Of a DNA stretch of 64,000 nucleotides, positions 1-64,000 are shown piece after piece. Made by a program: the position numbers and the translations under genes. Source of the DNA: an uncultured Bacteroidales bacterium (GTDB lineage: Bacteria > Bacteroidota > Bacteroidia > Bacteroidales > FEN-979); contig CAIQUS010000157.1 in the NCBI GenBank assembly GCA_903875045.1, forward strand, positions 1-64,000, written 5' to 3'. The notes beneath the pieces are model-generated. The model was not told the DNA's origin. It made no database searches and was given only the letters and a program-made list of their open reading frames with translations. Every line of letters begins with the position of its first letter. Positions within the stretch are counted from its first letter, which is position 1.

Positions 1-141
1 AACCGCAAAGAACACAAAGAAACCGCAAAGGGCCGCAGAGATAACTCGCAGATAATTATAACTTTGCGAAACTCTGCGAAAAAACTCTGCGGCCCTCTGC
101 GGTTATATTATTTGTTAGCAGACTTTTCGGAGTGCCCTCAA
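1..141. repeat. MITE-like palindromic element, copy 1 (cut by window edge)
   Basis: This stretch is nearly identical to 15565-15705. It has a long imperfect inverted repeat built from CCGCAAAG / CCGCAGAG words and their complements CTTTGCG / CTCTGCGG. It ends in GACTTTTCGGAGTGCCCTCAA at 121-141, the same terminal sequence that bounds the copies at 15509-15705 and 35379-35508. The left end lies outside the window. No protein is encoded. Confidence 0.75.
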
Positions 142-268
142 AGTTACCTGTTCAGACAACAAATACCAAATTTATTTTGTGATTTTAGTTGGAAACGTCT
201 TCAGGAAAGGGCAGGGGTGATTAGAATTCATTATCCGGTTTCTTGAAAATGTTTACTTTTACAAATTG

Positions 269-276
269 AATCTTTG
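269..276 (+). promoter_or_regulatory. Candidate -7 box for the polyprenyl synthase gene
   Basis: AATCTTTG differs at one position from the Bacteroidetes -7 consensus TAnnTTTG. With the usual 5-7 nt to the transcription start, transcription would begin at about 281-283, on top of a TTG codon at 283. The box overlaps the first TTG at 274, so translation probably starts downstream of it. Confidence 0.4.
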
Positions 277-1257
277 CTCCCCTTGATATCGCTGAACGAA
301 ATAAAAGCGCCCATCGCGCAACACATTGAGGTTTTTGAAGGAAAATTCAGGGCTTCCATGAAGAGTTCCGTCCCTTTGCTTGATACCATCACCCGGTATA
401 TCATCAAACGGAAAGGCAAGCAGATGCGCCCGATGTTTGTTTTCCTGTCGGCCGGGTTGTGTGGCACCGTCAACGAAAGTACCTACAGGGCAGCCTCGCT
501 CATTGAACTTTTGCACACAGCCACCCTGGTTCATGATGATGTGGTAGATGATTCCAATCTGCGCCGGGGTTTCTTTTCACTCAATGCCCTGTGGAAGAAT
601 AAAATAGCGGTGCTGGTAGGTGATTATCTTTTGTCGAGCGGGTTGCTATTGGCTTTGGAGCAGGATGAATTTAAACTGCTGAAGATCGTATCCAATGCAG
701 TGCGTGAAATGAGTGAAGGGGAATTGTTGCAGATTGAAAAAGCGCGGAAACTCGACATCCAGGAAAATATCTATTTTGAGATCATTCGTAAAAAAACAGC
801 CACACTCATTGCCTCCTGCTGTGCATGTGGCGCATCATCGGTCAATGTTTCTGAGGAACAGATCAAATCAATGTGGGCTTTTGGCGAATACGCGGGCATC
901 GCTTTCCAGATCAAAGACGACCTGTTTGATTACGAACGCAACAATGCCACCGGCAAGCCAAATGGCACCGACATTCGCGATCAGAAAATGACATTACCAC
1001 TGATTTACCTGCTGAACCATTCAGGATCTATTGAAAAGCGCTGGATTGTGAATACTGTCAAAAATCACCACAACGATGCTGAAAAGGTCACAAAGCTGAT
1101 TGACAAGGTGGTTGAGCGCGGCGGAATTGCCTATGCCCGTGAAAAAATGCTCGAATACCGGCAGAAGTCACTGGATATTCTACAATCATTCCCCGACAAC
1201 GAATACAGAAAATCATTGGAACTGTTGGTTTTGTTCACCACCGAACGAACAACCTGA
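274..1257 (+). CDS. ispB: All-trans polyprenyl diphosphate synthase
   Basis: Trans-isoprenyl diphosphate synthase, which adds isopentenyl diphosphate units to an allylic primer to make the long side chain of menaquinone. Both Asp-rich metal-binding motifs are visible: DDVVD at residues 88-92 and DDLFD at 215-219. The KGKQMRP substrate-binding segment is near residue 47. The length (about 325 aa) fits the octaprenyl/solanesyl synthase group; chain length cannot be read from sequence alone. The frame has no early ATG. The candidate starts are TTG at 274 and TTG at 283; the second is favoured because a -7-like box overlaps the first. The gene converges on the histidine kinase gene, with three hairpins between them. 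Confidence 0.9.
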   Translation: MLPLISLNEIKAPIAQHIEVFEGKFRASMKSSVPLLDTITRYIIKRKGKQMRPMFVFLSAGLCGTVNESTYRAASLIELLHTATLVHDDVVDDSNLRRGFFSLNALWKNKIAVLVGDYLLSSGLLLALEQDEFKLLKIVSNAVREMSEGELLQIEKARKLDIQENIYFEIIRKKTATLIASCCACGASSVNVSEEQIKSMWAFGEYAGIAFQIKDDLFDYERNNATGKPNGTDIRDQKMTLPLIYLLNHSGSIEKRWIVNTVKNHHNDAEKVTKLIDKVVERGGIAYAREKMLEYRQKSLDILQSFPDNEYRKSLELLVLFTTERTT

Positions 1258-1261
1258 GCAT

Positions 1262-1405
1262 CTATCTATTGCCGTCAGCTTCAGCTGACGGACACCAGGG
1301 AATAATCAGCTGCTATCTATTGCCGTCAGCTTCAGCTGACGGACAGCAGACAGACAACCTGAACAAATTCCACTGCTATCTATTGCCGTCAGCTTCAGCT
1401 GACGG
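1262..1405. repeat. Three copies of a 30-bp REP-like palindrome
   Basis: Copies lie at 1262-1291, 1313-1342 and 1376-1405. Each is CTATCTATTG followed by the perfect hairpin CCGTCAGCTTCAGCTGACGG (the two share one G). Spacers of 21 and 33 bp are unrelated. The array sits between convergent genes, so it may act as a two-way transcription stop or mRNA stabiliser. It could equally be a passive REP/MITE cluster. Confidence 0.85.
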
Positions 1406-1413
1406 CTCAGGGA

Positions 1414-2472
1414 TCAGGCTTTCTTCAGCGTAAATCCGAAAGTTGTTCCCACCCCGATGGCACTGCGTACATTGATCGTTTGCTGGTGTGCTTCCACAAT
1501 ATGTTTGACGATAGCCAGCCCAAGCCCCTTCCCTTTTTTTGTAGCCAGCCTCCCCCGGTCGGTACGGTAAAAACGTTCAAATACCCTCACCAGGTCGGTC
1601 GTGCCGATCCCGATCCCGTTGTCGGTTATTTCGGTGAGGATATTTTCATCCATATCGAAAAAAGTTATCTTGGTCTTTCCGTTTTCCCGGTTGCCGTACC
1701 GGATGGAATTGTCGATGATGTTGGTAAGCACCTGCCTGATTTTGTCTTTATCGCCCTCTACCATCACTGGCTTTCCCGGATCATTTATAACCAGTTGAAT
1801 TTCATGTTTGCGGGCCTTCATCTCCAGCAGTTCTGTAACTTCCCGGGAAAGGCTGAAAATATCGAAACGGGTGATTTTCAGTTTCAACTGGCCCGATTCA
1901 AGCTGTGATATCTCATCAAGGTCTTCCAGGATTTTCACCAGCCGTTCGATGCTTTTTTCAGTTCTCTTCAGGTATTCCCTGTTGACCATGGGATCTTCGA
2001 GCCCGCCATCCAGCAGGGTGGAAACATATCCCTGGATATTGAACAGGGGTGTTTTCAGTTCATGTGATACATTGCCGATGAAATCTCGGCGGTACTGCTC
2101 CAGCCGTTTGAGTTGCTCAATTTCCCGCTGCTTTTCCAATTCCCAGTTTTCAACTTCCTCCTGCACATGGTCAATGATGTTGCTGGCCGGCTGGGGGGAG
2201 GGCTGCCCTTTTTTGCCAACCTTTACCAGGTGGATCGATTTATAGATCAGCCGGATTTTGCTGTAGATGAATTTCTCAAGGGTAAGAAGAAATATGGAAT
2301 AAGCGATGGAAAAAATCAAAGCCGTGCTGATGATCAGTGCCAGAAAAGTATAGAAATGGGTGAAGGCATTTTCAAAAATGATGCCAACGGAAAGCAAAAA
2401 CAGGATGGTATATGCCCCGGCGATGATCCCGGCATTCAGCAAGGCAAGGTTTTTCGGTTCATGGAACTTCAT
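1414..2472 (-). CDS. PhoR-like membrane sensor histidine kinase
   Basis: Sensor kinase of a two-component pair. Two membrane helices lie at about residues 9-32 and 41-65 with almost no periplasmic loop, followed by a coiled-coil linker (about 100-125). The HisKA domain has NVSHELKTPL with phospho-acceptor His137. The HATPase_c domain shows the N box (NIIDNSIRYG), G1 (DNGIGI) and G2 (KGKGLGLAIVKH). There is no recognisable HAMP, PAS or large sensor domain, so the input is probably intramembrane or protein-mediated. The start codon overlaps the stop of the upstream response regulator gene (ATGA), so the two are translationally coupled. The layout resembles PhoR/PhoB pairs, but the sequence does not show the signal. 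Confidence 0.9.
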   Translation of the reverse strand: MKFHEPKNLALLNAGIIAGAYTILFLLSVGIIFENAFTHFYTFLALIISTALIFSIAYSIFLLTLEKFIYSKIRLIYKSIHLVKVGKKGQPSPQPASNIIDHVQEEVENWELEKQREIEQLKRLEQYRRDFIGNVSHELKTPLFNIQGYVSTLLDGGLEDPMVNREYLKRTEKSIERLVKILEDLDEISQLESGQLKLKITRFDIFSLSREVTELLEMKARKHEIQLVINDPGKPVMVEGDKDKIRQVLTNIIDNSIRYGNRENGKTKITFFDMDENILTEITDNGIGIGTTDLVRVFERFYRTDRGRLATKKGKGLGLAIVKHIVEAHQQTINVRSAIGVGTTFGFTLKKA

Positions 2473-3155
2473 CCCTCATCGAATTTATATCCCACACCTT
2501 TGATGGTTTTAATGCTGTCGATCCCAAGCTTTTCACGGATCCGGCGGATGTGTACATCAATCGTACGGTCGCCCACCACCACATTTTCACCCCACACATT
2601 TGAAAAAATATCTTCACGGGTTACCACTCTGTCGGGGCGGGAAACCAGAAATTGCAGAAGTTCGAACTCCTTGCGTGCCAGGGTAATCTCCTCATGACCA
2701 ATCAACACCGCATAACGGTTTTTATCGATCGTAAAACCTTTGAGGGTGATGATGTTGCTCTCCTCGGGCACCTCTTTGTACCTTCTCAGCAAAGCCTGGA
2801 TCCGGCTGACAAACAACTTGGGTTTGATGGGTTTGGTAATATAATCATCTGCCCCTGCTTCAAAACCTGCGATCTGGGAATAGTCTTCTCCGCGCGCAGT
2901 GAGAAAAGCGATCAGTGTACCTGCCAGTTCAGGGATTTTCCTGATTTCGGTGCATGCCTCCATGCCGTCCATCACCGGCATCATCACATCGAGGATGACG
3001 AGTTGGGGCTTGTGTTCCATTGCCAATTTCAAAGCTTTCTGCCCGTTCTTGGCCTTCAATACCTTGTAACCCTCTTTCTCGAGGTTATATCCCAGGAATT
3101 CAAGGATATCTGGTTCATCGTCTGCCAGCAGGATGGTGATTTTATCAGGCTCCAT
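2469..3155 (-). CDS. OmpR/PhoB-family response regulator
   Basis: DNA-binding partner of the adjacent kinase. The receiver domain has the acidic pair DDE near residue 12, phospho-acceptor Asp56 in VILDVMMP and the conserved Lys in ITKPIK. A winged-helix DNA-binding domain follows, with the typical TREDIFSNVWGE and RTIDVHIRRIREKLG segments. The open frame extends further upstream, but the start at 3155 (MEPDKITIL) fits the family length (228 aa) and lies about 15 nt after a plausible transcription start from TACCTTTA at 3176-3183 on this strand. The gene is transcribed divergently from the outer-membrane protein gene at 3234, which may be a target (inference). Confidence 0.92.
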   Translation of the reverse strand: MEPDKITILLADDEPDILEFLGYNLEKEGYKVLKAKNGQKALKLAMEHKPQLVILDVMMPVMDGMEACTEIRKIPELAGTLIAFLTARGEDYSQIAGFEAGADDYITKPIKPKLFVSRIQALLRRYKEVPEESNIITLKGFTIDKNRYAVLIGHEEITLARKEFELLQFLVSRPDRVVTREDIFSNVWGENVVVGDRTIDVHIRRIREKLGIDSIKTIKGVGYKFDEG

Positions 3156-3175
3156 GTTTTGCGTTATATGGGGTG

Positions 3176-3219
3176 TAAAGGTAGCAGTTTTTTTTGCGGG
3201 AAAGATTTTCATACTTTTA
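3176..3219. promoter_or_regulatory. Divergent promoter region between response regulator and barrel gene
   Basis: The 78-bp gap holds TACCTTTA (minus strand, 3176-3183) and TACTTTTA (plus strand, 3212-3219). Each is one base off TAnnTTTG and is correctly oriented for the gene it faces. Such a short shared region would allow the regulator to control both directions. Confidence 0.45.
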
Positions 3220-3233
3220 TAGAAAATTTCCGG

Positions 3234-3857
3234 ATGAAAAAAATCGCATGGCTGTTTATATTTTGTCTGCCAATTGCAGGATTCGCTCAAACTTTTAATG
3301 GAGGTATTCTGGCGGGAGGCCTCATCAGCCAGGTTGACGGGGATACCTGGGATGGTTATCATAAAGTCGGATACCTGGCCGGGGGCTTCGTTGGTTTACG
3401 TTTGTCGCCTCATTCATCCTTTCAGCTGGAGATGGAATATATTCAGAAAGGAAGCAGGCATAATCCTGATCCGGAGAACTCGTCTGATCAGTTGTATTTG
3501 CTCCGTCTGCATTACCTGGAACTCCCGCTGTTGTATCAGTATACCTTTGCCGGCAGATTTTCCCTTGAAGCCGGTCCGGCTGCGGATGTGCTTTTAGGAT
3601 ACCATGAAGAACAGGACGGCATTTCTGATCCGCCGACCGAACCTGTGCGGAATGTGACCCTGAGTGGTATTTTTGGGGCCTCAGTATACATAACGGACCA
3701 TCTGAAAGCTAATTTGCGCTTTAATTACTCTCTTATTTCCCTCCGGAACAGTTCTGCTCCTTACCCGCAAGCTTACCGGAAAATATTTTTCGAATACGGA
3801 CAGTACAACAATGTAATCTCACTATCCCTGTCATGGAATTTCAAACCCCGGTCTTAA
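3234..3857 (+). CDS. PorT-like outer-membrane beta-barrel protein
   Basis: A 207-aa protein with a clear signal peptide (MKKIAWLFIFCLPIAGFAQ, cleavage after residue 19). Alternating amphipathic strands follow (GGILAGGLISQVDGD, LQLEMEY-type, LRLHYLELPLLYQY). This is the pattern of the Bacteroidetes outer-membrane beta-barrel family (PF13568/PorT type), which has roughly eight strands. The start at 3234 is chosen because the signal peptide begins there, although the frame is open further upstream. The function is unknown; members range from T9SS parts to structural barrels. The next gene, ubiX, follows after 25 bp and may be cotranscribed. Confidence 0.8.
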   Translation: MKKIAWLFIFCLPIAGFAQTFNGGILAGGLISQVDGDTWDGYHKVGYLAGGFVGLRLSPHSSFQLEMEYIQKGSRHNPDPENSSDQLYLLRLHYLELPLLYQYTFAGRFSLEAGPAADVLLGYHEEQDGISDPPTEPVRNVTLSGIFGASVYITDHLKANLRFNYSLISLRNSSAPYPQAYRKIFFEYGQYNNVISLSLSWNFKPRS

Positions 3858-3882
3858 GCCCGGGGGCCTCAACCCAAGTAAA

Positions 3883-4473
3883 ATGTCAACACAAAAGCTC
3901 ATCCTCGGAATCACAGGTGCCAGCGGCGCCATTTACGGAAAAATGTTATTGGAACGCTTGCAGGGCTTATCTGATCAGATAGAAACCTGTGGAGTCATTT
4001 TTTCCGAAAATGCCAAAGCCGTGTGGAAATTTGAATTGAATGAAGATCCCGGAGAGGTATACCACGGTGAGCAATCGGGAAAGATGAAATTTTACAAGCC
4101 TGATAATTTTTTCGCACCCATGGCATCCGGCTCGGCCGGCTATGATGTTATGATTGTTTGTCCCTGTACCATGGGAACCCTGGGAAGAATTGCTTCAGGG
4201 GTCTCCTCCGACCTGCTTACACGCGCCGCCGATGTCATGCTGAAAGAGCGGAAAAAACTGATCCTCGTGCCCCGTGAAGCACCCTTCAGCCTGATCCACC
4301 TCCGGAACATGGAACTACTTACCGAAGCCGGTGCCATCATCTGCCCGGCATCCCCATCCTTTTACAGTAAACCGGCTACCATCGCGGAATTAGCCCTGAC
4401 CGTGGTCGACAGGGTATTGAGCCTGGCCGGATTTCATTTGGAAACATATACCTGGGGGGCACCATCTCTGTGA
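3883..4473 (+). CDS. ubiX: UbiX-family flavin prenyltransferase
   Basis: Makes prenylated FMN, the cofactor of UbiD-type decarboxylases, by joining a dimethylallyl group to reduced FMN. The N-terminal GITGASGAIYGK is the family's flavin-binding signature. The later PCTMGTLGRIASG and VPREAPFS segments are also characteristic, and 196 aa is the normal length. In this lineage the product would serve menaquinone biosynthesis or aromatic acid decarboxylation. No ubiD gene lies in the window. The gene converges on queG, with a perfect palindrome between them. Confidence 0.93.
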   Translation: MSTQKLILGITGASGAIYGKMLLERLQGLSDQIETCGVIFSENAKAVWKFELNEDPGEVYHGEQSGKMKFYKPDNFFAPMASGSAGYDVMIVCPCTMGTLGRIASGVSSDLLTRAADVMLKERKKLILVPREAPFSLIHLRNMELLTEAGAIICPASPSFYSKPATIAELALTVVDRVLSLAGFHLETYTWGAPSL

Positions 4474-4493
4474 CGATTGATCTCTGGTTCAGG

Positions 4494-4515
4494 GAGACGT
4501 TGCATGCAACGTCTC
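4494..4515. terminator. 22-bp perfect palindrome between convergent ubiX and queG
   Basis: The half-site GAGACGTTGCA is followed directly by its exact complement, and the last base belongs to the queG stop codon (4515-4517). There is no T-tract on either side, so it is not a classical intrinsic terminator. It may be a REP-like element used as a convergent-gene boundary. Confidence 0.5.
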
Positions 4516-5435
4516 TACGGCATATTACGTTTAAGTATTTGATAACCAATCCTTTTAATCGCCGAATCCCGGAATATCCGGTTGAAATCCTGTTCAGGTA
4601 AGGTCAGCCAGTCTTTTTTTCGCAGGTGTCTCCATGATTCGGAAGGAATGAATTCAGCAACAGAATGGGGGCTGGCAAGGCGATTGAAAGGACAAACATC
4701 CTGACAAATATCGCAGCCATAAATCCGGTTGTTGAATTTATTTTTTATTTCACCGGGGATTTCCTCCCTGTTTTCGATGGTCAGGTATGAAATACACCGG
4801 CCAATGTTGAGTTGGTATGGTGTATCGAGAGCACCTGTCGGACAGGCAGTTACGCAATTGTGGCATGTCCCGCAGTGGTCGGTTTCGGAAGTGTCAGGTT
4901 CAAGTTCCAGATCGGTATAAATGATACCGATAAAATAGAAAGAACCTGCAGATTTGTTGATGATGAGGGTGTTTTTTCCCTGCCAGCCCACGCCGCATCT
5001 TTGCGCCCATGCTTTTTCGGCCACAACCCCCGAATCTGCGAAAGCCTTTACCTGAAGATCGCCAAAGGCTGATTTCATGAAATTGATCAACTCCTTCATG
5101 CGGTTCTTCATAACCACATGATAATCGTTCCCATAAGCATACCTGGAGATGATGAAATTGTCTTCTTCGGGGATGGTTTCCTGTGGGAAATAGTTCATCA
5201 TCAGCGCGATAACCGATTTGGTGCCCTCCAGTACCAGTTCAGGATGGAGCCGTTTTTCGAAATAGGTTTCGAGGTATTTCAGGCCGGCATGGCCTTTCCG
5301 TCCGATAAAATCTGAATAAAATGGCCGTAATTCTTCAAGGGTATCATTCCGCGCAACCCCGCAATGTGAAAACCCCAGTCGCATGGCTTCATGGCGAATA
5401 ATCTCTTTTAACTCTTCAGAACTCTTTCCCCCCAC
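4515..5435 (-). CDS. queG: Epoxyqueuosine reductase
   Basis: Cobalamin- and iron-sulfur-dependent enzyme for the last step of queuosine tRNA modification (epoxyqueuosine to queuosine). The ferredoxin-like domain shows Cys188-xx-Cys191-xx-Cys194-xxx-Cys198 and Cys241-xx-Cys244-xxx-Cys248 for two [4Fe-4S] clusters. ADSGVVAEKAWA (near residue 133) is the conserved active-site region with the catalytic Asp. The length (306 aa) is normal. The reading begins with GTG at 5435. ruvB lies 17 bp upstream on the same strand, so the two form a likely operon. Confidence 0.93.
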   Translation of the reverse strand: MGGKSSEELKEIIRHEAMRLGFSHCGVARNDTLEELRPFYSDFIGRKGHAGLKYLETYFEKRLHPELVLEGTKSVIALMMNYFPQETIPEEDNFIISRYAYGNDYHVVMKNRMKELINFMKSAFGDLQVKAFADSGVVAEKAWAQRCGVGWQGKNTLIINKSAGSFYFIGIIYTDLELEPDTSETDHCGTCHNCVTACPTGALDTPYQLNIGRCISYLTIENREEIPGEIKNKFNNRIYGCDICQDVCPFNRLASPHSVAEFIPSESWRHLRKKDWLTLPEQDFNRIFRDSAIKRIGYQILKRNMP

Positions 5436-5452
5436 AATTCAATTTTCAATTC

Positions 5453-6475
5453 TCAAAACAACGTTTCCTGTGTCCCGATCTTTATCTTCCCGAGATGTTT
5501 GTATGCCAGCTCCGTCACCTCCCGCCCACGCGGAGTGCGCATGAGGTAGCCCTCCTGTATGAGAAAAGGCTCATATACCTCTTCAATGGTGCCTGAATCC
5601 TCAGAAACAGCGGTTGCAATGGTGCCAAGACCAACGGGACCGCCTTTGAATTTTTCGATAATTGTGACAAGTATCTTGTTATCCATTTCATCCAGGCCGT
5701 GCTTATCCACGTTCAAAGCGCCAAGTGCATACTGACTGATTTGAATATCAATGTTCCCATCGCCTTTGATCTGGGCAAAATCGCGGACACGCCGCAACAA
5801 AAGGTTGGCAATGCGGGGTGTTCCACGGCTTCGCCGCGCAATTTCAGAAGTGGCGGGGTGGTTGATGGGAACCCCGAGGATTTCAGCGGAACGGTGGATG
5901 ATTTTTTCGAGTGTTTCGGCTTTATAATAGTTTAACCGCGAATTGATCCCAAACCGTGAGCGGAGCGGGGCGGTGAGCAACCCTGAACGTGTGGTGGCGC
6001 CGACCAACGTGAAGGGGTTGAGTTTGATTTGGATACTCCGCGCATTTGGACCGGTTTCGAGCATGATGTCGATCTTATAATCTTCCATGGCCGAATAGAG
6101 ATACTCCTCCACCACCGGTGATAAACGATGGATTTCATCGATAAATAACACATCATTGGGTTCAAGCCCCGTGAGCAAACCGGCCAGATCGCCGGGCTTG
6201 TCGAGTACCGGGCCTGAGGTCACACGCATGTTTACATTCAGTTCATTTGCGATAATATGCGCCAGGGTTGTTTTTCCCAAACCCGGGGGGCCGTGCAGCA
6301 AAACATGATCGAGGGCTTCACCGCGTTGTTTGGCCGCCTGCACGAATATTTTCAGGTTCTCAACAATGGCATCCTGGCCCGAAAATTCTATAAAGCCCCC
6401 CGGGCGAAGGGTTTTTTCAATCTCTTTTTCAGCAGGATTTAATAATTTACCGGTAGGATCCAGATTTTCATTCAT
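5453..6475 (-). CDS. ruvB: Holliday junction branch migration ATPase RuvB
   Basis: Hexameric AAA+ motor that drives branch migration with RuvA. Walker [10 protein letters not shown] is near residue 63, Walker B LFIDEIHR near 112, sensor 1 is GATTRSG, and the arginine-finger region is LRSRFG. The C-terminal winged helix ends with [20 protein letters not shown] at 6481 is also in frame. The ATG at 6475 is chosen because a perfect TAnnTTTG box (6481-6488) overlaps that GTG. This places the transcription start at or next to the ATG, so the mRNA may be leaderless. Confidence 0.96.
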
Positions 6476-6480
6476 CTGCA

Positions 6481-6488
6481 CAAAAGTA
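6481..6488 (-). promoter_or_regulatory. -7 promoter box of ruvB-queG
   Basis: TACTTTTG on the minus strand matches TAnnTTTG exactly and ends 6 nt before the ruvB ATG. The expected start of transcription therefore coincides with the start codon. Confidence 0.6.
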
Positions 6489-6558
6489 AATTATTTTTGT
6501 AAAATCCGATTGTAAAAAAAAATGCCTATTTTTACAGTATTAATTAAATCTGCTCAAC

Positions 6559-7401
6559 ATGCATCCCATTATTGTAGCCGTCGATTTTTCAAACACTTCC
6601 ATCCGCGCTCTGGAATATGCGATATCCATGGCAAATAAAATGAAATCGGATATTCACCTGGTATGGGTTGATAAAGTGAGTTCGCAGGAATCGGTTTATC
6701 CTGATACTTCCAATGAAAGCAGGAACACTGCCAAAAAGCGGTTTGATGAACTTATTGAGGTTTACAGTCAAAAGCTTGTTAAAGGAATTTCACTCGATTA
6801 TAAATTGAAAAAGGGGAGGATTTACCGGGAAGTTGACAACATGGCACGACTCCTTGAAGCTGAACTGATCGTAACAGGTGCGCATGGCATTTCGGGATAT
6901 GAAGAGTATTGGATCGGCAGCAATGCCTACAAAATCGTATCCTATGCCTCAAGTCCGGTGATAACTGTCCGCCACGATTTTCCTATCCGAAAGAAAATTG
7001 AACGGATCCTTGTACCGATGGATGGCTCCCCTGAAACTTTGCAAAAAATCCCATTTGTTTTAAAACTGGCTACCCTGTTTAAATCAGAGGTGCATCTTGT
7101 AACCACACATAACAGCCATTTAAAATCCATTCAGCGGATTACTGAAAAACTAGCCAAAACGGCACTTGACTTTTTGCAAAAACATCAGGTTACCCTTATA
7201 GAAGACAGTATTGTGGCAAATGACCTGACGAAAGCTGTTTTGAACTATGCCGAAAAGGTCAACGCCGACCTCATTGCCATGATGACCGAACAGGAAACGC
7301 CGGTCAACATCCTGCTTGGGGCACAGGCGCAGCAACTCATCAACCAATCACCCATCCCGGTACTAAGCATTCATCCACAGGAAAATTTCAGTTTGGTTTA
7401 A
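6559..7401 (+). CDS. Tandem-domain universal stress protein (first copy)
   Basis: Two UspA-like domains in one 280-aa cytoplasmic protein. The first (about 1-138) has the AVDFS nucleotide-binding start and the ATP-binding signature GAHG...GSNAYKIV (G-x2-G-x9-G-S). The second (about 150-275) starts RILVPMDGSPE but lacks the clear Gly-rich loop, so only one site probably binds ATP. The role is in stress or energy-state response; the exact function is unknown. It starts a tight three-gene operon (gaps 2 and 14 bp) with a SPOR protein and a second USP of the same architecture. Confidence 0.88.
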   Translation: MHPIIVAVDFSNTSIRALEYAISMANKMKSDIHLVWVDKVSSQESVYPDTSNESRNTAKKRFDELIEVYSQKLVKGISLDYKLKKGRIYREVDNMARLLEAELIVTGAHGISGYEEYWIGSNAYKIVSYASSPVITVRHDFPIRKKIERILVPMDGSPETLQKIPFVLKLATLFKSEVHLVTTHNSHLKSIQRITEKLAKTALDFLQKHQVTLIEDSIVANDLTKAVLNYAEKVNADLIAMMTEQETPVNILLGAQAQQLINQSPIPVLSIHPQENFSLV

Positions 7402-7403
7402 TT

Positions 7404-7823
7404 ATGAAAATGCCGGTCTCATCGTTTTTGATCCTTTTGCTCCTGGTAAATGTAGTTTGCGCCCAGGAACGTGCTGCATCCGGCGGGGAAACAGAAATAA
7501 TTCAGGATTCGAGGGTTGATTTGCTGGTGAAGAAACACATTCAGATAAACCAGACCTTAAATACCACAGATGGGTTCAGAATACAAATATTTTCGGACTC
7601 CGGGAACAATTCAAAAACCAAAGCTCAATCTGTCCATGATGAATTTCAGGCAAGGTTTCCGGAAACGGCTGTTTATCTTACCTTTAAAACACCCAATTAC
7701 CGGATCAGAATCGGCGATTTCAGATCAAAACTAGATGCTCAGCGGTTTATGATCGGATTGACTTCAGATTACCCCAATGCCTTCATTGTTACTGTCCAGA
7801 TAAATTTATTCAAATCAAATTAA
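7404..7823 (+). CDS. Secreted SPOR-domain protein
   Basis: 139 aa with a signal peptide (MKMPVSSFLILLLLVNVVCAQ). A C-terminal SPOR domain (about residues 58-135) runs from DGFRIQIFSDSGNN through NYRIRIGDFRSKLDAQRFM. SPOR domains bind denuded peptidoglycan at division sites, so this is a periplasmic or cell-wall protein. It lies 2 bp after the first universal stress gene and 14 bp before the second, an unexpected placement between two cytoplasmic paralogs. Confidence 0.85.
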   Translation: MKMPVSSFLILLLLVNVVCAQERAASGGETEIIQDSRVDLLVKKHIQINQTLNTTDGFRIQIFSDSGNNSKTKAQSVHDEFQARFPETAVYLTFKTPNYRIRIGDFRSKLDAQRFMIGLTSDYPNAFIVTVQINLFKSN

Positions 7824-7837
7824 CAAAACCTAACGTT

Positions 7838-8689
7838 ATGCATAAAATAGTTGTGGCCATTGATTTTTCGGAATGTTCAATCAATGCTTTTCTTCATTCT
7901 TTATCCATAGCCGACCATTGCCATGGGGAGTTGATTTTATTATGGGTCCAGAAATCGGCAACCGAGAAGGATAAATATGGGGAAAAAATCCTTGATTCTT
8001 CAATTGATGTCAAGGCGGCTTTTGAGGATTTAATTGCAAAATATCAGCCTGAATTCCCGGGGGTCAAATTATTGTGGAAAATCAGGAAAGGTAAAATCTA
8101 CAAGGAAGTTACCGACGAGGCAAAGTCCGTCAATGCCATGCTCATTGTTACGGGTACGCATGGGGCTTCGGGTTTCGAGGAATTCTGGATCGGTAGCAAT
8201 GCCAATAAAATTATTGCTGCGAGTTCCTGTCCGGTAATCACCATCCGGGGAGGGATCAATATTCAGCGTCCACTGAAAAGGATTGTCTTTCCGATCGACA
8301 GCGTGGAAGAAACCAGGCAAAAGGCCTCCTTTGCAGGATTCCTGGCAAAACGGCATGATGCCGAAATATTCATCCTGATATTGTATACATCAAAATCAAA
8401 AGCTTTACGCGACAAGGTTGATGTGTATACATCGCAGGTGGTTGGATATTTTAATGAAGAACAAATTAAGCACCATGTTCATCATGCCGATTGCGATAAT
8501 ATCGCACTGGAAACAATTGAATATGCCAGAAAAGTGGATGCCAACCTGATTGCGATCATGACACAGCAGGAAATATCTACGGCAAACATTTTTCTGGGGT
8601 CTTATGCACACCAGATGGTAAATAATTCACCGTTCCCGGTACTCAGTGTACATCCGATGAGCACTGCATCGTCTGGTTCATCGTTTTAA
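7838..8689 (+). CDS. Tandem-domain universal stress protein (second copy)
   Basis: Paralog of the protein at 6559-7401 with the same two-domain layout and 283 aa. The first domain has AIDFSE and GTHGASGFEEFWIGSNANKI (ATP-binding G-x2-G-x9-GS). The second begins RIVFPIDS and ends in a degenerate MTQQEIS...GSYAHQM segment. The two copies have diverged in sequence but keep the same spacing of motifs, which suggests an old gene duplication around the SPOR gene. It is the last gene of the operon and is followed by a hairpin. Confidence 0.88.
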   Translation: MHKIVVAIDFSECSINAFLHSLSIADHCHGELILLWVQKSATEKDKYGEKILDSSIDVKAAFEDLIAKYQPEFPGVKLLWKIRKGKIYKEVTDEAKSVNAMLIVTGTHGASGFEEFWIGSNANKIIAASSCPVITIRGGINIQRPLKRIVFPIDSVEETRQKASFAGFLAKRHDAEIFILILYTSKSKALRDKVDVYTSQVVGYFNEEQIKHHVHHADCDNIALETIEYARKVDANLIAIMTQQEISTANIFLGSYAHQMVNNSPFPVLSVHPMSTASSGSSF

Positions 8690-8697
8690 AAAATCCC

Positions 8698-8728
8698 GAA
8701 TACGGGAAATCTTTGAGATCCCGTATTC
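8698..8728. terminator. Hairpin between convergent usp operon and aldolase gene
   Basis: GAATACGGGA (8698-8707) pairs perfectly with TCCCGTATTC (8719-8728) across an 11-nt loop. It sits in the 50-bp gap between converging genes. A-rich sequence just before the stem gives a U-tract for minus-strand transcripts, so it may stop transcription from the aldolase side. Confidence 0.6.
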
Positions 8729-8739
8729 AGGACATGCAT

Positions 8740-9819
8740 TTAATACCTGTCGAGACAATTCAGGTCGGTAAATGCTGTTTTTAACCGGTCAACCATGGTT
8801 TTTTCGCCCTCTCTGAGCCAGACCCGCGGATCGTAGAATTTTTTATTGGGTTTATCATCCCCGTCCGGATTTCCGATCTGACCTTGCAGATAACCTTCAT
8901 TCTTTTTGTAAAAGTGAAGGATTCCTTCCCAGAAAGCCCATTGGGTATCTGTATCAATATTCATTTTAACCACCCCGTAACCGAGTGCTTCAGCGATTTT
9001 TTCAGGTTCTGAACCCGATCCGCCGTGAAATACGAAGTTGACCGGATTAGGGCCTGTATTGAATTTCTGCTGGATATATACCTGTGAATTATGCAGGATT
9101 TTAGGTTCCAGTTTCACATTGCCCGGTTTATACACTCCATGCACATTGCCAAATGATGCAGCGATGGTGAAATTCGGGCTTACACTTAACAGCGTTTCGT
9201 AAGCGTGTGCCACATGTTCGGGCTGGGTGTAAAGGCGGGAACTGTCGATACCGGTGTTGTCAACGCCATCTTCCTCACCACCGGTTACTCCGAGTTCTAT
9301 TTCGAGGGTCATCCCCATTTTACTCATGCGTTCGAGATAGCGTTTGCAGATTTCGATGTTCTCTTCAAGAGATTCTTCCGAAAGATCAAGCATGTGTGAG
9401 CTGAACAGCGGTTTGCCGTATTTTGCAAAATGTTTTTCACCCGCATCGAGCAAACCATCAATCCAGGGCAGCAGTTTTTTAGCTGCATGGTCAGTATGGA
9501 TGATCACAGGGATGCCATACAATTCTGCAATTTCATGAATGTGTTGTGCACCGGCAATGCTGCCTTTGATGGCGATCCGCTCATTCTCATTCTTCAATGA
9601 TTTGCCGGCATAGAAAATCCCGCCGCCATTTGAAAACTGTATGATCACCGGTGAATTGACTGTTTTAGCAGCCTCCATGACGGCATTCACCGTATCGGTT
9701 CCGGTCACGTTCACCGCAGGTAAGGCAAAGCGGTTGGCTTTGGCAATGCGGAATATTTCCTGTACTGCCTGTCCTGTTGCTACACCAGGAGCAACTTTAT
9801 CTTTAATTTTTTCTGACAT
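8740..9819 (-). CDS. fbaA: Class II fructose-bisphosphate aldolase
   Basis: Zinc-dependent glycolytic and gluconeogenic aldolase, which cleaves fructose 1,6-bisphosphate to glyceraldehyde 3-phosphate and dihydroxyacetone phosphate. At 359 aa it belongs to the long E. coli FbaA-like group. IIHTDHAAKK contains catalytic Asp110 and zinc ligand His111. ELGVTGGEEDGVD and the phosphate-binding VFHGGSGS are also present. The start ATG at 9819 lies about 27 nt after the transcription start expected from the perfect -7 box at 9852-9859. Confidence 0.96.
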   Translation of the reverse strand: MSEKIKDKVAPGVATGQAVQEIFRIAKANRFALPAVNVTGTDTVNAVMEAAKTVNSPVIIQFSNGGGIFYAGKSLKNENERIAIKGSIAGAQHIHEIAELYGIPVIIHTDHAAKKLLPWIDGLLDAGEKHFAKYGKPLFSSHMLDLSEESLEENIEICKRYLERMSKMGMTLEIELGVTGGEEDGVDNTGIDSSRLYTQPEHVAHAYETLLSVSPNFTIAASFGNVHGVYKPGNVKLEPKILHNSQVYIQQKFNTGPNPVNFVFHGGSGSEPEKIAEALGYGVVKMNIDTDTQWAFWEGILHFYKKNEGYLQGQIGNPDGDDKPNKKFYDPRVWLREGEKTMVDRLKTAFTDLNCLDRY

Positions 9820-9851
9820 GGAAATTAGATTTTATGAGATATTTGGAAGAT

Positions 9852-9859
9852 CAAAGATA
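9852..9859 (-). promoter_or_regulatory. -7 promoter box of fbaA
   Basis: TATCTTTG on the minus strand is an exact TAnnTTTG match, correctly placed upstream of the aldolase start. Confidence 0.6.
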
Positions 9860-9910
9860 TGAAAAGTCAAAACTCAAAACTCAAAAGGTGAAAATTAATA
9901 CTGAATTGTG

Positions 9911-9918
9911 TATCTTTG
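9911..9918 (+). promoter_or_regulatory. -7 promoter box of tRNA-Arg
   Basis: TATCTTTG matches TAnnTTTG exactly, 11 nt before the first base of the tRNA. It leaves a short 5' leader for RNase P. Confidence 0.65.
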
Positions 9919-9928
9919 CACCTTCACT

Positions 9929-10002
9929 GGCTCCGTAGTTCAATTGGATAGAATGGCAGATTCCGGTTCTGTTGGTTGGGGGTTCGAGTCCCTTCGGAGT
10001 CA
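9929..10002 (+). tRNA. tRNA-Arg (anticodon CCG)
   Basis: A complete 74-nt cloverleaf can be folded by hand. The acceptor GGCTCCG pairs with CGGAGTC (one G-U). The D stem is GTTC/GAAT, the anticodon stem GCAGA/TCTGT carries loop TTCCGGT (anticodon CCG, codon CGG), and the T arm has loop TTCGAGT. The discriminator is A and CCA is not encoded. An intrinsic terminator follows at 10016. The 3' end is repeated at 11541-11554, which marks it as a likely integration site. Confidence 0.93.
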
Positions 10003-10015
10003 CTTCTTGGAATGT

Positions 10016-10055
10016 TAAACCCCTGTAATTTAATTTGTTATGGGGGTTTATTTTT
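10016..10055 (+). terminator. Intrinsic terminator after tRNA-Arg
   Basis: TAAACCCC pairs with GGGGTTTA across an AT-rich loop and is followed by a T-rich run (ATTTTTG). Confidence 0.65.
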
Positions 10056-10066
10056 GTTATGTGCTT

Positions 10067-10080
10067 AATTTGTGCGATTT
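10067..10080 (+). repeat. 14-bp direct repeat, left copy
   Basis: AATTTGTGCGATTT is identical to 11397-11410, in the same orientation, 65 bp inside the tRNA end of the island. Confidence 0.75.
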
Positions 10081-10090
10081 GTAACAGTGT

Positions 10091-10492
10091 TCTTTCATGC
10101 CACTTAGCAAGTCTTGTATAAGCGTAGATTTTCTCAGTGGTTTTGGTAAAAATCAAGGATAGATTCTGGGTTAAACTGTATGCCTTTTTGAGGTCAGGAA
10201 AGCGTTCAAAGAGTATTGCAGCTCTGATGGCCTGGTGACTCGTCCATTTTTGTTCCTGTTTGTACAATAAATACCGGCTCCTGACAAGCAATTGCTTCAA
10301 TGTATCCCCATTACTGAGTATTTCGGGATTATATTGACTCTTGTTTTTTTTGCCTTGTCAATAGCGTCATTCTCTGCTTCCAGTGCTTCCCACCTGTATT
10401 TAGTGCGGATTTCCTGCAGAGCTTCTGTAGCTAGTTGCTGGACGTGGAACCGGTCAATTACCTGGAACAACCGTAAGAAAACCGTGACTTAA
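10091..10492 (-). pseudogene. ISL3-family transposase fragment with frameshift
   Basis: Read on the minus strand, the fragment starts VIDRFHVQQLATEALQEIR and goes on through KYRWEALEAENDAIDKAKK. After an A8 run (10348-10355 region) the frame changes by one base and continues as KQLLVRSRYLLYKQEQKW to TRLAKWHER. These are central segments of ISL3-type DDE transposases: the RFHV block after the second catalytic Asp, then the helical insert. The N-terminus with the first catalytic residue and the C-terminus with the NRSTNA-type block are missing. Homology is recalled from family knowledge, not from a search. Confidence 0.75.
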
Positions 10493-10561
10493 AATAAGAA
10501 TTCATGCAGTGCTCGACAATAAATTGTGAAAAAATGTTTCAATTTCGCAATTGACTTTGAC

Positions 10562-10569
10562 TATCTTTG
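10562..10569 (+). promoter_or_regulatory. -7 promoter box of the HEPN/MNT operon
   Basis: TATCTTTG is an exact TAnnTTTG match 21 bp before the ATG at 10590. It lies inside the longer open frame that begins at 10551, which argues that 10590 is the true start. Confidence 0.6.
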
Positions 10570-10589
10570 TATTTACATCTGTTGCGACT

Positions 10590-10907
10590 ATGGAATCAGA
10601 AAAATTAGTGCTTACGGAAATCAAAATAACCATCTCCCGCTTTCTCCCGGAATCGGATGTAATCTTATTTGGCTCCAGGGCACGTGGCGATAGCCAAAAC
10701 AATTCTGATTATGACTTACTGGTCATTACCAAATCGTCAATGAATACTCAACAGCGATTATATTTTCAAGCGCTTATAAGAAAGACCCTGGCAAAACAGC
10801 ATATTCTTGCTGACATTATCATCCATTCTTTTAGTGACATTGAAAAGAAGCAAACCCTCCCTGGCCATATTATACGATCTGCAATTCAGGAAGGAGTGCG
10901 TGTATGA
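10590..10907 (+). CDS. MNT-type nucleotidyltransferase antitoxin
   Basis: Small (105 aa) minimal nucleotidyltransferase. FGSRARGDSQNNSDYDLL contains the family motif GS-x10-D-x-D (Gly28, Ser29, Asp40, Asp42). In characterised pairs such as MntA/HepT, the MNT protein transfers AMP to the HEPN partner and silences it. The gene overlaps the following HEPN gene by 4 nt (ATGA), the usual arrangement. The start at 10590 is chosen over 10551 because of the promoter box between them. It lies in the putative tRNA-Arg island. Confidence 0.88.
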   Translation: MESEKLVLTEIKITISRFLPESDVILFGSRARGDSQNNSDYDLLVITKSSMNTQQRLYFQALIRKTLAKQHILADIIIHSFSDIEKKQTLPGHIIRSAIQEGVRV

Positions 10908-11290
10908 ATGAAGACACGAAACAATATGCTCTTCAGTGGATTGAAAAAGCCGAGGAAGACCGTCTGGTTGTTCAGCAACTTGTTGATGCGGACTCAACTG
11001 CCAGAGGTGCTATCGGGTTTCATTGTCAGCAGGCAGCCGAAAAATTTATAAAGGCTTACCTTATTTTTCATGGAATCGATCCGGAAAGAACGCACAATTT
11101 AGAATTTCTGGTTGAGCGATGTTCCGCCATTGATAAAGACTTTTCCAATGTCAATCTCATGAACCTCACTGACTATGGCGTTGAAGCCAGATATCCGGGT
11201 GACTTTCTTGAACCATCTGTAAGCGAAATAGAGGCACTGATTCAAATTGTGGACAGTATCAGGGAAAAAGTTCTGCAAAAAATAATCTGA
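10904..11290 (+). CDS. HEPN-domain protein (toxin partner)
   Basis: 128-aa all-helical HEPN protein of the PF05168 type. IGFHCQQAAEKFIKAYLI, ERTHNLEFL and GVEARYPGD are the usual landmarks. HEPN toxins are metal-independent RNases with an R-x4-6-H motif. Here Arg34-x5-His40 precedes the QQAAEK helix, and THNL lies downstream; which residues are catalytic cannot be settled by eye. It is translationally coupled to the MNT gene, so toxin-antitoxin is the likely role, possibly in phage defence or island maintenance. Confidence 0.86.
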   Translation: MNEDTKQYALQWIEKAEEDRLVVQQLVDADSTARGAIGFHCQQAAEKFIKAYLIFHGIDPERTHNLEFLVERCSAIDKDFSNVNLMNLTDYGVEARYPGDFLEPSVSEIEALIQIVDSIREKVLQKII

Positions 11291-11396
11291 TGATCTCCAT
11301 CAAGCATGAATTTCCCAGTTAATATGGCTCCATTTGTACGGTGTTTAATAGAGCTAAGATAGAGAATATTTATCGGGATTTGACATATTTGTGTAG

Positions 11397-11410
11397 AATT
11401 TGTGCGATTT
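11397..11410 (+). repeat. 14-bp direct repeat, right copy
   Basis: AATTTGTGCGATTT is identical to 10067-10080. It lies in the 250-bp noncoding stretch after the HEPN gene, 131 bp before the att-like site. Confidence 0.75.
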
Positions 11411-11540
11411 CCAACACAATTTAACCACATTCTCTTAATTTTACAAATATATTTTTACATCCCAAATGAACAGTGAATACTGATTATTGAAATGTTTTGT
11501 GAATTAAATGAATGTGGTTTTATTATGGGTGGTTGTGATT

Positions 11541-11554
11541 CCTCCGGAGTCACT
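11541..11554 (+). repeat. att-like copy of the tRNA-Arg 3' end
   Basis: CCTCCGGAGTCACT repeats the tRNA 3' end (one mismatch). The preceding bases also keep partial identity to the T-arm (19 of 27 positions over the whole segment), suggesting a decayed tRNA 3' fragment. Confidence 0.55.
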
Positions 11555-11565
11555 AATAATCTTAT

Positions 11566-11602
11566 AACCCGCATAATTATCAATGGTTATGCGGGTTTTT
11601 TA
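11566..11602 (+). terminator. Intrinsic terminator after the att-like site
   Basis: AACCCGCATAA (11566-11576) pairs perfectly with TTATGCGGGTT (11587-11597), followed by a T run. There is no gene directly before it, so it is probably the original tRNA terminator. The next 136 bp up to the lipoprotein start show no further features. Confidence 0.8.
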
Positions 11603-11738
11603 TTGATAGGTCCAACATTGGTACATTTCCGCCATTGTTTCCGGTGCCTTTTTTTATTGGGATTCCGGAAATTGTCGTTAAATTCGGGCGAAATTCCTGA
11701 ACAAAGCTGTTCCATACTAACTTAAACCAGGACAGATC

Positions 11739-13253
11739 ATGGCACATAAAAATCTGATTTTTGTTCTCTTCCTGTTGGTTCTCACCACAGTATCCTGCAA
11801 GAAAAAAAGTGAAGACAGCCCTCCTGTAAACCCTCCAGTAAAACCTCCTGTCGACACACTGTATGTTAACATGACCGGCATCGGGGATATTTCCACCGAT
11901 GGCGCTACCTATTTCGCGCGGAGGTATGGTGCATCCTCCTTGAAGATAAATGAATACGGATTTGTATGGAGCGACAGCACACAATTACCTTCGCCTACTG
12001 ACTTCATCCAGCCATTCCAGGGTTCCCCTGATTCCATATTCAGTTTCAGAGTGGACAAAGACCTGGAAGCAGGGAGAACCTTTTTCGTAAGGGCCTACCT
12101 GAAGACAGGTGATTCAATGATATACAGCCAGGTGAAATCATTTGTCAGCCTTGGTTGCAAGCCTCCTGTCATCACTGCCTTTTACCCCGATTCGGCATGC
12201 GGAGGACGGTTCATCACCATCATCGGGAAGAATTTCAGTGTGAAAAGCCATCATAATAACGTCCTGTTTGGAACAATTCAGGGTACCATAGTCCATGTGT
12301 CAGCCGACACAATTCTGGTCATGACACCCAACACAACGCTCACCCGGGATGTGAACATCACTGTAGAGGTGGCCAAACAGTCAGCCATCAGCGTTGACCT
12401 GTTCAGGCACATCTGTCCGTGGAGCGACCTTCCCATGTTCCCGGGGGAGGCAAGGTTCTGGAACTCGGCTTTTACGATCGGTTCAAAAGGATATGTGTGC
12501 CTTGGTCATACCGGTATGAACAGCCTGGCATCCCCAAAACTTTGGGAATATGACATGAATGCAAATTCCTGGCAGGAAAAACAGCCTTTTCCGGTTGAGC
12601 AACGGTCGCGGGCGATTGGTTTTTCGATCAATGGCAAGGGATATGTCGGACTGGGCGAAAATTTGACCTATTATCTGTTTAAAGACCTGTGGCAGTATGA
12701 TCCTGTCACGGATTCCTGGCAGCAGAAAAGCAGTTTCCCTGGTGTTTTGAAGCTCTATGTTGACCCTCCTTCGTGCGTTGTCATTGACAATAAGATGTAT
12801 ATGTATTTACCCAGCGACCAATCATTCTGGGAATATGATCCTGCCACAGATCGATGGACAGCAATGCCCTTTAACAACGCCCTGAAAGGGAAATGGGTGT
12901 GGGAAGGCCTGAACTGGAATAACAGGGGATTTTTCCTTGAAACGGATGGCGTGAGTTACAAAAGTAATTTTATATTGTGGGAGTACCTTCCTTCCACCAA
13001 CCAGATAATGATGTTTGACTCTGTTGTTACTTCTAACGATGCGAAGAGCCAGGGTTCGTTCATCATCGGCGACAGGTTATACATACCTCTGATGGGGTAT
13101 AAAATGCTGGAGTATGATCTGAATACGAAGTTTGCGTTCAATCATAATTCGCCTGTTGATGTCTATGATTTCAATACTGTCTTCGTTTATCAGAAGAGGG
13201 CTTTTCTCGGAAAGTCTGAAAATACGGATATGTACCAGTTTTACCCACGATAA
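11739..13253 (+). CDS. Surface lipoprotein with IPT/TIG and Kelch-like propeller
   Basis: 504 aa. The signal peptide ends in lipobox TVSCKKK (Cys20), followed by a Pro-rich spacer (PPVNPPVKPPV). A FN3-like part reads about residues 45-135. An IPT/TIG domain covers about 143-220 (PVITAFYPDSACGGRFITIIGKN pattern). Kelch-type repeats fill the rest (GYVCLG...LWEYDMNANSWQEK, GYVGLG...LWQYDPVTDSWQQK, FWEYDPATDRWTA). The Cys followed by lysines, not acidic residues, is a weak argument about surface export. The likely role is carbohydrate or protein binding at the cell surface; no enzyme motif is seen. The next gene begins 15 bp downstream, probably the same operon. Confidence 0.82.
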   Translation: MAHKNLIFVLFLLVLTTVSCKKKSEDSPPVNPPVKPPVDTLYVNMTGIGDISTDGATYFARRYGASSLKINEYGFVWSDSTQLPSPTDFIQPFQGSPDSIFSFRVDKDLEAGRTFFVRAYLKTGDSMIYSQVKSFVSLGCKPPVITAFYPDSACGGRFITIIGKNFSVKSHHNNVLFGTIQGTIVHVSADTILVMTPNTTLTRDVNITVEVAKQSAISVDLFRHICPWSDLPMFPGEARFWNSAFTIGSKGYVCLGHTGMNSLASPKLWEYDMNANSWQEKQPFPVEQRSRAIGFSINGKGYVGLGENLTYYLFKDLWQYDPVTDSWQQKSSFPGVLKLYVDPPSCVVIDNKMYMYLPSDQSFWEYDPATDRWTAMPFNNALKGKWVWEGLNWNNRGFFLETDGVSYKSNFILWEYLPSTNQIMMFDSVVTSNDAKSQGSFIIGDRLYIPLMGYKMLEYDLNTKFAFNHNSPVDVYDFNTVFVYQKRAFLGKSENTDMYQFYPR

Positions 13254-13268
13254 AAACGTACCGGACTG

Positions 13269-15287
13269 ATGAAAAGAACGATGTTTAGATTCCTGACCAT
13301 TTGCCTGATTTTTTGTCTCCACCCTTATGAAGGATTATCCCAGTGGGTGCAAACCAGGGGTCCCTGCGGCGGGGGCGTGTCGTGCATTTATCCGGATGCG
13401 GACAACCTGTGGACAGGGACGGGGCAAGGATTGCTGTTCTCTCCTGATCACGGCGCAACCTGGGTCAACCGGAGCCAGGGTTTGCCGCAGTACACCCGGT
13501 GTTTTCTTCGCAACGGGAGTATATTATTTGCCGGCACCAGCAGCAATGGAGTATATATCTCTTCCGATGAAGGCACTTCCTGGGAATGGACAAGCATCAA
13601 CAGTGCCGGAGTTTATGCCCTGGTTAAGACAGTGGGATATATATTTGCCGGAACGAGCGACGGAGTATTCCGGTCATTCAATAACGGAGGGAACTGGGTT
13701 CCGGTGAATACAGGGTTAACGAATACATCGATCCTGGCCATGGTTGTCAAGGGGACCGATCTTTTTCTCGGATGCTGGGACGGGGTGTTCCGGTCGACAG
13801 ACAATGGGAGTACATGGACACCGGCAAATAACGGGCTGCCTTCATCAAGGATAATTGTGTCCATGGCCACAGCCGGGAATTATCTTTATGCTGTAACAGG
13901 TTCATCAGGGGTTTTTGCCTCGAACGACAATGGTGTCAACTGGGTGTCGGTCAACCAGGGATTGCCGGGTTTATACAGTTCCGATATTTGCGCGCATGAC
14001 AGTACCGTATTTGTTGCATCGGTCGGAAAGTTATACCGCTCGTCGCATCATGGAACCAGTTGGGAACTCCTGGTAAATGACCTGAGCACATTTTACACAG
14101 AACATGTGGCCTTAAGCGGTGACACTGTTTATGCAGGCAGTGGGGAACACGGGTTGTACGAATCTGACGATAATGGTGACTCCTGGACGGCGATAGGTTT
14201 TGTGGAAACCTACGTTCAATGCCTGACTCAGCGGGGCGGACATATCCTTGCCGGGTTATTCAACAACAGCGAGAATGGCGGAGTCTTCCTTTCAGACGAT
14301 GAAGGGGTGAACTGGAAATCATCGAATTATAACCATGGCTCCGTGTACTCTTTCGATAGTTGCGGATCATTGATGTATGCCGCATTGTTCGGGGTTTCGA
14401 AATCCGCGGATGATGGAAACACCTGGGTTCCTCTAACCAACCTTTTTGTGCCCTCGGAGGTAAGGACCCTGGAAATCAACGGCAACGACATCTTTATCGG
14501 GACTCACGGAAATGGCGTATACCGCTCCCCCGACAATGGTACTACCTGGAACCCTGCGAATACAGGGATGGAACATGAGATGGTGAATGACCTTGCCTTC
14601 AGCGGGAACAACCTCGTTGCAGCACTTACCTGGGGTGTTAAAGTCTCTTCCGATAACGGGAACAGTTGGCAGGATGCAGATTCCGGGATGGCAGCCATAT
14701 CAGTCAGATCGTTGACCGTAACAGGCAGCAGAATTTTTGCCGGCACCCATAAAGGCGTTTTCGTCTCCCTCGACAACGGTTTCACCTGGACAGCTGCCGG
14801 TCTTGATACCATAGGAGTGAATTCGATCATTTATGACAATGGAATTCTTTATGCCGCGACCGACGAGGGGGTCTATATTTCCAGGAATGAAGGGGCCGGA
14901 TGGGACACGGCAAGCACTGGCCTCACCAAACGGGATGTCAGAACCCTGCTGATTAGCGGGGATAAAATATTGGTGGGCACTTTCGGTGCTGGTGTCTGGG
15001 AACGGCCTGTCAGTAATATCCTTAGTGGTATTGAACGGTCTGTCTCCGACGGGGTCAAAGTCTTTCCAAACCCCGCACATAACAGGTTCTTTATCTCATC
15101 TGCAAATAACTGGCAGGGAGAGACCACGGCAAGGGTAATTAACTGCATGGGACAATGCGTAATCACAACCCGGTTCAGCCGGCAAGATGTACACGAAATC
15201 GACGCAACTGGTTTACCTGTCGGACTTTACATCCTCCGACTTGAATGCGGTAATATGCGATCCTCCGTGAAATTAGTCCTTTTTTAG
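13269..15287 (+). CDS. T9SS-exported Asp-box beta-propeller protein
   Basis: 672 aa with a signal peptide (to about residue 25). About thirteen Asp-box/BNR motifs follow at roughly 42-residue spacing (for example SPDHGATW, STDNGSTW, SNDNGVNW, SPDNGTTW, SLDNGFTW). The fold should resemble sialidase/VPS10/Ycf48 propellers. Sialidase catalytic residues are not evident, so binding or adhesion is more likely than hydrolysis. The C-terminal 80 residues form a type A T9SS sorting domain (VFPNPAHNRFFI...GLPVGLYILRL...KLVLF), so the protein is carried across the outer membrane and processed by the Por machinery. Downstream of it is a 525-bp noncoding gap with a MITE-like element. Confidence 0.85.
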   Translation: MKRTMFRFLTICLIFCLHPYEGLSQWVQTRGPCGGGVSCIYPDADNLWTGTGQGLLFSPDHGATWVNRSQGLPQYTRCFLRNGSILFAGTSSNGVYISSDEGTSWEWTSINSAGVYALVKTVGYIFAGTSDGVFRSFNNGGNWVPVNTGLTNTSILAMVVKGTDLFLGCWDGVFRSTDNGSTWTPANNGLPSSRIIVSMATAGNYLYAVTGSSGVFASNDNGVNWVSVNQGLPGLYSSDICAHDSTVFVASVGKLYRSSHHGTSWELLVNDLSTFYTEHVALSGDTVYAGSGEHGLYESDDNGDSWTAIGFVETYVQCLTQRGGHILAGLFNNSENGGVFLSDDEGVNWKSSNYNHGSVYSFDSCGSLMYAALFGVSKSADDGNTWVPLTNLFVPSEVRTLEINGNDIFIGTHGNGVYRSPDNGTTWNPANTGMEHEMVNDLAFSGNNLVAALTWGVKVSSDNGNSWQDADSGMAAISVRSLTVTGSRIFAGTHKGVFVSLDNGFTWTAAGLDTIGVNSIIYDNGILYAATDEGVYISRNEGAGWDTASTGLTKRDVRTLLISGDKILVGTFGAGVWERPVSNILSGIERSVSDGVKVFPNPAHNRFFISSANNWQGETTARVINCMGQCVITTRFSRQDVHEIDATGLPVGLYILRLECGNMRSSVKLVLF

Positions 15288-15508
15288 GGTTCAAGACAAG
15301 GTTAGTAATTTACTTTCCCCGGTTCCTTTCCTTCCAATTTGATATGATTTCCGAATCAGCCGGGGAGGAAAGGCCTCTTTTTGAAAATATTTTCCCTCAG
15401 AAAATCAAATGGTTAGTGAAAATCATTCAAATCAAGTTCGTAATAATTATTTTTAATGTTAAGCAGTCTAAATAAATATTACTTTTATACTTTTTTTACG
15501 ATCAAAGA

Positions 15509-15705
15509 TTGAGGCCACTCTGAAAAGTCGTTTATTCATCAAATCACCATTTGAAAAATTGTTAAACCGCAAAGAACACAAAGAAACCGCAAAGAGCCGC
15601 AGAGATAACACGCAGATAATTACAACTTTGCGAAACTCTGCGAAAAAAATCTGTTGCCCTCTGCGGTTGAATTATTTGTTCTCAGACTTATCGGAGTGCC
15701 CTCAA
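15509..15705. repeat. MITE-like element, copy 2 (complete)
   Basis: The 197-bp element begins TTGAGGCCACTCTGAAAAGTC (15509) and ends with the matching inverted sequence ending GGAGTGCCCTCAA (15705). The core (15564-15670) is the same CCGCAAAG/CTCTGCGG palindrome as copy 1. Flanking GA dinucleotides (15507-15508 and 15706-15707) could be a 2-bp target duplication, but that is weak. It fills most of the 15288-15813 gap. The rest of that gap is AT-rich with no gene. Confidence 0.75.
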
Positions 15706-15813
15706 GATTTGGATTACAATGGCCGGCCGGATTCAGTTATGTTCATCCTCCGGATGTTTATGAAAAGGCCGGCCACAAAAGATGATAAATAAACCAAACT
15801 AATCAGAAATACC

Positions 15814-18800
15814 ATGAGAAAATATATTCTTTTAATATCATTGTTGTCAGCTATCATATTCGCCGCTGATCTCAAGGCCCAGCAATGGACTGATAACCTC
15901 CCGAAGGAGAAACTGCAAAACGGCAACCTGACCTTTTACGAAATCCAGAAAGCCTTCAATGATTATTGGGCACCTTTCAACGTCAGGAACGGTTATTACA
16001 AAAATGAACAAGGGGAGGAGGTAAAGGCCCAGGGCTGGAAACAGTTCAGAAGATGGGAATATTACTGGCAGGACAGGATTGTCAAGCAAACTGGTGAATT
16101 TCCTAAAACTTCAGCCAGTGAGGAATTTGCAAAATATATCAGGGAAAATCCTGAAACTGATGGCCCTGTTGGTAACTGGACCAGTTTAGGGCCCACAACT
16201 TCTACAGGGGGATATTCTGGATTGGGAAGGATAAATTGCGTGGGTTTTGTTTCAGGAGATAACAATACAATCTACGTGGGCTCTCCTTCAGGAGGAATCT
16301 GGAAAACTTCGGATGGCGGGACAAACTGGACACCCATTGGAGATCATAATCCTGTTTTAGGCGTGAGTGATATTGCTGCTTACCGGCCCGTTTCTGCACC
16401 TGACGTAATCTATATTGCCACAGGTGACAAGGACGGAGGAAGTATGTGGTCACTTGGGGGAGGACAAACTCATGACAACAACAGTGTGGGTGTTCTTAAA
16501 TCAATTGACGGCGGAACGACCTGGACAACCACCGGATTGTCCTTTTCGGTTAGTGTGCAGCGCACCGTTAACAGGCTTCTCCTTCATCCGACAGATAATA
16601 ACATATTATACGCCGCAACAACTGTGGGTGTTTATAAAACGATCAATGGCGGAACCACCTGGAGCCTGTTGGTTGCCACTGAATTCATCGATATGGAATT
16701 TAAGCCTGGAACTCCTTCCACTATCTATGCATCAACTAAGACCGGGGTTATTTACCGGTCAACAGATAGTGGTTCAAACTGGGCTGCAACATTGAACACC
16801 AACAACAAGCGGACAGAACTTGCTGTTTCAGCAAACAATCCGGCAGTGGTTTATGCAGTTGTGTCAAACAGCAGCAGCGGTTTGGCCGGAATTTACAAAT
16901 CAACCGATAGTGGTGCAACTTTTTCTCAGGTATTCAGTGGGGCGACCACCAATATATTAAATAATGGATGTGGCAGCGCTGCAACCGGAGGGCAGGCATG
17001 GTATGATCTGTGCATCGCTGCTGATCCCACCAATGCTGATATTGTATTTGTTGGCGGGGTCAATACCTGGAAGTCGATAAATGGTGGTACAGCCTGGTCA
17101 CTTTCGAATCACTGGACTTCTTCGTATGGTTGCGGAGTTCCGGAAGTACATGCAGATAAGCATTGCCTTGCATATCAGAACGGTACTTCCACACTTTTTG
17201 AAGGGAATGATGGCGGAGTTTATAAAACGACCAACACCGGTTCAACGTGGACAAATCTTGGGAACGGGTTGTCAATAAGCCAGATTTATCGTCTTGGCGT
17301 GGCACAAACCGTAGCCAATGAAAATATTATCGGATTGCAGGACAATGGAACCAAATCTTTTCTTTCGGGCTCCTGGAGTGATGAAATCGGCGGAGATGGG
17401 TTTGAATGCATCATTGATTACACCAACCAAAATACATTGTATGGTGAACTATATTATGGTGATATAAGGAGGTCGACCAATCATGGAACCAGTTGGACAC
17501 AAATAATTTCGGGATTAACTGGTTCAGCATGGTGGTGCGCACCTTTCGTTATAGATCCTGCTGTGAACACAACAATATACATGGGATACCAGGATGTTTT
17601 CAAATCGATCAATCAGGGAACTGCATGGACCAAAATAAGTACCTGGGGAGGAGATAATCTGAAAGCGCTTACCGTAGCGCCTTCAAATTCGAATTACATT
17701 TATGCGGCAACCGCATCAATTTTATACCGTACAACTGTAGGAGGTACCACCTGGACCAATATTACCGGCACCATCCCCGTGGGTTCAGGTAACATTACCT
17801 ATATCGCTGTTAAAAATGATGATCCGAACACAGTCTGGGTCTCACTGGGCGGTTATAATGCCACGAGGGTTTATCAAACAATCAATGGGGGCACTACCTG
17901 GACGGATATCTCAGCCGGGTTACCTTCCATTCCGGTGATGTGCCTGGTTCAGAATAAGCAGAATACTTCCAGTGTTGAACTCTATGCCGGAACCGATGTC
18001 GGGGTTTATGTCAAGGTCGGATCGGCAAACTGGACTTTGTTTTCCGCAGGATTACCTAATGTTGTCGTGAATGAACTCGAAATTTATTACAATGCAACCT
18101 CCTCAAACAGCCGGCTCAGGGCCGCCACCTCCGGCAGGGGGCTCTGGCAGTCTGAGTTGTACTGTGTCGCGGCGCCCGTAAGTGTTTCAGTTTCTCCATC
18201 GGGCAATACCGTCTGTTCCGGAACGAGCGTCACCTTCACGGCGACCCCGGTCAATGGCGGAAGCACCCCGGCTTACCAGTGGCAGGTCAACGGCTCCAAT
18301 GCCGGAACCAACAGCCCGACTTATACTTACACACCACTGAACAACGACGTGGTTACCTGTATCCTCACCTCGAATGCTTCCTGCATCACCGGGAGTCCGG
18401 CCACTTCGACCCCTGTTACAATGATCGTTCGACCGGCATTTGCGGCCGGAACTATGGGCACTTCCCAAGTGATCTGTTACAACACTGTCCCTGCAGGATT
18501 GACCGGCGTTGCCCCTTCAGGAGGGGTGACTCCTTACAGCTACCAGTGGCAGAGATCACAGGACAACGTGGTCTTCGCGATCATCCCCGGGGCAACCTCA
18601 TTGAGTTATACCCCCGCTACAATGACTTCCACTCTCTGGTATCGGATAGCTCAGACCTCCTCCAGTGGTTGCGGATCGTTGAATACCAACGTGGTAACCA
18701 TCACAGTGAACCCTCAGTTTGCCGCCGGTACCATCACCTCAAACCAAAGTATTTGTTACAACACGGCGCCTTCGCCTTTGGCCGGCATTGCCCCGGCGGG

Positions 18801-20106
18801 TGGGGTCAGCCCCTACAGCTACCAGTGGCAGCGTTCCCCGGACAACGTGGTCTTCACTACCATCGGTGGGGCAACCTCATTGAATTATACCCCCGGCGCC
18901 CTGACTGCAACGACCTATTACAAACTTACCCAGAACTCCTCTGGAGGTTGCGGATCATTGAATACCAACGTGATAACCATCACGGTAAACCCTCAGTTTG
19001 CCGTCGGTACAATCACCTCAAACCAAAGTGTTTGTTATAATACTGTGCCTTCGCCTTTGGCCGGCATTGCCCCGGCCGGTGGGGTCAGCCCGTACAGCTA
19101 CCAGTGGCAGCGTTCCCCGGACAATGTGGTCTTCACTGCCATCGGCGGGGCAACCTCATTGAGCTATACCCCTGGCGCCCTGACTGCAACGACCTATTAC
19201 AAGCTTACCCAGAACTCCTCCGGCGGTTGCGGATCGTTGAATACCAACGTGGTAACCATCACAGTGAACCCTCCGTTTGCCGCCGGTACTATCACCTCAG
19301 ACCAAACCATTTGCACCAATACATCTCCCTCGTCTTTGTCCGGATCTTCCCCCAGCGGTGGAGTTGCTCCCTACAGCTATCAATGGCAGAGTTCGCCTAA
19401 CAATAGCACCTGGACCAACATTCCCGGGGCTTCCAGTCAAAATTACCAGCCAGGCGCATTATCGGCCACAACCTATTACAAACAGATCCAGACTTCATTG
19501 ATGGGATGTGGCTCCGTAGGTACCAATGTGGTAACGATCAATGTCACTCCGGTGCCACTGGCATCCCGGACTGTCACGGGTGTTACCGTGGCGAGCGGGC
19601 AATCGCGATGCTATGATGCTACCCAGACTGTTACAGTAACCGGTCTGCTTGTCAATGCCGGTGGAACTGCGAACATTCTCGCAGGGCAGAACATCCTGTT
19701 AAAACCCGGAACCACTGTGATTTCCGGAGGATATGCGCATGGCTTCATTTCCACCCAGTGTTTCTGGTGTTCTGCCTACCCGAATGTCAATTTACCTGCC
19801 ACCACTCCGGATGAATCCGACAACCAGTTGATTCCGGAACCGATGCTGGTGAAGCAGGGGGGGGATTCCTTCAGGGTTTACCCGAATCCTACAACCGGCA
19901 AATTCACGGTCGAATTACCGGTGATGTCAGAAACAGCTGTCGTGAAACTTGAAGTGTACAATCTGCGGGGTGAAAAATTGTTCCACAACCAATACAGCGG
20001 TCCAGGGAAGCACCTTGTTTCGCTTGAAGGCCGCCCGAAAGGGATCTACCTGGTCAGGGTGATCGGCGATGGAGTATCAGGCTATGCCAAACTAATTAAG
20101 GAGTAG
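15814..20106 (+). CDS. Large T9SS-exported propeller/Ig-like repeat adhesin
   Basis: 1430 aa. The signal peptide runs to about residue 24. An N-terminal region follows, then a VPS10/Asp-box propeller (about 110-790; TSDGGTNW, SIDGGTTW, TINGGTTW, STDSGSNW). Next comes one Ig-like domain and four tandem 93-residue Ig-like repeats (about 874-1245; SYQWQRSPDNVVF core). A small Cys-containing beta module (VASGQSRCYDATQTVTV...LLKPGTTVISGGY) precedes a C-terminal T9SS type A sorting domain (FRVYPNPTTGKFTVE to KLIKE). It is paralogous in its propeller part to the product at 31382-34282. No catalytic motif was seen; probably an adhesin or matrix protein. Confidence 0.85.
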   Translation: MRKYILLISLLSAIIFAADLKAQQWTDNLPKEKLQNGNLTFYEIQKAFNDYWAPFNVRNGYYKNEQGEEVKAQGWKQFRRWEYYWQDRIVKQTGEFPKTSASEEFAKYIRENPETDGPVGNWTSLGPTTSTGGYSGLGRINCVGFVSGDNNTIYVGSPSGGIWKTSDGGTNWTPIGDHNPVLGVSDIAAYRPVSAPDVIYIATGDKDGGSMWSLGGGQTHDNNSVGVLKSIDGGTTWTTTGLSFSVSVQRTVNRLLLHPTDNNILYAATTVGVYKTINGGTTWSLLVATEFIDMEFKPGTPSTIYASTKTGVIYRSTDSGSNWAATLNTNNKRTELAVSANNPAVVYAVVSNSSSGLAGIYKSTDSGATFSQVFSGATTNILNNGCGSAATGGQAWYDLCIAADPTNADIVFVGGVNTWKSINGGTAWSLSNHWTSSYGCGVPEVHADKHCLAYQNGTSTLFEGNDGGVYKTTNTGSTWTNLGNGLSISQIYRLGVAQTVANENIIGLQDNGTKSFLSGSWSDEIGGDGFECIIDYTNQNTLYGELYYGDIRRSTNHGTSWTQIISGLTGSAWWCAPFVIDPAVNTTIYMGYQDVFKSINQGTAWTKISTWGGDNLKALTVAPSNSNYIYAATASILYRTTVGGTTWTNITGTIPVGSGNITYIAVKNDDPNTVWVSLGGYNATRVYQTINGGTTWTDISAGLPSIPVMCLVQNKQNTSSVELYAGTDVGVYVKVGSANWTLFSAGLPNVVVNELEIYYNATSSNSRLRAATSGRGLWQSELYCVAAPVSVSVSPSGNTVCSGTSVTFTATPVNGGSTPAYQWQVNGSNAGTNSPTYTYTPLNNDVVTCILTSNASCITGSPATSTPVTMIVRPAFAAGTMGTSQVICYNTVPAGLTGVAPSGGVTPYSYQWQRSQDNVVFAIIPGATSLSYTPATMTSTLWYRIAQTSSSGCGSLNTNVVTITVNPQFAAGTITSNQSICYNTAPSPLAGIAPAGGVSPYSYQWQRSPDNVVFTTIGGATSLNYTPGALTATTYYKLTQNSSGGCGSLNTNVITITVNPQFAVGTITSNQSVCYNTVPSPLAGIAPAGGVSPYSYQWQRSPDNVVFTAIGGATSLSYTPGALTATTYYKLTQNSSGGCGSLNTNVVTITVNPPFAAGTITSDQTICTNTSPSSLSGSSPSGGVAPYSYQWQSSPNNSTWTNIPGASSQNYQPGALSATTYYKQIQTSLMGCGSVGTNVVTINVTPVPLASRTVTGVTVASGQSRCYDATQTVTVTGLLVNAGGTANILAGQNILLKPGTTVISGGYAHGFISTQCFWCSAYPNVNLPATTPDESDNQLIPEPMLVKQGGDSFRVYPNPTTGKFTVELPVMSETAVVKLEVYNLRGEKLFHNQYSGPGKHLVSLEGRPKGIYLVRVIGDGVSGYAKLIKE
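18433..19548 (+). repeat. Four in-frame 279-bp tandem repeats (93 aa each)
   Basis: Units begin at 18433, 18712, 18991 and 19270, with an exact period of 279 bp. Units 2 and 3 are nearly identical at DNA level, while units 1 and 4 have diverged. This points to a recent unequal duplication of the middle unit. Each unit encodes one Ig-like domain. Confidence 0.9.
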
Positions 20107-20134
20107 CATCCTTCAGAAAATTGTATCATGCGGA

Positions 20135-20195
20135 GGCCCGGTCGTAAAGGACATCCTGGATCAACCCTGGTGACCGGGTCCCCGCTTTTTATTTT
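20135..20195 (+). terminator. Terminator-like hairpin between convergent genes
   Basis: GGCCCGGTC (20135-20143) pairs with GACCGGGTC (20172-20180, one G-U) and is followed by CCCGCTTTTTATTTT. It would end transcription of the large adhesin gene just before the convergent kinase gene. Confidence 0.5.
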
Positions 20196-21894
20196 AGCGT
20201 GGAATTGTAAAGCAGAATCTGCTGCCGCGGCCTTCAACGGGCTCAACCCAAATTGTACCGCCGTGCAACTCAGTGATTTTCTTGCAGTGAGCCAGGCCAA
20301 TGCCGGTTCCCGAATATAAATTCCTGTTATGCAGCCTTTTAAAAATTATGAATATTTTTTCGCGGTCGTTTTCCGCAATGCCGATGCCATTATCCTCAAT
20401 GCTGAAGAGGGAACCATGCTCGTCAGTGACTGCGGAGATCACAATTTTTGAGGGATAATCAGTAGATCTGAATTTTATGGCATTGGTGATAAGATTCTGA
20501 AATAACACCCTCAATTCGGCTTGATATGCATTTACCACCGGCAGATGCCCCGCAATGACGGCTGTGCCGCTTTCTCTGATCGATTCCCCCAGGTCGTTAA
20601 GTACATCTTTTATAACTTCGTTGCAGTCGGTGGGTGTTTTTACGCCTTCTTTACCCAGTAGTGAGTACTCAAGGAGCCCTTTGACAAGTTCCCTCATCCT
20701 GCCTGCGGATTGCAGAATAAATTCGAGGTATTTTTTTCCGGTATCATCGACTTTATCCGAATATTCATCAAAAACCAGCTGTGAGACCGTGGTTAAAGTC
20801 CGCAAGGGTTCCTGCAGGTCATGTGAGGAGATGTACCCGAACTGTTCAATTTCGCGAAGATGAAACTGCAATTCCCGGTTTGACGACTCCAGGTCCTTTG
20901 TTCGAAGATCCACGCGTTCTTCCAACGTTTCATTCAGCGCCAGCAGATCGGCTTCAACCTGTTTGCTTGCAGTGATGTCGAGGCAGAAGCCCAGGTATCC
21001 GGAAAAATCCCCGTTGCTCGTATATCTTGGGCATGCATCATCTTGCAGCCACCGGTATTCGCCATCGTGCCGGCGCAGGCGGTACTGCCGGGTAACCCGT
21101 TCCCTGCGCTCAAATGCTTCGGTGAAAATCCTCAGACAGGTCTCCAGGTCATCATGGTGCACTGCCGATGTCCATCCGTATCCCAGTTCCTCTTCAAGTG
21201 GTCGCCCTGTAAAGTTAAGCCATACGTCATTGAAATAATCATGTTGGTGATCAATGCCTGATGCCCATATCAGCGCCTGTCCGGAATTGGCCAACGTACG
21301 GAAATTGTATTCGCTTTCTATTAATTTAGCCTCAACCATCTTCTGGCTGGTGATGTCATGGATAATGAGAAACAGCTTTCCATCGCCCGCCTTTTGCCCG
21401 TTGTCTTTAGAAAAATCGTTCTTCAGGTTGCCGGTGATTCTTATATAAATGGGCTTTCCTCCTCTCCTGAGCAGTTTGAGCTCCATGATCTTATCAGCAG
21501 GTTTTTTAAAGAATGCGTTGAACCGGCTCAGAAAAAGATGCCGGTCGCTGCTGGAAAGAAATTCAGCAAAACTGAAATTCAGTACTTCAGGCAGACCCAG
21601 TTTCACCATTTGCAAAAAAGTCTGGTTTGCCTGCAAAACGGCGCCGGTGGCATTGAGGGTAACGTAGCCGGCAGGAGCCTCGTTGTATAGTTCGGCAAAC
21701 CGGTTTCGGGATTCTTCAAGCTGTTTCTGTGCGCTCCTCAGCTCTTCATTCTGGAGTTCAAGCTCAATCTGGTATACCTTCAGATCGTGAATAATCCTGT
21801 TGAAATCGCTTAATGGGATGTCTGTCACCAAAAGCGCCGAATTGGTCAGGATCTGCTCGGCCTTTTCACGAAGGGAGTTAAGCTTTTCATTCAT
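20194..21894 (-). CDS. Cytoplasmic PAS-domain sensor histidine kinase
   Basis: 566 aa with no membrane helices. There is an N-terminal coiled coil (to about residue 65), a first PAS (about 66-185, including NEAPAGYVTLNATG) and a second PAS/PAC (about 190-315, PAC end YRLRRHDGEYRWLQD...GYLGFCLDIT). A short coiled coil leads to HisKA (SSHDLQEPLRTL, phospho-acceptor His) and HATPase_c (NLITNAIKF, DNGIGI, GTGIGLAHCKKI). The SHDLQEPL H-box is typical of the phytochrome-like HisKA group. The gene lies 9 bp after the CheB/CheR-PAS gene on the same strand, so the two form one signalling operon. No response regulator lies next to them. Confidence 0.9.
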   Translation of the reverse strand: MNEKLNSLREKAEQILTNSALLVTDIPLSDFNRIIHDLKVYQIELELQNEELRSAQKQLEESRNRFAELYNEAPAGYVTLNATGAVLQANQTFLQMVKLGLPEVLNFSFAEFLSSSDRHLFLSRFNAFFKKPADKIMELKLLRRGGKPIYIRITGNLKNDFSKDNGQKAGDGKLFLIIHDITSQKMVEAKLIESEYNFRTLANSGQALIWASGIDHQHDYFNDVWLNFTGRPLEEELGYGWTSAVHHDDLETCLRIFTEAFERRERVTRQYRLRRHDGEYRWLQDDACPRYTSNGDFSGYLGFCLDITASKQVEADLLALNETLEERVDLRTKDLESSNRELQFHLREIEQFGYISSHDLQEPLRTLTTVSQLVFDEYSDKVDDTGKKYLEFILQSAGRMRELVKGLLEYSLLGKEGVKTPTDCNEVIKDVLNDLGESIRESGTAVIAGHLPVVNAYQAELRVLFQNLITNAIKFRSTDYPSKIVISAVTDEHGSLFSIEDNGIGIAENDREKIFIIFKRLHNRNLYSGTGIGLAHCKKITELHGGTIWVEPVEGRGSRFCFTIPR

Positions 21895-21903
21895 GATCCG
21901 GAA

Positions 21904-24900
21904 TTATTGAGGTTTATCATGGCCGGACTTGCCGGTGGCCTTTTTGTGTATTTTCTGAAGTTCCCGGAGTTGATCTTCCAGAATCTTTTGATCGGTTATA
22001 TCCTGTACGATGACGGCAAACTGGTTTTTACCTGGGCGGAAAGCGCTTATCCTGAAGGTTTTATTTAGTTCTTTGCTGTATTCGACAAAATGGGCGGGAA
22101 TCCCGGTTGTCACAACCTCCCCGTATCGTTGAATCCAGCCCGGATCGAGTTGGGGAAAAATCTCCAGGATAGTTTTCCCAAGAATCTCTTTTGACTTCAG
22201 GCCGGTATGTTCCTCGAAAGCGGGATTTACACTGATGAAGCGATAATTGACCGGCTCGTTCGCCTTATTGAAAAGCATTTCATGGACAGCAATGCCATTC
22301 TGCATTTCATCGAAAAGTTGCCGGAAGTGTTTTTCTGTAATCATGGCGTCGGACTGGGCCTCCCTTTGGATAGTGATGTCCTGGAATGTGGCATAGACCT
22401 GGAACGGTGTTTTTGCCCCCGGTTTGAACATCGGTACCGCACTGACATGGATCCATGTAGTATTTTGCTTTTTTGGATTGTATACCCCCATGATCACACC
22501 GCTGATTTTATTTCCGGTTTTGAGTGCGATCATAGAAGGATGTTCTTCCCCGGGGAATGGTGACCCGTCCTCATGAACAGAGTGCCAGTGCGGATCGATC
22601 GATTTTTTTCCCTGCATTTGCTCCAGGGTCAGGCCTAGTATGTTTTCAGCGGCAGGATTCACGGATGTTATTTCGCCCCTGTCGTTTTGATATACTACAC
22701 CCAGTTCCATCGTGTCAAAAAGGTTTTTAAACCGTTCCTCCGAGGTCATGAGTGCAGATCTCGACTTTTTAAGCTCCGTGATATCAAAAAAGGAGGCAAC
22801 CAGCCCCGAATATGATTTTGGACCTATGCTGTATGGTTCGACCCGCATCATGTAGAAACGGCCGTTTTCATCGGCAATTTCCAGTTCGACGGGTTTCAGG
22901 TCCGACAGTACAACCCTGAAGAGTGCAACCGGGTCGGAATTGGAGATGAAGTTGGGGATGTGGGTGATCGGGCGCCCGATGTCGTTGTTCAGCAGGCTGA
23001 ACAATTTGGTGATATTCGGAGAGAACCGCCGTACCTCAAAATTTTCATCGATCAGCAGGAAGCTGATCTGGGAGATGCTCAGAATATTGTCAATATCGTT
23101 GGTCAGTTCGGTCAGTTCAATGATTTTGCTCTGGTATTCGGCATTGACCGTGAACAGTTCCTCATTGGTCGATTGAAGCTCTTCATTGGTTGACTGCAAC
23201 TCCTCGTTGCTTGCCAGAAGCTCTTCATTGGTCGCCTGTAACTCTTCATTGGAAGTCTCCAGCTCCTCGATGGTAGCCTGTAGGTTTTCCCTGGTGAACT
23301 GCAACTCCTGCTCGAGACTGTGCAGGTGGTCTTCCGCCTCTTTCGACATGTCATAAGACTGGATGCTCAGGGTCTGGTCTACAAGGTCGATCTTCCGGGT
23401 CTCCCCGATGATGACCGTCGCGAGGTCATCCTGGCCCTTTTTTTTGGCAAACGGGATGATCCTGATGTTAACCAGAACCTCGGTAGTGTTCTGCTTGATC
23501 CGGATGTTTGAAAAACGAACCTCCTGGTGTAGACGGAATACCTTCTGGAGCCCGGTGGTAATCGGGATGGTCAGCTCCTTGATGGTCATTTTTGAAATGT
23601 CGTTGATCAGTTTCCCGATGGGCACTTTGATATACTGTGCCGGGTCTCCCAGTGTATGAAGGATCTCAAGGTTTTCGTTGACAATCAGTGAGAGGGGAAG
23701 GTAATCAGTGGAGACGGTTTCGAAAAAGCGCTCCAGGATCCGTTCCTCTTCCGAGGCTTTGAAGAAACGCCTTAAACCCGAATAATGGCTTCTCATGTCG
23801 CGGCTGCGTGTGTCGGTGGCCGACAACAGGTGCGATGCATCAGCCACAGGCCTTGAAAGTCCCCTCGACCTGTAAATCTTGTGCTTTACATCGAGCGGTT
23901 CGAAGTAATCGCTCATTTCACCTGTCGATTCGCTCAGGCCAAGGAAAAGAAATCCACCGGCGACAAGTGAGAAGTTGAAGAATTCGAACACCTTTTTCTG
24001 CAGGTTTGGCTGCAGGTAAATCATCAGGTTCCGGCAACTGAGCAATGAAATGTTGGTGAAAGGGGGATCCTTGATGATGTTGTGCTGCGCAAAAACGACC
24101 ATCTCCCTGATGGTCCTTGCAATCTGGATCGTGTCGTCCTTCTTGAGAAAATACTTGGTCAGTAATTCCGACGGGATATCGGCCCGGATGCTTTCGGGGT
24201 ACGATCCGGCCGCCGCATAGTGAATAGCTTCCCGGTCAATGTCGGTTGCAAAAATTTTCACATTGAAATCCTGTTTTGTACGCTCCATGTATTCGCGGGC
24301 AAGGATGGCCAGGCTGTAGGCCTCCTCCCCGGTGGAGCAACCTGCTACCCAGAATCTTAACTCCCGGTTGGGGGCCAAACCGAAAACATTCTGCATCCAC
24401 TTGTCCGTCAGTGTGTTAAATGCTTCCTGGTCTCTGAAGAAACTGGTCACGCCAATGAGCAGTTCGCGGTACAGCACGGTTACTTCCCCGGGATTCCTGA
24501 TAATAAAATCAACATAATCGTTCAGGCTGTCGGTCTGGTTGATCGCCATGCGTCGTTCAATTCGCCTGATGATCGTATTGGGCTTATAGTACGTAAAGTC
24601 AACCTTGCATCTTTCCCGCAAAATGGAAAAAATACGCGTCAGCCCGTCTTCATCACTTACAATGGTTTCGGATCGTACAGCTTTTGCCGCATAAGGGTGT
24701 TTGGCGAATGAAAGAAGCTGCCCGGGCATCTGTTCGGGAGCGAGGATGAAGTCACTTAACCCGGTAGAGATGGCTGCCCGGGGCATACCGTCGAACCGGG
24801 CAGAGTCTTCTTTCTGGACGATAACCATTCCGCCATATTCCTTGATGACCCTCAACCCCCTTGTTCCATCGCTGCCGGTTCCGGAAAGGATGATCCCGAT

Positions 24901-25316
24901 AGACTTTTCGGCCTGGTCTTCTGCCAGTGATTTGAAGAAAACATCTATCGGCAGGTTCACCCCCTTTGAATGATCCTGCTCACTTAAGATCAGTTTCCCG
25001 TGGAAGATGCTCAGGTTCTTTTTAGGCGGAATCAGGTAAACATGATTCGGAAGTACCGCCATGTTATCCTCAGCACGGTGCACCGGCATCGAGGTTTTTT
25101 TCGACAACAACTCGACCATCAGGCTTTTATAGTCGGGTGATAAATGCTGTATCACAATGAAGGCAAACCCGCTCGACGATGTCATGCTCGAAAAGAAGGT
25201 GTCAATTGCTTCAAGCCCGCCGGCAGAGGCCCCGATTGCAACATAATAGGATGGAGTATCAGTTCCTGGATCTATAACTTTCTTCCCGGATTTATTTTCG
25301 GAAGATTGCTTTTCAT
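21904..25316 (-). CDS. CheB-CheR-PAS fusion signalling protein (frameshift at start)
   Basis: Fusion of a CheB methylesterase domain (GASAGG with active Ser, [15 protein letters not shown]), a CheR methyltransferase ([34 protein letters not shown]-binding), a long coiled coil of repeated NEELQ/TNEELQS units (DNA about 23110-23340) and three to four PAS domains. The first in-frame ATG (25185) lies downstream of the catalytic Ser of CheB, so it cannot be the natural start. The ATG at 25316 is one base out of frame. Adding one A to the AAAA run right after it would give [13 protein letters not shown] and join the CheB frame. This is either a real frameshift, a homopolymer error, or a start at a non-standard codon. 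The partner kinase gene lies 9 bp downstream. Confidence 0.85.
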
Positions 25317-25396
25317 AAGGTCAGTGTTTTGGTGAAAAAAACTCCAGTCTGGAATATTTTAAATCCAGGGATTACAAACGATTGGTATTAATCGAA

Positions 25397-25404
25397 CAAA
25401 AATA
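25397..25404 (-). promoter_or_regulatory. -7 promoter box upstream of the CheB/CheR fusion gene
   Basis: TATTTTTG on the minus strand matches TAnnTTTG exactly, about 80 bp before the ATG at 25316. The rest of the gap to 25593 shows only AT-rich sequence and a short GAACGCGTTC palindrome. Confidence 0.45.
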
Positions 25405-25593
25405 AAAAAAAATGTTTATAAAGTTATTTTGAAAAAATCGGATATTCAGGGATTCTGTGGACGGTCTTTTCAGGACGCGCGGGAACGCGTTCTGCCGGTT
25501 ATAAACAGACAGCTGATTTAGTTGCCGTGGAATTTCAAACAAGATATTTATACCTGCCAGACAGGTAATTAGAGTGATAATCCAGGTTTCGGT

Positions 25594-28500
25594 CTACTGT
25601 GTTTTAATAATCTTCGCCAATCCTGAACCGCCTGAAGAAACTACCTTGAGTACATATATGCCGGCTGGCAAATCAGTAATGGAGAATGACTGCTTCCATA
25701 AATTGGTAATATCATTCCTATACAGGCATTTTCCGAACATTCCGTAGATCTCAACTCTCCCGCCTGGCTCTTGTTTTTTAATAAATTCAAGAGTGAAATC
25801 CCCCGGGGTCGGGTTTGGATAGACCCTGAATGACAGGACTGAAGGTCCATTTCCTTTTGACAAAGAATCTGTAACCGATTTTAAAACAAGGCTTTGTGAC
25901 TGGGAACAATAATTTCCGTTTGTTGAAATGTAGGCATTCATGTAACCTCCTGAAGATACTTTTGTACCGGGCAGGAAGATTATATTCTGACCTGCAATAA
26001 GCGTTGCACTTCCTCCGGAATTGACTAAGAAGTAGGAGCCGCTCCCCGCAACAGTTATCGTTTGCTGGGCATTATAACAATTCGTCTGGCCATTAGCAAC
26101 AGTAACATTGTTCAGTCCCAGCATAGCCTGAACAAACGGATTCACCGTGACTGAAAAATCTGCCGAAATTGTTCCGTTGCCGCAGTTATTGGTTCCTTTT
26201 ACCGTAATTATTCCTGAAGAAGCAATTGATCCAAAGGTGACGGTAATGTTGTTCGTATTTGTTCCTGATGTTATAAATGCTCCCATCGGCAGTGTCCAGG
26301 TATAGCCGATTGCATTTGCAATGCTGCCAACGCTGTAGACTACCCCGGTCTGACCGGCAGTCACTGTTCCAGGGCCGGAGATAGCTCCTGCGGCTGAAGG
26401 CAGCGGGTTGACTACGACATCATACTGTGTCGGATTAGCGGGTATGCAACCGTTTGCATCGGCATAAGCGGCTTTCACCCATTGATTTCCTGATGAATTC
26501 CATGTAACTTGTATGATGCTGGTATTGTTTCCTCCGGTTATGTTTCCCCCGGCTGAAATACTCCAGCTGTAATTCGTCTTATTAAAATCGGTACTGTACA
26601 TCACGTTGACAGCACCAATACATGGTGATGGATTTCCCCACACTGAAGGAACAATAACCGGGCAGGTGACCTGGTTAACTGGGTTGTTTGCTGCATCACT
26701 TGTATTGTATGCTTCATCCCCGGCAGTTCCGTTATATTCACAAACCATGATTCTGTAGGTGGTGCCCGGGCTCAGGGCTGTAACTGTAATATCCGAAGGA
26801 TGGCTGGTGCCGTTGAATATGCAGAACCATCCGGTGCTCCCGATCTGAGTTCCGGTTTCAAATGCAGCTCCCGGGCTGTATGTTGTATGATTTGCAGGGC
26901 TGGCTGAGCCTGACGATGCCTGTTTTATAAACACCGCCCTTGAACTCCCATCACCATCGGTCCAGTTGAAAGAGAACTGTGCCGACTGCACATTGCTGAT
27001 TACAATATTGGTCGCCTGGGTGGCAGGTGCGTCAATGTTGAAATTATTTGAAACTTTAAAATCAGCTTCCCCAAGCCCTCCGTTGGAATTCGGATAGATC
27101 CACTTGCTATAAACCTGGGTCATTCCCTTTACCAGGTTGTATTTGTACCTGACCCTCCACTTGTACATGGTCTGATCTGTTAATCCGCTGACAAGCTCGG
27201 TGACCGGCAGACCTGGTGGCAACGGATCTATCCAACCGGATTCGGTGAGGCCGATACCATTGAACATGGTTCCCAGGGGTTTCACTTCGAACTGGATTTT
27301 TACATTGGTCCTTCCGCAAAATGTCCTGCCGTACAATCTCACGCCGGCCTGACTGATTGAATGGGTTGCCAACCCGGTAGCAACAGGAGTAATGAGATCC
27401 GCCCTGAACTGCCTGGGCCTCACATCAAAACCACCTGTTGCATTACCGTAGTATAAAAATGTCCTGCCCTCCCTGTACAAAACATTTTCATATAACATGG
27501 AGCCGATAATGACATCGGAATACCCGTCTCCGTTTACGTCGCCTGCCGTAGCAACGGAATACCCGTAGAGTGCTGCAACCTGGTTCGATTCTGATGTCCA
27601 GTCAGGATTCAGCGAAGGCCCCGAAGGGTTGCCATAAAACAGGTAAGCCTTGCCTTCATTCACCTGCTCATGATCATAATAGCGTGCACCTATAATGACG
27701 TCTGAGTATCCGTCCCCGTTTACATCCCCTGCGGTGGATACTGAGTTGCCCAGTGAAGACTCTCCCTGGTTTGATATGTAAGACCATGTCGGTTCAGTGG
27801 AAAGACCGGCAGCGCTGCCGTTAAAGATAAAGGCACCCCCTGAATAATCATAATTCGGTGCTCCGGCTACTATATCTGAAAAACCATCTCCGTTCACATC
27901 CCCGGCCGATGCAACCGACCATCCCAACTGGGCCGAGGCCTGGTTTGATTCTTTTGTCCAGTCCGGAGTAGGGGAAACGCCGGTAGCACTTCCGTGAAAT
28001 ACTAAGACTTTACCTTCGTAAGTCTGGCTGTTCCCGCTTGAAAAGCCCGGAGCACCCGCAATTACATCTGCATACCCGTCACCGTTGACATCTCCTGCCG
28101 TTGATACGGAATAACCTAAATTTGCCCCATCCGCACCCGACACTACTGTCACTGCCGGAGTTATGGCCAACCCGGATGCAGAGCCTAAAAAAATAAATGC
28201 TCCTCCTTCGCTGGTAAAATTGTTAAAGAAACCCGGAGCGCCGATAATCACATCAGAAAAACCATCCCCGTTCACATCGCCCGCAGTTGATACCGACCAG
28301 CCCATTTGGGCATAAGCCTGGTCTGATTCAACCGACCAGTCGGCATTCCCGGGGTTGCCATTCGGTCCCAGGCCAAGCGGGCCGCCATACCAAACAAATA
28401 CTTTTCCCTCATCGGTCTGACCATTGATGTAACCGTATGCTCCGACAATGATGTCGGAATACCCGTCCCCGTTCACATCCCCGGCAGAGGAAACAGAATG

Positions 28501-30987
28501 GCCGAGCATTGAATTAACTTTGTCCGATTCAGCTGTCCAGCTGGCGGTAGCCGGCAGGCCCCATTTACTTCCAAAATATACAAATACTTTTCCTGCCTGA
28601 GAAAAACCGTTGGTATACATGTCAGCTCCTGCAATCACATCCGAATAGCCATCGCCATTCACATCCCCTGCAGATGCTACCGAAACCCCGAAATATGAAC
28701 TTACCTGGCCACCATCGGCAGTCCAGTTTGCTATATCAGCCAGGCCTGAAACCCCTCCATTATACAGAACCACCCGTCCTTCCCAATGTTTCGTATCGGT
28801 ATAAAGCGGTGCACCAATGATAACATCTGAAAAACCATCTCCGTTAACATCACCAGCCCCTGATACGGATGTAGCAAACAGTTCTGTTGGCTGGGATCCA
28901 CTTACACTCCAGTTTTCGGTTGGAGAAAGTCCAGCCGGGCTTCCGAAATAGACCCTGGCCTTACCGGGCCTGTCCTCCCCGTATTCAACCCGGCCATCCT
29001 GGCCTATAATAATATCTGAATACCCGTCACCATTTACATCACCTGCTGTTGAAACCGTCATGCCAAAATATAATAGTTCAGGATCAGGACCGGCTGACCA
29101 GTCCGCATTGGAAGGTGTACCATTTTCACCAAGTCCGTTTGGGCCCCCGTACCATGCAAAAGCCTTTCCATTTGTGGGCCCCGGGTCAGGGTAAAGGAAG
29201 GCACCTGCAACAATATCGGAATACCCGTCCCCGTTTACATCGCCGGCAGTGGATACCGACCAACCAAGTTGTGCATAACCAAAGTCGCTTGTGGCCTTCC
29301 AATCAGAGTTCTCAGGTGTTCCTGTTTGACCTAACCCGCCTGAACCACCGTACCAGACAAATAATGCGCAATCAATCGTGTGGAAGGAATCATCGAAAAC
29401 CTCAATACCGCAAATGATATCGGAATATCCGTCTCCGTTCACATCTCCTGCTGTCCGGCCGTCACGTATAACGGTGTTAGCAAGCCATTCCGCTTTCCAG
29501 TCGGCATTCTGGGGTGTTCCGCTTACACCCAGACCAAAAGGGCCACCGTACCAGACAAACTCGGCCGCTCCGATAAAATACTGGTTTTCATCACGGGACT
29601 CAGCGTTGACCATAATATCGGAATACCCGTCCCCGTTCACATCCCCAGTCGTGGAGACAGCCATGCCCAGACTCCAGACACCCGCAGGATCTTCAGCCAC
29701 CCAACTGGGAAAGGTCGAAAGACCCCCTGAACCTCCGTAAAATACACTTACACATCCTTCACCGGTTACAGTACTATTATATTCATGTGGCGTACCGATA
29801 ATAATGTCAGAATATCCATCGCCATTCACATCCCCCGCACAGGCGACAGAAGCATGAAAGAAGTTTGCATTGTTCCCGGGTGACCAGCTTGGGGTTATGG
29901 AAAGTCCTGACGGACTTCCGTAAAAACAATAGGGCACCACTGCATCCGGTCCTCCCTGGTAGCCGACACTGACAAGCACATCAGAGTACCCGTCGCCATT
30001 CACATCTCCTGCACTTGCCACTTCTTCACCAATCCTCGCCTCTTTAATACCCGACTTATACTCCCAGTTGGCCACGGAGGACAAGGGGTCGACGGTGATG
30101 GGATAAACAGCATTCCTGTCATCGACGATGATGGAAAATTCATGATCGCCGGCCTGCTCCATCCTGGCAGCAAGGGCTGTGTGATTCGCGTCCCAAACTT
30201 TAAGATGATCATAATGCATCACAGCCTTCCCGCTTTCATCTTTCAGTTCAACACCATCTCTTCCTCCAACAAGGGCAAGAGTCGTATTAACGCGTAATGA
30301 AAGGGTCAGCGGATCGTCCTGAGCTGAGAATCGGTTTTTTACGATGAAATCCTGACGCATGCCGTCCCCATTATTTGTAAAATGAATCCGGACCTGGCTG
30401 TCTTCAACTGATGCGGTGTTTTTCGTGACAGAGAGGTCATTCCCTGTGAATTTAATGGTGTCTTTGCCTTTGGCAACCCCGTCAAGGGAAAATTCTGCGG
30501 ACCAGTCGGAGATCTCTCTGAACTTTTTATCACGCTCTTTGACCATTTTATCGAAAGGATCAAAGAGGGGAATCCTGGTTTGACGAGGTTTTACAATAAA
30601 CCCGTCCAGTTGGTAAGTAAAGATAAGATTCTGGGCGCGGTTGGGAGACTGGTAAACTCCTTTTTCGGTAAGCCATGAAATTTCATATTCCATGTCCATG
30701 ATCACCTGCCGGGCTTTTGACCACCAGTCAGGATCAATCCCGGAACCCGGATTGTTATTCTTCAGTGGTAATGTTGCAGAGGGCTGGCCGGAAACGCGGA
30801 GATTGTGGTTTTCTGATGTATGACTTTGCTTTACCTTGGTAGGCATGGGCTGTACCCTTGCTTTATCCAATGTTACAGAATAAAATAAAAAAATGAAAAT
30901 CAATAAAATTGATATCCGGGTAAAGTTCCAGGCAAAAGATTTGCGCGAAGTTTTTTTTCTCATGGTAAAGTTTGGTGATGTTTGCAT
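25594..30987 (-). CDS. Giant T9SS-exported FG-GAP propeller protein
   Basis: 1797 aa. A signal anchor lies near residues 25-42 and an N-terminal domain of about 270 aa follows. Fourteen FG-GAP repeats come next, each with a near-constant AGDVNGDGYSD motif, the integrin-alpha-type Ca2+ site. After them come an FN3-like domain, PKD/Ig-like domains, the Cys-containing beta module (VANGQTNCYNAQQTITV...LPGTKVSSGGY) and a T9SS type A sorting domain (FRVYPNPTPGDFTLE to KIIKTQ). Fourteen blades would fit two seven-bladed propellers. The likely role is a Ca2+-dependent adhesin or surface binder; no enzyme motif was seen. The start is either 30987 or the ATG at 30963, just before the basic RKKTSRK stretch. 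Confidence 0.85.
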   Translation of the reverse strand: MQTSPNFTMRKKTSRKSFAWNFTRISILLIFIFLFYSVTLDKARVQPMPTKVKQSHTSENHNLRVSGQPSATLPLKNNNPGSGIDPDWWSKARQVIMDMEYEISWLTEKGVYQSPNRAQNLIFTYQLDGFIVKPRQTRIPLFDPFDKMVKERDKKFREISDWSAEFSLDGVAKGKDTIKFTGNDLSVTKNTASVEDSQVRIHFTNNGDGMRQDFIVKNRFSAQDDPLTLSLRVNTTLALVGGRDGVELKDESGKAVMHYDHLKVWDANHTALAARMEQAGDHEFSIIVDDRNAVYPITVDPLSSVANWEYKSGIKEARIGEEVASAGDVNGDGYSDVLVSVGYQGGPDAVVPYCFYGSPSGLSITPSWSPGNNANFFHASVACAGDVNGDGYSDIIIGTPHEYNSTVTGEGCVSVFYGGSGGLSTFPSWVAEDPAGVWSLGMAVSTTGDVNGDGYSDIMVNAESRDENQYFIGAAEFVWYGGPFGLGVSGTPQNADWKAEWLANTVIRDGRTAGDVNGDGYSDIICGIEVFDDSFHTIDCALFVWYGGSGGLGQTGTPENSDWKATSDFGYAQLGWSVSTAGDVNGDGYSDIVAGAFLYPDPGPTNGKAFAWYGGPNGLGENGTPSNADWSAGPDPELLYFGMTVSTAGDVNGDGYSDIIIGQDGRVEYGEDRPGKARVYFGSPAGLSPTENWSVSGSQPTELFATSVSGAGDVNGDGFSDVIIGAPLYTDTKHWEGRVVLYNGGVSGLADIANWTADGGQVSSYFGVSVASAGDVNGDGYSDVIAGADMYTNGFSQAGKVFVYFGSKWGLPATASWTAESDKVNSMLGHSVSSAGDVNGDGYSDIIVGAYGYINGQTDEGKVFVWYGGPLGLGPNGNPGNADWSVESDQAYAQMGWSVSTAGDVNGDGFSDVIIGAPGFFNNFTSEGGAFIFLGSASGLAITPAVTVVSGADGANLGYSVSTAGDVNGDGYADVIAGAPGFSSGNSQTYEGKVLVFHGSATGVSPTPDWTKESNQASAQLGWSVASAGDVNGDGFSDIVAGAPNYDYSGGAFIFNGSAAGLSTEPTWSYISNQGESSLGNSVSTAGDVNGDGYSDVIIGARYYDHEQVNEGKAYLFYGNPSGPSLNPDWTSESNQVAALYGYSVATAGDVNGDGYSDVIIGSMLYENVLYREGRTFLYYGNATGGFDVRPRQFRADLITPVATGLATHSISQAGVRLYGRTFCGRTNVKIQFEVKPLGTMFNGIGLTESGWIDPLPPGLPVTELVSGLTDQTMYKWRVRYKYNLVKGMTQVYSKWIYPNSNGGLGEADFKVSNNFNIDAPATQATNIVISNVQSAQFSFNWTDGDGSSRAVFIKQASSGSASPANHTTYSPGAAFETGTQIGSTGWFCIFNGTSHPSDITVTALSPGTTYRIMVCEYNGTAGDEAYNTSDAANNPVNQVTCPVIVPSVWGNPSPCIGAVNVMYSTDFNKTNYSWSISAGGNITGGNNTSIIQVTWNSSGNQWVKAAYADANGCIPANPTQYDVVVNPLPSAAGAISGPGTVTAGQTGVVYSVGSIANAIGYTWTLPMGAFITSGTNTNNITVTFGSIASSGIITVKGTNNCGNGTISADFSVTVNPFVQAMLGLNNVTVANGQTNCYNAQQTITVAGSGSYFLVNSGGSATLIAGQNIIFLPGTKVSSGGYMNAYISTNGNYCSQSQSLVLKSVTDSLSKGNGPSVLSFRVYPNPTPGDFTLEFIKKQEPGGRVEIYGMFGKCLYRNDITNLWKQSFSITDLPAGIYVLKVVSSGGSGLAKIIKTQ

Positions 30988-31298
30988 TTGTTGGTTAAAA
31001 TCCCGTAGATCAAATCAGAAGCAACTAGTCCATAATAAAAGCAGGGTTGTTTGCCAAAATGATAGATCACCCTGAATTCTAATCTGGTGCCAATGATAAA
31101 AGAGTACAATAATATCAAATAATTATGAAAGCGGGAAATATATTAATTGATCAGGATTAATCGTGCACCACGACGCAGTTGGGTGTAGTCCCAATATAAA
31201 TGTGCAGGAAAGAAGTCATGAATGTTCGCTCAATCCAATTGTTAATATATTAACACTTAATAACTTAAATATTTCTTGACATCTCCTTTCAATTACAT

Positions 31299-31306
31299 TA
31301 ATTTTG
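31299..31306 (+). promoter_or_regulatory. -7 promoter box of the propeller gene at 31382
   Basis: TAATTTTG is an exact TAnnTTTG match. It overlaps a TTG codon at 31304 that opens the frame, which rules that codon out as the start. The 30988-31381 gap is the shared upstream region of two divergent giant genes. Apart from this box it is AT-rich, with no gene seen. Confidence 0.55.
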
Positions 31307-31381
31307 GGCGCAATTATCAAAAAACAATTTTATGTGAAGAAACCTTCAGTTCTTCTCATCAGCAAACGAAGGGGCCCAAAA

Positions 31382-34282
31382 ATGTTCATAGAAAAAAGCG
31401 AAAAAATAAAATTTATAAAAGACAATTTTTCATTTGTCCTGGTAATAGTATTGTTCCTTGTTCTTCCGTTCAAAGGACCAGGGCAGCAACTAAAAATTCA
31501 AGTACCTCTTGATGGTACGGAAAATTTCAGCCAAATAACCGAAAAAACTGAAAAATATCTCGTAACCCTGCCCGACAGCTACGAAAAGGAGCGGTTTGAA
31601 AAGCATTTTGCCAGATGGGCCTATTATCAATCCATGCATCTTGGACCGGCCGGGGAATTTGTCAATATTTCAAAAAAAACAGTGGAAGCGGCAGAGAGTC
31701 AGAGTGATGCCCCGTTGACATCAGCGAACGGATCATGGTCGTTTATCGGGCCCAGTACCGCATTTAACAACAACCCATCAGCCGACCTGCTTGGGATCGG
31801 CCGGGTTGACCGGATGGCTTTTCATCCCACAGATCCCAATACAATTTACGTAGGCACACCGGCCGGTGGCTTGTGGCGGACAACAAACGGAGGAACCAGC
31901 TGGTCCCCGATCAGCAATTTTATCCCATCGCTAGGTATTTCCGGAATCGTAGTGGATCATACAAATCCAAATACATTGTATGTGCTCACCGGCGACGGGG
32001 ATGATTATATTTCCAATTTTTATCTCTATTTAGCTGGCTATATAAGGCTTTCAGCAGGAGTGTTCAAATCGTTTGATGGCGGGGTAACCTGGGAGCCCAC
32101 AGGGCCAATGTCGGCTAACGAATATTGCGGTTACCGGTTGATCCAGCATCCCAACAATGCCAATATTCTGATAGCAGCTACTTCCGATGGGATTTACCGA
32201 ACAACGAATGCCGGAACAACATGGACCCAGGTACACACCGGTAGATTTTATGATGTGGAATTCAAACCGGGCAGCCCTTCAACTGTTTATGCTTCGGGCG
32301 TGGGATCATTTGTTTATTCAAACAATACCGGTGCCAGCTGGAATACCAATGCTACATTTGGCAGCCCCCTTTGCGCAGGTGGCCGGGTAGAGATTGCCGT
32401 CACACCCAACAGCGTCAATAAAGTTTATCTGCTGGCAGGTCCTGCTACCGTAGGGGAGACCAACTTCTGCGGTTTTTTTGTTTCGACCAACAGCGGGCTC
32501 TCCTTTACCCGTACAGCCTACAGTCCGAACATTCTTGGAGGTGAATCAGGAAACGGAGGCGACCAGTCGAATTATGACCTGGGTGTGGCAGTTAAACCAA
32601 ACGACAACCAGAAGGTGATAGCCTGCGGACTCGTGGTATTCAAATCGATCAACGGGGGAACTACCTTCACCAATGCTACCACATACAGGGAGTCGGGTGG
32701 CAACTACATACACCCCGATTGTCATTCAGTAGAATACAATCCGTTGAATAACTATTTGTATGCAGCAACCGACGGGGGATTTTACCGAAGCACTGACGAT
32801 GGGGCCTCCTGGACAAATTATTCATCAGGCATTAACACCGCCCAATTCTACCATTTCGACGATTGTGATGCAAATCCAAGCGCACTTTTAGGCGGTTGTC
32901 AGGATAATGGGGTTAAATACAGGTCAACAGCCACTTCCAATTTTTCCCATATCATGTGTTGCGATGGCGCTGATGCAGCCATGGATTATACCAACGACTC
33001 AAAAGGGTTTGCTGTAGTTAATAAATCGATTATTCATTATGCAGATTTTATTACAACTGCCCCAACGCCTGTTGGGTCTCCTTCGTCTTTTTTTCCACAG
33101 ATAGAAATGAATACCAGCGACCCCAATATCCTCTACTACAGTTATTCAAGGGTTGTAAAGTTCAACTTTACCCTCGGAACGTACGCAACCCTCGGAGGAA
33201 GCAATATCCTTGGGGCCTGGGTGGTCAGGACCTGTCCGAGCTTCAGTAACAGAATATATACTGCCGGTGGAACTTCAATTTTTTCGACCACCGGATCTAT
33301 GTTTGTCACAGACGATGATGGAGCCACATGGTCAACGATTTCAGGAAATCCCGGATTCCCTGCCACTTTTCCGCGCATCGCCGATATTGGTGTATCACCC
33401 ATCAACTCGGTAAGGGTTTATGCCTGTTTCAGCGGTTATACGGATGGATTGAAAGTGTTGTATTCCGCCAATGCCGGTGCAACCTGGACCAATATCAGCT
33501 ATGATCTCCCCAACTTGCCCACCTGGAGCATCAAAGTAGATGCATCCAACAACGTCTATCTGGGTACAGATTTAGGCGTCTATTATCATGCTGCGGGGAG
33601 TACCAAATGGGAACCATTCTACAACTACCTGCCCAATGTTCCGGTTACCGATCTGGCGATCAATGAAACAGCCGACCAGTTGATGGCTGCAACCTTTGGC
33701 CGGGGAATCTGGAAGAGTACCCTCAGGACTGTCTGCCCCACAGATTTGACCATATTTTCCAATGTTTCCGGGCAATATTTCCGTTCTGCATCCAACTCCA
33801 TTTATATGAGCGGAGCAGTAGTGGGTGGCATTGGTACCTCAGCTGCGCTCAGATCGGGAAACTATGTAACCCTGGCCCAGGGCTTTAAGGCAACCAGCGA
33901 CCCCGGAAGTAAATTCATGGCCTATCTGGGGCCATGCGACTCAGGAATGCCTCCGGTTTTTGCACCTCAGCAAGTTCAGGGGCCGGTTTTTCCTTCGGCA
34001 TTGAGTACGTATGACATGGCGATGACAAGGCATGACGGAACCCTTGAGGTAATCAGAAAAAGTGATGGTACAAAAGAGATTCTGCTGCGACAGTTTGCCG
34101 ATGGCAAGGCACGGATAATCCTGGCAACTGAAGATGGTCGATTCGTTCGGGATGTGGCCGATTTTACCGGTCAAAAGGGTAATTCAACCTTCAATGTCGG
34201 CGGAAATCTGGCTCCCGGACTTTATTTCCTCTACCTGGTGATCAATGGTAAAGTGACACACATACAGGAACTTCCTGTTTGA
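31382..34282 (+). CDS. Secreted VPS10/Asp-box propeller protein
   Basis: 966 aa from the ATG at 31382. A signal sequence follows a charged N-terminus (hydrophobic stretch FVLVIVLFLVLPF). An N-terminal segment (FEKHFARWAYYQ) leads to SWSFIGPST and a propeller with Asp-box motifs (TTNGGTSW, SFDGGVTW, TTNAGTTW, SNNTGASW, STDDGASW). It matches the propeller of the 15814-20106 product in order and wording, so they are paralogs. After the propeller comes a beta module (SIYMSGAVVGG...FKATSDPGSKFMAYLG), then a C-terminal domain resembling a T9SS sorting domain (LAPGLYFLYLVINGK) but without a clear YPNP. The open frame upstream to 31304 is excluded by the promoter box. Confidence 0.8.
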   Translation: MFIEKSEKIKFIKDNFSFVLVIVLFLVLPFKGPGQQLKIQVPLDGTENFSQITEKTEKYLVTLPDSYEKERFEKHFARWAYYQSMHLGPAGEFVNISKKTVEAAESQSDAPLTSANGSWSFIGPSTAFNNNPSADLLGIGRVDRMAFHPTDPNTIYVGTPAGGLWRTTNGGTSWSPISNFIPSLGISGIVVDHTNPNTLYVLTGDGDDYISNFYLYLAGYIRLSAGVFKSFDGGVTWEPTGPMSANEYCGYRLIQHPNNANILIAATSDGIYRTTNAGTTWTQVHTGRFYDVEFKPGSPSTVYASGVGSFVYSNNTGASWNTNATFGSPLCAGGRVEIAVTPNSVNKVYLLAGPATVGETNFCGFFVSTNSGLSFTRTAYSPNILGGESGNGGDQSNYDLGVAVKPNDNQKVIACGLVVFKSINGGTTFTNATTYRESGGNYIHPDCHSVEYNPLNNYLYAATDGGFYRSTDDGASWTNYSSGINTAQFYHFDDCDANPSALLGGCQDNGVKYRSTATSNFSHIMCCDGADAAMDYTNDSKGFAVVNKSIIHYADFITTAPTPVGSPSSFFPQIEMNTSDPNILYYSYSRVVKFNFTLGTYATLGGSNILGAWVVRTCPSFSNRIYTAGGTSIFSTTGSMFVTDDDGATWSTISGNPGFPATFPRIADIGVSPINSVRVYACFSGYTDGLKVLYSANAGATWTNISYDLPNLPTWSIKVDASNNVYLGTDLGVYYHAAGSTKWEPFYNYLPNVPVTDLAINETADQLMAATFGRGIWKSTLRTVCPTDLTIFSNVSGQYFRSASNSIYMSGAVVGGIGTSAALRSGNYVTLAQGFKATSDPGSKFMAYLGPCDSGMPPVFAPQQVQGPVFPSALSTYDMAMTRHDGTLEVIRKSDGTKEILLRQFADGKARIILATEDGRFVRDVADFTGQKGNSTFNVGGNLAPGLYFLYLVINGKVTHIQELPV

Positions 34283-34426
34283 AATTTTCCTGCCTTACCC
34301 ATTTCAAGGCTTTTTAACCAATGATCTTTAAACCTCCCCTTGGAATTTGGCTCCTGGAATTTTAAAAATGTACTGTTTTATCCCGTTTTGAGTATAATCG
34401 AGTCGGCAATGGCACGAAAACTCAAC

Positions 34427-35173
34427 TTATTTCCGGATATATTGAAAATCCGGGTCATTCGGTGTGCATGGAAGACCTTTATTACCACCGCCGATCCTGT
34501 AGGCAACACCTACCAGCAGGAGGGTTGAATTCGTATAACCCTTAACTTCACCCCCCGGGAAATAGCTGTCACGCTCAAAATCCGATATGGAAGTCCGGAT
34601 GTTGACAAGTCCGAGGTTGTCGCGTACCTCCACCGATACCTTCAGCTTGCTTCCGACCGGAATAGTTACCCCTGCACCCAAAACCACGGCCAGGTCGATG
34701 GGATAATAGGATTTTGTTTCATTGGCCACCTTCGATTTGTTCCCGCTTTCCGGCACATACCAGAGCGACTGCTGAAGCAGTAATGAAACACATGGTCCGG
34801 CATTGACAAACAAGCGGATCTTCCCGCCAAAGCTCCATTTCACCAGGAGTGGCACGCTGAGGTAATCGAGGTTGAACTGCTGCGTGCCACCCGGGGGCAG
34901 CAGGACGGATTTGTTCGCGATCCTTGTCCCTTTCCGTTCATATTGCAACGCGGCTTTTACCGAAAAATTCCCGGCGAACCCATACTCGCAGAAAAGCCCT
35001 CCAACTCCACCGAAAGAGAGTGTGGAATGGTTGTAAATGCTGTTTTTGGCGTAGATGATCGACAATCCGGGTCCGCCTTCCACGCCGGCCTCCCAGATGC
35101 CTTTCTGGGCATATAGGCTGCAGGTAAGTCCGGCCGTCATGAGCCAGCACAAAATAAAGGTCATTTTATTCAT
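34427..35173 (-). CDS. Outer-membrane beta-barrel protein (PorT-like)
   Basis: 248 aa with a signal peptide (MNKMTFILCWLMTAGLTCSLYAQ) and alternating strands (FSVKAALQYERKG, LSVPLLVKWSF, LFVNAGPCVSLLL, VSVEVRDNLGL), matching PF13568-type barrels. After the last strand (LLLVGVAYRIGGG) there is an 18-residue tail (NKGLPCTPNDPDFQYIRK) that is unusual, since such barrels usually end at the last strand. It may be a natural extension or read-through after a small frameshift. The function is unknown. The gene is isolated, with repeat-rich DNA upstream. Confidence 0.8.
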   Translation of the reverse strand: MNKMTFILCWLMTAGLTCSLYAQKGIWEAGVEGGPGLSIIYAKNSIYNHSTLSFGGVGGLFCEYGFAGNFSVKAALQYERKGTRIANKSVLLPPGGTQQFNLDYLSVPLLVKWSFGGKIRLFVNAGPCVSLLLQQSLWYVPESGNKSKVANETKSYYPIDLAVVLGAGVTIPVGSKLKVSVEVRDNLGLVNIRTSISDFERDSYFPGGEVKGYTNSTLLLVGVAYRIGGGNKGLPCTPNDPDFQYIRK

Positions 35174-35378
35174 GTGGGAAAAGGGTTAGAAAGTGTTATT
35201 TACCGCTGTATTGTGTTTTGAAACCAATGTCTTTACAAAGGTAATAAATGCAATCCGAAAAGTGTCAGTGAACTGCCGAATGGGGTAGAATTCCCGGTTA
35301 AAATTATGGAGTATAGAATAAATCAACTTAAAGAATAAGAATAAATTGATTGTATTTGTGTAAATTTAAAATTCAATT

Positions 35379-35508
35379 TTGAGGGCACTCCGATAAGTCT
35401 GGAAAAAATGGTTGCAGACAATCTACCCACCCCTGGCCCCTCCCTGCGGGCAGGGAGGGGTCGGGGGTGGGTAGATTCACGTAAAACGACTTTTCGGAGT
35501 GGACTCAA
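35379..35508. repeat. MITE-like element, copy 3, with a different core
   Basis: The 130-bp element starts TTGAGGGCACTCCGATAAGTC (35379) and ends in the inverted match ending GGAGTGGACTCAA (35508). The core is not the CCGCAAAG palindrome of copies 1 and 2. It is a long GC-rich hairpin: CTACCCACCCC near 35423 pairs with GGGGTGGGTAG near 35465, and CCTCCCTGC pairs with GCAGGGAGG across the centre. The flanks are AT-rich with TT on both sides. Confidence 0.75.
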
Positions 35509-35611
35509 TTTTAATAATACACAAATGAATTACTCAAGTTCCGGAGTTAACCGAGTTTCATGATAATTCAATATTCGTGAGGGTCTTCAACGGTTTCTGT
35601 TTGAAAATATG

Positions 35612-35995
35612 ATCATATCATCCCTTCGGGATTTTGTGCAAATCAAAATGGTTTACCTACAATCATATCATCCCTTCGGGATTTTGTTGCAAATCAAAAT
35701 GGTTTACCTACAATCATACCATCCCTTCGGGATTTCGTTGCACATTAAAATGGTTTACCTACAATCATATCATCCCTTCGGGATTTCGTTGCAAATCAAA
35801 ATGGTTTACCTACAATCATATCATCCCTTCGGGATTTTGTTGCAAATCAAAATGGTTTACCTGCAATCATATCATCCCTTCGGGATTTCGTTGCAAATTA
35901 AAATGGTTTACCTGCAATCATACCATCCCTTCGGGTTTTCGTTGCAAATTAAAATGGGTTACCTACAATCATATCATCCCTTCGGGATTTTGTTG
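35612..35995 (+). repeat. Eight tandem 51-bp repeats carrying a CCCTTCGGG hairpin
   Basis: Units begin at 35612, 35662, 35713, 35764, 35815, 35866, 35917 and 35968. Each reads ATCATATCATCCCTTCGGGA then TTTTGTTGCAAATCAAAATGG-type spacer, ending TTTACCTACA. Units differ by only a few bases. The whole unit repeats, with no unique spacers, so this is a minisatellite and not a CRISPR array. The ATCCC-TTC-GGGAT core is the same REP-like hairpin seen at 36025 and 52351. Open frames across it are by-products of the 51-bp (17-codon) period. Confidence 0.9.
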
Positions 35996-36024
35996 TGATG
36001 CCGGGAAAGACATTTTAATGATCA

Positions 36025-36101
36025 AAAGCCCGAAGGGCTGATATGATTGTAGAATAATCCGTTTGTAGCGTCTGTCCATAAACCCCGAAGGGGTGAAATA
36101 C
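36025..36101 (-). repeat. Two inverted REP-like hairpins after the 51-bp array
   Basis: AAGCCCGAAGGGCTGATATG (36025 on) and ACCCCGAAGGGGTGAAAT (near 36082) are complements of the CCCTTCGGG element in the array. Together with it they could form a large cruciform or long RNA hairpin. Confidence 0.7.
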
Positions 36102-36228
36102 CAAATAACACATACCCGTTTTACCAAACATTCAACCCTGAAACTTGATGGAACTATATTTCAAGCGATATGGAGCAGGGGGAAATTCAGGGCCATCCTT
36201 AGTAGAATAATACCGACAGGTAACCAGG

Positions 36229-36490
36229 CTACTCAAAATACCCGAATTCGGCTACAAGCAACCGGTAAATTTCTTCCCGCACCTTCTTCGTAAGGGCTGA
36301 GATCTCCCTGAAAAGATCCTGCATATCTACCTTTCCATTTATTTCAGCATATTTTATAAGCTTGATCAATCCGCTGTGGGACATCTCCAATCAAGGTTCA
36401 GTTGGTTCTTTTCGAGATGTGTGAGGTCAGGCACCTTCACCGGGTTGTCGTTTCCCGGGTCATTATGGTTATAGGTCCAGATGGTGAAAG
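36229..36490 (-). pseudogene. Possible degraded coding fragment, unknown family
   Basis: On the minus strand two frame pieces join naturally. GMWLLAFTIWTYNHNDPGND... to LDW ends near 36395. Then, after a one-base shift, MSHSGLIKLIKYAEINGK continues to a stop at 36229 (about 51 aa). Restoring one G at GATTGG-AGATG would fuse them as LDW-E-MSHSG. The residue mix looks like real protein, but no family is recognised and there is no upstream start. It could be chance. The remaining bases to 36631 show nothing else. Confidence 0.3.
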
Positions 36491-36631
36491 CCAGCAGCCA
36501 CATGCCATCAAGTTTACACCAAAAGTTGCTTGTAATGAGGACAATAAAAATCGATTTTCCACCTATAAAAAAACCGGTCCAGGGTTAACCGGGCCGGCTC
36601 AAAACAAAACACACACCAACAAAAAAAATGC

Positions 36632-38194
36632 TTAATAGATATAGATCAATGCTGCATTACGATTTCCGCCAGAATTGGAGAACCATTCAGGATATAATAC
36701 GCCGGCACTGCCAGCCCAGTCAACAAAATGGTAATAGGCTTCATCAATGGGGGCTTTTTCAATAGGGTATTCAAATCCCTGCAAAATACTGATGCCCCAT
36801 GGAAGATTGTTCTCCGTTTTATAATATTTTCCTGTTGCGGGATTGGAATCATCATCCAATGTGCCAAAAAGGCTGGCGTTTACTTTATCTGTCGGGATCC
36901 GGTCGGCCAGGTGAATCTCTTTGCCGCGGTCCTGGATAGTCACTTTTGCTTCTCCGTTCATGGCGCCAGTCCAGGTTTCAGCCACAATGAAGAAGTTAAA
37001 TGCATTGGAAGTCAATTGTGCCAGGGAAACAGTACCGCCGGGAGCAGGGATCCCATTGTTGATAAACACAAGGTGTACATTCATCGGGTAATATGGAACT
37101 TTGGCTTCTGAGGGATCTGTGTTGATATATTTCATGGAAGGGGTGGAGGGATCTGCACCCTTGTTTATCACCCTGCGAAAACAATCGGCAACAATGCATG
37201 TTGCATAGGTTTGACCATTTTCCAGTCCATTGGCCGCTATGCTATAATTAATGTGTTCGTTCGCAGGGGAATTGCTTATGTCGTTCCCGGTAACGCTGAT
37301 GATTTTATCCGGTGTAATTCCGTCAAGCTGAAAACCAAAGCCATTGTGAAAACTGGCCCCGCTGGCCCGAAGGATGAAACCGGCAAATACTTCCACTACA
37401 TTGCCTGCCGCATTGCTCACTGTTTGCAAACGGTAATCGACCACTACGTCATTGAAATCATAATCACCTTTGGCTGGCCACAGGTCTTCAAAAGCCAGGG
37501 TCGCCGATTGGGTCTCAGAAGGGAAATAACTATTGTAGGCACGATAAGGGTCGGTTGGATAGGCATCTTCTGTATTTGAAACGCCATCCCCGTCCGCATC
37601 CTGAAGAACGACTTGCGGGATGCAATTGCCGGCAGGATTTGACATGTATAATCCGGGAAAGATAAAATCATCGGCAATCATTCTTGTACTGCCGCCGTTA
37701 CCGGTCATGCTCACTCTTATTTTATATACAACCGCTGAATTGGCGATTATCCCTGGAACAGGAACAGAAACGGCCTGTGGGGTTAGCGCGTATGGCTGTG
37801 GCCAGGTATAAGAATAAAACTCAACAGGGGTTCCTTCAAAAGATGGTGCATTTGAAGCATTGTAAGGGATATAAAAAAGTTTTGTTTCCCGGGTATTGCC
37901 GTTGCTGCCTGTAAATTTTGCCTGAAAGGTGATGTTTCCCGAGCCGACCAGCATCCATGGGGTTTTAATCCAGCAGTTTTCCGCTGATGGTTGGTTCAAC
38001 TGATCACTCAGCGATGACCAACTGCCTGAAATAGGGTTGCCGGATACGTTCGTATAGGTCACTTTTTCAAATTTCCAGCAATTGCCGATTTCAATGGCCT
38101 GGTTACCTGATTCAAAATTAAGGGATACCTGCGCCATGATGCCGGAGGCTGTCAGAAAGCTGACCAGGACGGTAATCACAAATATTTTTTTCAT
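36632..38194 (-). CDS. Secreted LruC-domain protein
   Basis: 520 aa with a signal peptide (MKKIFVITVLVSFLTASGIMAQ). The N-terminal beta-rich part (about 23-190) resembles a choice-of-anchor or discoidin-like domain. A Ca-binding type-3 thrombospondin-like linker follows (DADGDGVSNTEDAYPTDP, near 200), then the LruC domain (about 235-500; AFEDLWPAKGDYDFNDVVVDY, GFGFQLDG). LruC proteins are surface or secreted proteins of Bacteroidetes and some other aquatic bacteria, with no settled function. No T9SS or sortase motif was seen at the C-terminus. A small lipoprotein gene lies 20 bp upstream and is surely cotranscribed; a sigma-54-like promoter precedes it. Confidence 0.85.
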   Translation of the reverse strand: MKKIFVITVLVSFLTASGIMAQVSLNFESGNQAIEIGNCWKFEKVTYTNVSGNPISGSWSSLSDQLNQPSAENCWIKTPWMLVGSGNITFQAKFTGSNGNTRETKLFYIPYNASNAPSFEGTPVEFYSYTWPQPYALTPQAVSVPVPGIIANSAVVYKIRVSMTGNGGSTRMIADDFIFPGLYMSNPAGNCIPQVVLQDADGDGVSNTEDAYPTDPYRAYNSYFPSETQSATLAFEDLWPAKGDYDFNDVVVDYRLQTVSNAAGNVVEVFAGFILRASGASFHNGFGFQLDGITPDKIISVTGNDISNSPANEHINYSIAANGLENGQTYATCIVADCFRRVINKGADPSTPSMKYINTDPSEAKVPYYPMNVHLVFINNGIPAPGGTVSLAQLTSNAFNFFIVAETWTGAMNGEAKVTIQDRGKEIHLADRIPTDKVNASLFGTLDDDSNPATGKYYKTENNLPWGISILQGFEYPIEKAPIDEAYYHFVDWAGSAGVLYPEWFSNSGGNRNAALIYIY

Positions 38195-38214
38195 GTTAAT
38201 TTATTTGAAAAAGT

Positions 38215-38616
38215 TTATTTCGCTGCGATGGTCGGAATGAATGAGAAGATTGCCTGGTTGTTACTGATGGCAACAGGATATGAAACGGATCCGTATTGAA
38301 GGATCAGCTCCTTTTCGGTGGAAGGTACGGTGAGATTGATCGTGAGGTCCTCATCCATCTGGTGCAGTCTGCTGAACAGGCTGGTTCCATTGGTCAGGCT
38401 GACCGTCAGGGTTGATTTTACCGGAACAACGGTCGGCAGTCCTGTGATTTTCAGTGCAACAGAAATGCCGGTACTCCAATTGAAAGAATCGGAAGCTTTT
38501 AAATCATTGAGTGTTTTAGAAGGCTGATCGGGGGCAATGACTTCACTCTTTTTACAACTGGTGAAGAGCATTCCGGAGATGGCAGAAATCAGGAAAATTA
38601 GTTTTATCGTTTTCAT
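38215..38616 (-). CDS. Small lipoprotein paired with LruC protein
   Basis: 133 aa. The signal peptide ends in the lipobox MLFTSCKKS (Cys21). The mature part is a single beta-rich domain (SFNWSTGISVALKITGL, KELILQYGSVSYPV) of a kind often found next to LruC genes in Bacteroidetes. No known family can be named with confidence. It is the first gene of a two-gene operon and lies about 12 nt downstream of a start predicted from the sigma-54-like element. Confidence 0.75.
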   Translation of the reverse strand: MKTIKLIFLISAISGMLFTSCKKSEVIAPDQPSKTLNDLKASDSFNWSTGISVALKITGLPTVVPVKSTLTVSLTNGTSLFSRLHQMDEDLTINLTVPSTEKELILQYGSVSYPVAISNNQAIFSFIPTIAAK

Positions 38617-38637
38617 GGTGTGTTTTTCTCTTATCTA

Positions 38638-38653
38638 TGTAAAAACTGTGCCA
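38638..38653 (-). promoter_or_regulatory. Sigma-54-like (-24/-12) promoter
   Basis: The minus strand reads TGGCAC-AGTTT-TTACA. The consensus is TGGCAC-N5-TTGCA, so ten of eleven fixed positions match with correct spacing. The one mismatch is the G of the -12 GC, normally strongly conserved, so activity is uncertain. It lies just upstream of the lipoprotein-LruC pair and downstream of a sigma-54 activator gene. Confidence 0.4.
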
Positions 38654-38751
38654 AGACAACATGAATAACTTAACTCAATGGAAAACAGCAATAAAGACAA
38701 GTCAGTTGGTTTTGCTGAAGGGGGGAGAATTCCCAAATCGGGAGTTTATTC

Positions 38752-39099
38752 TCACAATGACCGTAACAGGTCGTTGATCTTTTGTAAATTATCCTTCAGT
38801 TTTAATAAAAGCTCTGAAAACAATGGCTCGTCAAGCCTTTCCAAATCCATCTCTTCGATCCGTAAAATAATCTCTGAGGTGGAAGTGGCTCCCATCACGA
38901 TCACAGATGGTTTCATCTTATGGACAATGGTTTTTATCTTCGCGTAATCCTTTAATAAAGTAAAGTGGCTGATATCCAATAGGAATCCTTCAATTTGTGA
39001 AATGTAAAGCTGGATCATGGAATCCAGAAAACTGCTGTCCCCGGCTGAAATGGTCTGGAGTTCCTGCAGGTTAAATAAAGGGTCTGGTTGATTTTTCAT
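38752..39099 (-). CDS. Hpt (histidine phosphotransfer) domain protein
   Basis: 115 aa, a single helical Hpt domain. His60 in IVHKMKPSV is the phospho-accepting residue. Such proteins carry phosphate between a hybrid kinase and a response regulator. The gene begins 14 bp after the sigma-54 response regulator gene on the same strand, so it probably phosphorylates or dephosphorylates that regulator. No hybrid kinase gene is in the window. Confidence 0.85.
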   Translation of the reverse strand: MKNQPDPLFNLQELQTISAGDSSFLDSMIQLYISQIEGFLLDISHFTLLKDYAKIKTIVHKMKPSVIVMGATSTSEIILRIEEMDLERLDEPLFSELLLKLKDNLQKINDLLRSL

Positions 39100-39113
39100 G
39101 GTTGTGGTTGTTT

Positions 39114-40460
39114 TCAGATCAGGTTTTTTTGTCTCATCCGATAAAGGGTTGATTTTCCAACGGCTAATTTTTCAGCGACCAGCACCATATCATCCTTGTA
39201 TTTTTCAAGGTAGGATTTGATGATAACCCTGTCGTATTCTTCCAGTGTCATCTCTTTCGTGCTGAGAAAATCGGTGGGTTGAGAGGTCTGGGAGAAAATG
39301 ATATCCTCAGGTGTCAGCATTTTTCCGTTTGACATGACTACGGCAAGGTCAACGATTGCTTTCAGTTCCCTAATGTTCCCGGGATAGGGATAACGGAGCA
39401 GTTTTTCACTGGTTTCGCTTGAAAACACAATGGGCGGTAAATTATTTTCCTTGCAAAACATTTCTGCAAAATGTTTTGCAAGGATCAGAATATCGTTGGC
39501 CCGGTCGCGCAAAGGGGGCAGATGAATTGGCAATCCGAGCAGCCGGAAAAAGAGATCCTGCCGGAAATTCCCTTTTGCAACCTCTTCCTTGAGATCCTTG
39601 TGTGTGGCAACAATAAGCCTCAGGTCGAGTGCAATGGTCTCTTTTCCTCCGATTCTTACCAGTTCGCGCTCCTGAATGACCCTGAGTACCTTGGCTTGCA
39701 TGGCCATGTCCATATCACCAATCTCATCCAGGAAAAGGGTCCCCTCCGTGGCTTCTTCAAACTTGCCCGTTTTCCTGGTAAATGCCCCCGTAAAAGCCCC
39801 CTTTTCGTAACCAAAAAGTTCGCTTTCCAGCAGGTCATGTGGAATGGCAGCCATATTGACTGCGACAAACGGCTTTTTCCGGCGCACCGAATTATAATGA
39901 ATGGCTTTCGCTACAACTTCCTTGCCTGTACCGGTTTCCCCGGTAACTGAAACATTGATATTGGTCTTGACAGCCCGTTCAATCAGCGTATATAAATTTC
40001 TGATAACCTGACTGTTTCCGATAATTGTCTTTTCAAAATCATATTTTCTGATAACCTCTTCCTGTAATTTTTCAACCTGGTTTTTTAAAGACTGGTTTTC
40101 GCGGATCCGCAGGATCGTATTCCATAACCGTGATCGCGAATCCTGATCCTTTACAATATAGTCATAAGCGCCATCTTTCATCAAATCAAGTGCGGTAGAA
40201 ATATCTTTTTGTCCTGAAACAATGATAACCTGGGTTTCCGGACTGATCTGCCTGATCTTTTTTAATACCACAGCACCATTATAATCGGGCAGATTATAAT
40301 CGAGAGTGACCACATCAGGCTTCTCATGAAGATTCTCAATGAATTCCTTCCCGGTTAAAAAGTGCCGGATGCCATAATCGGGATTCAACGACAAATTGTG
40401 TTTCAGATATTCGCCATAGAACTTATCATCCTCAACAATAAAAATTGAAAAACTGCTCAT
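39114..40460 (-). CDS. NtrC-family sigma-54-dependent response regulator
   Basis: 448 aa. The receiver domain (about 1-120) has acidic pair Glu10-Asp11 and phospho-acceptor Asp54 (LDYNLPD). The AAA+ domain (about 145-370) has Walker A GETGTGK (174-180), the sigma-54 contact loop GAFTGA (221-226) and Walker B LFLDEIGD. A C-terminal Fis-like helix-turn-helix ends AEKLAVGKSTLYRMRQKNLI. It activates sigma-54 promoters by ATP-driven open-complex formation. It is followed by an Hpt gene, and then by the lipoprotein-LruC pair with a sigma-54-like promoter, a plausible target. Its own promoter has a standard -7 box. Confidence 0.93.
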   Translation of the reverse strand: MSSFSIFIVEDDKFYGEYLKHNLSLNPDYGIRHFLTGKEFIENLHEKPDVVTLDYNLPDYNGAVVLKKIRQISPETQVIIVSGQKDISTALDLMKDGAYDYIVKDQDSRSRLWNTILRIRENQSLKNQVEKLQEEVIRKYDFEKTIIGNSQVIRNLYTLIERAVKTNINVSVTGETGTGKEVVAKAIHYNSVRRKKPFVAVNMAAIPHDLLESELFGYEKGAFTGAFTRKTGKFEEATEGTLFLDEIGDMDMAMQAKVLRVIQERELVRIGGKETIALDLRLIVATHKDLKEEVAKGNFRQDLFFRLLGLPIHLPPLRDRANDILILAKHFAEMFCKENNLPPIVFSSETSEKLLRYPYPGNIRELKAIVDLAVVMSNGKMLTPEDIIFSQTSQPTDFLSTKEMTLEEYDRVIIKSYLEKYKDDMVLVAEKLAVGKSTLYRMRQKNLI

Positions 40461-40512
40461 GATTTCCTGATTTGGGAATAATGTATCAATTCTGTAAAAT
40501 TTCTACAGTAGA

Positions 40513-40520
40513 CAAAAGTA
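40513..40520 (-). promoter_or_regulatory. -7 promoter box of the sigma-54 regulator gene
   Basis: TACTTTTG on the minus strand matches TAnnTTTG exactly, giving a leader of about 46 nt. Confidence 0.55.
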
Positions 40521-40581
40521 TATAAAAATTGTGAATGATGAAATAGTTATGTAAAAAACTATCCCGGAGAACACCCAACAA

Positions 40582-42105
40582 TTACTTCCTGATGAATTTC
40601 GCCTGGTAAACCATTCCCGATGAATATATACGCAGAAGATACATGCCTGTCGAAAGACTGTAAACAGGAAGAGAAAAAGCTGCATCAGGTAAATCAAATT
40701 CCAGGATGACCTTTCCGTAAATATCTGAAATAGTGGCAGTCACCATCATCCCCGGATTTTCCGGAACCTTAACGAAAATCTTTTCTCCTGCAGGATTCGG
40801 GTACACAGTGATCTCTTTTTGCAGGAAGCCATGGCCGGATATCCCATCCGGATGAAGCTGGGTCAGGATGGCCGATTTGCGTGTGGCCAGAAAGGGTTTA
40901 AGGCCATAAGGTGTGTGATTATCAATGGCCTGGATAAATGAATTATTAAAGTCAGCGACTGTATAACCGTAGTCGAGGGTGCGGTAGGTGTCGGCGACGG
41001 CCGCCTGCTGAATCAATTGTTTCAGGGCATCGATCCTGGGAAAAATCGAATCAGGGTTGATCACGGTATTGGCAATGGTATCCAGGTATAACTTGTACCG
41101 GTTAAAAAAAACCGGAATGGCCAGCACTTTTTGAGCCAGCGGGAGCGGCATCGCAGTGTTTATCCAGTTACGGCAATCGCGTTTGGCCCAGTCAATACCA
41201 AACCAGTCAACACCAAAAGTGTTGTCGGGGTCGTAGGTGATAAAGTCGTAGGTTGAATCCAGTGGATTGTCATAAAGGTAATAGTTGTTTTTGTTGTAAC
41301 TGTAGTCGTCCCAGTTGCCGGTTGCAACGTCCAGTGCCAACGCTTTCAGAAAATGGTCAACATTCAGAATGGCAGAAACCTCCTGCTGAAAAGCTGCACC
41401 TGGTTGCTGGTTTAGTGTATAGATCAATTTAACCAGACGGGTATAGTCATCATCCGTTTTGTTTGTCTGAAGTTCGTAAACCCTTCCTCCGGTCACGGTT
41501 GAATTCTGGAGATCCTTGTACGTTTGCTGATAAGGACCATGGTATGCGAGATCGGCCGGATAGGAGCATTTAAACAGATTGCCTCCTGTTTTCTGGTAAA
41601 CCAGCGTAAGCCACTCCTTCTCCATCTCCTCCAGGTTGGTATACAACCCATAATAAGTTCCATTGATGTACATTTTTACGAAACTGGTCCTGCGCTCCAC
41701 CATGCCTGCTTTCTTCCAGATATCATAAAACAATTTTTCGCGGATCATGGAGGGGTCGTTGTGTTCCCCATTTAGGTTTATCTTTTTCACCCCCTGGTAT
41801 TTGCGCCCGGAAACATATTCATTGAAGCTGATCTTGAATGATTTTTTCTTAGAATAACGGGAGGTATTCCCCCTAAGCCGGAAACCTACGTTTTCAAGCG
41901 TGTCTCTGTTTTCATTGTCATCGAAAATAAACCTCGCCATATAATAATGGTCACTTAGCACCGAATCATAAATTACCGCCAGCGAATCCGGTGAAATTGT
42001 AATATAGATGGCAGATAAGCGGCTGTCGTCAAAAAGGGTATTCTGAGTATAGACTGACCCGGCAAGGATACTTATCAGCAGGCCTGTAAAAAAAAGTTTT
42101 TTCAT
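40582..42105 (-). CDS. CotH-family protein with T9SS sorting domain
   Basis: 507 aa with a signal peptide (MKKLFFTGLLISILAGSVYTQ). A CotH domain spans about 25-400: FRLRGNTSRYSKKKSFKISF is the typical substrate/ATP-lobe segment, GLYTNLEEMEKEWL and GNLFKC follow, and YDPDNTFGVDW is the metal-binding/catalytic part. CotH proteins are atypical secreted protein kinases (spore coat in Bacillus) found in many bacterial exoproteomes. The C-terminal sorting domain (ITVYPNPAGEKIFVK to KFIRK) sends it out by T9SS. The gene lies 10 bp after the aldo/keto reductase gene on the same strand; a functional link between them is not obvious. Confidence 0.88.
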   Translation of the reverse strand: MKKLFFTGLLISILAGSVYTQNTLFDDSRLSAIYITISPDSLAVIYDSVLSDHYYMARFIFDDNENRDTLENVGFRLRGNTSRYSKKKSFKISFNEYVSGRKYQGVKKINLNGEHNDPSMIREKLFYDIWKKAGMVERRTSFVKMYINGTYYGLYTNLEEMEKEWLTLVYQKTGGNLFKCSYPADLAYHGPYQQTYKDLQNSTVTGGRVYELQTNKTDDDYTRLVKLIYTLNQQPGAAFQQEVSAILNVDHFLKALALDVATGNWDDYSYNKNNYYLYDNPLDSTYDFITYDPDNTFGVDWFGIDWAKRDCRNWINTAMPLPLAQKVLAIPVFFNRYKLYLDTIANTVINPDSIFPRIDALKQLIQQAAVADTYRTLDYGYTVADFNNSFIQAIDNHTPYGLKPFLATRKSAILTQLHPDGISGHGFLQKEITVYPNPAGEKIFVKVPENPGMMVTATISDIYGKVILEFDLPDAAFSLPVYSLSTGMYLLRIYSSGMVYQAKFIRK

Positions 42106-42115
42106 CGGTCGTTGG

Positions 42116-43090
42116 TTACCTGAAACCTTTACTCACTTCATCAAGCAGGTGCATATCTTCCAATGAAAGGTTGAATCTCATGGCGCCTGTATTTTCGGTT
42201 GCATGAATTGCCTTTGTTGCCCCGGGGATGGCCACCACCGTTTCGCCGCTGAAATTGATCAGCCAGTTCAGTGCGACCTGTGATGGGGTTACCTGATATT
42301 TGACAGCCAGTTTTTTTGCCAGCTCTGCCACCGGACGGCTTTTCTCCATCCCTTTTGGTTTAAATTGGGAGGCGTATTTGCGAAATCCGATATTTTTCAA
42401 CAAGTCAGGGTTGTCGTGAAATTTGCCTGTAACCATTCCCTGGGCCAAAGGTGAATAGGCAATGATGGTAATTCCCAGCTCTTTGGCAGTTTCCAGAACT
42501 CCGTTTGTTTCAATTTTCCGTTGAAGTAAACTATATTGGACCTGGTTTGAAACCAGATTGATTCCCGATTTTTGCAATGTTTCCCAGGCACTGCGCATCT
42601 GTTTTGCCGAAAAGTTGCTTACGCCCACCAGTTTGATTTTTTGTGACTGAACCAACCCTGCCATCGCTTTCATCTCCGCTACTTCAGATGAAAAACCCCA
42701 TGGCTGGTGAACCTGGTAAAGATCGATCGGGAAGGGGTTCAAAGCAGCCAGACGCTCATCAATGGTCTTTTTGATATTTGCAGCAGTTCTGAATATCGGC
42801 CACCATTTAGTGGCGATAATCACATCGCCCGGTTTCTTGCCAAGGGCGGAAAGTGATTTTGAAAGTATTTTCTCTGATGCACCCTGGCCATAAACTTCTG
42901 CGGTGTCGAACCAGTTAATTCCGCCTTCCAGACTTGTGCGGACAACCTCACGAATGAGTTCATCTTCGAGGGAGGGCCAGAATTTTCCGGCCAGATTGCC
43001 CTGTTTGCTGAATTGCCAGCATCCCAGTCCGATAGGCGTGATTTTCAGGTTTGATTTCCCAAGGGTTCTGAGGGGGAGTTGATTTGTCAT
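42116..43090 (-). CDS. Aldo/keto reductase
   Basis: 324-aa NADPH-dependent oxidoreductase with a TIM-barrel fold. The catalytic tetrad region shows NWFDTAEVYG (Asp, Tyr), ATKWWP (Lys) and VHQPWG (His). The C-terminal cofactor region has VAIPGATKA. The start at 43090 (MTNQLPLRTLGKSNL) fits family N-termini; the frame is open further upstream but without homologous sequence. The substrate is unknown; members of this branch reduce sugar or ketone substrates. It is preceded by the Nudix-type regulator gene on the same strand, which could control it. Confidence 0.9.
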   Translation of the reverse strand: MTNQLPLRTLGKSNLKITPIGLGCWQFSKQGNLAGKFWPSLEDELIREVVRTSLEGGINWFDTAEVYGQGASEKILSKSLSALGKKPGDVIIATKWWPIFRTAANIKKTIDERLAALNPFPIDLYQVHQPWGFSSEVAEMKAMAGLVQSQKIKLVGVSNFSAKQMRSAWETLQKSGINLVSNQVQYSLLQRKIETNGVLETAKELGITIIAYSPLAQGMVTGKFHDNPDLLKNIGFRKYASQFKPKGMEKSRPVAELAKKLAVKYQVTPSQVALNWLINFSGETVVAIPGATKAIHATENTGAMRFNLSLEDMHLLDEVSKGFR

Positions 43091-43178
43091 GGTTGTTTTT
43101 TTTAGGGTTTGGTGAGAGGTTTCGCTTTCCGGGTAGAGTCCTGCTATCCGGGGGAGGGCCCCACCCTGAAGGATGGGT

Positions 43179-43904
43179 TTAGAAGGAGTTTTTTTGGGTT
43201 TTGTTGTATACTTTACGGTTGAAGTTATAGAATTGTGCAGGCTTGTGCGACACATTCACTTGTTTTTCATCGATGGGTATGATAAATGGCATATTGGATA
43301 TCTTTTTACGGAAGTTCCGTTTGTCGAAATTCACTCCAAGGATTACTTCATAAAGTTGTTGGAGCTGTCTCAACGTAAACTTAGGAGGCAATAACTCAAA
43401 TGCAATGGGATTCAGATTCAGATCAGTGCGCAATACCTTCAGTGCCTGGTGTAAAATGGATAAATGGTCGAAAGCAAGTTCTTTAACCTCTGAGACGGCG
43501 TACCAGCGTGCATTTGATTGAAGCGTGAAATTAGAAGCCTTATCCTGATCTATGTTAATGAGCGAATAGTAGGCGACTGTCACAACAATTTCTTCGGGGT
43601 GGTTAATGCTTTTCAGCCATACCATATCCCGGGGCAGCCTCTTTAACCTTGTCGGGGAACCGATGGCCTGAAACTGCTTCAGATATATATTGTCGAGACC
43701 TGTGAGCTCACTGAGAACACGGGATGCTGCCGTATCCAGATCCTCGTTCTTTCTGACAAGGTCGCCAGGAAGTTTGAGATCATGGTATTCGCAGCCTTCA
43801 AATTCCATGTTACGTTCGATCAGCAGCACATCCAGTTTTCCAAATTCGAAACCAAACACCACGCAGTCAACAGAAACGTGGGGATTGAGACTTTCCGGGG
43901 CCAT
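43179..43904 (-). CDS. Nudix-type transcriptional regulator (NrtR/AraR-like)
   Basis: 241 aa from the ATG at 43904 (a TTG at 43934 is also in frame). A Nudix-like sensor domain (about 1-150) is followed by a winged-helix region (PPKFTLRQLQQLYEVILG, near 185) and a basic tail. This is the domain order of NrtR-like regulators, including the Bacteroidetes arabinose regulator AraR. The Nudix box is degenerate: PGDLVRKNE...ASRVLSELTGL lacks the second Gly and most of the catalytic REUxEE glutamates. It should therefore bind a ligand rather than hydrolyse it. An inverted-repeat site lies just upstream and recurs ahead of the glucan PUL. TACCTTTA (43953-43960, minus strand) is a possible -7 box. Confidence 0.82.
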   Translation of the reverse strand: MAPESLNPHVSVDCVVFGFEFGKLDVLLIERNMEFEGCEYHDLKLPGDLVRKNEDLDTAASRVLSELTGLDNIYLKQFQAIGSPTRLKRLPRDMVWLKSINHPEEIVVTVAYYSLINIDQDKASNFTLQSNARWYAVSEVKELAFDHLSILHQALKVLRTDLNLNPIAFELLPPKFTLRQLQQLYEVILGVNFDKRNFRKKISNMPFIIPIDEKQVNVSHKPAQFYNFNRKVYNKTQKNSF

Positions 43905-43977
43905 TGCCCCTGTTATTTTTTCACCGTTATGCAACGAATGTCAATTATAAGGTAAAGGTATATATTCTTTATAGCTT

Positions 43978-43994
43978 AGTGTCCCGATTACACT
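43978..43994. promoter_or_regulatory. Operator-like inverted repeat, copy A
   Basis: AGTGT-CCCGATT-ACACT, inside a roughly 42-bp block (43964-44004) that recurs at 44630-44670 with five mismatches and one gap. It lies between the Nudix-type regulator and the divergent acyltransferase remnant, where an autoregulatory operator is expected. The function is inferred. Confidence 0.5.
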
Positions 43995-44027
43995 GTGTCG
44001 TTTTGCACCGCAAGATAAGAAGAAAAA

Positions 44028-44531
44028 ATGATCCGCGTGAATATGGCCGACAATCAAGTCAAACTTAAGCGCCTCTCATCCGTTGATGCCCTCAGAGGCT
44101 TCGATATGTTCTGGATATCTGGCGGGGATGCGCTGTTTATAGCGTTATTCAGTGTGGGCAATATGCCATTTTTACATAACCTGGCTGTGCAGTTCGAACA
44201 TCCCGCGTGGGGGGGCTTCCGTTTTTATGATCTCATATTCCCTCTGTTTCTTTTCATCATGGGAATTGCGATGCCCTTATCCATAACACGGAGGATTGAA
44301 CGTGGCGACTCCCGAAATGGGCATTCCCTTTTATCGTAATCGGATTGAACCCCATTATTATTTGTTGTACAGGGTATTTTCGATTTTGGGATCATTGCAA
44401 ATATCTTCATGCATGGGTTTGTCGGTATTTTTGGCACTTACCGAATCGTGGTTTTTCAACTAAGTATCATCGTTGTGAAGTGGTTATTTTTATATTTTCT
44501 ATACCGTAAACAAATATTCCTTAAAGTGTAA
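44028..44531 (+). pseudogene. Acyltransferase (HGSNAT/DUF5009-like) pseudogene, internally deleted
   Basis: The first ~95 codons encode the N-terminus of a DUF5009/heparan-alpha-glucosaminide N-acetyltransferase-like membrane protein (SSVDALRGFDMFWI, FRFYDLIFPLFLFIMGIAMP). The frame then shifts into KWAFPFIVIGLNPI, stops, and shifts back to QGIFDFGIIANIFMHGF and the family-like C-terminus YFLYRKQIFLKV, ending at 44531. About 200 central residues are missing. The intact family has roughly 350-400 aa and ten or so membrane helices, so this is a dead gene made by an internal deletion plus frameshifts. Such enzymes often sit in glycan loci. Confidence 0.8.
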
Positions 44532-44591
44532 TGCATTCAAATATCAGAATATCAGTTAGTAACAATGATATTTTAATATTACATAAAAATA

Positions 44592-44619
44592 TTTCAAATT
44601 TTCTTGAAAGTATTTGAAA
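44592..44619. promoter_or_regulatory. Inverted repeat upstream of operator copy B
   Basis: TTTCAAAT pairs with ATTTGAAA across 12 nt, which themselves contain TTTC/GAAA. It is AT-rich with no T-tract. It may be a weak terminator for the pseudogene or a protein site. The rest of the 44532-44952 gap is AT-rich and has no gene. Confidence 0.3.
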
Positions 44620-44643
44620 ACGCATAATAATTCTTTCTAACTT

Positions 44644-44660
44644 AGTGTCCGAATTACACT
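44644..44660. promoter_or_regulatory. Operator-like inverted repeat, copy B
   Basis: AGTGT-CCGAATT-ACACT has the same arms and 7-bp spacing as copy A and similar flanks (ATTCTTT to the left, CGTTTT to the right). It lies 241 bp upstream of the -7 box of the PUL, rather far for simple repression. Confidence 0.5.
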
Positions 44661-44900
44661 ATGCGTTTTTATTTTCACAACAGGATAATAATCTGCATGG
44701 AATTTCGAATAAATTAATCCTGTAAAAGATTAAAAAAGAGCAATATATGGGAGTTTCTGTTTTTGTTTTTTTCACCTGCTCCGAAGTAATTTTCCAGTTT
44801 GCTTGTACTGGCAAAAATCAGCAATTCACTAAAAAACAATATAAAAGGTAAAAAACGTTAATAATGGGACCTGTAATTTAATTCAGCCCCTCAAATTTCT

Positions 44901-44908
44901 TATATTTG
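44901..44908 (+). promoter_or_regulatory. -7 promoter box of the PUL
   Basis: TATATTTG matches TAnnTTTG exactly. The predicted leader to the ATG at 44953 is about 39 nt. Confidence 0.6.
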
Positions 44909-44952
44909 CCATAGATAACACAATTATTATTATTCACTTAAATTAAAAAAAA

Positions 44953-46725
44953 ATGAAAAACGTGTCAAAATTCAGTTGGGTGTTCTACCTTATGCTGATC
45001 ATCCCGCTTATTATGTCTTGCAAAAAGAAGACAACGGAACCCGATGTCATTGCAAGTTTTACCTACCTGGTTGATGCCGGTAACTTTAAAAAAGTTGCTT
45101 TTACAAACGCTTCATCTGGTTATTCTTCCCTTTCATGGAGTTTTGGTGATGCTACCTCATCAACTGAAGCCAACCCGGTGCATACCTATGCAGCCGCTGG
45201 TCAATTCACGGTTAAACTGACGGCTACTTCACCTGGTGGGGTAACAGATGCTTATTCTGTGACAATTACGATCAGTGATCCTGACGTTATGCTTACCATG
45301 CTTGTGGGGGATGTTTCGAAAACATGGAAACTACTTCGGAGCACATCAACAGGGCGGTATCCTTTGGAGGTTGGCCCTGCCGATTATTCACAAATCTGGT
45401 GGACATTTGGTGGCAATGAAGAACTTGGCAAACGTCCGTGTATGTTGAATGATGAGTGGACATTTACCCGTGCCGGCTTAAAAATGGACTTTGATGCAAA
45501 AGGCGATTATTGGGCAGAGGGTGGAGTTTTTGAACCCGGAAATAAATGTGCACTTACCTCTGATCCGATGGTTGGACCCAATGGGGAAAATCTCTCCGCA
45601 TGGGGCAATGGAAGTCATACCTTCGTTTTGTCACCTGGCACAAAAACAACCCTTTCAGTTGTGGGCCTTGGTGCATACCTTGGTTTATGCAAGGCAGCCA
45701 CCTCTGCAGAGGTCAAAGTTCCGCAGCAGTCTGTTACCTACGAAGTTATTAAACTTACTGACGGACCGGTAGATACACTTGTTGTTCAAACTGCCTATAT
45801 GACGGGTGATGTTCCACCCAAGCCGGCTTACTGGAGATTTGTACTCATGCATTATGACAATCCTGCAGATGAACCACCCATTCCGGGAAACAAACCAAAC
45901 GCTTCTTTTACAACTTCAATTTCCGGCCTGGCAGTTACCTTCACAAACACATCTACCGATGGAGATACCTATGGTTGGGATTTTGGTGATACACAAACCT
46001 CCACTGTTGCAAACCCGGTTCATACCTATGCTACCCAGGGAATTTACAATGTCACACTGACCGTCACAAACTCAAATGGCAGCAGTACTGCATCGGCCAT
46101 CGTTTTCCTCGGTGCCGACCTTGCCACCTTTACGGGAGCTCAATTGGTAGGTGCTCCATGGAAAGTACGTGCTGAAGAGAAATCAGTATTTGTAGGTCCC
46201 GGCATGGGAAAGAGTGACTGGTGGTCATTGCCCAAAAGCTTTATGATCAGTGGAGCCGGTGTTGATGACTGGACCTGCATGCCCGACGATCAATTTACCT
46301 TTGGTGCCACAGGTAATTTCTCATACAACACCATGGGCAGTGCCCGCAACGATGGATACCTTGGCGCACCCAACGGCTGTTTCAGTGATGCACAGATTGC
46401 CGGAAGCACACTCGGCTCAGGATTTGGCAGTTGTGCAACGCACACATACACCGTTGCAACCGGACCAAACCCAACCATTACTTTAACGAATGGTGCCGGG
46501 TTTGTCGCTTTTCTTGGATTCTACAAAGGATACAATGGTATAGCAAGCGGTGTTCAGGGTGGTGAAAACAATGGTACCAATCCTGCAAATTTTGGCTCCG
46601 CAACCAACACCTATCAGGTGATGGGTTATGCAAATACCGGCTCCAAAGAGTATTTGTTTGTTTCAGTTGACATTACCGGCGACCATACCGGTGGATCAGC
46701 ATGGTCAATGATTCTGGAGCGCTAA
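44953..46725 (+). CDS. PKD-domain surface glycan-binding lipoprotein
   Basis: 590 aa. The lipobox IPLIMSCKKK sets Cys23 as the lipid anchor. Two copies of a PKD-plus-beta-sandwich module follow: PKD 1 (about 32-108; SWSFGDATSS...PVHTYAAAGQFTVKLTAT) with a domain starting VGDVSKTWKLLRS, and PKD 2 (about 312-390; GWDFGDTQTS...VTLTVTN) with a domain starting VGAPWKVRAEE. The two downstream domains share W, CM-[LP]-ND/DD and GCF/KC patterns. No hydrolase motif is seen. PKD lipoproteins next to GH16 and SusCD genes occur in laminarin loci, where they bind glucan at the surface. A terminator follows, so this gene may be made in excess. Confidence 0.8.
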   Translation: MKNVSKFSWVFYLMLIIPLIMSCKKKTTEPDVIASFTYLVDAGNFKKVAFTNASSGYSSLSWSFGDATSSTEANPVHTYAAAGQFTVKLTATSPGGVTDAYSVTITISDPDVMLTMLVGDVSKTWKLLRSTSTGRYPLEVGPADYSQIWWTFGGNEELGKRPCMLNDEWTFTRAGLKMDFDAKGDYWAEGGVFEPGNKCALTSDPMVGPNGENLSAWGNGSHTFVLSPGTKTTLSVVGLGAYLGLCKAATSAEVKVPQQSVTYEVIKLTDGPVDTLVVQTAYMTGDVPPKPAYWRFVLMHYDNPADEPPIPGNKPNASFTTSISGLAVTFTNTSTDGDTYGWDFGDTQTSTVANPVHTYATQGIYNVTLTVTNSNGSSTASAIVFLGADLATFTGAQLVGAPWKVRAEEKSVFVGPGMGKSDWWSLPKSFMISGAGVDDWTCMPDDQFTFGATGNFSYNTMGSARNDGYLGAPNGCFSDAQIAGSTLGSGFGSCATHTYTVATGPNPTITLTNGAGFVAFLGFYKGYNGIASGVQGGENNGTNPANFGSATNTYQVMGYANTGSKEYLFVSVDITGDHTGGSAWSMILER

Positions 46726-46754
46726 ATTGTAATTGTCATTAGATTCCTTGACAA

Positions 46755-46797
46755 AAAACAGGAGCGGGCCGGATTTTGCCTCGCTCCTGTTTTTTTT
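46755..46797 (+). terminator. Intrinsic terminator between PKD lipoprotein and GH16 genes
   Basis: AAAACAGGAGCG (46755-46766) pairs with CGCTCCTGTTTT (46782-46793), followed by more T. A strong hairpin plus T-tract only 23 bp before the GH16 start suggests partial termination inside the locus. Confidence 0.85.
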
Positions 46798-46819
46798 ATA
46801 AAAATTAAAGTATTAACCC

Positions 46820-47884
46820 ATGAAATCGCTGATAGTAATTGTGTTGATCTGTTTGGTGCAGAGTAGCTTTGCCCAGGTGGAAACGCTCGTTTGGAGCGAT
46901 GAATTCAATGGCACAGGTGTTCCGGACCCGGCAAACTGGGGATACGATTTAGGAAGTGGCGGCTGGGGAAACAACGAGGTTCAAACCTACACCAATTCAA
47001 GCCAGAACGCCAGACAGGAAAACGGCTTCCTCATCATCGAAGCGCTGAAACAGGGATATACCTGGACGTCAGCCAGGATCCTGACCAATAACAAACACGA
47101 ATTCAAGTACGGCAGGATCGTTTTTCGTGCCAAAATGCCGGTTGGCAGCGGAACCTGGCCCGCCTTGTGGTTGCTGGGAGAAAACTTTGCCTCAAAAGGC
47201 TGGCCCGGTTGCGGTGAAATTGATGTATTGGAACATGTTGGCAAAGACCCGGGATGGGTGCAATGTGCTACTCATACTCCTTCGAGCTACGGCGGTGGTT
47301 CGATCAATTTCAAGAAAAAATTCATCAGTACCGCCAATAGCGAATTTCATACCTACCAGCTGAACTGGACTTATGAAAAGCTTGAATTCAGCATCGACAG
47401 TGTGCTGATTTATACTTATCGTCCGGCAACAAGAAACACAGCCACCTGGCCATTCGACAAGCCTTTTTTCCTGATTATGAACCTCGCCATGGGCGGAAAT
47501 ATGGGAAGTGACCCGCAGTATGAAACCGGCGGGCAGAAAAATGGCATCGACCCTGCCCTGAATTCAGCACGATTGGAAGTGGATTATGTAAAGGTGTATC
47601 AATATCCTGCTGCAATTGATGACCCTTCAGGAGGTAAAAACAATCTCAGTTCGCAGCAACCATTTTTATACCCCAATCCGAGTGAAGGCGTTGTCCGTGT
47701 GACTGTTCCTGAGGGAACTTCAGGCACAGGCATCGTTTACAATTTGTATGGGAAAAAGGTCTTCGATTTTTTTATCAATGGCTCAACAGCAGAAATCAAC
47801 CTGACAACCCTTCCAGGGGGGCTGTATTTCATCTCCCTGCAAGCGGAAGGTAAAACATATAACAATAAACTGATTATTAAATAG
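46820..47884 (+). CDS. GH16 endo-beta-glucanase (laminarinase) with T9SS domain
   Basis: 354 aa with a signal peptide (MKSLIVIVLICLVQSSFAQ). The GH16 domain (about 20-265) has the catalytic signature GEIDVLEHVG: Glu133 nucleophile, Asp135 helper, Glu138 acid/base. The extra residue in E-x-D-x-x-E marks the laminarinase-type group acting on beta-1,3 or mixed beta-1,3/1,4 glucans. The C-terminal type A sorting domain (FLYPNPSEGVVRV to NKLIIK) indicates T9SS export. It starts a run of close genes with susC (17 bp) and susD (11 bp). A second GH16 gene at 58972 lacks the sorting domain and is a lipoprotein. Confidence 0.93.
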   Translation: MKSLIVIVLICLVQSSFAQVETLVWSDEFNGTGVPDPANWGYDLGSGGWGNNEVQTYTNSSQNARQENGFLIIEALKQGYTWTSARILTNNKHEFKYGRIVFRAKMPVGSGTWPALWLLGENFASKGWPGCGEIDVLEHVGKDPGWVQCATHTPSSYGGGSINFKKKFISTANSEFHTYQLNWTYEKLEFSIDSVLIYTYRPATRNTATWPFDKPFFLIMNLAMGGNMGSDPQYETGGQKNGIDPALNSARLEVDYVKVYQYPAAIDDPSGGKNNLSSQQPFLYPNPSEGVVRVTVPEGTSGTGIVYNLYGKKVFDFFINGSTAEINLTTLPGGLYFISLQAEGKTYNNKLIIK

Positions 47885-47901
47885 TCCATAAAACGCAGAT
47901 T

Positions 47902-50829
47902 ATGATTCGATTATTTACGCTATTTCTTTTATCCGTTGTTTCGTTCTCCACTTTTGCCCAGGGCAGATTGATCACCGGCAAAGTAACGGATGCCGACGGT
48001 CTCGGGCTTCCCGGCGTGACCATTCAAGTTACCGGCACCTCCTCCGGAACGGTTACGGATGTGAATGGAAACTACCAGATATCCATTGATAAGGGAATAT
48101 TAAAATTCAGTTATGTGGGTTATATTGCCCAGGAATTCAAATTGGAAAATCAGACAGTCATTAATGTTGTATTGCAGGAGAGTGTAAGTACATTGAATGA
48201 GATCGTTGTAATCGGTTATGGTACCCAGATGAAAAAGGACATTACCACAGCGGTTTCCATGGTTGACCAAAAAGATATTGAAGACAGACCGATTGTCTCT
48301 GCCGCACAGGCTTTGCAGGGCAAGGCAGCCGGTGTTCAGGTTATGCAACCCTCTGGAAAACCCGGCTCTGACCTTTCTGTCCATGTTCGCGGAACCACTT
48401 CGCTTGTAGCAGGAAACGAACCCCTCTATGTGGTAGACGGAGTCCCCACCACTGATATCCGCGGGCTCAATCCATCAGACATCGCTTCAATGAGCGTGTT
48501 AAAAGATGCCTCTTCGGCAGCCATTTACGGAGCCAGGGCAGCCAATGGCGTGGTAACCATCACCACTTTCCGTGGAAAAGAAAATACACCAACTATTAAA
48601 TTCAACAGCTATTTTGGTATGTCATGGCTTAGGAAAACGATAGCAGTGCTAAATACAAAGCAATATCGGACACTCAAAGATGAAATGGATCCCGGTTCAC
48701 TGGATCCAACCTGGACCGGTTACACCGACTGGAGTGCTGAAACTTTCGGTACCGGCTACAACCAGTCGTATCAGTTATCTGCCTCCGGTGGAGGAGAAAA
48801 AACCCAGTATTTTGCCTCTATCGGTGTGTTAAGTGACGCAGGGATCGTGAAACCGGCCCAGTTCAACCGCTATTCATTCAGGCTGAACCTTGATAATGAA
48901 CTGAGATCGTGGTTGAAAATCGGAACCAACCTGAACCTGGTTTATTCGACAACCAAAGACACCCCCGACAATGCCAGTTCAGGCCGTGGAGGGGTGATCA
49001 TGAGCGCCCTCAACACCCCACCATTTTTGAGTATTTACAGTAAAACAAACCCGAATCAGTTTGATCCCAACCCTTTCCAGCCCTCCTGGGAAAATCCGGT
49101 GGCCTATATGCAGGGCCCTGATCAGAAAGCGGTTGATTTCAGGGTTTTCGGAAGCCTGAATGCAACAGCCACCATTATTAAAGGCCTTACTTTTAAAACC
49201 AACTTCGGGCTCGATTTTGCAAACCATCAGTGGGATTATTATCTCGATCCGTTCCGTACCAACTATGGCCGTGATCAACACGGGATCGGGCGTTCAGACA
49301 AATATAACAACCTCACCTGGCTGTGGGAAAACACCCTCAATTATGATAAAACCTGGGGCAAACATAAAGTTTCAGCATTGGCAGGTGCCAGTATCCAGAA
49401 AAATACCCGCAATGATTCATACATCTCCGGTCACGATTTTCCTGCAGATGTTTCGGTAACAACCATCAATGCCGCCAACACGGTTACCGCATCAACAGAT
49501 ATCCAGGAGTGGGCGCTGGCCTCTTTTTTTGGCCGGGCTACTTATGATTATAACAGCAAATATTATCTGACTGTCAGCATACGCCATGATGGCTCATCCA
49601 AACTGGCAAATCCATGGGGAACTATGCCCTCTTTCTCAGCAGGCTGGAGAATTTCCGGTGAACCTTTCTGGAAGAAAATTACCGTGATCAACGACCTTAA
49701 AATCCGTGGCGGATGGGGTGTAAACGGCAACCAGGAAGGCATACCCAATTATGCCCGTTTCGGACTTTTTTCTTACTATCCGCGTGCGGCTACCAATCCG
49801 CTTTCCGGTCCCATGGTTGTTCAGACAACTTATGGAAACCCCGATCTCCGGTGGGAAACAACCAATCAAACCAATGTCGGGATTGATCTGTCGATGTTTA
49901 ACTCAAGGATTACCCTGAATGTGGATGCCTACTATAAACTCACACATGATGTTATTTTGCCGGTTCAGCTTCCAGCATCCAGTCCTATCACTTATATCAT
50001 GACCAATTCCGGAAAAATTGAAAACAGGGGAATTGAGTTCAACCTGAATACAGTGAACATTGCAAAGAAACTGAGATGGGATACTGATTTCAATATGTCT
50101 TTCAACCGTAACAAAGTGTTGGAACTGCTTTTCCCCGGGCCTTATGCTTTTGGCCATATTTACAGCAACAACCAGGATGTATCTATTGTGAACGTTGGGT
50201 TGCCCCTCGGAACATTTTATGGCTATGTGGCAGAAGGTGTTGACCCGGCAACCGGGATGATGAAATATGCTGACCTGAATCACAATGGGTACCGCGATGG
50301 TGGCGACCGCACGGTGATCGGCCATGGTCAGCCGAAATACACCTTTGGCATCACCAATACGTTTAGCTACTGGCGGTTTGATTTGTCGGTGTTTTTCCAG
50401 GGGAGCTACGGAAATGATATTTTCAACGCAACCCGGATCGATCTTGAAGGGATGTTCGATTCAAAAAATCAGTCGGTTGTTGTGCTGAACCGCTGGACCC
50501 CGACAAACACACATACCGATATCCCGAAAGCAAGCAAAGATGTGATCGACAATGTGCTGAATTCTACACGCTTCATAGAGGACGGGTCGTATGTCAGGTT
50601 AAAATCGATCACGCTTTCCTACAAAATCATCGAAAACACCAAAAAGCTTAAAGGTGTTCCCAAATTATCCGTTTTTGTCACAGGTCAGAACCTGCTTACT
50701 TTTACAAAGTACACCGGATTCGATCCTGAAGTAAATGCCTACGGCAGCAGTGCTACGGAAGTGGGAATTGACTATGGTACTTATCCGCAGGCACTGACGT
50801 TGATTGCAGGGATAAATGTTGAATTTTAA
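47902..50829 (+). CDS. SusC/RagA TonB-dependent glycan transporter, pair 1
   Basis: 975 aa. The signal peptide ends at about residue 19 (FSTFAQ). A carboxypeptidase-regulatory-like beta-sandwich (about 22-98, GKVTDADGLGLPGVTIQV) precedes a TonB-box-like VVIGYGTQ, the plug domain (about 110-225, with YVVDGVP and VLKDASSAAIYGARAANGVV), and a 22-strand barrel to the C-terminal strand. It imports oligosaccharides across the outer membrane, with the SusD partner as lid. There is no STN signalling domain, so it does not itself drive an anti-sigma factor. Confidence 0.95.
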   Translation: MIRLFTLFLLSVVSFSTFAQGRLITGKVTDADGLGLPGVTIQVTGTSSGTVTDVNGNYQISIDKGILKFSYVGYIAQEFKLENQTVINVVLQESVSTLNEIVVIGYGTQMKKDITTAVSMVDQKDIEDRPIVSAAQALQGKAAGVQVMQPSGKPGSDLSVHVRGTTSLVAGNEPLYVVDGVPTTDIRGLNPSDIASMSVLKDASSAAIYGARAANGVVTITTFRGKENTPTIKFNSYFGMSWLRKTIAVLNTKQYRTLKDEMDPGSLDPTWTGYTDWSAETFGTGYNQSYQLSASGGGEKTQYFASIGVLSDAGIVKPAQFNRYSFRLNLDNELRSWLKIGTNLNLVYSTTKDTPDNASSGRGGVIMSALNTPPFLSIYSKTNPNQFDPNPFQPSWENPVAYMQGPDQKAVDFRVFGSLNATATIIKGLTFKTNFGLDFANHQWDYYLDPFRTNYGRDQHGIGRSDKYNNLTWLWENTLNYDKTWGKHKVSALAGASIQKNTRNDSYISGHDFPADVSVTTINAANTVTASTDIQEWALASFFGRATYDYNSKYYLTVSIRHDGSSKLANPWGTMPSFSAGWRISGEPFWKKITVINDLKIRGGWGVNGNQEGIPNYARFGLFSYYPRAATNPLSGPMVVQTTYGNPDLRWETTNQTNVGIDLSMFNSRITLNVDAYYKLTHDVILPVQLPASSPITYIMTNSGKIENRGIEFNLNTVNIAKKLRWDTDFNMSFNRNKVLELLFPGPYAFGHIYSNNQDVSIVNVGLPLGTFYGYVAEGVDPATGMMKYADLNHNGYRDGGDRTVIGHGQPKYTFGITNTFSYWRFDLSVFFQGSYGNDIFNATRIDLEGMFDSKNQSVVVLNRWTPTNTHTDIPKASKDVIDNVLNSTRFIEDGSYVRLKSITLSYKIIENTKKLKGVPKLSVFVTGQNLLTFTKYTGFDPEVNAYGSSATEVGIDYGTYPQALTLIAGINVEF

Positions 50830-50840
50830 TTTTTGAACCC

Positions 50841-52307
50841 ATGAGAAAAATATTTATTATTTCCGTTTTCACCCTTGCTGTTTTCACTTTTCAGTCATGT
50901 TCGAAATTTCTGGATATCAAACCTGTGTCGTATGGCATTGCGGTTGAGAACAGCAGTTCCGATTCTGTGTTGTATAAATCCGCAGAGCAGGTTGAGGCTG
51001 CCCTGGGCGGCGCTTATGGTGATTTTAAAAACGAATATTTTCAATTCGATTATTTTGTAAACGGCGATGCCCAGGCCGATGACGCTTATGCAGGGGCTGA
51101 CAATCCGGCCAACTTTCAGATTGATGATTTCAAACTTGACGCAACCAATTCAAATGTAAGCCGCGACTGGGGCTACCTTTATTCAGCCATTGGTAAAACC
51201 AATTCCATCATCAACAATGTAAACTCCTGTCCCGATCCCGCCCTTGCGCCGGAACGTAAAACCGAGATCATTGCGGAAGCCTCATTTATCAGGGCATTCA
51301 TGTATTTTCAACTGGTACAGCTTTGGGGTGATGTTCCATTGCAATTGAAGGAGGTGAAGACAATCAGTGCAAGCAATTTAGCGGAAATATATCCGCTGCT
51401 TTACCCGCCCAGAGCTGCAAAGTCAGCGATATACAAGCAAATCATTGCTGATCTTGAAACAGCCCTGGCCGGAGTACCTGTTAGTGCGATTAACAAAGGA
51501 TATGTCACCAGAGGAGCTGTAAATTCAATGCTTGGATATGTTTATGCCACACAGGAACCGCACGACTGGATCAAAGTTTCGCAATATTGTGATGCGGTGA
51601 TTGCCGGAGGCTACAGTCTTATGCCAAACTACAACGACTTGTGGAATAATCAAAATAAGAATTGTGCCGAATCGATTTTTGAGATCAATTATACCGGTGG
51701 AGCAACCGATGGTAACTGGGGAACAAAAATGTTCAGAGGGTTGGATTGGAAAAAATTTAATATTCCATCCAACGACATTGTAAAGGCCTTTGATGATGAA
51801 AAGGATACCGTAAGAAAGAATGCTTCCATTATTTTCCTTGACGTAACCGGAAAATGGTCAGATCAAAACTGGCCTCAGAAAAATTATCCTTTTGTAAATA
51901 AGTACCGGAATTTTAATGAAGGAAGCGATCAGGACTATATTTTTATCCGCCTGGCAGATATCCTCCTGCTGAAAGCAGAGGCGTTGAATGAGCAAAACGA
52001 TCTGGTCGGCGCTGCCGCCCTGGTTAACCAGGTGCGGCACAGGGCCTTGCTACAGGACACCCCTGCTTCTTCGCAGGAAGCAATGCGGCTTGCCATTGAG
52101 AAGGAGAGAAGGTTGGAGCTTGCGTATGAGGCCCACCGCTGGTTTGATCTGAAACGCACAGGCAGGGCTATTGAAGTGATGAACAATGCCATCGGGCCGG
52201 ATGGGCAGAAAATAGGATACAAGCTTACTGTAAACAAATCGGTTTGGCCGATTCCCCAGGCAGAGTTGGATAAGAATAAACAATTGGTGCAAAATCCGGG
52301 ATACTAA
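50841..52307 (+). CDS. SusD/RagB glycan-binding lipoprotein, pair 1
   Basis: 488 aa surface lipoprotein (lipobox FTFQSCSKF). It has the TPR-rich SusD fold: SKFLDIKPVS near the N-terminus, an AEASFIRAFMYFQLVQLWGD helix and the C-terminal EKERRLELAYEAHRWFDLKRTG block ending QLVQNPGY. It binds oligosaccharides and hinges over its SusC partner, encoded 11 bp upstream. A 339-bp REP-like region follows before the GH30 gene. Confidence 0.95.
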   Translation: MRKIFIISVFTLAVFTFQSCSKFLDIKPVSYGIAVENSSSDSVLYKSAEQVEAALGGAYGDFKNEYFQFDYFVNGDAQADDAYAGADNPANFQIDDFKLDATNSNVSRDWGYLYSAIGKTNSIINNVNSCPDPALAPERKTEIIAEASFIRAFMYFQLVQLWGDVPLQLKEVKTISASNLAEIYPLLYPPRAAKSAIYKQIIADLETALAGVPVSAINKGYVTRGAVNSMLGYVYATQEPHDWIKVSQYCDAVIAGGYSLMPNYNDLWNNQNKNCAESIFEINYTGGATDGNWGTKMFRGLDWKKFNIPSNDIVKAFDDEKDTVRKNASIIFLDVTGKWSDQNWPQKNYPFVNKYRNFNEGSDQDYIFIRLADILLLKAEALNEQNDLVGAAALVNQVRHRALLQDTPASSQEAMRLAIEKERRLELAYEAHRWFDLKRTGRAIEVMNNAIGPDGQKIGYKLTVNKSVWPIPQAELDKNKQLVQNPGY

Positions 52308-52350
52308 TAATAGGCCGATTAATCAGACTTTATCAAATTGGGACGTTGGA

Positions 52351-52592
52351 ATGAAATATTTCACCCCTTCGGGGTTAATTGAATTGAAGAACCTGTTTAT
52401 GCTACAATAATTTCAGCCCTTCGGGCTTTCTATGAAGAAACATATTTTTCTGTGAATCAGGAAATGCAATCATGAAAAGGACAGGCTTGCATTATGAAAA
52501 ATGTTGGTTTTACCATAATCCCGAAGGGATGACAGGATTTTAGCATAATGCAGGATTGATTTTTTCAGAATCCCGAAGGGATGATATGATTT
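52351..52592. repeat. Four REP-like CCCTTCGGG hairpins in two orientations
   Basis: TCACCCCTTCGGGGTTAAT (about 52361) and TTTCAGCCCTTCGGGCTTTC (52411-52430) are on the plus strand. CATAATCCCGAAGGGATGAC (about 52514) and AGAATCCCGAAGGGATGATA (about 52567) are inverted. The pairs face each other and could form a large stem. They lie in the 52308-52646 gap inside the PUL, after susD, where they may stabilise the upstream mRNA or reduce read-through. No gene is seen in this gap. Confidence 0.75.
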
Positions 52593-52646
52593 ATTATTAA
52601 TTCGGGAACAGTATTTATTTTTATTTGACAAAACAGCATTCAGAAC

Positions 52647-54128
52647 ATGCACCAAAAATTCTTTCTGACGAGTATCGGTTACTTCGGTAAAACGCTGACC
52701 CTTCTCACTTGTCTTCTTGTGATGAGCTGTAAAGCCAAAGAAGGCCCTGCTGCACCTGACCCGCCGCCTTCGGATGTGACAGGTACCGCTCAATTGTGGC
52801 TTACAAAAGGAGATAAATCGAAGCTGTTAAGCAGGGAGGCTGATCTTTCAATCAAAAAAGTCGCTTCCGGCTCTTTCCCGGTAGTTACCATTGATACTGC
52901 TACGCAGCTTCAATCTGTCGAAGGCTTTGGGGCAGCGCTAACCGGTTCCTCGGCATGGCTGTTACACAATAAAATGAGTGATGGTGCACGGCAAACCTTA
53001 CTCCGGCAGTTATTTGATACGGTTAACGGCGCCGGAATTTCCTATTTACGCCTGACCATTGGCGCCTCGGACTTCTCTTTGTCTGATTTTACCTATAACG
53101 ACTTACCCTCAGGTCAGACCGATTTTACCCTGCAGCATTTCTCACTGTCCAGGGATACCTCAGAGGTGATCCCCATCCTGAAAGAGATCCTTCATTTGTC
53201 GCCAGCCATCAAATTAATGGGTTCGCCGTGGAGTCCCCCTGCCTGGATGAAAACCAATAACAGCATGAAGGGTGGAAAATTGAGAACGGATTGTTATGAT
53301 GTATATGCCGCTTATTTTATTAAGTACATACAGGCTATGAAAAGCCATGGTATTACCATCTCATCCATCACACCGCAAAATGAGCCGCTGTATGCCACTG
53401 CAAATTATCCCTGCATGGGGATGCAGCCCGGTGAGCAGTTGACATTCATTAAAGACCATCTCGGTCCAAAATTCCAATCTGAGGGTATCAGTACAAAAAT
53501 AATTATTTATGACCACAATTGGGACAATACCAATTATGCGATCTCCATACTCAACGATCCTGATGCGAAAAGGTATATTGCCGGGTCCGCATTTCACGCT
53601 TATGCCGGCGATGTTTCGGCCATGAGTTCAGTTCATAGCGCCCACCCTGACAAGGCATTGTATTTTACCGAAATTTCCGGAGGCGCCTGGGCCACTGATT
53701 TTGGTGGCAACCTGATGTGGAACATGAAAAATATCTTCATCGGAACAATGCTGAACTGGTCGGGGACAGCCATGCTCTGGAACCTTGCGTTGGATCAAAA
53801 TTATGGTCCTCAGAACAATGGATGCAACAATTGCCGCGGGGTGGTTACGGTTAACCAGACCAATGGCCAGGTAACCTTGAACGAAGAGTATTATTCGATT
53901 GCTCATTTTTCAAAATTTGTAAGACCCGGAGCAGTCAGAATTGCATCTGGTTTTACATCGGGCCTGACCGGGGTCGGGGTTGTTGCATTTTTAAATCCGA
54001 ATGGGTCAAAGGCAATGATCGCCTGCAATTATGGATCTTCCTTAACCACCTTTACTGTGAAACAGGGGGGAAAGAATTTTTCGTGTTCTGTTCCGGCACA
54101 ATCGGTCGTTTCTGTTGTATGGAAATAG
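52647..54128 (+). CDS. GH30 beta-glucanase lipoprotein (first)
   Basis: 493 aa. The signal peptide with lipobox LLVMSCKAK (Cys28) makes it a probable surface lipoprotein. The GH30 TIM barrel with side beta domain spans about 70-490. The acid/base is Glu246 in ITPQNEPLYA and the nucleophile is Glu342 in YFTEISGG. SPWSPPAWMKTN is a family hallmark. In beta-glucan loci GH30 enzymes commonly act as endo-beta-1,6-glucanases, removing laminarin side links, or as beta-glucosidases. The lipoprotein anchor favours an endo enzyme at the surface (inference). It lies between the two SusCD pairs. Confidence 0.92.
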   Translation: MHQKFFLTSIGYFGKTLTLLTCLLVMSCKAKEGPAAPDPPPSDVTGTAQLWLTKGDKSKLLSREADLSIKKVASGSFPVVTIDTATQLQSVEGFGAALTGSSAWLLHNKMSDGARQTLLRQLFDTVNGAGISYLRLTIGASDFSLSDFTYNDLPSGQTDFTLQHFSLSRDTSEVIPILKEILHLSPAIKLMGSPWSPPAWMKTNNSMKGGKLRTDCYDVYAAYFIKYIQAMKSHGITISSITPQNEPLYATANYPCMGMQPGEQLTFIKDHLGPKFQSEGISTKIIIYDHNWDNTNYAISILNDPDAKRYIAGSAFHAYAGDVSAMSSVHSAHPDKALYFTEISGGAWATDFGGNLMWNMKNIFIGTMLNWSGTAMLWNLALDQNYGPQNNGCNNCRGVVTVNQTNGQVTLNEEYYSIAHFSKFVRPGAVRIASGFTSGLTGVGVVAFLNPNGSKAMIACNYGSSLTTFTVKQGGKNFSCSVPAQSVVSVVWK

Positions 54129-54213
54129 AGTCAGGAACAAAATGATGCAAAGAAACATTTAAACCACTTCATTATCACCTATTATAAACCATTATCAAAA
54201 TACCACTAAAACC

Positions 54214-57200
54214 ATGAAAAAAAAGTACCCTGATTTTCCAAATTACAGCGCATTCAGAAGAAGACTGATGCTTGTGACAGGTATTCTTTGGCTTGGCGTT
54301 ACTACGCTTATTGCGCAGAACACCTTCCAATATACAGGCACGGTGTCCGATAAAACAGGTGAGACATTGCCAGGCGTCAGTGTCGTAGTTAAAGGCACCG
54401 TGAATGGTGCGGCAACCGACATACAAGGAGGTTACAAAATAACTTCAACCAGATCAACTGAAATACTTGTGTTTTCATTTGTCGGATATGTTACCCAGGA
54501 AATTGAAACACCTGCAGGCATCCCATTGAAGGTGGTACTGGCGAGCAGTGCGGTGGGATTATCCGAATTGGTGGTAATTGGTTACGGCACCCAAAAGAAA
54601 AGTGTAGTTACAGGGGCTATTTCCAAGGTTAAAAGCACGGATCTGGAATATATGCCGATTGTACGCATTGAGCAGGCATTGCAGGGAAGAACAACCGGTG
54701 TAAGTGTGGCTTCCAGTTCAGGCCAGCCGGGTGCGTCATCTACAGTGCGTGTGCGTGGTACAACAACCATCAACAACAGCAACCCGTTATATGTTGTTGA
54801 CGGGGTTCCCCTCGACAACGGAGGCATCGACTATTTGAATTCGGATGATATTGAGTCCATCGAGGTATTAAAAGATGCCGCATCTGCCGCAATTTATGGC
54901 ACCCGTGCTGCAAGTGGTGTCATCATCGTGACCACCAAAAAAGGCAAATCAGGCAGTTTAAAGGTTGGTTCGGGCAGCATGTCTGTAAATTTCAACGCAT
55001 ATTTCGGAACACAGGCCCCTGCAAAAAAACTTGAATTGCTCAATGCTACCGATTATGCAACATTAAGAAATGAAGCTTCTGTCAATGGCGGAGGCCCGGT
55101 CGTTTTTGATAATCCTTCTTCATTTGGCACCGGGACCGACTGGCAAAGCACCATTTTTAATAAATCGGCAAAAATTCAGAATTATGAATTAAGCATCAGC
55201 GGCGGAAATGATAAATCGAACTATTATACGTCCATGGGATATTTTACCCAGGAAGGGGTAATCGCCACCGACATTTCCAATTACAAAAGGCTTAACCTGC
55301 GTTTTAATTCGGCACATAAAGTAAAAGACTGGTTACGATTTGGGAATAATATTGGCTATACCCATATCAAGAGCCAGGGTTCGCTCAATACCAACAGTGA
55401 GTATGGCGGCCCGCTGTCATCGGCCATCAACCTGGATCCCATCACACAAACAGTGATCACAGACCCTGCCATTGCCAACGCTTCACCGTACATTGATCAT
55501 TTTGTGGTGAGAGACGCCAATGGTAATCCTTACGGAATTTCGCAATATGTTGGTCAGGAAATGACCAACCCGCTTGCTTACATTCAAACCCGGCTGGGCA
55601 ATTTTGGATGGTCTGATAATCTCATCGGCAACATGTACGCTGAGATTGAGCCCATCAAAGGGTTGAAAGTAAAATCGGATATTGGAGCTAAACTGGCATT
55701 TTATGGCGATGAAAGTTTTTCACCGGTTTCTTATCTGAATGCATCAACCTCCACTTCCAATAACTCCTATTACCGGTCGAACAACAGGGGTTTTATCTGG
55801 AATTGGGAGAATACAGCTTCTTATACACGCAGCTTCGGAAAACACAATGGTACAGTTCTGATCGGGACAAGTGCTTTTGTCGAAAATTTCATTGGGGTGA
55901 ATGCCACCTATAAAAACCTGCCGGTAAATACTTTTGCAGAGGCCTCAATGAACTATAATGTGGTCGCCGCCGACAGGGTAGGAGGTGGCTGGGAAACCCC
56001 TGACCATAAGGTCAGTTCAATTTTTGCCCGTGTGATATACAACTACAACGAAAAATATTTGTTCACCGGTATTGTCCGCCGTGATGGTTCATCCCGGTTT
56101 GGAAGTAACAACAAATATGGTATTTTTCCATCAGCTTCCATTGGTTGGGTAGCTTCACGGGAAAATTTCTGGCCGGAAAATAAGGTTGTAACATTTGTTA
56201 AACTCCGTGGTTCTTATGGAGTCAATGGCAATGATAACATCGGTGATTTTCAATACATGTCAACTGTGGGAGGAGGACGAAATTATACATTTGGGGCTGA
56301 TGGTTATGTGATCGGATACAGCCCAAACGCCCCCGCAAATCCTGATTTGAAATGGGAGCAAACAAGCCAGTTAAACCTGGGATTTGAGGCCACATTTTTC
56401 CAGGACCTTACCCTGGTTTTCGACTGGTTCAATAAAAACACAACAGGTATGCTGCAACCGGTTATTTTACCGGGTTATGTGGGTGCCGCAGGATTTCCGA
56501 CAGGGAACGTAGGCTCCATGACCAATAAGGGTGTTGAAATGGAATTAGGCTACCATAAGAAAATTGGTGAATTCGATCTGAAATTCAGTGGAAATGCTTC
56601 ATACCTGAAAAATGAAATCACGGAGCTTGGAACAGTAGATTTTATCTCAGGAGCAACATTCCAGTCAAGCAGTTACGAAATAAGCCGGCTGGCCGTCGGG
56701 CATCCCATTGGTGCTTTTTATGGGTTCCAGGTACTGGATATTTTTCAATCAATGTCCAAAGTTCAGGGTTACGTCGACAAAAACGGAAATATGATTCAAC
56801 CCAATGCAAAACCGGGTGATTTTCGTTATGCTGATTTGAATAGTGATGGCAAAATTGATGCAAATGACCGTACTTTTATCGGGGATCCCACACCAACATG
56901 GTCGTATGGTTTCACGATCAATGCGGCTTTTAAGGGATTTGATATTATGGTTTTCTGCCAGGGTGTTGCCGGCAATGACGTTTTCAACGGATTACGCCGT
57001 CTCGATATTCCTACAGCCAACTGGACTTCCGATGCATTAGGCCGTTGGACTGGCCCGGGAACGTCGACCGATTACCCCCGTCTTGCCGTTGGTGACCCGA
57101 ATGGAAACTTCAGCAAACCCTCCACTTTCTTTTTAACAAATGGCTCTTATTTCAGGTTCAAAACCATCCAATTGGGTTACACAATTCCCAAAAAGATTGT

Positions 57201-57372
57201 TGAGAAAATTGGTTTACAGCTGCTGCGGGTATATGTTACCACCAACAATCTGATAACCTTTACAAAGTATAAGGGTTATGATCCTGAAATTGGTGGAAGC
57301 AGTTATGGCATCGACCGTGGAGTTTATCCACAAGCCCGGTCGTTTATGATCGGATTAACGGTTACTATTTAA
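54214..57372 (+). CDS. SusC/RagA TonB-dependent glycan transporter, pair 2
   Basis: 1052 aa. The charged N-terminus and signal sequence end near TLIAQ. A carboxypeptidase-like domain (about 40-115, TVSDKTGETLPGVSVVVKG) precedes VVIGYGTQK, the plug (about 130-250; YVVDGVPLDNGG, VLKDAASAAIYGTRAASGV) and the barrel. It is clearly a paralog of the 47902 product but is not a recent copy (different lengths, low identity outside motifs). It therefore probably imports a different oligosaccharide. The susD gene follows after 21 bp. Confidence 0.95.
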   Translation: MKKKYPDFPNYSAFRRRLMLVTGILWLGVTTLIAQNTFQYTGTVSDKTGETLPGVSVVVKGTVNGAATDIQGGYKITSTRSTEILVFSFVGYVTQEIETPAGIPLKVVLASSAVGLSELVVIGYGTQKKSVVTGAISKVKSTDLEYMPIVRIEQALQGRTTGVSVASSSGQPGASSTVRVRGTTTINNSNPLYVVDGVPLDNGGIDYLNSDDIESIEVLKDAASAAIYGTRAASGVIIVTTKKGKSGSLKVGSGSMSVNFNAYFGTQAPAKKLELLNATDYATLRNEASVNGGGPVVFDNPSSFGTGTDWQSTIFNKSAKIQNYELSISGGNDKSNYYTSMGYFTQEGVIATDISNYKRLNLRFNSAHKVKDWLRFGNNIGYTHIKSQGSLNTNSEYGGPLSSAINLDPITQTVITDPAIANASPYIDHFVVRDANGNPYGISQYVGQEMTNPLAYIQTRLGNFGWSDNLIGNMYAEIEPIKGLKVKSDIGAKLAFYGDESFSPVSYLNASTSTSNNSYYRSNNRGFIWNWENTASYTRSFGKHNGTVLIGTSAFVENFIGVNATYKNLPVNTFAEASMNYNVVAADRVGGGWETPDHKVSSIFARVIYNYNEKYLFTGIVRRDGSSRFGSNNKYGIFPSASIGWVASRENFWPENKVVTFVKLRGSYGVNGNDNIGDFQYMSTVGGGRNYTFGADGYVIGYSPNAPANPDLKWEQTSQLNLGFEATFFQDLTLVFDWFNKNTTGMLQPVILPGYVGAAGFPTGNVGSMTNKGVEMELGYHKKIGEFDLKFSGNASYLKNEITELGTVDFISGATFQSSSYEISRLAVGHPIGAFYGFQVLDIFQSMSKVQGYVDKNGNMIQPNAKPGDFRYADLNSDGKIDANDRTFIGDPTPTWSYGFTINAAFKGFDIMVFCQGVAGNDVFNGLRRLDIPTANWTSDALGRWTGPGTSTDYPRLAVGDPNGNFSKPSTFFLTNGSYFRFKTIQLGYTIPKKIVEKIGLQLLRVYVTTNNLITFTKYKGYDPEIGGSSYGIDRGVYPQARSFMIGLTVTI

Positions 57373-57393
57373 TCACCTGTAAAATTGAAAACG

Positions 57394-58884
57394 ATGAAAA
57401 AAATTAAAATATATCTGAGTGTTTTGGTCCTGGTGGGGCTGATTCTGAACTCCTGTTCAAAAAAATTCCTGGAAGTTGACCCAAAGGGTACCACCCTGGA
57501 AAGCAATTACTATAAAAATGCAGACGAAGCATACAAGGGATTGGTGTCCTGTTATGATCCGTTAGGTACTGAATGCGGTAAAACCTATTCGAATAAAATC
57601 GGTCCGCTCAACTCTGCCTCCGATGATTGCTATGCCGGGGGTGGCAGCTCCTCGGATGTTCCTGCATGGCAAGTCTGGAATAATTATACCATTGATGCAG
57701 CTACAGGCATACAGGGCGATTTCTGGAACAGAAATTTCACAGGGGTATACCGGGTGAATGTGCTACTTTCAAAACTTGATGCAGTGCCGGGCATGAGTGC
57801 CACACTAAAAGCGAGGTACATTGCAGAATGTAAATTTTTACGCGGCTATTATTATTTCGACCTGGTACGCCTGTTTAAAAATGTACCTTTATTTACAAAA
57901 CCACTCGATACAAAAGAAATTTTCAATGTTCTGCAAGCCACTCCGGAGGCAGTTTGGACCCAGATTGAAAAGGACCTGAATGAAGCAATCATTGATCTGC
58001 CTGTTGCTGTATCACCAAGTGAAAATGGCAGGGTAACTAAAATGGCTGCCATCGCCTTGTTGGGTAAAGTAATTCTTTTTCAGAACAATGAAGGTCGTAT
58101 GCTTGAAGCGGCCGATTTGTTTGAACAGGTCAACAGTTCCCCGAATTACCATTTGCTGTCTGATTTTGGGATGATCTTCCGTCCAGATAACAAATTCAAT
58201 GCAGAATCAATCTTCGAAATTGTTCATACCTACAAAGCGATGTCAGGTTGGGAGGCATGGCCAAATTTTGAAGGCAATGTGTATACGCAGATGTGCGGGC
58301 CGCGAGCATACGTGGGGCCAACCTACATGGCCGGATGGGGATTTAACCCGATAACACCGGAGCTTATTGCCTTGCTGAAGAACGATCCGCGATATAAATA
58401 TACAGTCGTAAATGTTGACAGTTTGAAAACTGCAGGGCTGTGTACCTATGAAAAAGGATACCAGAATACAGGTTATTTTGTTGCAAAGTTCGCCCCGTTG
58501 AAAGAGTTCAAGGACACCATCGGAGGAGATCCGGTTCTGAACTATCCAAATGATGTCATGGAAATCCGCCTGGCTGATACATACCTGATGGAAGCTGAAG
58601 CACTCGTTCGTGGAAACGGAAATCTGGCAAAGGCGCAGGAGTATCTCGACAAGGTACGTGCGCGTGTGGGGCTGCCTTCTGTTCCAGCCACGCTTGATAA
58701 TATTTATAAGGAACGTCGCCTCGAACTTGCTACGGAAGGTCATCGCTGGTTTGACCTGGTTCGTACAGGGAAGGCTGCAACAGCCCTTGCTTCCAAGGGG
58801 TTTACTTCCGGGAAAAATGAAATTTTGCCTATTCCGCTTGCTGAACTTACAAACACAAAACTTGTACAAAATCCTGGCTATTAA
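57394..58884 (+). CDS. SusD/RagB glycan-binding lipoprotein, pair 2
   Basis: 496 aa from the ATG at 57394 (an in-frame TTG at 57385 is less likely). Lipobox LILNSCSKKF. SusD fold landmarks are FLEVDPKGTTLESNYY, an AECKFLRGYYYFDLVRLFK helix and the C-terminal KERRLELATEGHRWFDLVRTG block ending KLVQNPGY. It acts as lid and binding protein for the SusC encoded just upstream. A long hairpin follows the stop. Confidence 0.95.
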   Translation: MKKIKIYLSVLVLVGLILNSCSKKFLEVDPKGTTLESNYYKNADEAYKGLVSCYDPLGTECGKTYSNKIGPLNSASDDCYAGGGSSSDVPAWQVWNNYTIDAATGIQGDFWNRNFTGVYRVNVLLSKLDAVPGMSATLKARYIAECKFLRGYYYFDLVRLFKNVPLFTKPLDTKEIFNVLQATPEAVWTQIEKDLNEAIIDLPVAVSPSENGRVTKMAAIALLGKVILFQNNEGRMLEAADLFEQVNSSPNYHLLSDFGMIFRPDNKFNAESIFEIVHTYKAMSGWEAWPNFEGNVYTQMCGPRAYVGPTYMAGWGFNPITPELIALLKNDPRYKYTVVNVDSLKTAGLCTYEKGYQNTGYFVAKFAPLKEFKDTIGGDPVLNYPNDVMEIRLADTYLMEAEALVRGNGNLAKAQEYLDKVRARVGLPSVPATLDNIYKERRLELATEGHRWFDLVRTGKAATALASKGFTSGKNEILPIPLAELTNTKLVQNPGY

Positions 58885-58899
58885 ACTTTAAAAAACCTT

Positions 58900-58942
58900 A
58901 CTCATTCCCGACCCGCCTTATTCGGAGGGATCGGGAATGAGT
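58900..58942 (+). terminator. Hairpin after the second susD gene
   Basis: ACTCATTCCCGA (58900-58911) pairs perfectly with TCGGGAATGAGT (58931-58942). It is followed by TCATTTA, not a clean T-tract. It may end some transcripts or protect susCD mRNA from 3' decay, giving more SusCD than enzymes. Confidence 0.6.
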
Positions 58943-58971
58943 TCATTTACACCTGTAAACATTAAAATCCA

Positions 58972-59829
58972 ATGAAAATCACGCAATTCCTGGTCCTGAT
59001 TTTTTGGGGGCTCACCATATCAGCCTGTCAGGCTGATAACAATGGAGCCAAGCCTTATATATCAACTCCTGAACCTCCGCAAGATAAGGGCTGGACATTT
59101 GAATCTGCCCCGTTTTGGGCGGATGAGTTTAACTATACCGGCCTTCCTGATCCCGCAAAGTGGGGTTATGATATTGGCGGAAGCGGATGGGGTAACAATG
59201 AACTCGAATACTACACCAATGTGCTGAAAAATGCCAGCGTCGCCGATGGCAAGCTGACGATTACCGCCATAAAAGAGGATGTCGGGGGCAGGAACTATAC
59301 CTCTGCAAGGCTGATTACCAAAAACAAAGGGGATATTCTTTATGGCAGGATCGAAGTAAAAGCCATTGTTCCTGCAGGTAAAGGCACCTGGCCGGCCATT
59401 TGGATGCTGCCAACAGATTGGGCTTATGGCGACTGGCCGAAATCAGGCGAAATTGATATCATGGAACATGTTGGATATGATATCAATGTGATTCATATCA
59501 GCACCCATTGTGAGGCTTATTATTTCAAATTGAACAATCAAAAAACAGCCGTAAAAAAGATTGCCAATGCAACTACGGAATATCACCTGTATCGTGTTGA
59601 CTGGACACCTTACGCCATCAGAGGGTATATTGATGATCAATTGATTTTTACCAGTGTCAATGAAGGAACAGGTCAGAGAGTATGGCCTTTTGATAAACGC
59701 TTTCATCTTTTGCTTAACGTAGCCGTCGGAGGCGATTGGGGTGGGGCCCAAGGTGTTGATCCAACCGTATTCCCGGCCTCGATGCAGGTCGATTATGTAA
59801 GATTTTACAGGATGATTGGAAATCCCTGA
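58972..59829 (+). CDS. GH16 beta-glucanase lipoprotein (second)
   Basis: 285 aa. Lipobox LTISACQAD (Cys19), then a Pro-rich spacer and one GH16 domain (about 45-280). The catalytic motif GEIDIMEHVG gives Glu160, Asp162 and Glu165. AGKGTWPAIWMLP is the conserved substrate-cleft segment. It is very similar in layout to the GH16 at 46820, but is membrane-anchored and not T9SS-sorted. It probably cuts beta-1,3-glucan at the outer surface before SusCD uptake. It is followed after 64 bp by the second GH30 gene. Confidence 0.93.
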   Translation: MKITQFLVLIFWGLTISACQADNNGAKPYISTPEPPQDKGWTFESAPFWADEFNYTGLPDPAKWGYDIGGSGWGNNELEYYTNVLKNASVADGKLTITAIKEDVGGRNYTSARLITKNKGDILYGRIEVKAIVPAGKGTWPAIWMLPTDWAYGDWPKSGEIDIMEHVGYDINVIHISTHCEAYYFKLNNQKTAVKKIANATTEYHLYRVDWTPYAIRGYIDDQLIFTSVNEGTGQRVWPFDKRFHLLLNVAVGGDWGGAQGVDPTVFPASMQVDYVRFYRMIGNP

Positions 59830-59893
59830 TGAATTTATAATATGAGCATCACATTGTGATCGGAACATTGCAGCATAATGAAATCGAACAGGT

Positions 59894-61351
59894 ATGAAAA
59901 ATTTGGTTCTGTTTTTAGGATTGGGATTCATTTTATTCGCTAACCCATTGGTTGCAGGCAACAATCCCGCTGGTCCGGCAACTATAAAGGTAACAGTTTA
60001 TACCACGGCTGAGAAAACGGATTACAGGTTGTCGGTAACTGAAACGTTATATCTGTCAGATTTCGGTCAACCTTTGGAAACACAGCCATGTGTGTTTGTC
60101 GATCCTGCGAAGGCTTTTCAGACATTCATTGGCATAGGTGCCGCCTTGACTGATGCTTCGGCCGAAACTTTTGCAAAAATGCCAAAAGCGAAGCAACAGG
60201 AAATTCTGCAAAAGTATTTTGATGTGCAACAAGGGATTGGATATACACTGGCACGAACCAATATTCACAGTTGCGATTTTTCCAGCGGCAGTTATACCTA
60301 TGTAAAAGATCATGACGTTGCATTAACATCTTTCAGCATCGCACATGACAAAGAGTTTCGTATTCCTTTTATTAAACAGGCTATTGCAGCAGCTGGCGGA
60401 AAACTTACGCTGTATGCCAGTCCCTGGAGTCCGCCGGCATGGATGAAGGACAACAATGATATGTTGCATGGGGGTAAATTGATGCCTGCATTCCATCAAA
60501 GCTGGGCCGATTATTTTGTAAAGTTTATCCAGGCGTATCAGGAGGAAGGTATCCCGGTGTGGGGAATCAGTGTCCAAAATGAACCCATGGCCCGGCAAAA
60601 ATGGGAATCCTGTATTTATACTGCAGAAGAGGAGCGGGATTTTATAAAAAAATTTCTCGGCCCCACTTTGCAAAAAGCGGGTATGACCGATAAAAAGCTC
60701 ATTGCCTGGGACCACAACCGCGACCTGATCTATCAGCGGGCCAGCACCATTCTATCCGATCCGGAAGCGGCTAAATATGTCTGGGGCATTGGTTTTCACT
60801 GGTATGAGAGCTGGACAGGCGGAGGGAATATTTACGACAATGTAAAACGCGTATCAGAGGCTTTCCCGGGTAAACACTTGATTTTTACAGAAGGATGTGC
60901 CGAGAGTTTTACTTTCAGTAAGATGAATGAATGGAAATGGGGCGAAATGTACGGTCGCTCCATGATCAACGATTTTAACAATGGAACTGTTGGCTGGACC
61001 GACTGGAATATTTTACTGGATGAAACAGGCGGGCCCAACCATGTTCAGAATCTTTGTTTTGCACCACTTCATGCCAACACAAAAACCGGAGAATTATATT
61101 ACCTGAATTCTTTCTACTACATTGGCCATTTTTCCAAGTTTATCCGGCCCGGAGCAAAAAGAATCATCAGTTCCACAAGCCGGGGACAATTACAAACCAC
61201 TGCTTTTGAGAATACCGATGGAAAAATTGCGGTTATTGTGATGAATCAAACCGATGAGAAAATCCAGTACCGTCTCTGGATCGCAGGGCAGGCTGCTGAA
61301 ATCACCAGTCTGCCGCATTCCATTCAGACACTGGTGGTAGAGCCTTCCTAA
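59894..61351 (+). CDS. GH30 glucosidase/glucanase, secreted (second)
   Basis: 485 aa with a signal peptide (ending near NPLVAG) and no lipobox, so probably periplasmic. GH30 features are SPWSPPAWMKDN, acid/base Glu230 in ISVQNEPM and nucleophile Glu333 in LIFTEGC. The YTAEEERDFI and HWYESWTGG segments resemble the glucosylceramidase-like GH30 group, known for beta-glucosidase and beta-1,6-glucanase activity. It is paralogous to, but clearly diverged from, the GH30 at 52647. The gene ends directly at a 20-bp palindrome. Confidence 0.92.
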   Translation: MKNLVLFLGLGFILFANPLVAGNNPAGPATIKVTVYTTAEKTDYRLSVTETLYLSDFGQPLETQPCVFVDPAKAFQTFIGIGAALTDASAETFAKMPKAKQQEILQKYFDVQQGIGYTLARTNIHSCDFSSGSYTYVKDHDVALTSFSIAHDKEFRIPFIKQAIAAAGGKLTLYASPWSPPAWMKDNNDMLHGGKLMPAFHQSWADYFVKFIQAYQEEGIPVWGISVQNEPMARQKWESCIYTAEEERDFIKKFLGPTLQKAGMTDKKLIAWDHNRDLIYQRASTILSDPEAAKYVWGIGFHWYESWTGGGNIYDNVKRVSEAFPGKHLIFTEGCAESFTFSKMNEWKWGEMYGRSMINDFNNGTVGWTDWNILLDETGGPNHVQNLCFAPLHANTKTGELYYLNSFYYIGHFSKFIRPGAKRIISSTSRGQLQTTAFENTDGKIAVIVMNQTDEKIQYRLWIAGQAAEITSLPHSIQTLVVEPS

Positions 61352-61371
61352 CCCCATCCTTCAGGATGGGG
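61352..61371. terminator. 20-bp palindrome directly after the GH30 stop codon
   Basis: CCCCATCCTTCAGGATGGGG starts on the base after the TAA. There is no T-tract. A related but imperfect sequence lies near 43160-43180 (CCACCCTGAAGGATGGG), so this is probably another REP-like family. Confidence 0.5.
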
Positions 61372-61449
61372 ATTAGCAAGCCTCATCCAATGATCACTCA
61401 AGGAGAAACACGGGGTGAAGTGCATAACAAAACAAATAATTCATAAACG

Positions 61450-63969
61450 ATGAAGAATCAACTTCTTTTAGCCTGCCTGATTACGATTTGCCTTCTGATT
61501 GCCCCAACGATCCACTCGCAGGTTTATAAAGATCCGAAAGCATCAGTTGACGAAAGGGTTAAGGATTTGCTGAGCAAGATGAACATTGAGGAGAAGATTG
61601 ACCAGCTTTCCGGGTCGGGAGACCTTGGCTTTGATACCCGTGAAAACACCAGGCTTGGTATCCCGGCTTTCAAAATGACAGATGGCCCGTTGGGTGTCCG
61701 TTGGGGAAAAGCAACCTCCTTCCCATGCGGGGTTGCCATGGCAGCTACCTGGGACACAAATCTGATTGTTCGGTTTGCAGAGGCTCTGGCCGCTGAAACA
61801 CATGCCAAAGGACGGAACCTTTTACTGGGACCATGTGTGAATATACACCGTTTCCCGGCCGGTGGACGTAATTTTGAAAGCTATGGAGAGGATCCCTGGC
61901 TTGCATCCCGCCTGGCCTTGAATTTTATCAAAGCCCTTCAATCGCATGATGTGATTGCCAGCGTCAAACATTTTGCACTCAACAATCAGGAGTGGCGGCG
62001 AACCGAAATAAATGTGGTGGCAGATGAGCGTGCCATGAGGGAAATTTACCTGCCTTCTTTTGAAGCTGCGGTGAAAGAAGCCGGCGTGCTTACTGTCATG
62101 TCGGCCTACAACAAGGTGAACGGATGGTGGTGCAGTGAGAATAAGGAGTTGCTTACCAATATTCTTAAGAAGGATTGGGGTTTCAAAGGACTGGTTGTTT
62201 CCGACTGGGTTTCAACTCATTCAACCGTAAATGCCGCAAACAACGGGCTTGATCTGGAGATGCCGGCAGGAGATGTGTTTTCGATGGTGAATCTGAAAAA
62301 AGCCATGAAGGAAGGCAAAGTGTCAGAGGAGACGATCAACGATAAAGTAAGCCGGATTTTACGGGTAAAATTTATGGCCGGATTGTTCGACCAAACGGTT
62401 ACACCCGACACTACAGTTCTCACTGGCAATGCGCATAAAAAGCTTGCCCTTGAGTTTGCCAAAGAAAGTATTGTATTGCTGAAAAACGAGAAAAACCTTC
62501 TCCCGCTGGATTTAAACAATCTGAAAAACATAGCAGTTATTGGTCCAAATGCAGCCATTGCCCGCGTTGGGGGAGGGGGCAGTTCGCATGTTGAACCATC
62601 CTATAGCATATCACCACTCGATGGCATCCGGAAAATGGTCAGGCAGAGTGCCCAGGTTTTTTTCGCACCAGGAGATGAGCTGCGAACCTCACCCTTGTTG
62701 CCTGTTGGGAAGCAATATCTTCAATCGGAAGGTTTGACAGCCAACGGGCTCAAAGCAGAATTTTTCAACAATGTTAAACTCGAAGGTGTACCGGCATTCA
62801 CACGCACCGATTCAACATTGTATTTCACATGGGATGACAATGCCCCCGCTCCGGGAGTGGGAAAAGACAACTATTCTGTCCGCTGGAGTGGTTCCATTAC
62901 CCCGCCTGTTTCACGGACTTTTACCTTTTTTACAACCAGTGATGACGGAGTTCGTTTATTCATCAATGGCAGAAAACTGATCGACAACTGGACTGATCAT
63001 GGTTCTACGGTTGATTCAGCAAAAATAGACCTGGTGGCAGGGAAATCATACAATATCCAGATCGAATATTACGAGAACGGAGGAACTGCCGTGCTTATGC
63101 TTGGATGGGATTTGCCTGTGGAAAAAGCACAAAGTACCCTGATTGCTGAAGCTGTAAATATCGCACGGAATGCTGATGTTGCGATTGTTTTTGCAGGAAC
63201 CTCCGATAGTTTTGAAAGCGAAGGTTTCGACCGGATCGGAGGACTTAGCTTGCCCGGAAATCAAAACGAGCTGATCAAAGCCGTGGCAGCGGTTAATCCA
63301 AATACCATCGTGGTATTGAACACGGGAACACCTGTAATCACATCCAGTTGGTTAAAAAAGGTTCCGGTGTTGATCGAAACTTTCTTTTCAGGGCAGGAGG
63401 GGGGAAATGCCATTGCTTCTGTTTTGTTTGGTAAACACAATCCATCAGCTAAATTGCCTTTTTCATTCATCAGCGGATATGAACAGACACCTGCTTATCA
63501 GAATTATATGGATAAGAATCTCGATGCACCTTATGAAGAAGGCATTTTTACCGGTTACCGCTATCTGGAAAAGAATAAACTTGTTCCGACTTTCCCGTTC
63601 GGATTCGGATTATCCTACACAACCTTTATTTTTTCGGATCTTCAGGTTGAAAAAAAAGCAAATGCTTCATATCTTGTTTCCTTAAGGGTGAAAAATAGCG
63701 GAAAGGTTGCCGGCAGCGAAGTTGTTCAGCTGTATGTGGCAGATGATCACAGTCGTGTTCAACGCCCGTTGAAGGAACTTAAAGGATTCGCAAAGGTCAC
63801 CCTTGAACCCGGTCAGGAGAAAACGGTATCGATACCTCTCAATTTTCGTTCATTTGCCTATTATGATGTAAAAGGCAAACAATGGAAGGTTGATCCGGGC
63901 AATTTTATCATCATGGCCGGCAATTCGTCTGCTGGGATAAAACTGAAAGCCAATCTGTTGATAGACTAG
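61450..63969 (+). CDS. GH3 beta-glucosidase with PA14 insertion
   Basis: 839 aa with a signal peptide (ending near TIHSQ), so probably periplasmic. The GH3 N-terminal barrel (about 30-320) has KHFALNNQE and nucleophile Asp252 in LVVSDW. The GH3 C-terminal domain begins near 335 and is split by a PA14 domain (about 430-565; GLKAEFF...DDGVRLFINGRKLIDNW). It resumes with FAGTSDSFESEGFDR, which is expected to hold the acid/base Glu, and ends in an FN3-like domain (from about 735). PA14 insertions in GH3 enzymes shape the active site towards short beta-glucan oligosaccharides. It would release glucose from imported laminarin pieces. Confidence 0.94.
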   Translation: MKNQLLLACLITICLLIAPTIHSQVYKDPKASVDERVKDLLSKMNIEEKIDQLSGSGDLGFDTRENTRLGIPAFKMTDGPLGVRWGKATSFPCGVAMAATWDTNLIVRFAEALAAETHAKGRNLLLGPCVNIHRFPAGGRNFESYGEDPWLASRLALNFIKALQSHDVIASVKHFALNNQEWRRTEINVVADERAMREIYLPSFEAAVKEAGVLTVMSAYNKVNGWWCSENKELLTNILKKDWGFKGLVVSDWVSTHSTVNAANNGLDLEMPAGDVFSMVNLKKAMKEGKVSEETINDKVSRILRVKFMAGLFDQTVTPDTTVLTGNAHKKLALEFAKESIVLLKNEKNLLPLDLNNLKNIAVIGPNAAIARVGGGGSSHVEPSYSISPLDGIRKMVRQSAQVFFAPGDELRTSPLLPVGKQYLQSEGLTANGLKAEFFNNVKLEGVPAFTRTDSTLYFTWDDNAPAPGVGKDNYSVRWSGSITPPVSRTFTFFTTSDDGVRLFINGRKLIDNWTDHGSTVDSAKIDLVAGKSYNIQIEYYENGGTAVLMLGWDLPVEKAQSTLIAEAVNIARNADVAIVFAGTSDSFESEGFDRIGGLSLPGNQNELIKAVAAVNPNTIVVLNTGTPVITSSWLKKVPVLIETFFSGQEGGNAIASVLFGKHNPSAKLPFSFISGYEQTPAYQNYMDKNLDAPYEEGIFTGYRYLEKNKLVPTFPFGFGLSYTTFIFSDLQVEKKANASYLVSLRVKNSGKVAGSEVVQLYVADDHSRVQRPLKELKGFAKVTLEPGQEKTVSIPLNFRSFAYYDVKGKQWKVDPGNFIIMAGNSSAGIKLKANLLID

Positions 63970-64000
63970 ATCCTCTCGCCTCCCACTGATGAAAACCGAG

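Follow-up and report, generated by a model that had tools for sequence, protein, structure and literature searches.

PUL induction in Bacteroidota is usually ascribed to membrane sensors of oligosaccharides, and the locus described here, on a 64,000-nucleotide stretch of DNA from an uncultured Bacteroidales bacterium (the window), raises the question of what controls a PUL that has a Nudix-type regulator just upstream (Table 1). A set of GH16, GH30, and GH3 enzymes points to a laminarin-type beta-1,3/1,6-glucan, and we infer this to be the substrate of the PUL. A first, sequence-only reading stated that the PUL lacks the usual regulators. A Pfam scan of 19 window ORFs, in addition to those of the regulator and nagX, showed no SusR, HTCS, or ECF gene, so the statement holds for these ORFs but not for the window edge, where a SusR-like protein begins. 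The window also encodes a PAS histidine kinase 23 kb away (20194-21894) and a sigma-54-type response regulator (39114-40460) that is absent from the 14 other loci used for comparison. Our preferred reading, to which we give a probability of roughly 70%, is that the Nudix-type protein, a member of the NrtR/AraR family, senses sugar and represses the PUL until a glucose-type ligand releases it.

Table 1. Coordinates of the regulator, putative operator and promoter elements, and PUL genes.
Feature	Position	Strand	Basis and remarks
NrtR/AraR-type Nudix regulator	43179-43904	-	241 aa from ATG 43904; Pfam, PDB sequence match, AF2
Operator site 1 (putative), AGTGTCCCGATTACACT	43978-43994	.	Exact palindrome AGTGT-N7-ACACT
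nagX/DUF5009-type acyltransferase remnant	44046-44528	+	Gene start and end kept, frame broken; tblastn with relatives
Putative promoter P1	44614-44645	+	TTG 44614-44616, 21-nt spacer, TAACTTAG 44638-44645; -7 overlaps operator
Operator site 2 (putative), AGTGTCCGAATTACACT	44644-44660	.	Exact; flanks match conserved PUL operator
Putative promoter P2, -7 element TATATTTG	44901-44908	+	44 nt before the first ATG of the PUL
PUL gene 1, PKD-domain lipoprotein	44953-46725	+	Pfam PKD; "lipoprotein" from signal sequence
GH16 with secretion tail	46820-47884	+	Pfam
SusC-like	47902-50829	+	Read from sequence; resembles second SusC-like ORF
SusD-like	50841-52307	+	Pfam
GH30	52647-54128	+	Pfam
PUL remainder: second SusC-like/SusD pair, GH16, GH30-like, GH3	54214-63969	+	Second SusD, GH16, and GH3 by Pfam; second SusC and GH30-like resemble the first copies
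SusR-like Reg_prop/Y_Y_Y regulator	63989-66847 (contig C157)		952 residues; starts 20 bp after last GH3

The proposal that an NrtR/AraR-like Nudix protein lies just upstream of the PUL was borne out. The protein consists of an N-terminal Nudix-like sensor domain and a C-terminal winged helix, with Pfam matches to NrtR_WHD (9.8e-27), AraR_C (1e-13), and NUDIX (3.3e-6), and its closest solved relative by sequence is BtAraR (5bs6; phmmer E 7.8e-45). BtAraR is also the top PDB match, at 38% identity, of an AlphaFold (AF2) model built from 70 sequences (pLDDT 89.7), which superseded an earlier, weak model from 10 close sequences (pLDDT 65.5). The Nudix-like N-domain, the NrtR winged-helix C-domain, and a degenerate Nudix box, placed from residue 48 by reading the sequence, are those of the NrtR superfamily. 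Set against the motif GX5EX7REUXEEXGU, as quoted in an excerpt of PMC4666351, the box has lost the Gly (Asp48), the second Glu (Val63), and the last Glu (Leu67), and retains Glu54, Arg62, Glu66, and Gly69. The box is therefore degenerate, but the statement that it had lost most of its catalytic residues was too strong, as two of four Glu remain.

The two AGTGT-N7-ACACT sequences that had been pointed out are both exact, lie 666 bp apart, and have flanks in common. Within the window, a scan allowing one mismatch yielded two matches in 64 kb, which is not unusual per se because 30 of 100 shuffles also reach two; a chance origin could not be excluded by window shuffles alone but was excluded by the genome and orthologue tests. 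Genome-wide (5.96 Mb, 253 contigs), the motif search identified only four exact sites, and the other two (C94:48874 and C176:28154) are without the CTT flank. The longer pattern CTTAGTGTN5TTACACTNTG has zero-mismatch matches at the two window sites only, plus two unrelated matches at three mismatches; since a backwards control gave 14 matches against 4 real ones with up to three mismatches, only the two zero-mismatch matches are meaningful. The repeated block of about 42 bp also exists, although at 33 of 42 identical positions (79%), or 27 of 31 in the best ungapped block (43964-43994), rather than at the approximately 85% first given. This block is not a dispersed repeat, as queries of 88 and 101 bases around the two sites returned, besides themselves, short matches of low significance (best E 1.6 and 0.02, respectively).

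A relative of the regulator is present in 23 of 61 genomes, own genome included, with G022 contributing a 39-residue match only. The gene neighbourhoods of nine close orthologues (75-84% identity; six from the same genus and three from a second genus of the family) were examined, and a tenth PUL-type relative, L079, was drawn from the 80 kept of 307 confirmed relatives. Conservation of the site next to orthologous regulators, which the idea entails, was found throughout: in each of the ten relatives, regulator and divergent PUL flank a site, as they do in the window (11 of 11 in total), and all 11 loci have it in the form CTTAGTGT. Shuffling gave an expectation of 0.03 loci for a shorter strict form of the site, observed at all 11 PUL-type regulators, in a 600-bp upstream frame that for the window takes in site 1 only. 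The PUL of each relative begins with the same PKD protein, followed by GH16 in eight and by SusC in L078 (same genome as L054) and L079.

Among 19 congeneric genomes, the regulator, the site (at most one mismatch), and the PKD protein occur in the same seven (G000, G008, G012, G013, G014, G015, and G017), and the other 12 hold none of them. A seven-with-seven match would arise by chance once in 50,388 if the occurrences were independent, a figure made less extreme by shared ancestry. The backwards control, also at one mismatch, gave 7 matches in 4 of the 19 genomes, so the site count alone is weak and the position of the real matches is telling: all nine fall at the regulator-PUL locus. A second PKD match in G015 (C225) was discarded, being inside a larger gene with no GTGT-N7-ACAC found in the 7.5 kb examined. 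Family, operator, conservation, and linkage were all established computationally, and comparative genomics gives good support to the predicted wiring, in which a Nudix regulator acts on a beta-glucan PUL via AGTGT-N7-ACACT.

The wider family was examined using a tree of 101 rows, from which residue counts were also taken, consisting of the 80 relatives (69 of which, with the window, make up set A3), the window, 18 further loci, and two PDB stretches. Rows L048-L056, which are the same genomes as L072-L078, L080, and L091, were left out, as were L040 and L046, which match only in part, and a further match to which no locus was assigned. The tree was made by a quick method, with 38 of 98 inner branches open. 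Context classes were assigned by BLAST against 19 marker proteins from these loci, so that the 33 rows classed as "none" are those lacking these particular markers. The marker labels PfkA, GAPDH, sugar-kinase, beta-phosphoglucomutase, GH65, GH31, GH13, GH144, GH3 (L099), XylA, XylB, XylE, and MFS were read from sequence, without Pfam. Gene contexts cluster in the tree, with the PUL rows in one branch and the XylA/XylB rows in another (branch values 97* and 94, respectively), and 21 of 26 glycolysis/maltose rows in one 25-row set (99*). In loci such as L118 (from the cultured flavobacterium Phaeocystidibacter luteus), L116, and L128, the Nudix regulator diverges from PfkA, GAPDH, sugar kinase, beta-phosphoglucomutase, GH65, or GH13 genes. 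GTGT-N7-ACAC occurs upstream of all 26 glycolysis/maltose-type relatives (strict form in 19), most of which are Flavobacteriales. The sister clade of the PUL rows (L081-L090), 67-73% identical to the window regulator, is without any marker gene nearby and has the strict site approximately 300 bp upstream in four of ten members (L083, L086, L087, and L089).

The operator type itself is already known for the family. BtAraR (BT0354 of Bacteroides thetaiotaomicron; PDB 5bs6, 5dd4, 5ddg, and 5deq) has the same Nudix and winged-helix architecture as the window regulator, and its operator oligonucleotide from BT0365, AGTGTAAAAAAGACACT, has half-sites and N7 spacing identical to those of the window sites, according to an excerpt of PMC4666351; the regulator locus thus carries a predicted AraR-type AGTGT-N7-ACACT operator. 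BtAraR is further predicted to control arabinose-related SusC/SusD PULs (PMC4666351, section 11). The suggestion that a Nudix-family regulator of a beta-glucan PUL is an unusual wiring therefore needs qualification: the wiring itself is supported and the regulator represents a new branch, but NrtR-family control of PULs is already known from AraR. Among the matches listed in the open literature, with subscription journals, bioRxiv, and RegPrecise outside this scope, none described control of a beta-glucan PUL, or of glycolysis operons of this kind, by a Nudix/NrtR regulator. AraR adjoins an arabinose catabolic operon, whereas the window regulator adjoins the beta-glucan PUL and also, at 40582-42105, an aldo/keto reductase and a CotH-domain secreted protein, both conserved in several orthologue loci. 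SusR-like and hybrid two-component regulators have a PUL-control role in common with the window regulator, but their predicted sites are described as direct repeats in the part of PMC3878776 concerned, while the window site is a palindrome and the sensor, by family, soluble.

Site 1 was first described as lying in the regulator's own divergent promoter region. It is present there, 73 nt upstream of the regulator ATG, but autoregulation is not general, since a second, regulator-proximal site occurs in only two of 11 loci (the window and L052/L076), and the site also fronts the nagX remnant, whose ORF begins 33 nt downstream. This remnant sits between the two operator copies; tblastn aligned residues ~7-97 to the stretch starting at 44046 and residues 302-373 to the stretch ending at 44528, some 200 codons in between being missing, and no further nagX copy was found in the genome with an N-terminal probe, the last letters of which are approximate. 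An intact or split nagX lies on the regulator's other side in five of ten relatives (L072, L077, L078, L079, and L091), and in a more distant group (34-37% identity) nagX-like genes diverge from the regulator in L092, L097, L098, L100, and L101. The gene nagX hence recurs next to the regulator, and the simplest reading is that site 1 is an operator copy set before nagX, which has since degraded. Site 1 may also touch the regulator's own promoter.

By analogy with BtAraR, dimer binding, repression, and release by sugar would proceed as follows. The ligand-free regulator dimer would bind AGTGT-N7-ACACT before the PUL and cover the -7 element of P1, with site 1 as a second operator copy now in front of the decayed nagX. 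Glucan breakdown would raise the intracellular level of a glucose-type ligand, most likely free glucose, which the Nudix-derived domain would take up, causing the winged helices to rotate off the DNA. With the regulator off the DNA, the PUL would be expressed.

The promoter geometry bears on the sign of this regulation. The Bacteroides promoter consensus is given as TTTG near -33 and TAnnTTTG at -7 in an excerpt of PMC7366714. In all 11 loci, TA[AC]CTTAG overlaps the operator's left end, so that the P1 -7 element matches TAnnTTnG in 11 of 11 and the full TAnnTTTG in none; a TTG stands 21 nt before this -7-like element in nine of 11, where the 60-nt upstream stretches hold a total of 16 TTG in 638 positions. 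The overlap of the operator with a -7-like element suits a repressor. In the glycolysis/maltose-type relatives, TAnnTTTG starts from the operator's last base exactly in 10 of 26, nearly so in seven, and was not seen in nine. As the side carrying the extra conserved bases differs between the two clades, and is in each the place where a -7 element would be, the comparison suggests that AGTGT-N7-ACACT is the operator core and that it blocks polymerase. On the other hand, TATATTTG of P2, found in 11 of 11 loci at 39-44 nt before the first PUL ATG and 42-517 nt after the operator, matches the -7 consensus better than P1 and is not covered by the operator, so the PUL might stay active with only P1 blocked.

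These observations leave room for an activator, the best placed of the alternatives but still an unlikely one, in which the same regulator, bound to its ligand at the same operator, would recruit polymerase to P2. The exact -7 consensus of P2 in every locus fits such a role, and the operator ends just 42-66 nt before P2 in L052, L053, L054, and L055, but the range of operator-to-P2 distances would be odd for a classical activator, and both the PUL clade and some members of the glycolysis/maltose clade have a -7-like element overlapping the operator. Moreover, BtAraR gives up its affinity for DNA on sugar binding, as stated in an excerpt of PMC4666351.

The nature of the ligand may be approached through the pocket of the dead Nudix domain. 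Compared with BtAraR, the window regulator has Asp for Gly48, Leu for Phe49, Met for Phe36, and a longer loop before the Val92 strand. Across the 11 PUL rows, Gly48 is Asp and Phe49 is Leu in all, and Phe36 is replaced by Met (nine), Ile (one), or Thr (one), a position that varies in Prevotella AraR too (excerpt of PMC4666351). All 11 PUL-type regulators retain the hydrogen-bonding contacts Arg34 and His131 of BtAraR. An Arg also aligns with Arg86 in 11 of 11, but the loop there is longer, and the equivalent is unsure: both MAFFT alignments place it at residue 86, phmmer at another Arg, residue 92. Position 48 is Asp in all 42 PUL (11), glycolysis/maltose (26), other-GH (three), and MFS (two) rows, or 47 of 47 including the five nagX-linked rows. 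Of the 19 xylose-linked rows, 17 have Ser at this position; BtAraR and SoNrtR have Gly, and the class "none" has Asp (19), Gly (12), Asn (one), or Tyr (one). As two xylose-linked rows deviate (L058 with Asp and L061 with Arg), position 48 was rejected as a perfect sugar marker. Because the Asp groups with recognised sugar genes have glucose as their common thread, the ligand is likely glucose or a derivative, judging from gene context and pocket; nothing seen points toward a nucleotide-sugar, which had also been suggested. Against glucose stand the change of Arg34 to Gln in 20 of 26 glycolysis/maltose-type rows and the sister clade without markers.

The retention of Arg34 and His131 would also fit a regulator that still senses a pentose, either xylose or arabinose, in which case pentoses freed along with other glycans would induce the PUL; in the tree, a 56-row set (98*) unites the PUL clade with the 19 XylA/XylB-linked rows. 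XylR-type NrtR regulators (BT0791, itself left out of the tree, and the XylA/XylB-linked homologues) are indeed nearer to the PUL clade than AraR is. However, the PUL-type regulators are not of this type: they lie outside the XylA/XylB branch, have no XylA/XylB marker near any of the 11 in a search whose pentose markers were those for xylose, and differ at position 48 from both the mostly Ser48 xylose-linked proteins and AraR with its Gly. In addition, GTGT-N7-ACAC was found within 600 bp upstream in 0 of 19 xylose-linked loci, and the PUL enzymes are GH16, GH30, and GH3. Pentose sensing therefore ranks second among the alternatives and is likewise unlikely.

Less probable again is a reading in which P1 with its operator gives rise to a short regulatory RNA or leader, while the PUL itself is transcribed from P2 and answers to another regulator, such as the SusR-like protein. 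The two putative promoters with their variable gap would allow for this, as would the position of the SusR-like gene directly behind GH3. Downstream of that gene are SusC/SusD, two Glycoamylase-family (PF10091) enzymes, and GH3, which form a second PUL. Although the SusR-like protein could co-regulate the beta-glucan PUL, we take it to belong to the next PUL. Of five genomes with a readable PUL end, three (G025, G035, and G029) have no homologue of it in the roughly 8-15 kb that follow GH3, and in G017 the homologue follows the GH30 gene and precedes another SusC/SusD pair; loci L170, L171, and L176, where the PUL end is outside the range, were left out of this comparison. Nor was any conserved stretch between the operator and P2 noticed by eye.

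That the protein is an ordinary NAD-type NrtR adjoining the PUL by chance is highly improbable: its sole NCBIfam match is the NrtR model, but at 115 bits, far under the 400-bit cut-off, which indicates that it is not a canonical NAD-type NrtR; the operator and PUL linkage are conserved; and AraR is closest in both solved sequence and structure, whereas NrtR of Shewanella oneidensis (3gz5/3gz6), an ADP-ribose-responsive regulator of NAD genes according to an excerpt of PMC4666351, has the fold in common at 27-29% identity in the fold match.

Returning to the glucose-responsive repressor, the regulator may be part of an undescribed glucose-type Nudix branch across Bacteroidota that uses one AGTGT-N7-ACACT operator for beta-glucan PULs in freshwater Bacteroidales and for upper-glycolysis/maltose genes mainly in Flavobacteriales (PfkA, GAPDH, sugar kinase, beta-phosphoglucomutase, GH65, and GH13, as labeled from sequence). 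The first residue of the dead Nudix box would help to set the sugar in this branch, with Gly, Ser, and Asp corresponding to arabinose, xylose, and glucose, respectively. We propose this broader picture tentatively, at somewhat less than even odds. Beta-glucan is a major carbon store of algae, and with the PUL under such a regulator, the end product of its breakdown would be sensed by a soluble protein in the cytoplasm rather than oligosaccharides by a membrane sensor. The same operator in front of the Flavobacteriales glycolysis genes would then represent a widely shared sugar-responsive regulon, and the Gly/Ser/Asp position would allow direct study of how the pocket of a dead enzyme shifts from one sugar to another.
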